Shown here in pieces: positions 1 to 64,000 of a stretch of DNA of 64,000 nt. Made by a program: the position numbers and the translations under genes. Location: positions 1,013,197-1,077,196 of the forward strand of contig CM035320.1 in NCBI GenBank assembly GCA_000497125.2, read 5' to 3'. The notes under the pieces were generated by a model. That model saw only the letters and a program-made list of their open reading frames with translations. It searched no databases and was not told the DNA's origin. Every line of letters starts with the position of its first letter. The first letter of the stretch is position 1. The DNA is from Spironucleus salmonicida (lineage: Eukaryota > Fornicata > Diplomonadida > Hexamitidae).

Positions 1-2
1 AA

Positions 3-1931
3 TTTATCTGGGATGAGGTCAGTAATGGATATAATTATGTGAGCAGTATACTGCAGAAGACGAAATAGTTGCGGAAGCTGACACTAAAATCTAACGGTGG
101 GTATTCAAAATATTTACCAGACATCTCAGAGATTAAGCAACTAGAGATATTAGTGCTCACTCATATCAGTGGTAATATATATTTATCTCCCTGCATACGG
201 ATCGTTATACTCAAGAATTGTAGGATTGACAAATTATATTACAGTTCTAACTACCTTCCGGACCTACTAGAACTTACCATAATAAATATAGCTCATGATT
301 AGACTTTCCTTGGTAATTTACTAGAGAAAGCAAAATAACTGCGAAACCTAACACTAATGGGTAACTCTATATACTACTCACATACACCATGTATGTCATA
401 CTTGAAATAGCTGGAGGTATTAGTGCTTGATAGAATGAGTGGTGATATCTACTTGTCTCCTAACATACGCAGCATTACCATCACGGATTGCGCGATTCAC
501 AGTATTTAATTTAGTGCTGAATCTTTGTCGTAACTGTAGGAGCTTACCTTGTGTAGTGTTAAATATGATAAAACTATCCTAAGTTAGATACTTTAAAATG
601 CGCATAGGTTGCAGAAGTTTAAACTTAAAGATAATGGTATCTTATAGTACGGTCCGCCAGACATCTCCTCGCTAACGTAGTTAAAGATGGTAAAGTTTTC
701 CAACATTTATGGTGATATATACTTGCCCTCCTGCATAGAAAGCTTTACTCTTAACAATTGTAAGATTAAAAAAGTCCAGATCGATGCTGAATCGTTGCCT
801 CATCTGCAGGAATTTACCATAATTGAAGTATCCTATTATTAGAATTTCGTTAATAAAATACTGTAGAAGTCACATGGGTTGCGTAATCTAACAATGAAAA
901 GTAAAGATAATAATTAAAAATATCCACTAGATATGTCAATGTTGCAGCAGCTGGAGATAATCATGCTAGATAGAATACGTGACAATATCAACTTTCCTCC
1001 AAGTATACGAACAGTTACTCTCAAGGATTGCACGATTACTGACTTTCAGTGCAATGCTGAGTCACTATCAGCTCTGTGGGAATTCACCTTGCTGGATGTA
1101 AGCTGTGATTAAAGTTAACTGAATAATTTATTGCAAAAGATGCATAGCTTACGACACCTTACACTGGAACGCGGTGGCCGATCAAGCTCTAATTATAAAT
1201 TTTATCTATTAAAAATATTCTCAGGGAAGTATCTGGAAACATTATGTCTTGAATAAATGATATGCACTATTTACATCTCTTCTACCATACGGAGCATCTT
1301 CCTCACATAGTGCACGATTCACGGAGTGTAGTGTAGTAGTGACTAAATCTTAAACCTACGAAAACTTTCAATGATTAATGTGAATGCTCCAAAAACTGCA
1401 TTGCGTAATGTTCTACAGAAGGCAAACAGGCTTCAGAGCCTAGTAGTGCACGGATACTACAGAAAATCTTATACTATCGCGTAGCTATACCTGCAGCCAT
1501 CAGTGTTGGTGTTGGATCTAGAAAATGTGAATGTCAATCAGCTAGTCTTGACCGCTGCTCCTCGCATAGAAAAACTACGGCTCCATCATATTATCGTTAA
1601 GAAAAATTATATGCCTGAAATATCCAGGCTGATTAAGGCTAAGACAGCCACCCTTCTTGACGTTAGTGACATTAATGTGGATGTTGGGACGCTGGCTGAT
1701 CCCAATCTCGCATAATTTGCTCTTTCTACATTTATCCAGAGAGCTGGGATGGATGTTAAGCTGAATCTTACTGTGGGGTGTCACTACTACCAGCGTGGTA
1801 ATATGATGTACCAGAATGATGATAACACACCGGCGGCGCTGCCCACGAGTCTTACTATCTTCCTGTTACAACTAAAGATCAGATAATTGTCCAGTGAACT
1901 GGTCGTACTGGGTATGGCGCTGGCGGAGTGA
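3..1931 (+). CDS. Leucine-rich-repeat protein, 5' end outside window
   Basis: With TAA/TAG read as Gln the frame is open from the window edge to TGA at 1929-1931 (642 codons visible, many in-frame TAA/TAG). The protein is a run of BspA-like LRRs. A super-repeat recurs every 90 codons exactly, with its LRxLTL-type strand at nt 69, 339, 609, 879 and 1149. Each unit holds PDIS..KQLE, a strand followed by YLPPSIRSITL, then NCKIT.FQCDAESLP. The C-terminus (FIQRAGMD..., HYYQRGN) has no further repeats and recurs in the minus LRR genes at 5353 and 54072. A copy at 48726-50654, nearly identical by eye, continues upstream and supplies the missing start. No membrane segment is seen. It probably acts in protein binding or at the surface; the ligand is unknown. 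Confidence 0.9.
69..1430 (+). repeat. 270-bp (90-codon) LRR super-repeat array
   Basis: The codon starting each LRxLTL strand lies at 69, 339, 609, 879 and 1149, exactly 270 bp apart; the next spacing is 282 bp (1431). Units are divergent in sequence but fixed in length. They stay in frame only if TAA and TAG are sense codons. The same array recurs at 48240-50153, where the starts are 48240, 48510, 48792, 49062, 49332, 49602, 49872 and 50154. Confidence 0.85.
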
Positions 1932-1970
1932 ATCCCTTTCATATATCTCTATTCTAATATTATCCTTCTA

Positions 1971-2279
1971 ATGACCACTTGCAACATATGTTTATTGGCT
2001 GCGCTTACGCTAACCCATCCAATCACTCTTCAGCCACCTGCTGTGAAAGTACTTTACACACATTCATCAGAAGGAATTTATATAACTCTATCTGTAGCTT
2101 CAATATATGATACGTCTGCCGATTTCCACATTGCTCATAAGCTGGATGTGAGTCATTCTCATATTTCAGAGAGTTTATTATATATCGTATTATTTACATT
2201 CCAATAAGCTTATGCTTGCAATATAAAATCATTTAACAACGAAACTTGTTGTATTAATACAAAATTTGATACTAGATGA
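1971..2279 (+). CDS. Small open frame between convergent LRR genes
   Basis: A 102-codon frame runs from ATG to TGA (2277-2279), with an N-terminal hydrophobic stretch (MTTCNICLLAALTLTHP) that could be a signal peptide. No family is recognised. It begins 39 bp after the LRR stop and is preserved in the right copy at 50694-51002, but that DNA is nearly identical anyway, so conservation gives little support. It may be chance. Confidence 0.25.
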
Positions 2280-2370
2280 ATATAACCAACTGAGCTCCAT
2301 GTGAATGTGGCTGCGCATGATTGATAAAATATACTGAATATAACGTCTACATTGTGCAGGTTCACGTGGC

Positions 2371-2898
2371 ATGTCTTATTTCTGCCATACTTTCATACTC
2401 CAAATTTGTATCATTTCTAAAATTCTGACACCAGTTAATCTGACACTTACAACACGAGTAGTATACATTTTATCAGTTGATGCTGACTGTAGAAGGCTAT
2501 TTCCTGATAGTATAGCGGCTACAGGCTCTATACCTTACAATTATACGTCAAAAAATATTCTAAGTACGATTTGTGATAGTTAAATTTGTTTCCAAACAAG
2601 AGTAACCATTTTAGAAGATATATTAGATCAATTTAAGCCCCTGCTGTCCTTTTGCCATTTCTTTTTCTCAATGTCAGGCGCTACTGCTTAATAGTTGCTA
2701 TTTGACATATATATTCTAGCATATTTGTAGCCAGCCTACTATCTTGCACCCCATACACCTCTCCTGACAACATTTTCATCCCACACAAGATGCCAGATAG
2801 GGGATCCGACTAGATATCCTAATACCTATACCTAAGACATTCAGGTGAATTTCTCCCACTTTTATTAGTGTATATAACCAGAATTCGATCGCTTCTGA
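2371..2898 (+). CDS. Open frame, unknown, possibly a gene fragment
   Basis: A 175-codon frame ends with TGA at 2896-2898 and uses several TAA/TAG as Gln. The N-terminus is hydrophobic and there are scattered Cys and Asn-x-Ser/Thr sites, so a secreted protein is possible. The same frame reopens after the TGA to about 3420, which could mean a decayed longer gene. No family is recognised. The copy at 51094-51621 is the same. A chance TGA-free run in AT-rich DNA is not excluded. Confidence 0.25.
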
Positions 2899-5352
2899 CC
2901 AATAAACCAAATATGTTGGCTTCAGCTACAGCAGCAATCCCAGGTGAACAGTGAAGCCAGTGCTGGCACTATTCATACAAATATTCTTCGATTTCAGCTA
3001 ACTGCGCAAAAGCATCTTATCAGCGTCGTGATCTCCGCTGCGAATGTAATTCCAAAATTTTATATTCTTATATATCAAAATTATGCCTTTTTGAAACATC
3101 GGCTGTTCCCTAGAATTTTTCAAACCAAGTCTTAAAAGCCAGATAGACTTAATGCTGTATGTTCAAATTTCTTTTAAACAATTTTTCAATTCTATAACAA
3201 CCGACAAATGCGTTATTTCCTCAATAATCTGCCCTTTTCCTTAATATTTTTAATCTAATTCATCTGTTATATCACCTCTAAAATAAATTATTCTTATCCT
3301 AAATATCGCTCCATTCCGAACTTGCCCAAACTGTTCTCACCAGCAAGAGCCACTCGCTAAAATACAAGTAGTGGAATTCCACGTAACATCACCATAATTA
3401 ATTTTTAGTCTCAAACTTGAAAACGCCAATTCCACATATTTATTAATTTTAGAGGACAAATTTACTTATTTCATGAGGTTTACTCTCGAGGGCAAATTAT
3501 TCGGAATACGCGAATTCAGCTACAAAATTAAAATTTTTTGCACCTAAAGCAGTCGGATTCGCGCGCAAAAATGGCTTTTTGTTATATTAAATGCGAAATG
3601 CACGGTTTCAGGAAGTCGAAATAGGTGCTCCTGACGTCAGCAGGCGCCAGATTTCGAGGGTCAATTGGAATACGCTGACGACAATCTGGATTAAATCGTC
3701 TGAAAAGTTGTATAAACACGAAAATGAGCTATGTGAGAAAACGATCTGCCACCGCATTTTCGACTTCAAAAGTTCCAAAAAATGCAGGTAAAGCGAATAC
3801 AGCGCTACCCCTGCGCAATCATCAAACTGCAGTTTATGGAGAATAAGGCTAGGAGCTCTGCGGGGTCCATCTGGTGCCGTTCGTTGAAGTTGCGCGGATG
3901 CAAAGGAAAATACACGATTCTCATTTCCGTTAGATTCCGCGGTTAGGGGCTGAATTTCAGAGACACGATAAAGGGCTTTCCGGAAGTAATACTGGGGGAA
4001 AATTAATTACTCAAAGGGAATGGGAGCTGCTGGCTGACGATGACGAAACCTGTGATGCATCCAGTTATAGTCCACCGGTGGCTCTACCAGCAGCTAATCG
4101 GCAGTTACTTCGCTATGTACATTTTTTGTTCGGTACTATCTGGCGGTAATCCTCAGAAAGTCGCCCAAGAGCCGTACTGACAAAGTTAACCACACAGTCA
4201 ATTATGGTCCCAAATAACGCGCTCAAGGCAGCGAACGTCCAAGTTTAAGCGAATGCTGGAACCAAAAAGTTTCATTTTAACCTCGTAGAGTTGCTGTAGT
4301 ACCGTAAAAGAAAACTTAGACCGTTGATTCAGTCCCAATAGAGATTTACTCCCGAGGGTCTAGTCGTACATCAAACTGGTGCGGTTCTGCCAGGTGAGTT
4401 TCGACGATGAGTCCATGAGTGGTGTAGAGAACAGGAGCAGGGACGCTTAAAGTTGACCTAGATCATGCATTTCTGCATCCAGAAAATGCAGGAACATGAG
4501 TACGGATCCGTGAACTAGAAGGACCCCACGTTAGAAAGTCCGCCAGAAGCCGCCATGGCTCTGTCTGACACTAGGGACGTGGGATCTGGTAGTTCATCAC
4601 TCACGCGAGTTTACAGGTCTGGTAGCACCTTGGCTTGTACATGCAGTGGCTTTTACTGTGCTGTTGGGGCGCTGCGGACTCCCGGCATATATTCCTAAGA
4701 GCTAAACGGTGATTGGAAAATGGTATTCTGGAGAGACAAGGGTGCGTGGTTCACGGTCGTAGGGGACAGTTTTGGTTGCTTCTGGCGGGTTCTCCTTTCG
4801 TGAATCTGCACTTTCTCAACGGCTGATCCTGGAGGCGAAGCTGAGAGGTCCACTGGCCTCGATGGGTGCGGGGAGTAGCGCTGCGAGGTCATGACTGCAA
4901 TGGTAGATATGTGGTTCCGAGCACTGCCGATGTTTAATGCTATCTGACTCTAGATGAGAAAGGTCGGGTAGGTTAGCAGAAGTTTGTAATTAGACCTATA
5001 ATATAATACTCATGATATTCTCACTTAAATGCACGGCGAAGTCCGAATCCAGCTCAAGCTGAGGGGAGGCAGGCGTACCGCGCACTGAAACTACCCCAAC
5101 AGTTTATTACTACCAGCGGACTCACAATACAGTCCTAATACAGGCTAGTAGCCATTGTGTGGGATACCCTGTACCCCAAGCACGGAGGATCTCGGGCATC
5201 CTGCGGGTGCGCGGCGTCCCGACCACATTCTCACGGATATCAAACGCAGCCGGGAGATAAAGCATTGCAGTACGGGAACCACTAGCGGGCGCGACCACGG
5301 CGTAGTAAACACCCAAGCTGTTCGCATTAGGAGCGGGATATTTCGAGATGGC
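2899..5352. other. Spacer between convergent LRR genes
   Basis: AT-rich up to about 3550, then mixed composition with moderate GC. I see no convincing gene, RNA or element. Several 60-100 codon frames exist; the longest on the minus strand (4371-4892) is broken by a one-base difference in the right copy and is not supported. Confidence 0.5.
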
Positions 5353-7137
5353 TCACTCCAGTAGCGTCTGGGCGAGCATTGTAAGCTCGCTGGCTAGGGG
5401 TATTATCTTCTGTCGGTACACGAATGCCACCAGATTCGCAGGCAACACCACAATCTTATCTACACTATGGGTTTTCTGATACATCGTTTTGTCTCTCTGG
5501 ATGTAGTGTCGCCCCACCGGTATATGCATCCTAGCATATACACCTTCCCGCTGTATGAAGACCCGGAGATTAAATGTATTAATACGGTTATAACGACGCT
5601 AAAAATACCCATATTCCTTTCCAATTGCTTATATATCAATTTTTATTATCGTTCTGGATTTGATTATCCTGACTAGGACTTAAAATTCGTAATAATCGGT
5701 CAAAACTTAATAGATCGACAAAATTTTAACTTTAGGGGTACCAAGTTGGATTAGATGTGATAACCGCATCATTTTGAGTTCCAGCTCAGTAACTGACGGT
5801 TACAAGTAGATCTTCCATATTCTAACAGTATCTTTGAATGTACCACCGAGAATTAGCTTCTGAAGTTTATCTGCCTTCTGCAACACCATGGTAAGAGAAG
5901 GGTCCACAGATTTCATATAGTGCACAGTTAGCTCCAGCAGGTTCGGTAGCGTCTCAGTATCGCACGAGAACTTCGTAATCTTGCATTTATAGATGGACAC
6001 GCTCCGGATGCTGTGAGGTAGGTAGATTTAGCCCTGCATTCCGGTAATTGACAAATATTCCAGTGCTATCAGCTTTGAAATATCTGGTAATATCATATGA
6101 TTCCTATAGTTATTCGTCAGTTATAACTAGCGTATCTTAGGCGATATCTACACTATCATCTACAGTTTCTCGCCCAAGAACGTAACAGAACTAAATGCAT
6201 TGTCCACGGTCAGCTCGAGTAGGTTTGGTAGTAATTCAGCATCGCATTAGAATTTTGTAATCTTGCAGTTAGTGAGAGTGACACTCCGAATACCTTATGG
6301 TATATAAATCTCTCCCTTCCTGTAAGCTAAATTTAGAGTTTCGAGTAACTTTAGTTTGGAAATATCTGGTAATGTAGACACAATACCAAATTTACTCACC
6401 AACACCAGTTTCTGCAGTCCAGTCGCCTTCTGTAGTATCTAACTCAAAGATATATCTACATATGATACACTGTACATGGTGAACTCTTTTAGGTAAGGTA
6501 GTAACTCAACGTCGCAATATAACTTTGTTATACTGGATTTATCGATTTCTATGGTCCTAATGCTGGGAGGTAGGTAGACGCTACCTTTTGTACGAAATAA
6601 TTCCAGTGTCTCCAACTTCTTCAGGCTGGGCATCTCTGGTAGGATCAGACGATAGTATGTATAGTTATCCAAAGTCAGCTTCCGCAACTCTTGTGCGCCC
6701 TTCAGCACGTCAACAAGCGGTCCCCAGTCGCGTATCCATTTGAATCCATCTTTATTCAACGCTTAACCGCACGATACTGCCACCTCTGCGAGGTTCGGGA
6801 GGTCTCGCCCCTGGGGGTTGGTGCACGCAATGGGCGAGTCGACGATGGTGAGCCTGGCGAGGGCGTGGCTGACCTCCATACTGCCGCTCACCCGCGCCAG
6901 GCGCAGCTCTCGCACGTTCTACGCATGCTTCAGTGGCTCCGTGCCATCCATGTTCGCAAGATCCAGTCGGACCACCCCGGCCAGGCTCACCACGGAGTCC
7001 CACCCGCCGTCGAGCGAGAGGTGTGTGTCTGGGGAGGCGGAGGCGCCTGTCTATGGGACTGATATCGCGTCTTCACAGTCGTGGGTACTCTGGGGCGCAT
7101 CCCCGCCGCGGTCTGCCGAGCACGCACTTTATGTCAT
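5353..7137 (-). CDS. Leucine-rich-repeat protein (complete, left minus gene)
   Basis: 594 aa with TAA/TAG as Gln; start ATG at 7135-7137, TGA at 5353-5355. The N-terminal ~115 residues (MTQSACSADRGG..., then LARLTIVDSPIA and DLPNLAEVAVS) are GC-rich in DNA and shared with the LRR genes at 47814 and 54072. Several LRR super-repeats follow (LRKLTLD, YLPPSIRTIEI, KITKFSCD). The C-terminus carries the family end motif (FIQREGV, HYIQRDKTMYQ). It has a 24-bp in-frame insertion in the N-terminal part relative to the right copies, which supports the frame. It converges on the plus LRR gene ending at 1931. Its LRR part is clearly different from that of the right-hand partner gene. No TGA lies just upstream of the ATG, so the true start is uncertain. 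Confidence 0.88.
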
Positions 7138-8760
7138 TTTGATAGGGAGTAGCAGAGTGGCGAGTACCCAAATTCCGGTGTCTTGATACGCGCGCCTCTG
7201 GGCAGCAGAAGCCAGCCGCACCCTCCACGAGGCGCCAGCTTGCCTCCGTGATGTTCTTTGCGGCCCTGGCCAGCGCTCGTCCTGCTGATTACCTCACGCC
7301 CATCTAGTATGCCACCATGCGAATAGGAGCCCGCAGTCTACCCCGGCTCCCAGACGCCGCTGGGCTGGTTCTTGAAGGCGCTGCGACCGATGCCACGAGT
7401 CTGAGCGACGTTCGGGCACGGGCGCAGAGACAGGTATGGGCAGCTAGGCAATGCTATATCAATATGGAAGAGCGGGTTTATCTGCAGACTTTGGAGGGGT
7501 TGCGATAGAGAATCCCAACAATATGCTACCCCATCCATGCTGGTCGGGAGAAGGGTACCCCGGCAGCTCTCAAAAGGGGCCCTGGGAGTGAATGCCAACC
7601 GCGATGGCAATATCGGCGTGGAAAAGTATTTGCGCCGGGTCGTTCCTCACCTCAATACCACAACGGGGATATACATGTATCTGCACAGCTTAGTGTAGGC
7701 AGCATGCACACTTTAAAACGGTGGATGCAAATTACTCCTAGCGCTGCCTCGGTAGAGTCGTTGCGGCGGGGTCGGTACTTTGCTAGCGACTCGTCCATTA
7801 CTAACTTCGCAGCCCCGTTCGTCCCCGGGCAGGACAGCCGGGCGACCACTCTGGCCACGTAATGTGCTATGCCATAGCGAACGTCGAGAAGCGGCCCTGG
7901 GTCGGACGTGGGCCACCAGCTAGCAATACCGGCACGCCCTCAGGGCAGGGCACGGCACATTCAGTGGTTCGGACCCGACGCCAACCCAGCTCACAGCGAG
8001 CACGAGATAGTTCCAGGCGGTCCAGAGGAAGTCGTCTTGCGTGATGATTGCTGCGCTGGTACCGCTGGACACGAGCCTACCATGTTGGGGAACCGCTCCA
8101 CGTGGATGCCAGATATTCCGAGCAGGGGCGGTGGCACTAGGCCTTGGTTGCTCCCGGAAGTTGAGGATACACGGTTTAGGCCGTTGGCGTATATTCAGTA
8201 ATATAGTTCTGAAGCGGAGCGAAGATAGCACGATAGGTGTATGCCTGCGTGCTAAGCAGTGGTAGGCACGCGAAAGGCACCCTGGCTAAGGAATCGCAGA
8301 CTGCCTGTGACCCCGCAGGCGATCTCGGCGGCTTCTTTGTGTTGCTTCACTCTCCCTCACCACGCAGCAAATACACGCATTGATGTTAAACTCGTCTCTG
8401 GAATATGGCACTATCCCGCCTGCAGTTCCGGAGGTCCAGTTAGATTAGGATGCCCGGCACCGCGACCAGTAGCGCGCAGTCCCGGTCCAGGCTGATCCTT
8501 CCACGCTCTTTGTCGTCCAGCTCACACCACACCACTACACCGCACGAAAGCATTCTAGACAGAACTAGTAGGCATCGAGCTCCCGGCAGGTTAGGCTGCA
8601 AAGGGTGCCGCGCTAGCTACTATGGTCGCCACCGGCCATGCACCAGCTGCTGCCCCTCATGCACGAGTAGCAGAAAGACTCTCCATCCGTGTTCGCATAG
8701 TGGATCTCAATGCTGCCCCGCAGGAAGCACATCCCCAAAGTTCAGTGCAGTGTGGTAGTT
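7138..8760. other. GC-rich block 5' of LRR gene
   Basis: A GC-rich island in AT-rich surroundings, homologous up to about 8415 to 46.5-47.8 kb and 55.8-57.1 kb. On the plus strand two overlapping frames lack TGA for about 300-390 codons (one from about 7317 to 8495). Single-base indels near 7400 and 7755 break these frames in the right copies, and most substitutions between copies change residues in any frame. It may hold a divergent gene, a decayed gene or regulatory DNA; none can be supported. Confidence 0.45.
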
Positions 8761-10225
8761 TTAGCGATGTCTACCTCTAGAGCATTTAAAGATCCCCCAC
8801 TTCACCAATACTAGATTTATCGCATGACCTGATGCAGATGCTCTGGCAATTTTACGGGATGTCTGTCATACTTCCCCTGTGCCGCAGTAGCTAATACATA
8901 TTTACCATCTTGTGCATCAAATATGGCGGTAACGTTATAAAAAATATCGCATGAGCTATGTGAATGACAATTTATTCATTGTGGTATATTTGTGAGAGAT
9001 AGCATAGATTCTATATTACTTACTTTCTAATACGGGCTTAGGCATTGAGTCACTTTTTGTGTTATAGCTCTTCTACCAAATATTTCCAAATCTGAAATTC
9101 GCAATTTTCAAAATAGTATATATCTACTCTGAACAAAACAGCATGAAAGAGGCATACTCAATATTATTTGCACAACTACAGGTATGACACATTGAGGAAA
9201 TTATGCTCTATTGTGATATTTTATATACAAGTAATTAACATCAGACTCATTTATTTTAAATATAACTTTTGAGATTGAGAGCGCGTGTATTATAATGGTA
9301 ACACCATAATGACTGTGAACTCGTATTCTTGGATTAATAACTTATCCGAATGATAATCACTAAGTTTCCAATTTATTTTTATAGAAAGCCTTGCATACAA
9401 ACTTGACTAGAGTTAGCTATTGTAGTATTTTACAAATAGTTTTTATAGTCATTAATACTACTCATTACATAATTATCATAAATGTATATTCCTAATTTCT
9501 ACTAACCGCATATAAGGCTACATTAACTTGACACTATTATACTAATTGGGTCGCTAATATGAAGTAACCATGGTGGAATTGTACATATTCACCCTATTTC
9601 AAGTCTGGTATGAACAGCCAAGCCAACGAATACAAATTATAGAAACTGTACTGTTTTAAGGTTTGGGATAGTATATGCTTACTTCTTACTTTTGCTAATA
9701 TTAGTGTAACTAGTAAAATTTGTAATTATTATATTATGGCGTAAATATATTCACACAATATAAACAATAGACGGAACAAGAATTACTAAAACTAAATAGC
9801 CCTAAGCAGCACTCCTAAGAAAGCATAGAACTTAAGAATAGGTCGATGAGTGGTTTTATTAAATGCCGTAATATCCAACGATTACATTAAATAAATTGAA
9901 TTGAATATACTACTGGAGATTAATTGGCCAGCGCGAACATAGTTCAATTATCATTTACCTAATACACACTTGAATATATATACCTCAAATACTAGTATAA
10001 GGTTAGAAAAAGTTATAATTTCTTTTACTCAGTGTTTGATACTCGCGATAGCATAATGAAAATGCAAATAGTTGTATAATCTACCACAAAATTAGTATGG
10101 TTATTTCTATATAAAATCAAAGCACCATTTACCAATGGTAGCTCAACCTGTGGTTTCCGCAATACATTCTTTGGGAATTATCTTAGTTTAGTCAGAATAT
10201 ATACTATAATATGTTGTCTATAAAA
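8761..10225. other. AT-rich intergenic, nothing recognised
   Basis: Low-complexity AT-rich DNA with no long TGA-free frame of coding character, no RNA gene and no repeat recognised. Confidence 0.6.
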
Positions 10226-11671
10226 ATGTTGCTGTCACTATAAATATCATGCCTTTTGAATTCAAAGGCAACCTACTTAATGCAAACCAATACTATGCAC
10301 TTCCAGTCTGGCCTCAACCCGTACCTCCTCCCAAAGGAGAAAATTCTATGCGACCAGTTCATGGGCGAAACCGTCAACTTAGTCATTTTGATCGGACCGT
10401 ATACCTTCAAAGCCGATGCTATTTTGTACTCATCACTATCTCGGGTGATTTTAGCGTCCGAAGACGCAAACCATGATGATATCGACCTGTATACCGTTGC
10501 AAAGTTCACTCTCGTCCTCACGAAGCAGCTCGTGGACTAGGCAGGATAGATTGACTCTTTCGCGATCAGAAGGTTCAGCAGGACCTCGTGCATCAATTCT
10601 GGAATTTTTATCTGCGACGATACCAAGATGCAGCTGCTTTTCAAGAACGAGACCTGTGCATTCGACGCTAGTCTAACGCAAGTAATTGTGCAATTTTTTA
10701 ACTAAGGAGATGTAATAACCGTAATGAATTAGAGTGCTGGCGTTGTTGACTTCGACCAGATAGCCGTCATGGACGTTAAGGCGACCTGTGCCGACCAGGG
10801 GTGCCGTGATAATTTGTCCCAGCTCAGTTAGCTCGACGCAGTGTTTGGGTACTTCCTTTTCAAGACGGAATAGAAGATGACCAAGAAGGTTCGTGCATAC
10901 AATAACTCCGGTATTGACGCGGAGGTGGAGCTGGAGCTCACATTCTATATGCGGAATTTGGCGCAGGTCGAGTACATGAAGTCGTTCACAGACGTCACGC
11001 AAGTCGCTATCTTCCACGTATAGAAGGAGTATTTCGTCGTGACAAATTTTCCGAACCTGGCCTAGGACATAAGTGGCCTGACCTTCATTATCACCAACTC
11101 CACTGACTTCTTCTCCCTGACCTCACCACCCCAGTCCACCTCCGCATTCATCATTAACTGCGTTGGTACCTGCGATAAAACCCTCGCCGCTATCCATGCT
11201 ACCATGGCTACCGACAGTATTTCTTTCGCCCTAGCACAGCAGACTGGCACATAACAGAAGATCCTCATACCTGCGACCGCGCTCTTCACGTGCATATCTG
11301 CATCTGCCATCAAGTTATACAAGACGCAGATCTGTGCTGTGATTGAGCTGTATGCTGGTTGTGAGTTTGATTTTGGGGTCCAGATCGTGCGAATCGATTT
11401 CGACGGTCTCAGTTTCCAGGGCAGTTTCGCCGTAAACTTCGTCGATGTGGCATACTGCTTCGAGAGCGACTCCCACATCAGCTCTAGCATCCAGGGCGGC
11501 AATAGTGTTGGTGTGGTTCAGATAGGAACCTAGATCTACCCTTTCGGACATGTTTTCGCACTGATTGAGAGCTCGAGCCTCTGGTTAGGCTGGTGCGTCT
11601 TCGCAGTGTTACTAGTCATGACAATGACGGGTGGGCTGCTGTGGGTGCTTCTACGCGAGGTGAAAGCATGA
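10226..11671 (+). CDS. Type I membrane protein, unknown family
   Basis: 481 aa; the ATG at 10226 is chosen because it gives a hydrophobic start (MLLSLQISCLL) resembling a signal peptide. TGA is at 11669-11671. The body is a probably extracellular, beta-rich-looking sequence with paired Cys (GTCDKT, ATCADQGC, ETCAFD) and some N-glycosylation sites. A single membrane segment near the end (LWLGWCVFAVLLVMTMTGG) is followed by a short cytosolic tail. In-frame TAG/TAA codons confirm the Gln code. GC content is higher than the flanks. The next gene follows 226 bp downstream on the same strand. I recognise no domain; a surface receptor or adhesin is possible but unproven. Confidence 0.85.
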
Positions 11672-11897
11672 AAGTCGGGGTGAGCGTATGAAATTCATTC
11701 ACAGCACGCAGATCAGAACCCAACATTTCTCAGCCCTGGTACCAAATACACATTAGCACACTGTAGCGCACTGCGGGTGTTCATTTGCATGCTGTGGGCA
11801 GACCACCTTGCGAGCATTTTGCTTCACATCGAGCTGTATGACTGTGATGAAAATTCGCCCACCCTAGTCTATCCATATATGAACATTCCACTCCAAA

Positions 11898-13343
11898 ATG
11901 CAGATCTCACTCTCGTTCCAGGGCGGAGGTGCCTTTCAGTACCTCCTGCAGACCACGGTCGATGGCGTACTATACAAGACGCCACTTCGCAGGGAGTCAT
12001 CATAATCTTCGGAGCTGCTTCCGCACACACCCACGTTCCAGCTTCTCTGCCAGGCCCCGGGCCGCCCGATCCAGGTGCACGTCTTAGACTCCAGATCGGG
12101 GCAGATCTAGATTCAGGGGGTCTCCCTGCGCTACACCGTCGACTCCACGTAGAAGCTTCGCTACGCTGCTTTCGAGGTTTCCACCCTTCAGCGAGTATTT
12201 CCTGAGCGCGCGGTCGTCCACTTCTCGTAGTACTCAGCGGATGCTGGTAGGCATGTGGTTGTCCCACAAGGTGACTTTTCGGTAACTTGGATTATGTAGA
12301 CGCCCGTAGGACAAATTGAGACGGCCAGACTGCACGTGGGTGGAGGCCCTTTCAGCTATTTCCAGATTGAGCACGGAGTTCCAGAGTTATCAGCCAGTCA
12401 GTAACTATTTTTGATACTACTGCAACAAAAACTTAGCCCCAAACAGACAAAACTTGCTGCGGCGCTCCTGCCGCTATTTCGGATGGATACTCTAGGCACG
12501 GATAAGCAGTTTTAGAAGCTGGCCAAAATCTCGAAGGGACCACCTCTAAGCCTTTCAGCCGTCTTACTACGTGTATTTTGTGGTAGTCCTGGGGAGCTCC
12601 GGACTCCATCAACTTCCCTATTTCTGCTATCCGAGGAGCGGTTAACGGTGGACTAGCTTCGCCCGGTAAAGGTCAATGCATCCTCTTATCGAGTATCCCC
12701 GCAGACTTTCTCGCTGCTCGGCGCGTCCTATGGCGCCACGGTCCCGTAGACCGATTTCTTTGTGCATGCAATCGACTTTTCAGATGAGGCACCAGTGGAC
12801 ATCCAGCTCTTCCGAGATCTCCTCCGCCTAAACGACGGCAAGACCTCGATCGGTATGGGCTTCCAGACTTTGGAAGTGTTTGTGGAAGGATCGTACGCGG
12901 CTCCTGCTGGGTCTCCTTGTATATACCAGCAGGTGGTTCGGAAACGCATCACATTCCAGTAGTAGACCCAGACGCATGCAGAAGTCCTGGTATGTAGTTA
13001 AAATAGGCTTGTGCAAGCGTAGGCCGACTGGACGGAGGGATTTTCGGAGGATTCATCTGAAATACAAACACCAATGATAGAGGCCCCTAAGGCTCAAAAA
13101 CCTGAAGCTACGCCACGGCACGTTCACAACAGCACACCCGGTAAAGCAACTGCACTGAAGTCCTCATTTTAGGACCGGACGACGGCTACCAAGCTGCAGA
13201 CCTTCCCGAAACGAGCCAACTCACAAATGCAGATCCCATAGGTTCTAGCTATGCCGGGACCAGACACAGCTGCTGCCAAAATCGCGAAGCAAATTAACGA
13301 GGCAAAGCGACGCGTGAAGGCGCTGGGCTTTTAGCGGAAGTGA
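11898..13343 (+). CDS. Unknown 481-aa protein with basic C-terminus
   Basis: Open from ATG 11898, just after an in-frame TGA at 11880, to TGA 13341-13343, with many TAG/TAA as Gln. The N-terminus (MQISLSFQGGGAFQYLL) is not a signal peptide. The middle is globular (FFVHAIDFSDEAPVDIQLF); residues from about 370 are low-complexity, rich in Gln, Thr, Lys and Pro. The end is a basic helix (AKQINEAKRRVKALG). No membrane segment is seen. A shorter overlapping frame from 11789 starts plausibly but stops at 12203 and is probably a shadow. A cytoskeletal or basal-body role would fit the composition but is a guess. Confidence 0.75.
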
Positions 13344-13544
13344 GTGGATTTTCGCGGCATGTGTTAGGTGCGAATTTTACTTAGAGTTTTCTGCAGCAGT
13401 CTAGACTTGGAGGTCAGTGCGCAGAGGGAAATCGCAAAATTTTGCGTATTCGTAAGGAGTAATTTTCTGGTGATATAATGCTAGCAATGCAGCAAATCGC
13501 TTGAAACAGGGCATTTCCAGCGTAATACGAAAGAAAAACAAGGC

Positions 13545-13679
13545 TCACTTTGCGTTGGGGCAGATTACAGTTCCGTCTTCGTAGGTGATGCACTTATCGG
13601 CGTTGACGTCAGTTTTAGTTTTTTATGGGCAGATTACTGTACCATCCTCGTATTGCATGCATTTTTTGTCAGCGTCCAT
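13545..13679 (-). CDS. 44-aa protein with two Cys-containing repeats
   Basis: A complete tiny gene, ATG at 13677-13679 and TGA at 13545-13547. The protein is two imperfect copies of ADK(K)C..YEDGTVICP, each with two Cys nine or so residues apart, joined by a Lys/Thr linker. One in-frame TAA (Gln) lies in the linker. The repeat on the protein level is hard to obtain by chance, so I think it is real. It converges with the gene ending at 13343. Function unknown; a small metal- or disulfide-binding peptide is possible. Confidence 0.65.
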
Positions 13680-14225
13680 TTAGTGTGAAAGGAAAGTATA
13701 CAATTTAGATTGACACAGGTTTTAAAAATCCTGCAAATACTAATAATATATACTGATAATTGGAAAAATATTGTAAACTTAATATATAAATAATTAAAAA
13801 TATATAATAATATTATCTCTATCAAAAATTATACATTTCTATTTTTGCTATAAAAGATTGTGGAAATAGCCTAATTTAGTGAAATGGATTTAATAATATA
13901 AAGAGCTATAATGAGGAGAGATATTTAATAATATTATAAAGTGCTGAATATTTCCGATATGTAAGTGAATTCACCTTCATTCATAATATTCTCTAATAGT
14001 GGAGTTATAGACTGTAAATACTTTGATTCCTAATAATAATTTATTATTTTTAACAAATTTAAAGCAACTTGTGTACGAATACAGCTTAAGCTTCCAAGAT
14101 AAATAAGATGAAAAATTAAATAATCATAAGTTCTTATGACAATATTAACTTTGTAATCAGTTAATAAAATTAAATCTGTTTACAATATTTAATAAATCTA
14201 TGAACTATTGTTTTCTATTTAACCT
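13680..14225. other. AT-rich intergenic
   Basis: Very AT-rich; nothing recognised apart from the flanking gene ends. Confidence 0.5.
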
Positions 14226-15522
14226 TCAGCAGTATTAGGAAAAACTACAAATATCTTCTAATACTAAATAAATAACCTCCTGATTAAGTATCATTGTAGA
14301 CAAATTTCCTAAATTGTCACTATAAATCCATTATTTTGACATTAATTCATTTATTATATCTTAATACTAGCTAAAATCACTATTTTCCAACCAAGCAAGC
14401 TTAACCCCCTTCGAATCCAACTAATTATAAAAATTTTATATTATATTTAATAAATAATAATACTATTATTCACTTTTTCCATCAGAAAAATGAAACTCAG
14501 CCCGCAGCAAATCTAGCATATATCCGCCATGATGCACCCTCCACAATCTCAAATTATTACCAAAATAGCTAAAATTTAACCATAGCCGCCGTTTTAGCCC
14601 CTCAATAACCCTCCTCTGTGCATGCAGCTGACCGAAAAGTTGTGGATCGCGCAGAAAAACGATGAAATTGGCCTCAAAAAGCCTCCACAAAAAACGAAAG
14701 TTGTCACTCCCATTGGCCTTCTGGAGCTCGAACTCAAGCAGCTCAAAAACGACATTTTGTACGCCAATTCTGAGCCTTAAAAGCTCCAAAAATTGAGCAG
14801 AAAACTCGACGTTTTGCAGCGTAAAATCAGTGAAAAATAGTGAGTCAGGAAGCCCGTTCCAGCTGCTTTCTGAGGCCCGAAATTGTGTCGTTCAGCGCCT
14901 CGCGATCCAGCGAGTCTTCGTGATGCTTCGTTTCGAGGAAATCGCAGTACTGGGTGACGCTTTAGCAGGCCTGGAGTTTGGCCTAGAGCTAGTTTATGAG
15001 GAGCCGGTTTTGGCCGTTTTCGAGTGTCAGGCATCTGATTTGTTGCGTTTGGATCAGGTGGGTTGGGGGATGCTCAAATTTGGCGATTAGGGCCTGCTGG
15101 GCGAGCAAGTTTTGACAGTTGTAAAGCTGGGCGGCTAGATTCGTGATAGCTTGGTTTTTTCTGTCAACTTCTACAAAATTATCTAACTGGAACAGCTTTA
15201 TGCGCTACTTTAACTGCTGGAGCTCATTTTAGAGTTTTTCGCATTTCGTTGAATAGAAGTAGTAATTTTTCCCTAAAACGTAAGCGTTAAATCTCAGAAG
15301 TTCGTTCTCCTCAAACGTTTCGATGGATATCTCTTTTTAGGATTGCAGATCAATTAACTATGCTTATAGCTATCTAATTATAATCATATAATTGGTATCA
15401 ATAAAATCTTATTTTAACTTATCAGAATGCATTTATGCTACTGCTGTGTTCAATTTTTAATTTGTTTCACCAAGATCTTACTTTAGTAGAGAAATTTTTT
15501 AATAATTTTAAAAATCAGCCAT
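14226..15522 (-). CDS. Coiled-coil protein interrupted by a frameshift
   Basis: The first part (ATG 15520-15522, MADFQNYQKISLLKQDLG) is a Gln/Leu/Lys-rich coiled coil of 225 aa. It ends at TGA 14845-14847 after LRKQLERAS. A second frame, open from about 14890 to TGA 14226-14228, continues with coding character (FTLQNVEFSAQFLELL, QLFGQLHAQRRVIEGLKRR) but has no early ATG of its own. The two overlap by about 40 bp, so I read one gene of roughly 430 aa broken by a one-base shift, from a real mutation, a sequencing error or an unseen intron. The 3' half is Phe/Leu-rich, then AT-rich. Probably cytoskeletal; no family recognised. Confidence 0.6.
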
Positions 15523-15752
15523 TGGTAGTTTATTTTTGATATATCTGTAACTATTGTTTTTAACAGGCATTATAAAATAATCTTTCGTGATGGTAAATAA
15601 TAATTTTGCTAATTTTATCGTGAATTGACATTTTTTAATTAATGAATAATTATTTATATTATAATAAGTTATATTTTAAAATACGATTTTCAACGTAAGG
15701 TTTTTAATAATTAAATCAATAATATATATTGTGCATAATTTAAGTATTTAAA

Positions 15753-16340
15753 ATGATATTCCTCATAACAGTATAACAAAGAAATATTCCGATACCAGCT
15801 ACTCCTGGTAATATTAATAACCTTACATTTGCGGAGCTAAAAGCTAAGCTCCCATCAGCCTCACCTTTTAATCCAAAAATTCTATCTCCTGAAATTCGTC
15901 AAAAGATCCCAAAGAAATATTTAGACGATCCTATTAAATATAGAAATGAATTGAATAATATTAGAATAGATTAGTTGGGGGAAACCGTAGGTTAGTCTTA
16001 AGATTAACTACGATTTTCTAATTCTTCTGACCCTATGGTTCGTCTGAACCCTCAAATTCGCTCTCTCTGCAAATTTTCTGAAATTGAGGGAGTATGTGAA
16101 GTTAAGGAGATAATAGAGGATCCAGAACATGCAAGCTTATGCATATTGACATTTTAATTTGGGGGAGAATAGTATTTTCTGAAACATCGTTATAGAAATC
16201 CTTTCCTAGCATGGGTATAATAAGAAAAGATAAAGATTGGTTCATCTGTTAATTGTATTAAATTAACTAAAATTGAAGGCTCAGATAGCTGCCTAGATAC
16301 TGAGTGGGAGTTTACCGAGGTTATCCATGCTGAAAAATGA
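15753..16340 (+). CDS. Unknown 195-aa protein
   Basis: ATG at 15753 directly after TTTAAA; TGA at 16338-16340; several TAA/TAG read as Gln. The N-terminal third is Pro/Ser-rich (IPIPATPGN, PSASPFNPKILSP) and likely flexible. The C-terminal ~90 residues look globular (EVKEIIEDPEHASLCILTF, then YFLKHRYRNPFLAWV and DTEWEFTEVIHAEK). No membrane segment or known motif. It is divergent from the coiled-coil gene at 15522 with a 230-bp AT-rich gap between starts. Confidence 0.75.
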
Positions 16341-16725
16341 GATTTTATCATTATTCACTATTTACAACTTTATAAAACAGCTCTGAGTAACAAAGAATAT
16401 TAGTTTAGTGTTCATATAGAATTTAACTTCATATTTCTAAATTTTTCTAAAACAGCTGAGAATCAAATAAATGTTCAATTTTTAAAATTTTGTTTATTGA
16501 GTAAATAATATAGAAATATAGGTAAATATAGTTAACAAAATATCTAGTATGGGTTTATAATTAAGGTAATTCTCAAATTAAATTATAAATAGATATTCCT
16601 TTACTTATCAGTAGTATCATTATAATTAATGCTGGTAAATTATCTCAGATATAATTTCTTGTAGAATACTTTTTAAACAATCTTATGAATTCTGAATATT
16701 AAGTTCATTCATATTAAGAAAACTA

Positions 16726-16797
16726 GGGAGTAACGAGAATTGAACTCGTGACCGATCACTTTGCAGGCGATTGCTCTACCACCTGAGCTATACTCCC
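16726..16797 (-). tRNA. tRNA-Cys (GCA)
   Basis: The reverse strand folds into a full cloverleaf: acceptor GGGAGTA/TACTCCC; D-arm GCTC/GAGC; anticodon stem ATCGC/GTGAT with loop CTGCAAA; T-arm ACGAG/CTCGT with loop TTCAATT. The anticodon GCA reads TGC/TGT. No intron; CCA is not encoded. It lies in AT-rich DNA; no suppressor tRNA-Gln is seen in the window. Confidence 0.95.
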
Positions 16798-17947
16798 GCA
16801 ATACCACATTAGGGATGACTAATATATGTTTATATAAAATTAAATCTAAGTTCTGATGAAAACAAACTTTTTAAATGTGAAAACGAATTTTTGTAAATAA
16901 AAATAAAATAATCTTGTATCACTTATAATATTAAATCTTTGGAAATATATATTATACCTAATTGCAGAGTATTTACTGCTTTATATAAAACGACATATAA
17001 ATTTATAATTAAAAAGAAGTTGAATAACTATAATTGTCATCATCACTGCTTTCTACTATCCACTAATAAAATAAAGTAGATTAAATACACCAAATATAAC
17101 TACAAATTATATTAGGAAACAACATTTCACAATATAAATTTCAATTTTCTTGCTTTTAATACGAATTTATTTATCATAAATCTGAGTCCTACTTTAAGCA
17201 ACTTATATATAACCTAGAAGTATAATAAATAATTTTATTATTTATGTAAAGTACTAACAAAGGTTACTATGAATTACCAATCATCAACACCTCTGCTTTG
17301 ATATTATATCGAATTTTAGTACACACGGTATTAATAGTCTTAATCTTTACTAACCTTACTATAAAGGAAGTATAATATACTTTATTATTTATTATTGAAA
17401 GTTATGGGTAATTTATAAACAAAATGCTAAAGCATCACTCTTTCATTAGAAAACTAAGCAAACAGTTCATAAAATAAAAAGAAAAAATATAACATATAAT
17501 ATATATATTTACATTATAGAAATATATAGTTGAAAACGATTAAATAGGGACAGAATAAGTTGTAAAATTTTTAATAATTATCTTTTCAATACAACAAAAT
17601 AAGTTTAAAATCAAACTTATATATTCATACAATTAATACCTCGAAATACTTCTTAGTTAACAAAGATTTTCAATAATAATCAATGGGAATCAATTTCTAT
17701 GATAAACCCTTAAAGTCTATATACATGGAGAATGTAGTTATCATCAATAAATAATATAACACATTAATATTCTTAACAAATAAGGAAATGAGATGTATTC
17801 TTTTAGTATAATTTGATAAAATTCAAATAATTTCTTAATTAAAATGAATAATGCTAGCAAAAAACCATGAGAGATGTGGATAAGTATCTGTTACGGATTA
17901 GAAAATTATCGTTCTAGAATCTATATCAGATACTGATCGGGAAAAAT
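16798..17947. other. AT-rich intergenic
   Basis: Low-complexity AT-rich DNA between the tRNA and the gene ending at 17948; no gene or structure recognised. Confidence 0.55.
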
Positions 17948-18241
17948 TCACTGTGTCATCGCCATCTCATAAACAGTATTATAAGCAAGCTAGGTGCTGC
18001 TAGGACCCAATTTCCTTAACATATTTGCACTAATATTACGTTCGGTCTAATTTAACTAAATTGAGTTTGCAAGAAGAGCCATAAAAAGAACACGAGATTT
18101 ACGAATAGTACTTTGTATAACCTTCTGAACACCACGTTCAGACAACAAAGGACAACACATGCTTACATATGCATCATCTATACGGCCGAGTTTAATAGAT
18201 CTAATAGCTAGTTCACGTTAGTCACAGAAGGTTAGAGTCAT
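17948..18241 (-). CDS. Small unknown protein, 97 aa
   Basis: ATG at 18239-18241 after AATTAAG, TGA at 17948-17950. The protein (MTLTFCDQRELAIRSIKLG...) is helical-looking, with balanced composition unlike the surrounding AT-rich DNA, and uses TAA/TAG as Gln four times. There is no signal peptide, membrane segment or known motif. The coding-like composition against an AT-rich background is the main support. Confidence 0.65.
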
Positions 18242-18799
18242 TCTTAATTTGTGTGGTTCAGTATAACTTATATTTTAGATAATAAAATTATGATTATATA
18301 AAATTCTGATTTGTGGTTTTAACGTAAATTATGAATTATAGTAATAAATATTGAGGTTTGAATTGTATTTTCTCAATAGAAATAATTAAAATTATCATTA
18401 TTATACTATTTAATTACTATTTATTTAGTTATTATTCTATACATTAGTAATACAATATCTGATTAACTTATAGTTGTGGTTTGTAACATCCGGGAATATA
18501 ATTTTTTCTTATGTCGATCTTTATAGTTATAACGTATAATTTTTTTTCAATATTATAATGTAAACGTTGTAAATAATAATACTAGCGTTAAATTTATTAT
18601 ATATTCATGACGTTTATGTTTCTGCTTATGTAATTACTATACAATTTTATCTACTTGAATTATTACATAGATATTATATTCCATATACACAACCTTCATT
18701 CTAAACAACCAAAAATACATCCACATCTCCCTCGCTAAAAAGCCCATTCTATTAAACACATACTATGAAAAATATGGCCACAAATTAATCGCGTAAGTA

Positions 18800-19192
18800 A
18801 TGAATTTTCAACAGATTCACAAAGACATATATGGCATGAAATATGTGTTTAAATTGAGAAAACTGTGGGACATCTATCTATTTCTTTAACTGTAAATCCA
18901 TAAAAAATTAGTGATTCGGGGTTCATAAAAACAGTCATATTATTGTCTTGATTTTTAACAAAAAATTATTACTAAATAAGTCCTTTAGAGATTTCTAAGC
19001 CTTCTGTTTCTTCATATTTTACAACCTTTATAATTTTAAAATCAAAAGAAAAAAAGAATTGAAAAATGTTATTTGTTATTGTATAATTAAGAAATACAAA
19101 CTTAAAATGTGTTTAAAATAGTTAGTTTTACTAAAATGGTACAGGATATTGAAAAAATTGGCGGACTGGATTAAACGTCATTTTTTGAATGA
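18800..19192 (+). CDS. AT-rich open frame, doubtful
   Basis: A 130-codon frame from the first ATG to TGA 19190-19192. The frame is open back to about 18656 without an ATG, and the upstream part looks more protein-like (ISLAKKPILLNTYYEKYGHK) than the downstream Gln/Lys-rich part. It could be a short gene with an unrecognised start, or a remnant. Confidence 0.25.
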
Positions 19193-19311
19193 GATCAATA
19201 TTATTTAATAATTTAACATCAATATATTATAAGTAAATTATTCAACTAATAAATGATAACATAAATATTTTTGGAAATATAACTTAATCTCAAGCAATTC
19301 TCACTTCAATC

Positions 19312-19815
19312 TCAGCTGAAAGCAGAGGTACTTCTTAAGATAGCAATAAAATCTTCTTCATCAATTTCACCATCTCCATCTCTATCAAATTCTTAAATCA
19401 TGCTCATGAGCTCTTCATCTGAAATATTCTCGCCTAAATCCTTGGCCACTCTTCTCAAATTCTTTAAACTGATCTTACCAGTATTATCATCATCGAATAA
19501 TCTGAAAGCCTTTAAGATTTCTTCTGTAGGATCACGATTAGAAATTTTTTCAACCATGACTTCTTCAAAAGCTTCAAATGAAATTTCCCCAGTGTTGTCC
19601 TTGTCATATTCTTGCATTATTTTTTAGACCTCTTCTTTCTTGACGTCAAAACCTAAAGCACGCATAGCAACTTTCAGTTCATGGAAATCAATACGGCCAG
19701 AACGATCAGAATCGAAGAGCTCAAAAGCTTCACGAATTTCATGAGTCATTTCTTCAGTAATCTTAGGTTTTTAGAGCTTGCGCTGACGAGTAGGCTAAAG
19801 AGAAGTTCTCTGCAT
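19312..19815 (-). CDS. Centrin (caltractin)
   Basis: 167 aa, the usual centrin length; ATG at 19813-19815, TGA at 19312-19314. A short basic N-terminus (QRTSLQPTRQRKLQKP) precedes four EF-hands with 12-residue loops: [36 protein letters not shown] and [12 protein letters not shown]. All four keep Asp at position 1 and an acidic residue at 12 except loops 2 and 3 (Ala, Asn), so loops 1 and 4 are the best calcium sites. Centrins bind calcium at basal bodies and in contractile fibres. This agrees with the IFT140 and SF-assemblin genes nearby. Calmodulin is less likely given the basic N-terminal extension and sequence between hands. Confidence 0.95.
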
Positions 19816-20149
19816 TTTAACTTATGGAAGGGAAATTTTGGTCTATCTAAATTTATGCATATTAAATTATATAATAATTATATATTAAATTATGTTTTAG
19901 AAAACTTAAGATTTAACATTTATTAACTGTCATAGCTAACTTAAACTGCATTAAGATAAAACTTAATTTTATTCAGGTAGTAATTAGGATCAAACTCTAT
20001 ATTTAAACTAAGATATATTATATAATATTAAACATAGATTGCATTTTATTAATTTAAGTATAAAAACATCAGTCAGTAATTATTAAACACTTAGTATTGT
20101 ATGTTATTAGTAATTTAAGAACATTAACTCAAATCTCACACTTTTAGTG
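19816..20149. other. AT-rich intergenic
   Basis: AT-rich, nothing recognised; holds the upstream region of centrin. Confidence 0.5.
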
Positions 20150-20461
20150 TCATTATTAATCATATTCCTCCCAAATACTAGTTTCTGCTTCAACAGTAAT
20201 AGAATTATGTGACTCTTAGAGTATGAGAAATTAATCTAATGACTAAATTTTGTTTATATTTAAAGCTTGATTGTCGCTAAAATTTTTTTGCGATGGGAAT
20301 GCATTCATTTCAATCTCATCACAATATTAGTTCATTTTTTATGGCATTGACATTACTTAATGGAATTCACATTGCACTAATTATTTTTAGCTATGTATCT
20401 TTACTAAAACCTCTATGTCTTCATCGGCCTACTCTGTAATTTTAGATACCCGACCACCCAT
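20150..20461 (-). CDS. Small protein with N-terminal myristoylation-like motif
   Basis: 103 aa; ATG at 20459-20461 directly after CTAAAA; TGA at 20150-20152; about ten in-frame TAA/TAG. The N-terminus MGGRVSK has Gly2 and Ser6, the pattern recognised by N-myristoyltransferases, with Arg4 and Lys7 adding charge for membrane binding. The rest is hydrophilic and acidic (EQADEDIEVLVKIHS) and ends in DQQ. No known domain. It probably sits on the cytosolic face of a membrane or flagellum, which is inference from the motif only. Confidence 0.65.
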
Positions 20462-20774
20462 TTTTAGTAGGATATAGTTTATATACTTTTTAATTAATTA
20501 TATGCTCCATTCAGTTTTTTGTAATAATCAAATATAAAATAATAGACTAATATTGTTTAATGATAATACTATATAAATATGTTATATATATACTTAAAAT
20601 TTATTATATAATTATTATTTAATTCATTTTATAATTATAAATTTTTAGGCTTTACAATTTTAGTTTGAAAAATCTTTATTTAATTAAAAAATAAATTATT
20701 AAAACAAAAAATATTTTATTATTAACTCTTATTATCATAACTACACTTCACTAGAGATAAACAAATAAGAACAA

Positions 20775-22613
20775 TCATTTCACCATGTTTACAATCTTCT
20801 GAATTTGCTCAATACTGAAGCCTTAACCGTTCCCCTTAAGTTGACTTATTTGCTCCTTCAGTTTCATTAACTTCTTCTGCATCTCTTCCATGTCTTCGTT
20901 ATCCGCCTATTAAGCTTCTTTGTTAATCTTTTCGCACGAGTAGTAAATAGCCTCAATAATTTTTTCAATGCTCATAACATGCATAACGTACCCTAGAAGA
21001 TCCTATTTCGTTTATACTAGGCTCGGTATTGCGACTTTTGCAGATTCGCTAAAGATTTGGCGGAAAGTGTCATCTAGCTAAATTGGTGAGGAATTCTGCA
21101 ACATAAAATTAGACTTTGTGGCTTTCGCTAGTACTTATTCAAGACGCTTTATTTCGCGATCATTTATTCTGATTGTTTCAGAATAATCAACTTGACACTG
21201 CACAGACGGCGCGTGAATTGGCAATATTGGTGATGCTGAACGAAGCATATCCGGAGACTACTAAATAGGTGACAACATCCTTTACTGAGGTTTTTATGGC
21301 TCGATATATTGGGGTGGATTTTACAAGTGGAGTATCTGGTAGCGTATTTGCTTTACTAACGGCGGAGGAGGCGGAAGAACGGTAAGTTACATACCTGGTT
21401 AAATTATAGGAGAAGGAATACTCCTAACTGGAATAACCTCTTCCACTACTTTCTAAACGGGGCTTTAGGCTGCAGGGGCAGGTTCCGGAACAGATTCCTC
21501 TGCTATAGGATTCTCCTACTCTGGCTTTTACAAATGGCTTAATTTGATAATTCCGCATTTGGTTTCTAAACTTAATGGCTATCCCGCTGAAGATTTAAAT
21601 AAGGCTGACATTTACGTAGTCGATATATTGTCTGTAGATATTTATTTTAATGAAACTGGGTCATATTAAACTAAGTCCCAGTTATTTTTCCAACTATCAT
21701 CGTTCAGATTGTAAAAGCTTGGCTTACCTCCTGCTGACAGGCACATTTGATTCTAAATAACTAGGATTCCAGAGCCTTCATAACTACACAAAATATTTTT
21801 ATCTTCTGTTAAAATATCTTCTATATTTTAAACTTCGCATAATACTGAACTGAGATAGGACCCCATAATAGACTCTTTGATGGTTGCAAATTTTGATAAT
21901 TAAGGATAGATTTTTTCGTTTAATGTAGATGCATCGTTTGTAAGATTTACATTTGTCATGAACGGAATTACTAAATCAGAATTTTTCCCTTAATTGATAG
22001 AGTTAACAAGTCCAGATAATACTTTTGTCTTGTCGATGGCTATCTTATTAGTTGGCTAAAATATATTAAGCCCAGAACTGATTTTCTTGGTAAAAAGCAG
22101 CGTATCCAAATTCATTCCATATCCTTAAATGTACCCAAAAATACTTATCAACTTGGGTTTCTCTTAAAAATAAATTTTGAACCGGTCCATGTTCGGATCA
22201 AGCTAGATCATCGAGTATGTCTCCTCAGCCGATTAAACTCTGAGACCATTTTCATGGAATATCTTACTAATGTGGATGAATGTGCTAAAAATTTCAACTG
22301 AAAACTTAGGACTCGATATCTCCCCAATTTCTAAAGTGAAATTTCCGCTTATATCGTTAGCTATGAAATCATGAACTCCGGGTGAAATTTTTCTGCTAAG
22401 AACAGACATCAATTTACCATCAACTGTCTAGGAAAATGTTATATCTTATGCCTCAAATCCATCTGGAATTAAAAATTATAATTAAGGCTCAAGTTTCTTC
22501 ATAGTTCTTGTGAATGTATGGTTTTCTCTGCGGAAGAAAATATCAATTTGGATACTTAAGTTAGCTTTAAGCATTGATTCCAGCTTCTGGATCGTGAAGA
22601 CGACTGAGCGCAT
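20775..22613 (-). CDS. Proline-rich, coiled-coil adaptor-like protein, unknown
   Basis: 612 aa; ATG at 22611-22613; TGA at 20775-20777; more than 25 in-frame TAA/TAG. Residues 1 to about 370 look globular with beta-rich segments (VVFTIQKLESMLKANLSIQ, ISGNFTLEIGEISS). Residues about 370-480 are Pro/Gln-rich with a PPPPP run. The C-terminus has a charged coiled coil (MEEMQKKLMKLKEQISQL). No membrane segment. The order globular, polyproline, coiled coil resembles scaffold or actin/trafficking adaptors, but no family is recognised. It lies in a minus-strand run with small coiled-coil genes upstream. Confidence 0.8.
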
Positions 22614-22783
22614 AATGAAAAAATAATTTCTAGTATATAATATTATATATGTGAATACTTATATTTACTGACTCTTTAAAAATGCAATTATGCAATGTTA
22701 GTTAGATTTGCGATTAGTAAAATAGTTGAAGATATATTAAGAATTGGAGTAATGTAGTACCGTATTTATAAATATGGCATCAG

Positions 22784-23089
22784 TCATTCGAAAACTTACG
22801 CGAGGACTCCACGAAGGTTTAAATTTTCTCTTTCAAGCTTTAGTATTCGTTCTTCCTATGTATCAATGATAGCTTTCATTTCATTTAATTAAAGATGCAA
22901 CGCGTCTTCGGCTCTGGCTACAATATCAGCAGAAGTTGCAATAATAGGCTTACCATTATGTGCCTAAATACACTGTATTAACCTCATTTCTAGATCTGTC
23001 GCCTAGGCTGTTTAGAGGCTTTCAAAGCTAAGTTCAGATTTAAAAAAGGCAGCTGAGAGATCTTGAAGATAAGCTTCAACGTTTTGCAT
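22784..23089 (-). CDS. Small coiled-coil protein, 101 aa
   Basis: ATG at 23087-23089 after CCTTAAA; TGA at 22784-22786. Predominantly helical: MQNVEAYLQDLSAAFF, then a middle segment (AHNGKPIIATSADIV) and a C-terminal heptad region (EERILKLERENLNLRGVL). Five TAA/TAG codons as Gln. Its ATG is about 50 bp from the stop of the next gene upstream. Function unknown; possibly a cytoskeletal or tethering subunit. Confidence 0.75.
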
Positions 23090-23138
23090 TTTAAGGGGTA
23101 GTTGGAGTGGTATTAGATACTAATGCGAAGCAGGAAAC

Positions 23139-23498
23139 TCATGTCATAAGGGATGGTTTTCTATTATTTTATATACTAGACTTAAGCATCTCGACCTCTT
23201 TACACTCCCGAATCATAACCAACTCGGTATGTAACTTGCCTACTTCCCCAAGAGACATATCGAATGCTATGAAGACATCAGCTAGTTAGGCCTTTGCCTT
23301 CTTGAGCTACTTCGCCAACATCCTTGAATAACGCAGTATTAGGTTAACCTCTTATATCTTATCTATAGTGCAGGACTATTATAAGAAGATTTTTTGCTTT
23401 AGTGTCTCATTTTCCTACTCTATAGAATTCAGCTACATTAGCATCTTTCTACGATACTCAGAATGCACTTTTTATAAAAAATCAAATTTGGTATCCAT
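23139..23498 (-). CDS. Small coiled-coil protein, 119 aa
   Basis: ATG at 23496-23498 after CTATAAAA; TGA at 23139-23141. Strongly helical with heptads (LQKVHSEYRRKMLMQLNSIEQ, MLAKQLKKAKAQLADVFIAF) and a basic end. Seven or so TAA/TAG as Gln. No motif or membrane segment. It lies 49 bp upstream of the next minus-strand gene, which suggests a tightly packed cluster. Confidence 0.75.
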
Positions 23499-23611
23499 TT
23501 TTATAGTAAAAGAAAGATGGAAAAATAAATATAAAAAGATGCATCGGGGGGCTACGCAGGATGCCTAACCCTCCAGACGACGTCCTTCCTCAGGTGATGC
23601 AGTATTTAATA

Positions 23612-24025
23612 TCACTTACCGTTTGAACCACACTTACCACAGTGCTTTCTGTCCTTATGATTAGAAAGTCTAACGCCGGCACCGCAACGCTTGCAGTACT
23701 CACGGAGAGAGTCTACAGTATCACCCTTAACGGAATAAAGCTTGAGGATGGCGAGTTTTACCTTCTTATCAACGTGGCTCTTGTGCTTGGGGGTCTTTTT
23801 GACCTTTTTCTTACGCTTCTTATCCTTACCAGCACCATCAACTGGTGTAACAGCGATGATTGTGGAATCCTCAGGGATGGTCCTGAGCGTGGCGGCAGTC
23901 TGGAGCATCTTACCGGCGAACATGAAGGCAACAGCGCCTACAAGTTCCTAATATTGCTTGACCGATATGTTCTCGTCAACTGTGACGGCGAGAGTCTCAG
24001 TGGGGTACTATACAAAGAGCTTCAT
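23612..24025 (-). CDS. RPS27A: Ribosomal protein S27a with ubiquitin-like N-terminus
   Basis: 137 aa; ATG at 24023-24025; TGA at 23612-23614. Residues 1-66 are a divergent ubiquitin-like fold (MKLFVQYPTETLAVTV... FMFAGKML... TIIAVTPVDGAGK). Residues 68-82 are the Lys-rich S27a start, followed by the C4 zinc finger with Cys111, 114, 129 and 132 (CKRCGAG, HCGKCG). It is a small-subunit ribosomal protein. The ubiquitin-like part lacks the terminal LRLRGG and so may not be released as free ubiquitin. Codons are more GC-rich than in neighbours, as expected for a highly expressed gene. Confidence 0.95.
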
Positions 24026-24093
24026 AGCAATGGAGTGGGTTTTTTGAATTGAAGTTAAATAAAACTACTTTTATAATAGTATATAAATGCTAG

Positions 24094-24678
24094 TCATGTC
24101 ATGTCAGCTGTTGGTCTGGCGAGTTACAAAACCTACGCACCTTGCAACTGTTCCGCCTCTGTAGCATATACTTGTATAATTTTTACCATGCTTTCGCTTC
24201 TCTCTTCTGCAATAAAAGCACGACGCTCTGCTTCTAGAAGTTACTGATCTCGCTTTGCTAACTTATCCTTAATCAAATCATTCTGAATCTCATACTAAAT
24301 AAGTTATTTACATTACCCCTAAAGGAAAGTATTAGAACTAACTAATTTAGAATTTGTATCTTCTACTTTATGTATTCTGTTTCTTAGCTTCTTATTTAAG
24401 CTTTAAAGTGTTGAGAGGCGCTAAGCGTTAGCCTTAGCACCTTCTTCCACGTCCTGAATATCCCTAGCTGCAAAATAAAAACACTTTTTCATCATTTGAT
24501 AATGTTAGTCTAGAGCATCCAAGTCATCCTAATATTGACTAATGGAGCTGTTTATCTCTTAATTTTTAACTGTCAGGTTTACATTTTCCTGAAGCAATTT
24601 TTGTAATTTCTTGAATTAAATCCTGTTCTAGTAATTTAATTAAGATAAAATAGAATCGGCAACATGATATCTATTCAT
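24094..24678 (-). CDS. Coiled-coil protein, 194 aa
   Basis: ATG at 24676-24678 after TTTAGA; TGA at 24094-24096; about twenty in-frame TAA/TAG. Almost entirely alpha-helical with heptads (FKKLQKLLQENVNLTVKNQ, LQSLNKKLRNRIHKVEDTN, LAKRDQQLLEAERRAFIAE). No membrane segment. It resembles short axonemal or basal-body coiled-coil proteins in general character only. It is the first gene of the minus-strand series running down to 20775. Confidence 0.78.
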
Positions 24679-25831
24679 TCTAAATTATATAATTAGATGG
24701 AAATTGAAATTATAATATAACTTTATATACTAAATTTCTGATTAGATCTTAATCATTCTATTTTATTTATTACTATTATATCTTAATATATCTTGTAAAA
24801 TAAAATTTTATAAATATTTTCCAAATTACATAACAAATATTTGCAAAATCACTATTCGTATTATGATTATATTTAAGTAACTAATAGTAAAAACTTTACA
24901 CAAAATTATAAATTTTATATTAATAACTAATAACCAAAATAATTTTTATTTTTAAATTCTAAATTATTGAATTAAATTTTTTATATGATCTTATTTTCAT
25001 TATGTAGATTTATTTTCGAATCATAATTATCTTGAATAATTATATTATGTATATAAAAAATATTATTAATATTTAATTTTATTTATTAAATACTTATGTA
25101 CTTCATTATTTGATAGCATGAATAATAAAAGAAAGGGTAATACTAATTTTGATGATTATTTTAATAATATATGCAATGCCTGAAATGCTAAAAACTTAAG
25201 CATAATGCTAAATTAAACTTTAATAGCTTTAAATGATAAAACTTGGAAGTTTTGTTAATATAATGGAAATGTATACTGTTGGATATGTATAATTTGTATC
25301 AACTTATTTAAAAATTATTATCAACGAAACTAATCAATGCTAATATAATATGCAGTATTTACCTCAAGATTAGTATTGAGATGGAATGTAAAGAATATAA
25401 ATTTGATTATTATAATTAGCTATTATTCAAAATAATTTCATTGATCCTATAAAATAAATAAAGGAATGAATCCATTTATTTATATATTATTTATATGAGA
25501 AATAATAAATACAAAAAAGTAATATTTGAATTTTTGCCATACATTGTGTGTCATCAAAGAATTTATGTAACTCTTACTATTGGAAAATTACGTTAAAATA
25601 GTATTATATATACCAAGTATATATAAATAACATATAAATTTAGAAATGGAAAGGAAATGTGGTTTGTGTATTAGTAGGATAATTTAAGATAATAACAAAT
25701 TATTACTCTGATAAAAAAAATAGTTCTTAAGGAAAGAAGTTAGTATAAGTCACGTTATACGTGAATCCCCAAAAATAAAATCTACAAATGGATGAACTTT
25801 CGCTATCTGCTATCGTTGCACTTTTAACTGT
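24679..25831. other. AT-rich intergenic
   Basis: Extremely AT-rich; nothing recognised. Confidence 0.55.
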
Positions 25832-26341
25832 TCAGGAACAAATATGCCTTAAATTTGATACTAGTGGTATGGTATAGGTACTAGGATCACATTTATATTA
25901 TTAGTTTACTTTATTAAAACCTGACTTTTTAATTGATAGTCCAGATACATATTAGGCCGTACTCAATATAATATAGGGTATCCCAGCTGACTAAATATCA
26001 ATGCTGCATATTAAAAGAATTATATATTGTGACAAAACTAGACGAATCCTCATATTATAAGATATAAGCTAAGAGGGCTAATTATTCGCAGATTATGTAA
26101 AAAGATTATTGGAAGTAACATCTGATTATGAGTCTTCTTTATAGATAGATGATTTAGAAGGTGAAGAAGATACACCAGAAGTATATGTAAACGAAGACTC
26201 TAAAATATTAGAAGATAAAGATTGGATGTCAGCGTCTGACTCTATATTAGCTGATTCTAACGCTGAATTTACTCTAGCATCAAGATTTCTATGGTGATGG
26301 ACGACTAAATAATCGATACTTGAGTATTTTTCTACAATCAA
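25832..26341 (-). CDS. Open frame without clear start, perhaps gene remnant
   Basis: A frame of about 170 codons ends at TGA 25832-25834 and is open upstream to about 26435, with no ATG near its 5' end. Composition is Ser/Asn-rich in the first half (ANIESDADIQSLSSN, SGVSSSPSKSS), with a hydrophobic stretch later (YIILLICSIDIQ). No family recognised. It may be a decayed gene or a gene with an unseen first exon. Confidence 0.3.
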
Positions 26342-27306
26342 AAACTATTGCAAATGGGTATTTGTAACAAACTTTATTGATATATTAAAATATATACTAA
26401 CTAATCTATAATAATCTCAAATAAAACTAATCTGATTAATTAATGATTGTTTAAAATCTGATGCAATATGATATACCATAGTTTTGATTTTAGAAGTAAT
26501 ACTATTAGTGAAACTTGTATATTATAGTTTATTTAGAGTAAAATATTAATTGAATCCTAAAATTAGTCATAATCTTTTAATTAAAATTATATAAAAATTA
26601 TAATATTATGTTTTATATTACCTTAGTTAGTATTATCTCTTAATATTACTTAAAATAACTAATTAAAATATTTTTTGCTAAAATTACAATATATTTCATT
26701 TTATATAAACTTTCAATATCTGTAATAAATAAATTAGAACTTATTTAATTATTTTCAAATAGTATATTATATGGTCATTATCATTATTGATTTTAATACT
26801 AGCTAAATTAATATTATAAAATAAATAAAGAGCATCTTGAATTTTCTTATTTAGCTAATCTATTTACAAACTATTACAGATCGTACATTTAAATTAACTA
26901 AAATAAGTTTATATAAGAACATTAATTTATTTTTCAGATAAAATTATACAATCTAACTAATATTTTAAAACTTAACCCTTAAATTAATGAATTAAAGATT
27001 ATTTTAAAATTTTATTAATGGCCTGACATTATTGTATATTGCTTCGATTATAGAATGAAATTTTAACGATTAATAATTTAACTAGTGTTTTTTATTATTT
27101 CAAAATCATAATTTGTTAAGTTTATGATATATTCTCATAAATAACGTTTAGTTTTTTATCTTATCTAATTTTTAAAATTATACTTGAGAACCATATTACT
27201 TATCAATAATGTGATATTAGTTAGCCATTTTGATGAAATTTAATTTCCTATATTGGACACATAACTCGTTTATGCAAATTTATTTAAATCAAAATAAAGT
27301 TTTCAT
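26342..27306. other. AT-rich intergenic
   Basis: Extremely AT-rich; nothing recognised. Confidence 0.55.
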
Positions 27307-28167
27307 TCAAGGAGTGAGTAAGAAACATTAAACTTCTATGCCACAGTGATTTTGGCCTCTAATAATTCTGAAGAAACCATTTTCTCCAAAACTGTTACCC
27401 CATGAGTTTTTAACAGTCCAGTAAGGAGTACCATTTTCTTCACCATAGCCTACAAACATAACAGAGTGTTTACCTTCTGCATAACCAGAAGTATGTTCAT
27501 AAATACCACTTTCATAGTACATGAAATCAGAGAAGACAAAAAAGTCAGTTTAAACAACACCTTTAGTGATGGCAACTTTAATAGATTCTTCATCAGCACA
27601 TACATTTTCAGTCTTAGTTGCTTTGACGAATTCAAGATCAGATTTATCATTACATTTTTTAGGACATTTACCGCTTTTTCCAGATATACCAGAAGTATAC
27701 GGAGTGCATTTATTAGTTACAGTACCTGTATTAATAAGATAGTTCTAAACAGCTTTGATATATCCACCATCGCATCCTACATCTGTTGGGTCGCAAGAAA
27801 CTACATATTATTCAGAAAGCTAAATACGTTTTTTGTCTAACTTTTAAATACATCTGTTGTCAGCAAGTTGATTAACAGATGAGAAGGCCCAGCACGAGCC
27901 ACAGTCTGCCTAATCCCGAACAGTCTTAGCTCCAGCACACTCTGGCATTTCATGATTCCAATTCCAAAATTCTGGCACTTCGCCAGTTAATTTCACGGTA
28001 GGAGCTGGTAGTTGCTACATATTCTTACTTAATAGAGATTTTACTTAGACAACAGACATACCCTCAAAACGTTTAGGAATACCAGCCTTCCATTTCATAT
28101 TAGGCACACGCTTTAGAGATTCGAGGAACTCCTGCTTATGATAGAGCTCAGCCAGGACAACAAACAT
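27307..28167 (-). CDS. Cathepsin B-like cysteine protease (C1A)
   Basis: 286 aa; ATG at 28165-28167, TGA at 27307-27309. A short hydrophobic start ([11 protein letters not shown]) is followed by a propeptide ([20 protein letters not shown]). The mature enzyme starts near EVPEFWNW. Catalytic Cys92 lies in [10 protein letters not shown], His234 in [11 protein letters not shown] and Asn254 in KNSWGN; Gln86 forms the oxyanion hole. The cathepsin B occluding loop with paired His is not seen, as in many diplomonad cathepsin B enzymes. It is a secreted or vacuolar peptidase. Glycines usually before the active-site His are replaced by GK. A frame without ATG extends upstream, so the signal peptide may be incomplete. 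Confidence 0.93.
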
Positions 28168-29310
28168 TTGTTAGAAACGGGAGTTAAGAACCGATTTATT
28201 TTTATAAGATAAATAAATCTTTATAGTTTATAATCAAATTTAGAAAATTTTATTTTCGTAATTATAAAATAATTAGTTATTACTGCAGTTGAGCCTTATT
28301 TTTGATGAAGGAAGTATTATTACTCTTATTACTTAATATGTATTATATTACGAGATTTCATACGTTATATTGATATGATATATATTTATTTATAAATAGT
28401 ATTGATATCAAAAATACACTATGATTATACTTACTGAAAATGTAATTGTATAATATTAAATTATACTTCCGTATTATATTATTATATATACATTAAATAA
28501 AAAATTAATTCGATAAATTTTTATAAGGTGGCGTGGAACCCTAAAAACTTAATGATATTAACAATATATTTTTCTATACAAATAATAAAAGTATTTGTAT
28601 TTGTATATGATATTATATTATAAATAAATTCAAGGATAATTCTTAACATATAATTAAATTATAGTTACAATTGTAACTTCTGAAGTAGATACTAACAGTT
28701 AAATAGTATTTATTATCATATAAAACACTATAATCTGTTATAAAAATAATTATAATTATTCACTAACATATAAAGCTTCCTATAAAACATTAATTATATT
28801 TATTCGTGTAGTACTAGATAGAATCAGTTTAGGAATTCATTAATAAATAAACATATCTTCTATTTGCTAATTTGACTATTATAATTATAGTTGTTTTAAT
28901 ATATGTAAATATTTTTAAACTAGAGACTATTTAATTCATCGAGAGATGCTACAAGTTGATTTCGAAGAAGTGAATGCACAACGCATCATTGATGTATAAA
29001 TAAATAATTAATGAACTTATAATTATTAATATTATTTCTTTAAACTTTAAACAGTATTTTTATGTAAAATTCAAATTCTAACATAAAATACAAATATTGA
29101 ATAATTTTTCTATATTTAAATGACTGTGGTATCAGTAGCATAAAATTTATAATATATGAATTCAATTTTTATAGAGTTAGTTTCGATCATAATATTTTAA
29201 ATGTCATTTACTAAAAACAAAGGTTATAATAATAAATAATATTATTATATTTCTTTAAAATGTAATCACCATTCATCGATTTTGTTAATAGAAAATAAAA
29301 CACATTAAAG
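28168..29310. other. AT-rich intergenic
   Basis: Extremely AT-rich; only frames of below 30 codons. Nothing recognised. Confidence 0.55.
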
Positions 29311-29742
29311 ATGAGTCGACCTATGTCTACTAGTAAATTTTATCTTAGTAATAGTAATACTGTTACTTTTTAAGAAAGGATAGATTTTGATAATGTATAT
29401 CTTAGATTATCAAAAACATGTTAGGATTAAGAGTATTAATAAAAATAACAAATTTATGCATCTGTATACTATAAATAACGAGAAATTCTCAATAAAATAA
29501 AAAATGAAGAGATTGAAAGGACTATTGTAAAACATGCTATTTCAGATCTCCAGAAAATCACAGCTTTAGCGAGTGCAAATAGATACAAAAAGTACTAGTA
29601 ACATATCCCAGGGCAGCCTTATAGAAAAAGTCGAGATACAATTGAGTAAGATACGTTTGATTTGGGATTTGATATTGTAAGCGTTATAGACAGATGTGCA
29701 ACAAGAAAGTCCCTCAATTAGAGCTAGACAAAGTTTAAATGA
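29311..29742 (+). CDS. Unknown 143-aa protein
   Basis: ATG at 29311 after ATTAAAG; TGA at 29740-29742. About fifteen TAA/TAG read as Gln, including a Gln-rich run (QDQEYQQKQQ). N-terminus is Ser/Thr-rich (MSRPMSTSKFYLSNS),  the middle is helical (LNKIKNEEIERTIVKHAIS) and the end is polar (RCATRKSLNQSQTKFK). No signal, membrane segment or family. The ATG-to-TGA frame with coding-like content in AT-rich flanks supports a gene. Confidence 0.7.
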
Positions 29743-30148
29743 TTGTAGCAATAATATGCTACTTTTTATCATGTGTGATAGTTAATAAATATATATTATT
29801 TATGCAATTAAATTATTTAAGAGTAATCATCAAACAAGTTTTAAAGATTACATGCAAAAAATTATGATTTAACACGCTCTTAAGGTCTAGTTAGCAAAAA
29901 ATTAGCACATATACTTAACATTATTAAATAGTATACTTTGTACACAAAATATTACAACAGTTTATAATTATACTACCCATTACAGCTAAAATCATATAAT
30001 ATGTATTATCTAAACCTACAATCGTGTTTAGTACCTAAATTACAAACTATTATGTCATCAATAAACCTTAGCTTTAATCATTTATATAAAATTACCATAT
30101 TATATATTACAATCTCTATATACTTTCCCACTCCAATTTTTTAAAAAT

Positions 30149-33100
30149 ATGTACGCCGATATCAAATCTTTTCAGGTAGAGGCCTCCGACAGAATTTAGC
30201 ATCTGATGCTGGATGCCAAAAAGACAACTGCATACGTATTGCTTCAGGATGGCTCGTTTTCGGCCTTCAGGTCATCCACCGTCAGGCCAACGTTCACGCG
30301 AGACTCTCCATCGCTCCAGCTGAAAGCATCCCTGATCGCATCACACCCATTTCTAGATATTTGCGCGATCTCGACGCTCACCGGCGAGGTTCACATTTTC
30401 AACAGCGAAACCAACGAGCTGACGCAGCTCCCTCCTCTACACCAATCTGAGCTCTCGATACTGCAATTTATTGCATACGGCCGTATACTCATCACCGGTG
30501 ACGTATCCGGTAGACTAATAGTTTCCCAATTCGACCCCAAAACTTTGACGCTGACACCAGTTGCCAAAATCCAGCGGTCTGGGCGCCCCATTTTCGCATT
30601 TGAGCGCACTGCCTGCACGCAGAACTTCTATCTGAACTTCGCTTAGGAGGAGCAGATTGGCGACAAGATCGCGAGCTAAATAGGTCAGGGCCCGCTCGAA
30701 ATCATAGTCGGATACGACAAAGGCGATTTACTAGTTATTCAGGACGCTGCGAAGCATTAGATCATCGCAAACCTACCACAAGGGATTTTTAAGGTCTTTT
30801 ACTGGGGTGAAAACGATACTGGTGCAGCGATCAGCCCAGCGGGTGATCTGGTGATTTTTGGCTTCGAAACAGTCGGCTGGAGGTCAAAAAAACTCATTTT
30901 TGGCCGTAGCAAGCTCGAATTCAGCCAGAAAAATGACATTGTGCAAGTCGGTAACTGTAAGCTTGCATATGTTAGTACAACTGGTGCGCAGATCAAAATT
31001 ATTGACGTTTTCAACTAGAATGCGCAGATCATTGAAATTGATGATTTCCTATCAGATTTCACTGGTGTCAATGGTACAATTTCGTATATCCACGGTGTTG
31101 GCGTAATAGTGCCAGTAAAGTCCGTCAATTACCTCGTAATCATTGATTTGGAGCAGTCGAAAGTCGTAAAAAGTCGCTTCAATTCGGAGTGCTTTAACAA
31201 CAATTTTTTGAGCGTTTTAGACGGAAATATAGCTGATATCACCAAAACCACCGCAACAAGCAGCTAAAACTACACAGTAGTTGACACTATTGAATTATCC
31301 TTCAAAAACGCGTTTTCGAAGGCAAATTCGGACTCAATTTTGCTCAGCGACCGGGAATTTGCATTCCCGTCCGATGGCACGCTCTAAGTCTTCCAAATCC
31401 TGTCGTTCAAGCGCCCAAAGACGTCAAGCTCGACGCAAATCAACGCCGTTTTGCTCCAGCAAACCCTGCAGAACGAGTCGCCCATCAACAAGCACTTCCT
31501 CGAAAACCAGTTCCAGCGCGCCAGAAACACGATACTTTCCGCATTTCAGACCAATTACAATACCGTGAAAATAATTTTTGAGGGAGTGGAAAGTCTAATT
31601 CAAACTGAATTCGAAATTGAAAACATAGCCACAATCTTATCCGCCAGCGACAAACAGGGCTATGTCGTCGTTTAGGGTGGAAGGAATATTGCGACATTCG
31701 AGGTCCAGAACACCCAAACGAGCCAAATTGAGTCCTTCAAAACCGAGCACGAAGTCACCGCAATCGCGCTGTTCGGGCGGCACATTATCGCCTCGCTGAC
31801 AGTTCGCGAGGAGGGAAAAGCCGCGCGCTTTGAGCTCCAAAAGCTCACGATTTCGGGCACCGTCTCGCAGACGCTGAGCCTGGGCTGCAAAATCCTCAAA
31901 ATTCAGGTCGTGAATTTTCACTTGTTCTTGTGCGCTTAGCAGGTGCTGTTTTACGCCGAAATGAAGGGCTTCAGCCAGGTCCTCGAGATCTGCAAAATTG
32001 CGAAAGATTACCTCTTCAGCACCGAGAATGACCAGGTCATGCTCATTAATGAGCTCCCCGGGCCCATGATCAACATAAAAGACTCGCTCAAGAACTCGTT
32101 CAACATCCAAACCGTGCAGATTAGCGGGTTTACGGCGATCTCGTCGCTGGAGAACATCAATTTCGTGAATTTGGCGTTCAGCTTCACCTGTTTCAACGAT
32201 ATTTTGTGCCAAAACATCGAAATTCCAACCGTTTTCACACTGCAGGTCGATATTTCCGACATCCAGCAGATCATAAATTCTAAGGAAATCACGTCCTCGA
32301 ATTTCGTCAAAAGCGCGCGCGTTCTGGATTTCACGCCTCACGTCGTGAGAGAAGCGAAGTTCGACTGTTTCGAGAACCTGTGCGTAGAAACCGAGCTCAC
32401 CGATCTGAACATATTCCTGCTAATCGGCTTTTCGGCCTCAATTTCGAAGCGCTTTTGCGTCTTTCACAGGAACGTTTTACTGTACGAAAACTGCACAATT
32501 CTGCGCCAAATCGTCGAAAGCACGCGCGAGTTCGCTGAGGAAGAGGAGCACCAGGATATTCAGCTTGCGAACGGGCTCAGCATGGTCCAGTTTTTGCAGT
32601 TTTTGTCCATCAAGGTCAGCAAGACCGAGCGCGAGCGCATCCTGACGGCGAACTGCGACAATTACGTTGATAAGAACATTATAATGATCTAAGGTGTTTT
32701 CGCCCCTTTTTTGATTCCAAAGATCGAAAACCACGAAATTTCGTGTCAGCTTTTAAGTTTTATTAGTCCCATTATAGGTGTAATTTGCCGGGAAAACCGG
32801 CGCAAGCAGCTCGTCCAAAAGGTGCTCTCGCTGACCTCCTTGACGCCATCTGAGCCGTTCAACCAGTCCCCAAAGACAACTTTCACGCTCACGAAGTTCA
32901 TCATTTCGGTGCAGAATAACCGCTTTTCGGACGCCTACAACTTCGTCGCACAGTTCGACTCGCCCGAAATCTGGCGCTCGCTGGCGTCGCTATGCGTCAA
33001 AAACAACTACTTCGACCTGCTGAAAACGTGCATTTCGCACTTGAAGCAGCCAATGGTCTCGCTCATTTTGCGCTCGAACTCAATCGCGTCCGACAACAAA

Positions 33101-34978
33101 AACCAGGAAATCTCGTCGCTGCTTTCGATCATTTTGAACGATTTGAACACCGGAATGCAAATCGTCCAGAGCAAGCCGATTTTGTCCTCTAAGATCATGA
33201 ACCAGGTAGGTTTAGGCACGTTCCAGCTCGAGGCGAAGACCTCCGGCTTCAGCTCAATAACGCGGAAATCGACTATCTACAACCAGGCAAACCGGCTCTT
33301 CCAGCTCGGGGACAACGTTGGCTCTAACGCGTGCTACAGCGAGATTTTTTAGGGCGAAAACATCTACATTTCGGATGTGATATAGCAGCAGAACCAAGTC
33401 CAGAATTTGAACGCAAAGGAGCAGATTATGCAGGAGTTCGAGAGCAACGGGCTCACCCAGGCGGTGCAGCTGGCGAAGCGCCTGAACAGCAAATCGAGCC
33501 TCTTCACGGCGGCGAATCTGCTCGAGAAGGCTGCCTACGACCAGAATAACGTGAACTGGATCCAGGAGGCCGCGAAGTTGTACAATTTGGCAGGCTGCCA
33601 GACGCACGCGTTGCAGTGCGGAATAGCGTGCCAAAACGACGATGTGATTTACAACATCGGCAGTACTACTAAGAACTAGCGGATTTCGCTCCAGGCGGCT
33701 GCATATTTCGCGAAGAAGGCGGGCGAGGGCGATTGCCTGGAGAGGGCGCTGGTCCTCTACTCGTGCTCTGGTTTCACCGGCCAGGCGGTCGAGTTGTGCC
33801 TCCAAACTGGCAAAATCAAGGAGCTCTCGGGCCTGCTGAACGACTCACTGAACAACAACGGGAAGATCTCGCAGGAGCTGCTCATCAAGTCCGGCACCAT
33901 GCTGATTTAGTTGGACCAGTCGCAGTTCGCTCTGGATGACTATAACTCCTTCTTGACGACCGGCATTCTGGCGCTGGCGCACGCGAAGGCGACCGACCAG
34001 GCGCTCCATTTCATCGCGTCTGACAAGCTCAAAATTAACGCGAAACTGGCCGACTTGCTCACTCCAGAAGATGCAAAAACTGCTGAAAACCAGCAGATTG
34101 TCATCACGATCGGTAAGCTGCTTTTCAAGGCCGAGCTGTACCAGGAGGCCGTCTAGAAATTCATTTTGGCGAACGATTCCTACCTGGCGCTGAACGCGCT
34201 CATTAAGCTCGGCAACGTTGAAAAGGTTGTCAAGTTCGCATAAATGTCCCGCAACAAGAACTGCTTCATCGCTGCCGGCAACTTCCTCCAAACTCAAAAC
34301 TTCCGCGATAATCTGCAGTTTATGACCTGGATTATCCAGTTTTACCAAAAGGCGAACGCGATCGAGTTCCTGATCAAGTTCTTCATGAACTGCGCGACGG
34401 AGGAAATCGACGTCTTCAACGACTACGAGAAGGCCATGGACGCGCTCAGAGAGGCCGCGAAGTGGATCGGAAAGTTCATAGTCCAGCTGCAGGAGAACAA
34501 CGAGTCGAACGAGAAGCTGGAGAGGCTCAGGAACGATAAGAAGCTCGTTGAGCAGAACGGGCGGCTCATAATGGGCTTCCTGAACCTAATCGACTTCGCG
34601 CGCAACAACCTGAACAACGTCGACGCCAGCGAGACGCTCACGCAGAACGCCAAAAAGCTCACGCAGGCGATCGTTGCGCAGGATAACTGCATGGTGCAGG
34701 TTCCGCACGTTTTGGCCTTTATGTGCGAGTTCCATGCGCAGCGAGGTGAGAGCAGTCGCGTGCTACAGATCATGAAGAACATGCAGAGCCAGGGTTTCAG
34801 CGTCGAAAAATACGTTGACGAGGGAGTAGTATCGCAGTACGGTAGCGAGCTCGGGATCGAGGTCAAGAAGAAGGCCGACCTACAGGACGTTGAGGTGGAA
34901 CAGGGAGTGCAGGAGGAAGTTCAGCAGAGTCCCGTGAACGACGACATTGGGGACGTCGACATCGAGATTGAGCTCTGA
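30149..34978 (+). CDS. IFT140: Intraflagellar transport protein 140 (IFT-A)
   Basis: 1,609 aa in one frame; ATG 30149-30151, TGA 34976-34978; about sixteen in-frame TAA/TAG. The N-terminal ~620 residues are WD40-type beta-propeller blades (GRILITGDVSGRLIV, SPAGDLVIFGFE). Residues about 930-1500 are helical TPR-like repeats. Near residue 1350 the sequence follows the IFT140 pattern (LIKLGNVEKVVKFA, FIAAGNFLQ, IIQFYQKANAIEFL, DYEKAMDALREAAKW), and the end is acidic (DDIGDVDIEIEL). IFT140 is a core IFT-A subunit for retrograde flagellar transport and cargo entry. It is slightly longer than animal versions. The DNA is much more GC-rich than its flanks. WDR35 and IFT122 have similar architecture but do not match the C-terminal motif as well. 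Confidence 0.92.
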
Positions 34979-36186
34979 GGGGCGAGTGAAGGTATTGGAA
35001 ACGTTTGGCTTTTGCGCGACTTTGGTCGTAAATCGTCGGGCAGGGTTCGCGCGATGGGAGAAATTTGATGCTGGTTGGTGGTACTAGGATAACTAGTGTA
35101 TCTGTAGTGCGGACTTCGACCCGGCTATCACTCGTTAGTTAAGTGAGTTGCGTGACATGAATTGCTCTGTTGGTGTTGAATTTGCTATCAGTTTAGTGAA
35201 ATAATGGTAGTCAGATGAAGACTCGTGAGCTGTAAGCTGGATTAACGCTACTCAAAGGCATTCTCATGATGGCGAGCTTAACACTATAGTTTAGCCACAT
35301 TGCGAGAAAACTCCACATTCTGCTACTTGGTACTGCGGTACTGTAAAATATATTCTGCGATTGAGGGAGTTGGCCGCAGTCTAATATAATATGAATATAT
35401 ATTTCAGATAAAGACCAGATAGTTTTGACGAGTTCGGTAAATTGGCATATCTTGTGATGACAAAGGTGAATATTGCCGTGATTGAGATATGCTAGCATGG
35501 GTAAGCAAAACAAGCCTTAGCCTTCTTGTATATATCTTTTACCTGTCCTAGCTAAGGACTGCGATGTACTAAACAGTCTAGAACTGCTCAGTCCCTTAAA
35601 TTACGGTAAATGATGTAAATTAGTACGAAAACCCTAGCTGAACCTAGTACCTAAGAGTACGTCTGAAACAAGTAGTTACTAAACTTTAAGTAATAATATA
35701 TAAAGTAAAAATTTAAATTTTACTTTTTATATTATTTAGTTTAGAGAGTAAAGTTTTATTACAGTGGAATGCTTTTCTGACAAAAATATGGTAATGACTA
35801 AATTTATGGGAAACCATTAAAATAATTAATCCTATAACAACATAATACTTGTAAAATATAAAAATACTTGCTTTGCATTAGTTAGCGAGCTATAATTGCC
35901 AATGCTGTATAATAAATATAATTCATGAGTACCTTAAACCAAAAAATAACAACCTATCATATAAGTTCAGTAATTATATGTAAAAATATAAAAACTAAAA
36001 ACTGCATACTAGCAATATATATCAATATTAGTACACCAAACCTACCTAGCTTTCATCAAAAACTTCCATCAGATAGACCATATAGTCATACCTAATATTA
36101 ATAAATTGTGTATTTAAAAAATAATAAATTTAACCTACAATAATTTATGCCAATCATTATAATCTAAATTTAACTTTTGTTTCTAA
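34979..36186. other. Intergenic with a doubtful minus-strand frame
   Basis: 34979-35650 has moderate GC. A minus frame ends at TGA 35211-35213 and is open to beyond 35690 (PMLAYLNHGNIHLCHHK, then hydrophobic segments) but has no good start and no family. From 35650 to 36186 the DNA is AT-rich with no feature seen. Confidence 0.4.
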
Positions 36187-37080
36187 ATGACAGATCCAGG
36201 TACCTGCTCAAACAACGGTATACGCTGTTCAGTTGGATATTCTTGTCCATCCTACACTGATGAGAGTGTTACCTGTCTGCCATGCTCAGATAAAATGACA
36301 GCTGGCTAACGTTGTGTATGTAAACCAGGTATAGAGATCGTGGACTGTATATAGTGTTCAAATGGGAAATGTTCAGCATGTTTGCCTGGAACTTACCTTG
36401 ATGTTGATTATTGTCCAGACTGCTCTAAGGGATGTGAAGTATGCATCGATAAAAATACATGTACAAAATGCTCCAAAGATTATTTCCTAAATGAAACTAC
36501 CAACTAGTGCACTTCTGAATGTACATCCAATATGGCTTGTCAATTCAATGGCGGTGGTTATTGTGATAAAAGTACAGGCAAGTGCATACCCTGTAACGCA
36601 GACTGTGAAATTTGCTCTGCTGCTAACGTGTGCGACACTTGTAAAGATAGTCGTAATATGGCTTCCAAGGAAGGACTTTGTATTGTGACGTGTGAAGAGC
36701 GGGGAAATGGTTAGTATTGTGATAATGATGTCGTAAAGTAGTGCGAAAAGGATATAAAAACTTCCTGCAGGTGTGGTGAAGCCATAAATTGTGAAATGTG
36801 CAGCCCTGAGGGGACCTAATGCAGTACTTGTCTGGCAGAATTTATGATAAACGAAGTTGGACACTGTACGGACTGTGGAGACGGATTTGAGCGAATAGAA
36901 ACAGTATGCTTGCCCAAGCAGACCGATGACGGCTAAGTTCTTAGAGGTGGATCTATCTTCGGCATTATATTCAGTGTTCTTGCAGTAATTGGAGGTTTAG
37001 GTATTGGGATTGCACTATTTTTGATCAAGAGGGGGAAGAAGGTTAAACCTGACGTTGGCGTGACTAATAATCTCGAGTGA
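36187..37080 (+). CDS. VSP-like cysteine-rich membrane protein, one-unit form
   Basis: 297 aa; ATG after TTCTAA at 36187; TGA at 37078-37080. Dense CxxC and CxC motifs (CLPC, CSAC, CPDC, CEVC, CTKC, CEIC, CDTC) run to about residue 245, as in diplomonad variant-surface-type proteins. One membrane segment follows (residues about 258-280) and a basic cytosolic tail (KRGKKVKPDVGVTNNLE), which differs from the CRGKA tail of Giardia VSPs. No signal peptide is visible at the chosen start. It probably sits at the cell surface. It converges on a three-unit relative at 37551-39917, whose units begin with the same GTCS...C...Y.CP pattern. Confidence 0.9.
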
Positions 37081-37550
37081 AATTTTCGTCTAATTATTGT
37101 TACTATGGTAATTTGGTAGTTGCACCAATTGATATTGCAACTTCTACTTAAATGTATTATTTTGACTTGGTCGCGTATTGATTAAATGTTTCATTTTAGG
37201 ATAAAATGAGTATATTATATATGTATACATTATAATACTACTTCATCAAATGCATTGAATTTAGTTATTTTAGCCTGTTAAGTTTTTCAAAGTAGTACCT
37301 CAATTTATATTCATGGCCTATATATAATCGTTTTCTATATCTCAAAGTATTAATCATAATTTTCTATAACAATCGGTTGAAAATAGTCTAAGCACATAAC
37401 AAACCAAGAATAACTATGTAATTATCAACTGCCGATTTGTGAATTATTTCATTTCCGTAATTGTATCAGACCTGATGTTTGCTTAGTTCAGGGTAGTCTA
37501 GGTGTGGATTTGAGGTTATCAACTCTTAGTGATAAATATGCTCAATCCGA

Positions 37551-39917
37551 TCAGTTATAATAGGTTTCTACCTTGGCTACTCTGGTAATGCGCCTTTTAT
37601 ACTTCTAAATTAACGTAATTGTACTTCCTATGACGATAACTATCGCAACTACTGATAAAATAATTGCAGTAATTTAGATTCCACTGAGTTTGTTACCTTG
37701 CTCACCAGCTTAGGTTCCATCAGCCCAGCACATATACTATTGCTTCTAATAGCCCTCTGCACATAATTTACACTTTCCATTTCGATCTTTAAGCATATGA
37801 GGTAGACATTCCGCGCAGTCCTTAAAATCTTCAGTGCAAGAGCCACAATTCATCGCATCTGCGCATTTACACTGGGATGTTATGATGCCATTACACAGGG
37901 ATGGGACCCCATTATTGCAGTAATACCCATCTTTAATTCTAAAGCACTCTTCTGTACATTCGCCGGCGGTGGTTGTCACGAATCCGATACGGCAGTTCGA
38001 GCACGACTCAAAATTAGAGCAAAAGTTGCAGTTTTCAGCGCATGGTTAGCAGCTTTACGACACTGGATCACAGAACCCATCTAGAATCTCATGGCATTGG
38101 TTGTGGGCAGTGCAGGGAAAAGTGCACTAGCCCGAAACTTCATCCATCACATAGTTTTCGAGGCACGCTACGCAGGTATCTTCGTCGGTACACGTCAGAC
38201 ATCCGTTCGAGCAGTAGTGGCATTGACCATCGATGAGGAAGCTCTCCTGCATACATTTACTGCATTACCCAGCAAAACAAGAAAGACAGCTAAAGGTCTG
38301 TACTGAGTCTTCGCAAAAACAGCCATCGCTGAAATCTATTCCTTCTGAGCATGGAAGGCAGGCAACTACGTCCCCGTACTCGACAGGACAGTAGTAACCG
38401 GTCTTGCATTCTAGTTCTGTATAAGAGCAAGTGCCAGATACTGAAATGTCCTGCTATTAGGGCCAACACATAGTACCAACTATGTGATATCCGGGTTCAC
38501 ACTCGGTGCATGCTCCGCTGGAATCTTTCGCAGTGTGCGGGAGGCATGTACTGCATGTATTACCACTTGGCTCACATGATGCGCAGTTCTTCGCACTGCC
38601 GCACTTGCATTCGGAAGTGAGGTCTTAGAAGCACATCTTAGATTCTCCGTTATCACAAAACTGGCCGTTATGGAGGTTGCTGCAACTAGGCTCGCAGGTG
38701 CCGTTAGTGGTCGTCACAAATACGGCTGAGCACGCGTTGCAAAAATCTAGAGACGTGCAAGCCTCGCAGGTACCAACACATGCAAGACATTTCTCGCTTT
38801 CCATGTCGCAGAACCCCTCATCTCTATCGAAGCAGTCGAGGTTGGACCTGCATTTGAAGACACACTGTTATGTCTCAGGATCTAATTTATAATCCTCCCA
38901 ACACTCGTCACATTTACCCTCCCTTTCGCATTTTTTACAGCCTTCTGCGCAGTCCGCGCAGGCCCCCTCTACCAAAAAGGTCCCACTGAGACATTTTGCA
39001 CACTGGGTTCCTGCGCAGCTCCAGCAGTCTCCTAGAGAAACGCCTACCTCGCAGAAGCAGCCGTGGCCAAGCCCCATGTCCTCTGTACAGGGCAGGCATG
39101 CAACTGGCACCGAAGCGAACTCTGGGCAGTAGTGGCCTTTAGCGCAGGTGGTTTCCTCGAAGGAGCACGTGCCGGGATCCTCGCTGATCTCGGCCCAGCA
39201 CAAGCCCTCGTTCATCGCAAAGCCATGCTCGCACTGTGTGCAGTTTCCGGCGCTGTCTTTTTGGATGTGCAGGAGGCAGACTTAACAGCTTTTTCCATCT
39301 GAACTGCACGTGGCGCAACCGGCAGAACGTCCGCAGTTGCACTCAGAGGTGCTGTCATCAGAGCAGGGGTGTGGCTGGCCATCTAGGCAGTAGAAACCAG
39401 TTTGAAGACCTTTGCACTCCGGTGTACAGGTTCCTAGCGTTGTCATCACGTAATTGTAGCCGCACACGTTGCATGTGGTCTCGGACGTGCAGTCCAGGCA
39501 TTCTTCCGCGCAGTGCTTGCACGTCTTAGATTTCTGGTCACAGAACCCGCCCGTGATGTCCAGGCAATCGCTGCTGCTGGTGCAAGGGAAGGCGCAGCTT
39601 TTGGAGTCAGGGTGAAAAACATAGCCCTAAATGCATTTTGTACATGTGCTTCCGTCTGTGCACGTCTCGCACCCGTGCGGACAGTCTTCACACTCTCCTG
39701 CCTCTAGATAGGTCTCTGGAATGCATTTAACGCATTTTTGGTCTCGGCACTCGCTGCAGTTGTAGGACTACACGTGGTCTTTGCAGTAGCAGCCTGAGCC
39801 ATAGGAAACGCCTTCTGAGCATGGCTAACAGTCCACAATAGTCTAGTCCTGTGCGGGGCAGTAGTATTAAGCGTTACATGTCGCTGCCATATTGGAGCAC
39901 ACACCAGATTCTGTCAT
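37551..39917 (-). CDS. VSP-like cysteine-rich membrane protein, three tandem units
   Basis: 788 aa; ATG at 39915-39917, TGA at 37551-37553. Three Cys-rich units of about 245 residues start near residues 5, 249 and 495, each with a Y.CP opening, a CLPCSEG-type segment, and later CNVC/CNAC/CSNC. CxxC motifs are very frequent. A single membrane segment lies near residues 746-768 (ITAIILSVVAIVIVIGST), then a short basic tail (QKYKRRITRVAKVETYYN). About fourteen TAA/TAG codons serve as Gln. No clear signal peptide. It is a probable surface protein built by unit triplication, and it converges on the one-unit gene with a 470-bp gap. Confidence 0.93.
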
Positions 39918-40560
39918 TCTAAAATATCGGTATGGGAGTATAAGTGAATAAGAAACGCAGTTAGAATATTTTGAAAAACACTACAGTATGTATCTTAGGA
40001 CAATAATGGGAGTTTAATTCAGGCAACCATACATAGCACATTGTGTGGATAGTAATGCAATAATCCGAAATTTAGTTTAAATATAGAATATTCATCCTCA
40101 ATATTACTAATATTAAAATAATTAAGTTTATACATATACTAAATTAACTTAATTTAGTATATATAAAATTTTGTGGTTTAAGTGTGATTACTATTTGATA
40201 TTCTATAACAATAAAGTACTAAACTGGTATATATATAATATTTATAATTAATTTACTATAACTAAACTATTAGGTAATAGAGAAGTTATCTTGTAAATTA
40301 GTTTCTTAATGATTGATAATTTTTTACTTTTACACAATAGCATTAACTATACATAACTGCAGCAAAGCAATAAGCTAGGTAATCTATTAGATAATAATAG
40401 GATGTCTATTTTTTATCTGCTAAATTACAGGTGAGATGAAAATACGCTTGGCACTAATTATTTAGCTATTCATCTATCCAGTATTTGTCTACCACCCGTG
40501 TAGCTAGTTTCCCTGAAATATCTATGCATTATTTATTTATACTAAATATTATATAATATA
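39918..40560. other. AT-rich intergenic
   Basis: AT-rich; holds the upstream region of the VSP-like gene. Nothing else recognised. Confidence 0.5.
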
Positions 40561-43500
40561 CTATATGTACAGTTTCATTATGCATTTCAATAACATCCCA
40601 CAAACCTCTGCGCGCCGGTTACGCTGCAGGCCACCTACCTCGGCTGCCTATTATCTTCCGACCGATGACATATGGTGCGGATAATGCTAGTATCAGGAAT
40701 ATTAGCCTGATCAGTTAGTCGGCTACGGCAGTGATACCCTGGACCTTTGACGTAGGTTACTCTGCATAGAAACACTCCTAGCACGAGTTATTGTAACCCT
40801 GGCTTTGACGTAGTACTGGTGCCTCCAGCTGTTGTGATAGAAGCCGGAGCCAGATTTCCATATCCACGCGCGACCAGAGGCCGTACTTCGTACTGTCCGG
40901 GGTCATCGAAACTTTGAAAGCGTATATCGGCAGTTTCCAAGGAAGAATACGTTCCAGGGTGGGACTAAAATACGTCTCGGCATGGGTTCATTATGAGTGA
41001 CTTGTAATTCTGGAAAGGCAGGATTATATGCACGCGAAAGGAACTTCACGCGCACATAACTGCCTATTAAAATGAGGAACTTTACCAAATTTTACCATAC
41101 AATAATTCAGTAAGCTAAGGCTACGCCAGTGTGCAAAAGTATAGATTAATAAATTATAGCACGAGGAAATCGGCGGACAAGGACAAATTTTGGCAGGGAG
41201 AAGTCTAGCCTGGCTAGTATATAGTAATCTATATAATTGTAGATCGCTCCAGCTTTAAGAGTGGGTCTTAGATATTACGCTGCTCTGAGTGAGAGTTCTT
41301 GCCCATTGAAGGCCCCTAAAGTAATTACATGAAATTAAGTCAAGGTAGAAGTAATTGGTGGGAGTCTAGTTAGTGTAAATATGATTTATATCTGGTAAAT
41401 TCAGGTAGTGCTCTTCCTCAACTGGTGAAAATGATATTCTAGCATTATGTGCTACTTTACACACGCACCAATTACCATATTTCACACTCCCATAGTATGG
41501 AAATACTTATTCAACTTTGACATTGCCTTTATTGGCCTCACATCGCACTAGGCTCTCATTCTAAACTTCAAATCTTCCAGGAAGCGCTTTTTCGGGCGTG
41601 CCATAATAATTTTGTAGGCGTCGTCTTCCACACCGCACGCCATCATGTGCCGACTCTAACCAAACTACCACTTGCTCCTCAACCCAGATGCTCATTCTCG
41701 CTAAAATGTTTGAAAATGCACTAATTAGAAGGAACTCTTTATACTTAAATTGTGTGGATACAAATCTATGCATTTAGATTACCAGGTCAGGTTGCTCCTG
41801 AAATAAGATTTTCCCACTTATAGCGTAGACGGCTCACACCACTTGAGCTGCTACTTCTAGTACCAACTGGGGAAAGGTGCTCTAATATGAACAAGATCGC
41901 AGTACGCTACTAGTAACCGGTAAATGATATCAAAAGCTCTTCCCATGCTACTTATCTAGCTGGAAACGACGCTGCCTATGTACCCAGTAGCGATATGCAG
42001 TAAACGAAATCCTCTGGTATTCGTTAAAGGCGCCTCCAGCCCCGAAGTTATAGTAATGAATTTTTACCATAAATTTTTAAGCTTATTGCTTTGCAGCACT
42101 TTGAATATTCTCAAACTGCGCGCTTTCGAGCGGTCCCTGCTCCAACGGAAACACACTACCCCTGGACTTCTGTCACGCCAAGCGAATTGATTGAACGTAG
42201 AGATTTCCGTCTTTTGCGCAGCCAAATTCCATGTTAGTTTACAGTTTTAGCTTCGCAGAGCTCGCCAAAAGGCGCTAATCTGGTCGCAGAGCGGTACCTA
42301 AAAAGCTATTTGCGACTAAAGAAAGCGATGAATTGACTAGCACGACTTTCCATTGAGATTTACAGATTTGTTATTGTGACGCTACCGCTGTAGAGTCCAA
42401 TCCCAGAAAATTATTATAATGTAATACTTGAGCAAATCCGCGATTCTGCAGTGTGCAGTTGCGTAGGCCCTAGTTGCTGCTTTCTGTATTTAACGGAGGA
42501 TATGCAGTTACTGCAAATCCGAAGAGACGTGGCACAGAAGTTATTTATCACTGGATTCCGCACATTACTAACGTCTAACTGGGCAAACGGCGACCCGTAA
42601 CACGGTTGCTCAGGGACGTTACCAGGTCCGTGCGCTGCTAGGAAACGGAGCGATTCTGCTGAGTTAGCGACGGAAGGTGAGATAAAATGTCATGGGAGGT
42701 GTGGCTGAACAAGTAATTCGGCCAGTCGTCCAGATACTGATTCATCGGGCGCCTGGATTATGCAAATCTGATGATTAGCGCAATACTCTAAAGCGGAGGG
42801 CGAAGAGCTGCTCAAATTAAATAGCCGTTCGTGATGTTTGCTGGAACTTGATATTGTGCTCCGTTATGGTCGTGATAAAACTAGTCCCACCTGCTGTCTC
42901 TGGCATCTCGGCTATAGCTAGGAAAGCCTGGTGCTGCCTAATGATTCATGTCTGCAGTTTTATGAACTTAACGCACGTTTGAGTCAATCCAAATTTTGAA
43001 AACACTGTCGTCCTGCTACGAAAACGCAGGAGCTGGCATCTTTATTGGATGGGCTACGGGAACCAATTTTGGCCAATGAGTCAGAATTTTGTGGCGCAAG
43101 CTGGGAACTTTGCAGCATTTATGCTGAAACTGCGTAGACTTTGCCGAGCACAACCAGCTAGCGTTTCCTAAGCGGCCGCGCGTATGATTCTTTGATTTCA
43201 GTTGTTCTATTTAACTTGCAGGATTGTGGGTAAACTTAACATTAGCATTCTTAAGAATAGGAGTTTAGAGTCTGGAGATGTTATCTTCATCGCAATTATG
43301 CCGTGATATGCTTTCTACCATGTTGAAGCATAAAAACCACTAATATTGTATGTACTAGAAATTCACAATCGAGTATAAATCCAAATAGTATGCGTTTTAT
43401 CGGTTCTATGGTGTACTTAGAGCAATGCCTTAAATAGCACACCAAACTTTTATAACGCCACCAGCTAACTATTGGTAAGGCATCTGGGCCCTGTGCATTT

Positions 43501-45599
43501 CTCTATAGCTTGCCTGACCTCGAAATGCTAGGAATCATCAACAGGTGGGCTTCTATGTGGCGAAGTCCTGCTTTCTCGGGTTGGTGGGCAGCCGTTGATG
43601 TTGGGAAGGTACATACGTATTCAGCCTTTTAGACGCCAGGTTGCGTATCTAATATGAAACTATATTTTCCATATTTGATGTGGACATGTCCAGTTTCCTG
43701 CTCCCACTAGTAGATTATGGGAGTAACTTAACATCATTTTGCCGATAATTTTAGAAGGGTTGGTAGTTATTAGGTATGCTAGAGTACAGTAGCATAGGTT
43801 AACTGCAAGTTCGGTAAAGAATGATTATTGGGTCATATTCTATCCGCATTGATTATAGGTATTACTGTTGCTAATTCCAGAAACATAACTATTAAGCGCA
43901 TTAGAGGTTCCACAAGAGAGGAAGGGAAACGTAAGAAAATATACTTAAATTTCTGGTAATGCTAGTATGCATTAAGGCCAATCAAGTTTCAGTCTAACTG
44001 CCATACTAGCCTGTATCTAAAATTATAATCAGAAATCTGATTAAACGCACCACTAGAGTGTAGTACGAGAATGCATGAAAGAATAACTTACCGTACTGAA
44101 ATAGCTGATGGCATTGCGGTGAAAGGATCTCTCCTATATTCTCACAATAGTCAAGCCGCGCCAAGTATTAAAGTTCCAGCGTACAATACCCAATTAATAG
44201 TGCTACCAGCTTTGGTGAAACCTCCCATGCTTGATAAAATGCAGCGGAAAGGATATTTCGGTCGGGTGGTTAGATTTATGTAGCATCTACTTGGAAATGA
44301 AACAATAGCTATAAGCTGAGAAATCATCGTTCTATAAGCAGCGCTCCAATATAATAACTTCGCCATAAGGTACGGTATTATCCAGCAGCTGTGCAGAATA
44401 ATTTATTCACTAATTGGCCAAATCGCTGAGTCTTCCTCCTGATATCCAGGTCTCCTTCACACTTGAAGGCTGGCCTTTTGCCTCTCCTACGCCCAAGGTG
44501 GCGACTTGCGTCAAACCTTAACAGACTTTACCATAACTAAGGCTATGAGCGTATAGGATTGGGCAAGCCTTAACCACTGCCAACATGAAGTTTGCATACC
44601 ACTTGATTTTAAGGAATATCCGCGCAGACCATTTCTGGCGCTCCCTAAATCCTCATGGTGCATAATTGTCTCCATACTTCAACCTGCAATGGGTTTATTA
44701 CTTTATGGTATATATTGCAAATACACAAAAATAATTAGGCCTTACATTAAATTAAGCAGTAGTCATATACATAAGCCAATATTGTGTAAATAAGAAGCTA
44801 CCCTCGTGTGCTGATAAGTTTAAATTACCGCTAGACATGCATTAAAGGAAGTTTACCATTAATATATAATATTAGTTTTTACTAACACTTTGTCGGTCTA
44901 TTTCCTATAACAGAACTAGTTGAATTGGTTATGTCAGTTTCTTCTGCATACTACGAAGGTACAGTAACATAAAAGAACCGTTATACAGGTTGCAGTAATC
45001 TCAGCGAGACACAATTTGGAAATATACACGCAATAGCTCCTAACTAGCATAACAGACCAAATTAATTGTTGGCTTTAAGTGCTTTTCGCGACCTTCTTTA
45101 TAAATTTAGACACTTAACACGGCAGTAAAGATAATCACGCCACACCAGTCACTAATTAACCAGTTCTGTACAGGTTAGCATATACAGCATATGACCAAGA
45201 TTTTCCAACAGCATGCCATTCATTACAAAATTGATAGTAAGTCGATTTCTGAAAATGGGTATGTTATAGCTATTATAGCGCAAGCAGCAGTTAACATCCC
45301 TTCCGCAGTGAAATTTAATATTTTGTAGAGCAGACGGTTCTGCCTACCCTAGAACTGCGGAGTTCGACTTTAACATGTTGTTATTTGCTGAGTAGTAAAT
45401 CGTACTATGGTGACGAATACACCGAGCAGAGAACAATAAATCATTAGTGCAGTACTAGGAGCATACACTGTAAGTTGGTAGAAAAATAATTTTGAACTCC
45501 AGGTCAGAGTTTCGCACCAGTTTTGCCGGATCGCTTCGTCGTGGTATGGTACTGTTTAGCCCTTAGTCATGGGTAGGCTCATCAGGTTTTGGCAAACCT
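40561..45599. other. 5-kb mixed-composition stretch without convincing genes
   Basis: GC is clearly higher than ordinary intergenic DNA here, yet no long coding-like frame was found. Short TGA-ended frames occur, for example minus 40903-41088, plus about 41947-42190 and plus 44071-44316, none with a recognised motif. It may be decayed genes or an old mobile or repeat sequence. Confidence 0.45.
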
Positions 45600-47813
45600 T
45601 CACTTCGCGTGGACGCATGATTCTATTGCTTTCCACATACGCTAAGATACGTTTTCTAGTTTACAGTAATTCCCAAATGTCTAAAAATGGAATCGCATTT
45701 AGTATCCACATTTAATTTAAAGCATGCATGAGATATTCTTAATATAGTGTTGATTGGTGATAACATTGATATGCGCATTGTTATAGCGTTCTTCGCTTCT
45801 AAATGCATAATTTATTTTTATATGCAGCAAGGCGCTTAACTAACATCTGTAAACTTTCAAGTTGGTGTAAAATTACCCAGAGTGGCACACCACCTTGCGA
45901 AGTATAAGGTACCGAGGTGCCCTGTGCTGCCTCCACCGGGTACGCTTCCAGCGTTTCACGCCTTGGCTCATGTATCCCTGGAATGGATTGTTCGCCAGAC
46001 ACGAAAATAGTATGCAGTATGAACGTACGTCCAGGTGGAAGTGCGAGCGCAGCACTTCAGTCCCTGCCCCGAAGCCCTATCGCGGTATACTGGGCGGACT
46101 ACGCACCCAGCTGTCCGCGTATGACTAAAATTTACACACTCCATACAGAACTTCAGGGTCTGCGCGTCCTTTGGGTGCCGTGTGAAGATCCCCTGCGCTG
46201 ATGGCGACGCTGCATTATCCTACTACGCGTGCCTGCGGGCGAGAAGCGGTGTTGGCCCTACAGTATCTCCACCTACAGGACATGCTGCAACAGGAGGGCA
46301 GAGTGCGGCACGTTCGGGACAGCTGGGCGTCCGTGAGGGGTACCAGTACTGCACGGTGCCAGTGCTTGCTCGCCCACGGAGCTCTCTTCGGGATTCCCGG
46401 CCGCAGATCACCTTCGACGCTACAGTAGCTGGAGACATGCGGCCTGATAACCCTGGACCGGAAAGATATGCTTGTTGCGGTGCCGGGCATGCTAAACTAA
46501 GTTGATGTAGTAGGTACAGGGTAGACTTTCTGGTCTGGATGGTGCCATATTCCAGAGACGAGTTTAACATCAATGCATGTATCTCCTGCGTGGTGAGGGA
46601 CAGTGAAGTAGCACAAAGAGGCCGCCGAGATCGCCTGCGGGGTCACAGGCAGTCTGCGATTCCTTAGCCAGGGTGCCTTTCGCGTCCCTACCACTGCTTA
46701 GCACGCAGGTATACACTTATCGTGCTATCTTCGCTCCGCTTCAGAACTATATTACTGAATATACGCCAACGGCCTAAACCGTGTATCCTCAACTTCCGGG
46801 AGCAACCAAGGCCTAGTGCCACCACCCGTGCTCGGAATATCTGGCATCCACGTGGAGCGGTTCCCCAACATGGTAGGCTAGTGGCCAGCGGTACCAGCGT
46901 AGCAATCACCACGCAAGGCGACTTCCTCTGGACCGCCTGGAACAATCTCGTACTCGCTGTGAACTGGGCTGGTGCCGGGCCCGAACCACTGAATGTGCCG
47001 TGCCCTGCCCTGAGGGCGTGCCGGTATTGCTAGCTGGTGTCCCACGTCCTACCCAGGGCCGCTTCTCGACGTTCACTATGGCATAGCACGTTACGTGGCC
47101 AGAGTGGTCGCCCGGCTGTCCTGCCCGGGGACGAACGGGGCTGCAAAGTTAGTAACGGACTAGTCGCTAGCAAAGTACCGACCCCGCCGCAACGACTCAC
47201 CGAGGCAGCGCTAGGAGTAATTTGCATCCACCGTTTTAAAGTGTGCATGCTGCCTACACTAAGCTGTGCAGATACATGTATATCCCCGTTGTGGTATTGA
47301 GGTGAGGAACGACCCGGCGCAAATACTTTTCCACGCCGATATTGCCATCGCGGTTGACATTCATTCCCAGGGCCCCTTTTGAGAGCTGCCGGGGTACCAT
47401 TCTCCCGACCAGCACGGATGGGGCAGTATATTTTTGGGATTCTCTATCGCAACCTCTCCAAAGTCTGCAGATAAACCCGCTCTTCCATATCGATATAGCA
47501 TTGCGTACCTGCCCAGACCTGTCTCTGCGCCCGTGCCCGAACGTCGCTCAGACCGTGGCATCGGTCGCAGCGCCTTCAAGAACCCGCCCAGCGGCGTCGG
47601 GGATCCGGGGTAGACTGCGGGCTCCTATTCGCATGGTGGCATACTAGATGGGCGTGAGGTAATCAGCAGGACGAGCGCTGGCCATGGTCGCACAGAACAT
47701 CACGGAGGCAAGCTGGCACCTCGTGGAGGGTGCGGCTGGCTTCTGCTGCCCAGGGACGCGCACCGCAAGACACCGGAATTTTGGTACTCGCCACTCTGCT
47801 ACTCCCTATCAAA
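45600..47813. other. GC-rich block 5' of right-hand LRR gene
   Basis: A GC-rich island. On the minus strand one frame lacks TGA from about 46950 to TGA 45600-45602; it passes through the inverted-arm border at 46465 into unrelated sequence and then AT-rich DNA. On the plus strand another frame is open from 47342 into the LRR gene in a different phase. Substitutions relative to the left copy do not favour any frame, so no gene is called. Confidence 0.4.
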
Positions 47814-48151
47814 ATGACATAAAGTGCGTGCTCGGCAGACCGCGGCGGGGATGGTCCCCAGAGTACCCAGGGGGGCTCAGGCACCTCCACCTCCCCAGAT
47901 ACACACCTCTCGCTCGACGGCGGGTGGGACTCCGCGCTGAGCCTGGCCGGGGTGGCCCGACTGGATCTTGCGAACATGGATGGCACGGAGCCACTGAAGC
48001 ATGCGTAGAACGTGAGAGAGCTGCGCCTGGAGCGGGTGAGCGGCAGTATGGAGGTCAGCCGCGCCCTCGCCAGGCTCACCATCGTCGACTCTCCCATTGC
48101 GTGCACCAACCCCCAGGGGCGAGACCTCCCGAACCTCGCAGAGGTGGCAGT
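46465..48151 (+). repeat. Inverted repeat arm, left (1,687 bp)
   Basis: The reverse complement of 55495-57181, with the same length and no net indel (the ATG lies 1,349 bp from the outer edge in both). Sequence starts ATATGCTTGTTGCGG at the outer border and ends within GAGGTGGCAGT of the LRR gene. Only scattered substitutions by eye. No transposase, no short terminal repeat and no obvious target duplication. Confidence 0.9.
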
Positions 48152-50654
48152 GTCCTCCACATTTTAAGGGGGTTATTACTCATGCTTAGGGAGTCACGGC
48201 TGGTTGCATCTGGTCCATGTATTATAAAGGGCGAACCAGCTGCGATGCCTGACGCTAGATTGTGATGGTAGTGACTACGAGTATCCGCCATATATGACCT
48301 AACTGAAGTAACTGGAGATGTTAGTGCTCACTAGAATAAGGGGAAGCGTTTACTTATCCCATAGCATACGGAGTATCACTCTCACTAACTGTAAGATTAC
48401 TAACTTCTAGTGTGATGTTGATTCGCTACCGGACCTGCGAGAGCTTACCATAGTAGATATTAATAAAGAGCAAACTTTCCTGAGTAAGATACTGGAGAGG
48501 GCCCACGGGCTGCGTAATCTGACGCTGTAATATGTTGGTATATATTATAGCAAATATTAAGTTTAGATACTAGATATCTCAATGTTGAAGTTTCTGGAAA
48601 CATTAGTTGTTACTGAAATAAATGTTGATCTATATCTACCATAAACTATACGAAGTATCACACTCAAAGATTGTAATATTACGAACTTCCAGTGTGATGC
48701 TAAATTGCTTCCCGACCTGCAGGAATTTATCTGGGATGAGGTCAGTAATGGATATAATTATGTGAGCAGTATACTGCAGAAGACGAAATAGTTGCGGAAG
48801 CTGACACTAAAATCTAACGGTGGGTATTCAAAATATTTACCAGACATCTCAGAGATTAAGCAACTAGAGATATTAGTGCTCACTCATATCAGTGGTAATA
48901 TATATTTATCTCCCTGCATACGGATCGTTATACTCAAGAATTGTAGGATTGACAAATTATATTACAGTTCTAACTACCTTCCGGACCTACTAGAACTTAC
49001 CATAATAAATATAGCTCATGATTAGACTTTCCTTGGTAATTTACTAGAGAAAGCAAAATAACTGCGAAACCTAACACTAATGGGTAACTCTATATACTAC
49101 TCACATACACCATGTATGTCATACATGAAATAGCTGGAGGTATTAGTGCTTGATAGAATGAGTGGTGATATCTACTTGTCTCCTAACATACGCAGCATTA
49201 CCATCACGGATTGCGCGATTCACAGTATTTAATTTAGTGCTGAATCTTTGTCGTAACTGTAGGAGCTTACCTTGTGTAGTGTTAAATATGATAAAACTAT
49301 CCTAAGTTAGATACTTTAAAATGCGCATAGGTTGCAGAAGTTTAAACTTAAAGATAATGGTATCTTATAGTACGGTCCGCCAGACATCTCCTCGCTAACG
49401 TAGTTAAAGATGGTAAAGTTTTCCAACATTTATGGTGATATATACTTGCCCTCCTGCATAGAAAGCTTTACTCTTAACAATTGTAAGATTAAAAAAGTCC
49501 AGATCGATGCTGAATCGTTGCCTCATCTGCAGGAATTTACCATAATTGAAGTATCCTATTATTAGAATTTCGTTAATAAAATACTGTAGAAGTCACATGG
49601 GTTGCGTAATCTAACAATGAAAAGTAAAGATAATAATTAAAAATATCCACTAGATATGTCAATGTTGCAGCAGCTGGAGATAATCATGCTAGATAGAATA
49701 CGTGACAATATCAACTTTCCTCCAAGTATACGAACAGTTACTCTCAAGGATTGCACGATTACTGACTTTCAGTGCAATGCTGAGTCACTATCAGCTCTGT
49801 GGGAATTCACCTTGCTGGATGTAAGCTGTGATTAAAGTTAACTGAATAATTTATTGCAAAAGATGCATAGCTTACGACACCTTACACTGGAACGCGGTGG
49901 CCGATCAAGCTCTAATTATAAATTTTATCTATTAAAAATATTCTCAGGGAAGTATCTGGAAACATTATGTCTTGAATAAATGATATGCACTATTTACATC
50001 TCTTCTACCATACGGAGCATCTTCCTCACATAGTGCACGATTCACGGAGTGTAGTGTAGTAGTGACTAAATCTTAAACCTACGAAAACTTTCAATGATTA
50101 ATGTGAATGCTCCAAAAACTGCATTGCGTAATGTTCTACAGAAGGCAAACAGGCTTCAGAGCCTAGTAGTGCACGGATACTACAGAAAATCTTATACTAT
50201 CGCGTAGCTATACCTGCAGCCATCAGTGTTGGTGTTGGATCTAGAAAATGTGAATGTCAATCAGCTAGTCTTGACCGCTGCTCCTCGCATAGAAAAACTA
50301 CGGCTCCATCATATTATCGTTAAGAAAAATTATATGCCTGAAATATCCAGGCTGATTAAGGCTAAGACAGCCACCCTTCTTGACGTTAGTGACATTAATG
50401 TGGATGTTGGGACGCTGGCTGATCCCAATCTCGCATAATTTGCTCTTTCTACATTTATCCAGAGAGCTGGGATGGATGTTAAGCTGAATCTTACTGTGGG
50501 GTGTCACTACTACCAGCGTGGTAATATGATGTACCAGAATGATGATAACACACCGGCGGCGCTGCCCACGAGTCTTACTATCTTCCTGTTACAACTAAAG
50601 ATCAGATAATTGTCCAGTGAACTGGTCGTACTGGGTATGGCGCTGGCGGAGTGA
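47814..50654 (+). CDS. Leucine-rich-repeat protein (complete, right plus gene)
   Basis: 946 aa; ATG 47814-47816, TGA 50652-50654. The N-terminal ~115 residues are GC-rich in DNA and carry a low-complexity Ser/Thr/Gly stretch, then LRR-like strands (ARLDLANMDG, VRELRLERVSG, ARLTIVDSPI). Eight super-repeats follow, starting at nt 48240 and spaced 270 or 282 bp. They contain YLPPSIRSITL-type and NCKITNFQCD segments. The C-terminal end matches the other LRR genes (FIQRAGMD, HYYQRGNMMYQ). Upstream of the ATG the frame stays open to TGA 47655, including a hydrophobic run (TGILVLATLLLPIKM) without an ATG before it. 48726-50654 is almost identical to 3-1931. Confidence 0.9.
48240..50153 (+). repeat. 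LRR super-repeat array, right copy
   Basis: Super-repeat starts at 48240, 48510, 48792, 49062, 49332, 49602, 49872 and 50154: spacings 270, 282, 270, 270, 270, 270 and 282 bp. Whole codon-multiples keep the LRR phase. The left copy shows the last six. Confidence 0.85.
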
Positions 50655-50693
50655 ATCCCTTTCATATATCTCTATTCTAATATTATCCTTCTA

Positions 50694-51002
50694 ATGACCA
50701 CTTGCAACATATGTTTATTGGCTGCGCTTACGCTAACCCATCCAATCACTCTTCAGCCACCTGCTGTGAAAGTACTTTACACACATTCATCAGAAGGAAT
50801 TTATATAACTCTATCTGTAGCTTCAATATATGATACGTCTGCCGATTTCCACATTGCTCATAAGCTGGATGTGAGTCATTCTCATATTTCAGAGAGTTTA
50901 TTATATATCGTATTATTTACATTCCAATAAGCTTATGCTTGCAATATAAAATCATTTAACAACGAAACTTGTTGTATTAATACAAAATTTGATACTAGAT
51001 GA
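50694..51002 (+). CDS. Small open frame, copy of 1971-2279
   Basis: Same 102-codon frame as the left copy, ending in TGA, with a hydrophobic N-terminus. Support is weak for the same reason: the DNA is almost identical between copies. Confidence 0.25.
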
Positions 51003-51093
51003 ATATAACCAACTGAGCTCCATGTGAATGTGGCTGCGCATGATTGATAAAATATACTGAATATAACGTCTACATTGTGCAGGTTCACGTGGC

Positions 51094-51621
51094 ATGTCTT
51101 ATTTCTGCCATACTTTCATACTCCAAATTTGTATCATTTCTAAAATTCTGACACCAGTTAATCTGACACTTACAACACGAGTAGTATACATTTTATCAGT
51201 TGATGCTGACTGTAGAAGGCTATTTCCTGATAGTATAGCGGCTACAGGCTCTATACCTTACAATTATACGTCAAAAAATATTCTAAGTACGATTTGTGAT
51301 AGTTAAATTTGTTTCCAAACAAGAGTAACCATTTTAGAAGATATATTAGATCAATTTAAGCCCCTGCTGTCCTTTTGCCATTTCTTTTTCTCAATGTCAG
51401 GCGCTACTGCTTAATAGTTGCTATTTGACATATATATTCTAGCATATTTGTAGCCAGCCTACTATCTTGCACCCCATACACCTCTCCTGACAACATTTTC
51501 ATCCCACACAAGATGCCAGATAGGGGATCCGACTAGATATCCTAATACCTATACCTAAGACATTCAGGTGAATTTCTCCCACTTTTATTAGTGTATATAA
51601 CCAGAATTCGATCGCTTCTGA
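51094..51621 (+). CDS. Open frame, copy of 2371-2898
   Basis: Same 175-codon frame as the left copy, retaining the TGA at its end. Unknown; possibly a decayed secreted-protein gene. Confidence 0.25.
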
Positions 51622-54071
51622 CCAATAAACCAAATATGTTGGCTTCAGCTACAACAGCAATCCCAGGTGAACAGTGAAGCCAGTGCTGGCACTATTCATA
51701 CAAATATTCTTCGATTTCAGCTAACTGCGCAAAAACATCTTATCAGCGTCGTGATCTCCGCTGCGAATGTAATTCCAAAATTTTATATTCTTATATATCA
51801 AAATTATGCCTTTTTGAAACATCGGCTGTTCCCTAGAATTTTTCAAACCAAGTCTTAAAAGCCAGATAGACTTAATAATGTATGTTCAAATTTCTTTAAA
51901 ACAATTTTTCAATTCCATAACAACCGACAAATCCGTTATTTCCTCAATAATCTACCCTTTTCCTTAATATTTTTAATCTAGTTCATCTGTTATATCACCT
52001 CTAAAATAAATTATTACCATAAATCTCACTCCATTCCGAACATGCCCAAACTGTTCTCGCCTGCAAGACCCACTCGCTAAAATACAAGTAGTGGAATTCC
52101 ACGTAACATCACCATAATGAATTTTTAGTCTCAAACTTGAAAACGCCAATTCCACATATTTATTAATTTTAGAGGACAAATTTACTTATTTCATGAGGTT
52201 TACTCTCGAGGGCAAATTATTCGGAATACGCGAATTCAGCTACAAAATTAAAATTTTTTGCACCTAAAGCAGTCGGATTCGCGCGCAAAGATGGCTTTTT
52301 GTTATATTAAATGCGAAATGCACGGTTTCAGGAAGTCGAAATAGGTGCTCCTGACGTCAGCAGGCGCCAGATTTCGAGGGTCAATTGGCATACGCTGACG
52401 AAAATCTGGATTAAATCGTCTGAAAAGTTGTATAAACACGAAAATGAGCTATGTGAGAAAACGATCTGCCACCGCATTTTCGACTTCAAAAGTTTCAAAA
52501 AATGCAGGTAAAGCGAATACAGCGCTACCCCTGCGCAATCATCAAACTGCAGTTTATGGAGAATAAGGCTAGGAGCTCTGCGGGGTCCATCTGGTGCCGT
52601 TCGTTGAAGTTGCGCGGATGCAAAGGAAAATACACGATTCTCATTTCCGTTAGATTCCGCGGTTAGGGGCTGAATTTCAGAGACACGATAAAGGGCTTTC
52701 CGGAAGTAATACTGGGGGAAAATTAATTACTCAAAGGGAATGGGAGCTGCTGGCTGACGATGACGAAACCTGTGATGCATCCAGTTATAGTCCACCGGTG
52801 GCTCTACCAGCAGCTAATCAGCAGTTACTTCGCTATGTATATTTTTTGTTCGGTACCATCTGGCGGTAATCCTCAGAAAGTCGCCCAAGAGCCGTACTGA
52901 CAAAGTTAACCACACAGTCAATTATGGTCCCAAACAACGCGCTCAAGGCAGCGAACGTCCAAGTTTAAGCGAATGCTGGAACCAAAAAGTTCTATTTTAA
53001 TCTCGTATAGTTGCTGTAGGACCGTAAAAGAAAACTTAGACCGTTGATTCAGTCTCAATAGAGATTTAATCCCGAGGGTCTAGTCGTACATCAAACTGGT
53101 GCGGTTCTGCCAGGTGAGTTTCGACGATGAGTCCATGAGTGGTGTAGAGAACAGGAGCAGGGACGCTTAAAATTGAGTTAGATCATGCAGTTCTGCAGAT
53201 AGAAAATGCAGGAACATGAGTACGGATCCGTGAACTAGAAGGACCCCACGTTAGAAAGTCCGCCAGAAGCCGCCATGGCTCTGTCTGACACTAGGGACGT
53301 GGGATCTGGTAGTTCATCACTCACGCGAGTTTACAGGTCTGGTAGCACCTTGGCTTGCCGTGCAGTGGCTTTTACTGTGCTGTTGGGGCGCTGCGGACTC
53401 CCTGCATATATTCCTAAGCGCTAAACGGTGATTGCAAAATGGTATTCTGGAGAGACAAGGGTGCGTGGTTCACGGTCGTAGGGGACAGTTTTGGTTGCTT
53501 CTGGCGGGTTCTCCTTTCGTGAATCTGCACTTTCTCAACGGCTGAGCCTGGAGGCGAAGCTGAGAGGTCCACTGGTCTCGATGGGTGCGGGGAGTAGCGC
53601 TGCGAGGTCATGGCTGCAATGGTAGATATGTAGTTCCGAGCACTGCCGATGTTTAATGCTACCTGACTCTAGATGAGAAAGGTCGGGTAGGTGAGCAGAA
53701 GTTTGTAATTAGACCTATAATATAATACTCATGATATTCTCACTTAAATGCACGGCGAAGTCCGAATCCAGCTCAAGCTGAGGGGAGGCAGGCGTACCGC
53801 GCACTGAAACTACCCCAACAGTTTATTACTACCAGCGGACTCACAATACAGTCCTAATACAGGCTAGTAGCCATTGTGTGGGATACCCTGTACCCCAAGC
53901 ACGGAGGATCTCGGGCATCCTGCGGGTGCACGGCGTCCAGACCACATTCCTATGGATATCAAGCGCAGCCGTGAGATAAAGCAGTGCAGTACGGGAATCA
54001 CCTGTGGGTGCGACCACGGCGTAGTAAACACCCAAGCTGTTCGCATTAGGAGCGGGAGATTTCGAGACAGC
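51622..54071. other. Spacer between convergent LRR genes, right copy
   Basis: Corresponds to 2899-5352, with more substitutions and a few 1-3 base indels. No convincing gene. Confidence 0.5.
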
Positions 54072-55832
54072 TCACTCCAGTAGCGTCTGGACGAGCATAG
54101 TAAGCTATCTGGCTAGGGGTATTATCTTTTGCCGGTACACGAATGCCACCAGATTCGCAGGCAACACCACAATCTTCTCTACACTATTGGTTTTCTGATA
54201 CATCGTTTTGCCCCTCTGAATATAGTACCGCCCCACTACCATATCTATCCTAGCATCTACACCGTCCCTCTGTATGAAGGCCTGGAACACGAAATTTAGA
54301 TTACTGATACATAATACACCATACATATGGTGTATTAACCCTATGTTGAGTATTTACATACTCGATATTGTTCTGGATTTAATTAGCCTGATTAGCACTG
54401 GAACTCTGTAATCGTGAGTGCCAACATTATTGAGCAATAAATTTTTGACTCCAGGGGTCCCAACTAGGATCAGTTCTCCAAAACATATATTTTACAGTTT
54501 CAGGATCGTAACGGATGGCTATAGGTTGATACTCCCAATGTAAACAATACCTTTCATCCACCCATATATAATTAGATTCTGAACTTTAATTGCCTTCTGC
54601 AGCACCATGGTCAGAGAAGGGTCCACGTATCTCATATAGTTTATGGTTAGCTCTAGCAGGTTCGGTAGCGTCTCGGTATCGCACGAGAACTTCGTAATCT
54701 TGCATTTCTCAATGGACACGCTCCGGATACTGGGAGGTAGGTAGATATCACCCTCCATTCCGGCGAGTGTCAGAAATTCCAGTACGGTCAGTCTTGAAAT
54801 ATCTGGCAAAAGCATACGCTGCATGTAGTTATTCTCCAGTTTTAACTTCTGTAACATAGGCGATATCTATACTATCGTCTGCAGTTACTCGCCAAGGCAA
54901 GCAACCGCACTGAATGCATTATACACAGTCAGCTACCGTAGGTCTGGTAGTGACTCAGGTTAGTACTATAGCTTCGTAATCTTACATCGCGTGAGGGTGA
55001 TGCTCCGGATACTTGGTTGTAACGAAATCTCACCCTTCATGTTTTCTAGGTTTAGGGTATCCAAAACCTTTAGTTTGGACATGTCTGGCAGTGGAGTCAC
55101 AATATACAAATGCATCCCTAGCTACAGCTTACCCAACCTAGGTGCCTTGTGCAGTATCTAACTCAGAGATATATCTACATGTGCCATACATTCCATGATG
55201 AGCTACCGCATGTCCGGTAGTGAATCAACATCACATTAGAACTTTGTAATTTTACATCCTATTAGGATGATGCTCTGGATATTTGGAAGTAGATGGAGAC
55301 TACCCTTTGTACAGCATAGTTACAGTGTCTCTAACTTATACAGACTGGGAAGCTCAAACTGAATGAAATTATGGTGATGGGAGTTTACCAATTTCAGCTT
55401 CCGCAGCTCTTGTGCGTTCTATATCAGGTTAATAGGCAGTCCCCAATTGCAGCTCATCTTGAATTGACTCTAATGCAACGTTTAGCTGCACTATACTGCC
55501 ACCTCTGCGAGGTTCGGGAGGTCTCGCCCCTGAGGGTTGGCGCACGCAATGGGCGAGTCGACGATGGTGAGCCTGGTGAGGGCGCGGCTAACCTCCATAC
55601 TGCCGCTCACCCGCTCCAGGCGCAGCTCTCTCACGTTCTACGCATGCTTCAGTGGCTCCGTGCCATCCATGTTCGCAAGATCCAGTCGGGCCACCCCGGC
55701 CAGGCTCAGCGCGGAGTCCCACCCGCCGTCGAGCGAGAGGTGTGTATCTGGGGAGGTGGAGGTGCCTGAGCCCCCCTGGGTACTCTGGGGACCATCCCCG
55801 CCGCGGTCTGCCGAGCACGCACTTTATGTCAT
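54072..55832 (-). CDS. Leucine-rich-repeat protein (complete, right minus gene)
   Basis: 586 aa; ATG at 55830-55832; TGA at 54072-54074; many in-frame TAA/TAG. The N-terminus is nearly identical to that of the plus gene at 47814, because both lie in the inverted arms. LRR super-repeats follow (LRKLKLVNSHHHNF, LLPNIQSIIL, KITKFQCDVDSLPDMRQL, KITKLQYQPESLPDLRQL, SVSIEKCKITKFSCDTETL). The family C-terminus is FIQRDGVDAR, RYYIQRGKTMYQ. The central LRRs differ strongly from the positional partner at 5353-7137, although both ends are close. Confidence 0.88.
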
Positions 55833-57181
55833 TTTGATAGGGAGTAGCAGAGTGGCGAGTACCAAAATTCCGGTGTCTTGCGGTGCGCGTCCCTGGGCAG
55901 CAGAAGCCAGCCGCACCCTCCACGAGGTGCCAGCTTGCCTCCATGATGTTCTTTGCGGCCCTGGCCAGCGCTCGTCCTGCTGATTACCTCCCGCCCATCT
56001 AGTATGCCACCATGCGAATAGGAGCCCGCAGTCTACCCCGGCTCCCAGACGCCGCTGGGCGGGTTCTTGAAGGCGCTGCGACCGATGCCACGGTCTGAGC
56101 GACGTTCGGGCACGGGCGCAGAGACAGGTCTGGGCAGGTACGCAATGCTATATCGATATGGAAGAGCGGGTTTATCTGCAGACTTTGGAGAGGTTGCGAT
56201 AGAGAATCCCAAAAATATACTGCCCCATCCGTGCTGGTCGGGAGAATGGTACCCCGGCAGCTCTCAAAAGGGGCCCTGGGAATGAATGTCAACCGCGATG
56301 GCAATATCGGCGTGGAAAAGTATTTGCGCCGGGTCGTTCCTCACCTCAATACCACAACGGGGATATACATGTATCTGCACAGCTTAGTGTAGGCAGCATG
56401 CACACTTTAAAACGGTGGATGCAAATTACTCCTAGCGCTGCCTCGGTGAGTCGTTGCGGCGGGGTCGGTACTTTGCTAGCGACTAGTCCGTTACTAACTT
56501 TGCAGCCCCGTTCGTCCCCGGGCAGGACAGCCGGGCGACCACTCTGGCCACGTAACGTGCTATGCCATAGTGAACGTCGAGAAGCGGCCCTGGGTAGGAC
56601 GTGGGACACCAGCTAGCAATACCGGCACGCCCTCAGGGCAGGGCACGGCACATTCAGTGGTTCGGGCCCGGCACCAGCCCAGTTCACAGCGAGTACGAGA
56701 TTGTTCCAGGCGGTCCAGAGGAAGTCGCCTTGCGTGGTGATTGCTACGCTGGTACCGCTGGCCACTAGCCTACCATGTTGGGGAACCGCTCCACGTGGAT
56801 GCCAGATATTCCGAGCACGGGTGGTGGCACTAGGCCTTGGTTGCTCCCGGAAGTTGAGGATACACGGTTTAGGCCGTTGGCGTATATTCAGTAATATAGT
56901 TCTGAAGCGGAGCGAAGATAGCACGATAAGTGTATACCTGCGTGCTAAGCAGTGGTAGGGACGCGAAAGGCACCCTGGCTAAGGAATCGCAGACTGCCTG
57001 TGACCCCGCAGGCGATCTCGGCGGCCTCTTTGTGGTACTTGACTGTCCCTCACCACACAGCAAATACATGCATTGATGTTAAACTCGTCTCTGGAATATG
57101 GCACCATCCAGACCAGAAAGTCTACCCTGTACCTACTACATCAACTTAGTTTAGCATGCCCGGCACCGCAACAAGCATATC
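55495..57181 (-). repeat. Inverted repeat arm, right (1,687 bp)
   Basis: The reverse complement of 46465-48151 with no net length change. It covers the LRR 5' end and the GC-rich upstream block. The outer border is at 57181, beyond which flanks differ. Between the arms lie 7,343 bp holding both LRR gene bodies and the spacer, so the whole unit is 46465-57181 (10,717 bp). Confidence 0.9.
55833..57181. other. GC-rich block 5' of right minus LRR gene
   Basis: Mirror copy of 46465-47813. On the plus strand a frame from ATG 56398 is TGA-free to about 57002, and a different frame is open through 57149; neither has a recognised product. Confidence 0.4.
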
Positions 57182-58002
57182 GTCCGTGCATCAAGTCTAC
57201 ATATCTTAATTCTACATATCTCCATTCTGCCATAGACATCCAATGAAATCTGCCCTCAAACCTCCCCGAAAAGCGAATCCGCACCACTTAAAATGCTGAC
57301 ATTTAGAACCAGTCAATAAATAAACATTCTTGTACCGCTTATTTCTCCACTGCGAACTTGCGGGATTTGCGCACAAACGGCACAGATTTATCTAGAAAAA
57401 ATAATGTTATGAAACGAGCAAATTTTAGATTTTTACGTTTTTTTAATGTGAAAACAATATTGTGAGAAAGTGAAAAATGTGCTAAACGAATTTCAGGATC
57501 TGGGGTGAAATTTTGCAAAAATAGGATGTGGAGGTAGCAGAAACTGGTCCAAAATACGATTCTCGTGTGTCTGAAGAAGGCGTTTGCTGGGTTTTAATGC
57601 GCGAAAATGGGAGGTCCAGGGTGTCGAAAAATGGAATATTCGATTGGTGGGTTTGGGAGCGGTTTTGAGAGCTTTAAGATGGGCCTAAACTGGGTATTAG
57701 GAATATATTTCTGGCAGAGGATGTTGGGGTGAGATTTATGAGTTTCTGGGATGTGATTTTGGAGGTTCTGGGATGATTTGGGGGTCAGTTGAATTTGGCG
57801 GTCATATCATGGTGCTAAGAGAATATTTGTATTTTTGCGTTCTGGCGCAATTCTGTTCTGGGAGGCTTTCCCTGCGCGTGTTAGAGATGCGGACGGTGGC
57901 TATGGGCTGTTTGGCGCACTATGGTCGTGCGTGCGTTTTTTATGTAGCAAATGCGTTCAAATCATGTGAGTATAGACATAACAGTATAATTATAATATCA
58001 TT
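57182..58002. other. Intergenic, moderate GC
   Basis: A Pro-rich minus-strand frame of about 105 codons (57.5-57.8 kb) follows an in-frame TGA and lacks an ATG. A plus frame at 57773-58048 overlaps the SF-assemblin 3' end. Neither is convincing. Confidence 0.4.
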
Positions 58003-58737
58003 TCAAATAACTTCTTCGATCTTCTTGCAAGTTTGCTCTAACAATTAAAGCAAGCCTTCCTCGGTTTGCTCTCTTTCTTCTCTTTCGCATTTCAATTTGT
58101 TTTGAAGAGAGCTAGCAATTTCGGTCAATTTAGCGTACAAACTATCTGTCTCCTAAACTCTTTCTCTCTATTCTTAGCTTAACAAATCTCTTAATTTTGT
58201 TGTCTCGTCACGCATCTCCTTTTAGATTCTTTAAATTTCATTCTCTCTGAAAGCTCTCTCCTAACCTAGCTCACCAATTAGTTCACCACAAGCATTTTAG
58301 ACGTCAGACCTTTGAGAGTTATTAACGCTTTCTCTGAAAGTTTTTTCTCTTTCAATTTCGCCCCTTAAATCGCCACTTCTTTCTTCAATAAGCTTCTGAA
58401 TCCTCATCTCGAGCTCCTTTCTGTGCTATCTTTCTATGTTGAATTCAACAGTTTGAGCGCTCTCAACGACACGAATTTCTTTAGTTTTCTTCTCATCTAA
58501 GATTTCTCTCTGTGATTTTTAGGTAGAAATAGCGTCTTAAATTGCTGACATCTACTCCTTAATAGAAGCAAAATTCGAGCGATCTGCAGATGACTGACGT
58601 TGGAGTGAATCTTCGATTCTCTTAACTGCACGCTCAATTTCTGACTTATAGCGATCACGCTCTTATTTAGATGTTGAGGAAAAACCACGCATGCGGTCTT
58701 AGAGTTAGGCCATACGGTTAAGTGCGGGAGATTGCAT
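58003..58737 (-). CDS. SF-assemblin / giardin-type fibre protein
   Basis: 244 aa; ATG at 58735-58737 after TTTTA; TGA at 58003-58005. A short non-helical head (MQSPALNRMAQLQDRMRGF) precedes a long coiled-coil rod with the striated-fibre-assemblin spacing (RYKSEIERAVKRIEDSLQ, ERQHRKELEMRIQKLIEERS, EREEREQTEEGLLQLLEQ). Length and head-rod layout fit the SF-assemblin/beta-giardin family, which builds striated microtubule-associated root fibres. It is divergent from a paralogue at 59250. About fifteen TAA/TAG as Gln. Confidence 0.88.
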
Positions 58738-59249
58738 TAAAATTCGGAATGGAAAAAATTATTAATATATTAATTATATAATAAAGTAATAAAATAATAA
58801 TACAAAGTGATAATTTTGAAATTTCAGATATTATAGAAAAAGCGATAAAACTTTTATGAATATTTTGGTATCATTATAATATACCTAAACATATTGTAAA
58901 TATGTTTAACTAGCTGTAATTAATTAGTAATTATGATTTCAAAAACAGTTAAATACACCTATCTAGCGAAATACATCAAATATCTTTAATCATAATTTAC
59001 AAGAAATCTTAAAATTGATAAAGAATAAATAAATTTTCGAATATTCATTACATGAAATTACTAATAATACTAAATACATTAAATAATTTTCATTATTACA
59101 AATATCAAATTTTAGATTTCGAATAATAGGTCTCTTAATTTTATTAATTATATAATATAACAATTCAATATAGATAATTATAATTTTTAGTTTATACATC
59201 ATATATAGTAAAGTAATACAAATTTCTTTACCACTTTAAATTTTACTAA
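58738..59249. promoter_or_regulatory. AT-rich divergent promoter region of the SF-assemblin pair
   Basis: 512 bp between two ATGs facing away from each other, very AT-rich, with A-rich runs next to both starts (TTTTAATG, ACTAAATG). No distinct element can be defined; shared regulation is inference. Confidence 0.4.
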
Positions 59250-59975
59250 ATGTCAGCACTTGCCCCTAACTCACCATCTCAGTTAAAAATTAAAAATATG
59301 TAAGAGACCCTAACAAATTTTAATGGTACTCGTCAGGATGACCCATAAACTATTGCTCGCATCAATGTTTTATCCGAAAAGATTCATAAATCATCAACTT
59401 CAGATGCTTCTAAATTTTAGCTTTTGAATGACTAACTTACGAAATTATAATAAGCACATTCCGCAGAAAAAGCATCTAGAGAGCTTACTGATAAAAGAAA
59501 AACAAAGGAAATAGAATTAGTCGAAGCCGGTTTTATTGAATCCATCCAAAACGAGCAATCTGTAAGAACTGAGGTCGTAAGAAGGCTAACAACCCAAATC
59601 GAAAATATGTCTGAAGTTTCTTCTTAAGACTTACACGTTGTATCAAACTAGCGTGAATCTACAAATGAGCAAAATTTGAAGTTTATGAGAGAGAATATTA
59701 CGAAGGTAGTGGAAACTATTTCGTCTGACAGGGAACATGCAGATAAAGAGATTTCTCGCCTACACAGCGAATTGGACTCAATTGTCTAGGAGATTCGCGA
59801 TGGCGTATACAACGAAGCCCAAGAAAGAGAGAATCAGCAGGTTTACTTCCAGGAAACGTTCGCGAAGGTATGCCAAATGCTCTAAAATAAGTTGAGCGCC
59901 GAAAGAGGCGACAGAGAGAAAACTGAGGAAGAACTTGTCAATTTGTTAGAGCAAGTTTGCGATAGAATGCATTGA
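59250..59975 (+). CDS. SF-assemblin / giardin-type fibre protein, paralogue
   Basis: 241 aa; ATG 59250 after ACTAA; TGA 59973-59975. Head (MSALAPNSPSQLKIKNMQE), then a coiled-coil rod (KTKEIELVEAGFIESIQNEQ, RENITKVVETISSDREHADK) ending like its divergent neighbour (DREKTEEELVNLLEQVCDR versus EEREQTEEGLLQLLEQTCKK). This shared end supports paralogy. It is a structural component of flagellar root or striated fibres. Confidence 0.88.
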
Positions 59976-60012
59976 ATGAAATTGTTGCTGTTTTTATCTA
60001 CGAACCATAGGA

Positions 60013-60294
60013 ATGCAAAATTACTCGTACCAGGAAGACTCGACGCAAATCGACTCGTTCTGGGACGATAACACCTCGCCATAACAGTCCGCGGGGCTAC
60101 GAACGCCGTCGAGCGGGTTTTTTGAGTAGCCTGAGGAGAGGTAGTCAAAAATCGACATTAACCTGCATTTGGTCCAAAAAACGTTACAAAAATCGATTTT
60201 TTTATTCTGCTTTGCTGAGCAAATCGAGGAACATATTTCTGAGATTTATCAGGACCAGCTGTAGCTAATTGACAAGATCAGCACGATAACCTGA
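60013..60294 (+). CDS. Small acidic protein downstream of SF-assemblin
   Basis: 93 aa; ATG 60013, TGA 60292-60294, 37 bp after the SF-assemblin stop. The first half is polar (MQNYSYQEDSTQIDSFWDD, SPQQSAGLRTPSSGFFEQ); the second half is a helical segment (LVQKTLQKSIFLFCFAEQIEE) ending QQLIDKISTIT. Five TAA/TAG as Gln. No family recognised; the tight spacing hints at a cytoskeletal link. Confidence 0.65.
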
Positions 60295-60427
60295 TTATTA
60301 ATCATTTATTATATATTTTGTATTTTTAATTAATTTTAATATTATTATATATAAATCTTAATATATATATTCCACTCCATTTTATATTTTCCTAATTAAA
60401 TTATATAATATTCATATTATCCAAATT

Positions 60428-60973
60428 TCACTTCTTTTTCTTACCAAAAAAAATCCACCCAGCCAAACTCACGTTGAAAATCGCAAATACGCCCACCACG
60501 ACTCCCTTGAACGCAAACGACTCGGTGAATGCGCCTCCCTGAATCTCGAAATTTGTAACTGCACAGCCGGCGCAGCTACCAGAAAAGTGGTCCTAAAAGC
60601 GAATTTGGCGCCTCAAGTTTCCGTAAGTTCGCTGACAGAAGCCAGCGACGTGTTGCACGCAGGATATTTCGCGCGTGAAATTCAGGGAGTTCGACGATAC
60701 CAAAACAGTGCTGTTCGAAAGGGCTGGTACCCCTTAAGTTACATCATAATTTAAAGAGGAATTTTTAAATTTTAACGGTAAAGTGAAAAGTTTGAGATTA
60801 TTGATTTTAGGAGTGAAAATTTGGTTTTGAATTGGAATCTGATAAGTTAGTTACGTATTTTTAAAGGGGAACGAAATGCTAATTTCCGGAGTATTGGCGC
60901 CTTCTGGGTCTGATACAATACTGGAATTGCTTATTTCGTAGATTCGTGGCAGATCGCAAATCAGAACGAGCAT
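60428..60973 (-). CDS. Small type I membrane protein with C-terminal KKKK
   Basis: 181 aa; ATG at 60971-60973, TGA at 60428-60430. A weak hydrophobic start (MLVLICDLP), a lumenal part with N-glycosylation sites and four to five Cys (ISCVQHVAGFCQRTYG, GSCAGCAV), then one membrane segment (FKGVVVGVFAIFNVSLAGWIFF) and the tail GKKKK. The terminal KKxx-type signal suggests ER/Golgi cycling. The 5' part is AT-rich and the 3' part GC-rich. The true start may lie upstream because no TGA follows closely. Family unknown. Confidence 0.7.
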
Positions 60974-61339
60974 TTCAACGAGTAATTGTTTTGATTTTGG
61001 TTTGTAAGTCAGGTCTTAAGTTCATATATTATTGATAATATACAGTTATATGTCTTTATTATAATATGTAGAATAATAAATATTATAGAATATTATATCG
61101 TTAAACAGAATTTAATAAATTATGATTTATATGTATTAAGATATATTATTAATATTATATTAAAATCTTATAAATGTCAAAATATCATTGATTAACTTTG
61201 TTCATTTGTTAGCATATTAGCAACATGTAAAATATCAATATTATCAATTATAATCTTTATATTATAAAATTACAATGATTAAGTCAGTTTATAATTATAA
61301 TTCTTATAAACTCAAATTGAATCACTGATTTGTATATTA
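60974..61339. other. AT-rich intergenic
   Basis: AT-rich; nothing recognised. Confidence 0.5.
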
Positions 61340-62632
61340 TCAAACCTAAGCGCATTCAATCTCTAAATTATTATTTTTCTTACCATTTATAAGCATTATT
61401 GAATCTATTTCTTCTTAACTTTTTCCTTTAGTCTCAGGTGAAAGGAAAAACAAAATAGCTCCTGTAAGAATAGTACAAATAAGGTATGTAACATATGGTA
61501 ACCACTCTTTTGTAATTACAAGAACTGGAAATAAGTACATAACAAAAATATTAGGAATATGATTAAAGCAATTAAGAATAGTTGTAAAAATTCCTTTAGC
61601 CTGAGCAGGCAATAGTTCAGAGGCATATACATAAAATACAGGTCCAGGTCCAATTTCATAGCCTATTATAAATAGTACTGATGCAAATAATAGCAGAGCA
61701 GTATTACTAGTGGATAATGAATAATTTATGATTAAGCAAACCAAAGCAATACAACATATAAGTGAACCACCAAAAAGCAATATTTTTCGTCCCAAACGTT
61801 CAATAAAAATTAAAGCAACTAATGTTGAAAGGAAGTTCACAGTATTAAGTATAAGCGCTCCAAATACAGAGCTTAATTTGTGATTAAAAACAGAATTAAA
61901 TGTTTGAGTAGAGTACAAAAGGACTCCATTTACACCTGTACCCATTTACAATACACCTAACAATATACAATTAATTAAAATTTTAGTATATTTTCTAGTA
62001 AATACTTCTTTAAAGTGGATATCTTTAGTCTCTCTAGGTTTAGTATCTGGAATGAAGAATAAGGTTATAAATGCTAATGTAGGCCATATAAGAGAGGATG
62101 CGAAAGTCATCCACCAACAATTATATGATGTTTCAAACATACGAATAAGATATAGAACTATTGTTGCCAGCAAAATACCTAAACAAACTTATACTTAGAA
62201 CATAACTCCGAGTAGACCTCTTTGGTGTGTTTCTGCATGTTCACCAACAAGGACGACTATAGTATTTGCCATAACTTAAGATCCATAACCTGTTAAAATT
62301 CGCATTACTAAAAGATAATATTCATTAACAGCAACACATCCTGCAGCATAAAATATAACGCAAATTGCAGATCCAACAAATGCAGTTTTCTTATATCCAA
62401 TAACCTTAATCCAAATAGAAACTGTTAAAGAACCCAATAAGAATCCTACTACAAACCCGATCGAAAGAATGGATAAAAATTTCTAAATTAAGTCGTTATT
62501 TGATTCAAATGTACCACCGTATACAGCTTGATAATATAGTGTCATAATATCAGTTGAGAAATTTCCAATAGTGAATCCTACTGTTTATCCAGCCCATGTT
62601 TAAAGCATGAACAGTAACCCAAAAGCTACCAT
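61340..62632 (-). CDS. Sugar transporter of the major facilitator superfamily
   Basis: 430 aa; ATG at 62630-62632; TGA at 61340-61342. About 11-12 membrane segments. Sugar-porter signatures: ERLGRK after TM8, ELLPAQAKG after TM10 and PETKGKS after TM12; TM10 carries IGPGPVFYVYASE. The N-terminus starts within or near TM1 (MVAFGLLFMLQTWAG), so this is a short version compared with the usual 470-500 residues. In-frame TAA/TAG occur inside membrane segments and loops. Likely hexose uptake across the plasma membrane; the substrate cannot be told from the sequence. Confidence 0.93.
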
Positions 62633-63635
62633 TATGTGAAAATAAATGTAAACTATTAAATGTGTATAGAATATTGTAAAACAGTATTCAAATTTTTAAT
62701 TTCTAAATACTATACAATAAAAAGTATCACATAAATATACTGTGGAAGAGATAATCTTTAATAAGTTTGTGTTTTACATAAAGTTTAATTTAATATAATA
62801 AACTTTATTATTATAAATTATATAATTGTAGTGTGATATATTTCTATATTTACTCATTATTTTGTACTAAATTCACATTATATTAAAAAAAACATATAAT
62901 ATAAATTAAAGTTTATCAAACTGTTTATAATTGCCGTCATTAAGATACTGATACATTACTAGGCAAATAATTTAAATATTATCCGAACTATAAATAATGT
63001 ATAAAATATATATTATAGTTATTAAAATATATGTACCTTTATTTAAATCTACTTAGTATATTATTATTTATCTAGTGGAGTAATAAGTTAAATTTAGCTC
63101 AATAATAATTGTTATTTTATTACTAGCATAACAAAAAATCTGCTATAGTTTAAATATGTATTAACAGTATCTATAATTATAAGATGAAATTAAAGGGAAT
63201 CAACATGTTTACTGAGTACACTGAAATTTTACACCCTACAATTTTATACTAGAAATTTTATATACAAAAATATGGGATATTTAATTTAATACTAGTTAAC
63301 TGTGTAAAATTGTTGATTTCAGAACCATAGATATATTATTAAGACAAGTGTTACTTTATAAACTAGTCGTCTGTGACGTTAAATATATTGTAAAGAATAT
63401 CTGAAGTTCAGGATTATTGAATTTTTCTGAATTTATTTTGTATAAACGAGTTTATCTTAATAATTATAAGTCGTAAACTATAAATTATGATTTTTCGTAA
63501 ATAGATCTGCTTTAAAAGAATATTAAATATCAGACCTTACTAAAATTTAAGTAAAATTATTAACACTTCTATCTCCATAGTTTTAATTTTTTTCTTGCAT
63601 TTTTACCAATCAAAACAAATCGAAAATAGTATACA
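62633..63635. other. AT-rich intergenic
   Basis: Very AT-rich; nothing recognised. Confidence 0.5.
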
Positions 63636-64000
63636 TCACTTTATTATAAACTAATTTAGCAATTGAATGATCAAATTACTTATCGATATTTAAGATACAG
63701 GGATAAGCTACCAACTACCATCACAGCTCCTATAGTACCAGCTTTCGTCTTCTGTTCCCTTATTCTCTCGGTAAAATCGTCTGAATCGCCTTTGTTCACT
63801 CATCTTGGAGTGTGACTCTTCTGAATATCTCACATAGTTGTTAGAGGTACTGTTCCGAGACCATAAATGTGCACACCGCATTTCACTTTAGATGCGTCGC
63901 ATATGGCTCAGTTTCAAGCGATAAAGCATCTGTATATGGAGGCAATCATTATGGTGTTATATACCTTAAATGCTTACTGTCCAGCTTTTTCCTCGCGGGC
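63636..64000 (-). CDS. Open frame at window edge, doubtful
   Basis: TGA-free on the minus strand from the window end to TGA 63636-63638 (about 120 codons), with basic segments (MSEQRRFRRFYRENKG). GC is higher than the neighbouring intergenic DNA. No family recognised and the start, if any, may be outside the window. Confidence 0.3.

What the first reader, a model, noticed from the sequence alone, without database searches (positions are those of the whole stretch)
47814..50654. LRR family with fixed ends and variable 90-codon modules
Three complete LRR genes and one partial share an N-terminal ~115-aa block and/or a C-terminal end module, while the central units vary in number (about five to eight) and sequence but keep 270- or 282-bp lengths. 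That is a cassette-like design, comparable in logic to other diversifying LRR repertoires, possibly for recognition or antigenic change.
Basis: partly seen in the sequence, partly recalled or inferred. Interest (0 to 1): 0.75.

Follow-up and report, generated by a model that had tools for sequence, protein, structure and literature searches.

The report
Palindrome-borne LRR genes with swappable cores
The salmon parasite Spironucleus salmonicida carries nine related leucine-rich-repeat genes whose front ends are nearly identical within each group of copies while their repeat-built middles differ in length and sequence, a patchwork likely made by copying DNA between gene copies and predicted to alter what the proteins bind.

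Summary
Read with TAA/TAG = Gln, the window has three complete LRR genes and one cut by its left edge. Seven family members lie in the held genome (C5, C3, C8); two more are known only as database proteins. Each has a front block, a first unit of 95-100 codons, one to six further units (mostly 270 or 282 bp; 2-7 units in all, not five to eight) and an end block. Six genes form convergent pairs in three large inverted repeats.

Front blocks are 93-100% alike within a group. In four comparisons identity collapses within the same 3 nt, and most units beyond differ even at silent sites (dS 0.35-1.4 against 0.04-0.07). Whole units keep their order in G2/G4, but C3/C8 genes show patch exchange (PHI p 0.0001-0.0007), and a 3.96-kb tract with a whole gene has one mismatch between loci whose flanks differ by 2-4%.

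Best reading: an LRR family patched by gene conversion and unit gain/loss. A neighbouring enzyme gene has the same kind of divergent island, so the patchwork is not special to LRR genes. Surface antigenic variation is not supported.

The parts
47814..50654 (+). LRR gene G3, 946 codons plus TGA (TAA/TAG read as Gln)
47814..48128 (+). front (N) block of G3, 105 codons, GC3 0.79 (measured on its copy G1)
48151..48152 (+). junction at which identity to the paired gene G4 collapses; same place within 3 nt in four gene comparisons
   Evidence: arm end
48129..48425 (+). first unit U1 (99 codons)
   Evidence: unit bounds set on G1, which differs from G3 by one base
48426..48707 (+). unit U2 (94 codons, 282 bp)
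48708..48977 (+). unit U3 (90 codons, 270 bp)
48978..49247 (+). unit U4 (90 codons)
49248..49517 (+). unit U5 (90 codons)
49518..49787 (+). unit U6 (90 codons)
49788..50069 (+). unit U7 (94 codons)
50070..50651 (+). end (C) block, 194 codons
1..1928 (+). 3' part of LRR gene G1 (whole gene C5:1012287-1015124); one base different from G3 in 2838
5356..7137 (-). LRR gene G2, 594 codons, three units
54075..55832 (-). LRR gene G4, 586 codons, three units
46465..48151 (+). left arm of the inverted repeat: about 1.35 kb upstream sequence plus front block of G3
   Evidence: 99% complementary to 55495-57181
55495..57181 (-). right arm of the same inverted repeat: front block and upstream sequence of G4
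6773..13432 (-). right arm of a second, larger inverted repeat (left arm C5:1005995-1012627, outside the window), 99.1% over 6660 columns
47694..51653 (+). tract nearly identical to the left copy (C5:1012167-1016126): 1 mismatch in 3960, flanks 2.3-3.9% different; likely a recent conversion

Best explanation
This is a nine-member family of LRR genes of Spironucleus salmonicida, six of which sit as convergent pairs in large inverted repeats, and its near-constant front blocks and variable repeat middles were likely produced by gene conversion between copies together with gain, loss and patch exchange of 90-97-codon units. Shown: front blocks are 93-100% identical within a group; in four comparisons divergence begins at one point; silent sites in most units are strongly diverged; unit number is 2-7; a 3.96-kb tract with a whole gene has one mismatch between two loci whose flanks differ by 2-4%. 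Inferred: exchange runs arm to arm in the inverted repeats and is GC-biased, which keeps front blocks, and in the C3/C8 group also end blocks, alike and GC-rich, while the units escape or are replaced. Inferred and untested: the proteins are intracellular binding solenoids whose partners change as units change. Each unit is predicted to make four turns of an LRR solenoid.
Against: PHI gives no secure signal for the C5 units, which are the window's own (p 0.046-0.31), none for Pa/Pb alone (p 0.64 and 1, 9 sites) and none for U1 (p 0.72-0.90). G2 and G4 units are colinear, as are U1 of G5, G6, Pa and Pb; G5/G6 U1 is not diverged (dS 0.05) and that pair does not break at the shared junction. Constraint is uneven: G5/G6 U2 shows no significant excess of silent change (p 0.12), the middle of the G2/G4 end block has dN/dS 1.04, and the G5/G6 end block 1.69 on 16 changes. 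The neighbouring F420-ligase gene has a 62-codon island with dS 2.09 between stretches of dS 0.26 and 0.055, and its GC3 does not follow the rule in C8 (0.89 in the island, 0.82 and 0.97 beside it), so islands are not an LRR feature and GC bias is not uniform. No donor copy of divergent units was found in the held genome, but only three stretches were asked as DNA and two members as protein. Polishing of a repeat-rich assembly could make copies look too alike. There are no transcript or localisation data.
Confidence: 0.62

Rival explanations
1. Ordinary segmental duplications with patchy gene conversion: the LRR islands are simply old divergence that conversion has not erased, and no unit swapping of any use takes place.
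For: The F420-ligase gene beside the C3/C8 LRR genes has the same kind of island. Units are colinear in G2/G4 and the C5 units give no secure PHI signal. The genome paper reports that duplicated regions are GC-rich (44.7% against 30.7%) and suggests gene conversion for its surface families (PMC9509377).
Against: PHI and the patch data in the C3/C8 genes, unit number changing from 2 to 7 with a likely recent tandem copy in Pb, and G7.U1 at 29-32% to the other four U1 of its group, which are 92-97% alike.
Confidence: 0.25
2. Diversifying selection or targeted mutation in the LRR units for recognition of varied ligands, with the flanks conserved by function.
For: Change is concentrated in the units while the front block is kept.
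Against: Silent sites are strongly raised too; dN/dS in the diverged units is 0.38-0.62; and the concave positions of the solenoid are not more variable than loops and helices (mean entropy 1.76 against 1.97).
Confidence: 0.06
3. A surface antigen or adhesin repertoire with switched expression, like the VSP/CRMP families.
For: Two Cys-rich CRMP/VSP-like ORFs lie between the two inverted repeats (sequence; the one scanned had no Pfam match), and other protists carry surface LRR proteins of the BspA type (PMC11437800, passages).
Against: No hydrophobic signal or membrane segment by simple hydropathy (maximum 19-residue mean 1.44 over six proteins), 1.5-2.8% Cys, and no VSP or LRR_5 profile match in the five members scanned.
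Confidence: 0.05

Closest known systems
Tetrahymena 90-bp-exon LRR genes (PMC6564038, abstract and outline seen)
   Same: Young LRR genes of a protist built from tandem units of fixed length, with unequal crossing over proposed by the authors
   Different: There each unit is a 90-bp exon between introns and such genes number in the thousands; here units are 270/282 bp inside one open frame and nine genes were found
FBD/F-box LRR proteins (Pfam PF24758; UniRef names three members F-box/LRR-repeat protein 1)
   Same: LRR profile matches above cut-off
   Different: No F-box profile match in any of the five members scanned
Lamprey variable lymphocyte receptors (recalled)
   Same: Constant ends and variable LRR modules
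   Different: Here most genes are complete in the genome, no donor cassettes were found, and the concave face is not the most variable part
CRMP/VSP surface families of diplomonads (PMC9509377, parts 1-2 of 3 read)
   Same: Duplicated, GC-rich neighbourhood in which the authors suggest gene conversion
   Different: Those are Cys-rich, CRMP1 with a membrane segment; these are LRR proteins that show neither

Membership tests
Leucine-rich-repeat proteins | LRR profile match above curated cut-off | tested here: met
   PF24758 88.2, 32.9 and 39.1 bits against 27 for the three complete window genes
Leucine-rich-repeat proteins | Solenoid of parallel strands | tested here: met
   AlphaFold2 models, pLDDT 73 and 71, regular strands; the Pb model aligned to solved LRR chains; prediction only
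F-box/LRR adaptors (FBXL type) | F-box domain at the N terminus | tested here: not met
   No F-box profile at E up to 0.1 in five members; the N-terminal 30-50 residues are modelled with low confidence
BspA-like surface LRR proteins | LRR_5 type repeats | tested here: not met
   No LRR_5 match at E up to 0.1 in five members; that LRR_5 marks BspA is from PMC11437800 passages
BspA-like surface LRR proteins | Secretion signal or membrane segment | tested here: inconclusive
   Hydropathy only, no candidate segment in six proteins
VSP/CRMP surface proteins | Cys-rich sequence with membrane segment | tested here: not met
   1.5-2.8% Cys, no hydrophobic segment in six proteins, no VSP profile
Assembled LRR receptor repertoires (VLR type) | Separate donor cassettes in the genome | tested here: inconclusive
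   None found in the held genome, but two known members are missing from it, so it is incomplete, and not every unit was asked as DNA
Assembled LRR receptor repertoires (VLR type) | Incomplete germ-line gene completed by rearrangement | tested here: not met
   Complete open frames in six of the seven located genes; G6 has a frame shift
Tetrahymena-type LRR exon arrays | Each repeat an exon between introns | tested here: not met
   Units lie in one open frame

The most novel reading that the evidence does not exclude
A germ-line LRR cassette system: a constant front block ends at one defined junction to which different repeat arrays have been joined, with large inverted repeats serving as the conversion engine that copies whole arrays between loci and so renews a small intracellular recognition repertoire in a diplomonad parasite.
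Probability: 0.2. Interest if true: 0.75.

Novelty: new variant of a known kind. Interest (0 to 1): 0.48.

Why it matters
It gives a small, listed case in which constant and variable parts of a repeat-protein family can be told apart by silent-site divergence, with a shared junction and a sign of whole-gene copying. If confirmed in other strains, it would link inverted-repeat gene conversion to the renewal of a protein repertoire in a parasite outside the well-known surface families. The F420-ligase control also warns that divergent islands alone do not prove a recognition function.

Tried and rejected
Positive selection alone: silent sites are raised too. A mobile element bounded by the inverted repeats: considered because convergent genes lie between near-identical arms; the arms hold ordinary-looking genes such as an F420 ligase, arm length differs between the two C5 copies (6.66 and 1.69 kb), and none of the 14 non-LRR ORFs scanned, some of them outside the repeats, matched a transposase or integrase profile; target-site duplications were not examined. 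The GC-rich 1.35 kb upstream of the C5 genes as a coding region: no Pfam match in the five ORFs tried. Concave-face hypervariability: not seen. Homologues elsewhere: the profile search found seven clear members, all of this species or of the window, then two weak LRR hits; only the 7993 candidates sharing most words were scored. Distant LRR-like matches at 20-26% identity in C1, C3 and C6 were left aside. VIA-align lists many LRR chains for the Pb model, which shows the fold and no function; the G3 model was not searched. Four locus tags: 0 papers. 'Spironucleus salmonicida' with 'leucine-rich repeat': 6 papers listed, of which two were opened (PMC6564038 outline, PMC11437800 passages); 'leucine' and 'LRR' occur 0 times in the main text of the 2014 genome paper. 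PMC11437800 tabulates LRR proteins of all diplomonads in a supplement that I did not see, so members may be counted there.

Pa (P0002) and Pb (P0003) were not found in held C8 although their source contig is also that of G7; their DNA was not seen, so they entered only protein tests. G3 was left out of the unit comparisons as a one-base copy of G1. In one search the island borders were set by eye from the codon profile.

Full report
What the window is. The window is C5:1013197-1077196 of a 14.47-Mb genome in 37 contigs. Database proteins of the same family are named Spironucleus salmonicida, and the genome paper gives a 14.7-Mb assembly of 42 scaffolds (PMC9509377, parts 1 and 2 of 3 read). 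TAA and TAG code for glutamine there (PMC3916229, passage). With that code the LRR frames open, and an IFT140 gene at 29393-34975 reads as one 1861-codon frame.

The genes. I number them G1 (C5:1012287-1015124, +), G2 (window 5356-7137, -), G3 (47814-50651, +), G4 (54075-55832, -), G5 (C3:1088372, +, 496 codons), G6 (C3:1097735, -, broken by a frame shift), G7 (C8:189793, -, 489 codons). Two more, Pa (P0002, SS50377_27753, 684 aa) and Pb (P0003, SS50377_27770, 590 aa), are known only as database proteins from the contig that also holds G7's protein P0007; they were not found in the held genome. G5 is P0006, SS50377_22980. So nine members, seven of them seen as DNA; the genome search gives lower bounds.

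Place. Six of the seven located genes form convergent pairs in inverted repeats: C5:1005995-1012627 against 1026628-1019969 (99.1% over 6660 columns); window 46465-48151 against 55495-57181 (99%); and C3:1084679-1091565 against 1101434-1094534 (97.1-99.6% by piece). The two C5 structures share one block, 48.7 kb apart. C8 has a single located gene.

Constant front, variable middle. Between arms, flanks run at 96-100% while the LRR part drops to about 50-80%. Between C3 and C8 the upstream DNA is more mixed: 85-100% in 200-nt windows, with one window at 69%. The fall at the front block is abrupt. Counted from the start of the DLPNL motif, the first mismatch comes after 29, 29, 31 and 29 nt in G3/G4, G1/G2, G2/G4 and G5/G7, with 85, 88, 85 and 87 of the 90 nt before the motif identical. 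The first three comparisons share front blocks and are not independent; G5/G7 is a separate group. In the larger C5 repeat the fully identical stretch of the arms ends about 400 nt before the start codon. G5/G6 does not break at the junction but near the end of U1. The end-block side has no fixed point: G2/G4 agree well only over about the last 34 codons.

Silent sites. dS in front blocks within a group is 0.037-0.074 (four pairs). In G2/G4 it is 0.70, 0.86 and 0.40 in U1-U3 and 0.44 in the end block; in G5/G6 0.05, 0.35 and 0.02 (U1, U2, end); in G5/G7 1.36, 1.17 and 0.13 (U1, U2, end). Selection on the protein alone would not do this. Silent changes exceed replacement ones in G2/G4 units (p 9.5e-7) and G5/G7 units (p 4e-4), not significantly in G5/G6 U2 (p 0.12), so the units seem kept as protein in the first two. 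Against a uniform constraint: dN/dS is 1.04 in the middle of the G2/G4 end block and 1.69 (16 changes) in the G5/G6 end block.

Exchange. (i) G1 and G3, with flanking DNA, differ at one base in 3960 although the block differs by 47 in 1192 before and 55 in 2405 after, and although the partner genes of the same block, G2 and G4, are far apart. A recent copying of the whole gene from one locus to the other is the simplest reading; assembly polishing is the caveat. (ii) At the U1/U2 ends, G6.U1 is nearer to G5.U2 (50/54) and G7.U2 (47/54) than to G5.U1 (44/54), while the 33 nt just before favour G5.U1 (31/33 against 26/33 and 18/33). (iii) PHI on the internal units of the C3/C8 genes is significant at all four window sizes (8 units, p 0.0002-0.0005; 7 units, p 0.0001-0.0007). 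It is not for Pa/Pb alone (p 0.64 and 1) or U1 (p 0.72-0.90); for C5 units p is 0.10, 0.31, 0.046 and 0.23. Five sets were tested, at two to four window sizes each, without correction. (iv) Pb.U2 and Pb.U3 are 87% alike and identical over one middle stretch. Whole units were not found in a different order between G2 and G4. Exact matches of 15 nt or more between different unit positions number four within the C5 genes (15-16 nt) and are longer, to 28 nt, in the C3/C8 genes, at conserved motif positions.

GC. Front blocks have GC3 0.78-0.84; units 0.35-0.68; end blocks 0.86-0.87 in G5-G7, where they are alike, and 0.46-0.49 in G1, G2 and G4, where they are not. Over 14 block comparisons dS and GC3 are correlated at -0.67 (p 0.008; not independent). 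This fits GC-biased conversion, an inference. The genome paper reports that duplicated regions at large are GC-richer.

A control that tempers this. The F420-ligase gene beside the LRR genes of C3 and C8 has a 62-codon in-frame island with dS 2.09 and dN 0.27, between dS 0.26 and 0.055. Its GC3 dips in the C3 copy (0.73 against 0.95 and 0.98) but not clearly in C8 (0.89 against 0.82 and 0.97). Islands of old divergence thus arise in these blocks in an enzyme gene too. The island pattern is evidence for patchy conversion, and not by itself for a recognition system.

Variable positions. In 18 internal units the mean entropy is 0.86 at core, 1.76 at concave and 1.97 at loop/helix positions (difference of the last two p 0.11); the split of positions is mine, from the LRR pattern. 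So the concave face, where variable LRR receptors mostly differ (recalled), is not the hot part.

Conclusion. I found no description of this LRR family in the searches (a supplement of PMC11437800 that lists diplomonad LRR proteins was not seen). It has a cassette-like build; the steps of conversion and unit gain/loss are inferred from sequence, and function is untested.

Noticed in passing
L031:8175-9344 (-), C3:1098174-1099343; copies in the other C3 arm and in L034 (C8): F420-0:gamma-glutamyl ligase domain (PF01996, E 6.6e-53) in a diplomonad, with a 62-codon divergent island between the C3 and C8 copies.
   Followed up: partly
window 36187-37077 (+) and 37554-40034 (-): Two Cys-rich ORFs with a hydrophobic C-terminal segment, CRMP/VSP-like by eye, between the two LRR inverted repeats; the second has no Pfam match, the first was not scanned.
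   Followed up: partly
window 10097-11668 and 11898-13340 (+), copies in C5:1006087-1009330: ORFs of 524 and 481 codons in near-identical arms, no Pfam match; the first ends in a membrane-like segment and has only weak PDB sequence hits (E 0.02).
   Followed up: partly
C3:1091325-1094045 (L031:1326-4046): ORF with weak zinc-carboxypeptidase (CCP-like) matches (E 0.004, below cut-off), mostly between the C3 arms; similar shorter stretches in C8 and in C5 between the LRR genes.
   Followed up: partly
window 43183-45555 and C3:1080610-1083109: 67% similar DNA left of the C5 and C3 structures: a 1026-codon ORF in C3, only short ORFs (up to 228 codons) in the window.
   Followed up: no
C3:1097735 downwards (L031): LRR gene G6 is broken by a frame shift in its front block; real or an assembly error.
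   Followed up: no
window 29393-34975 (+): IFT140 gene, one open frame under TAA/TAG = Gln.
   Followed up: no
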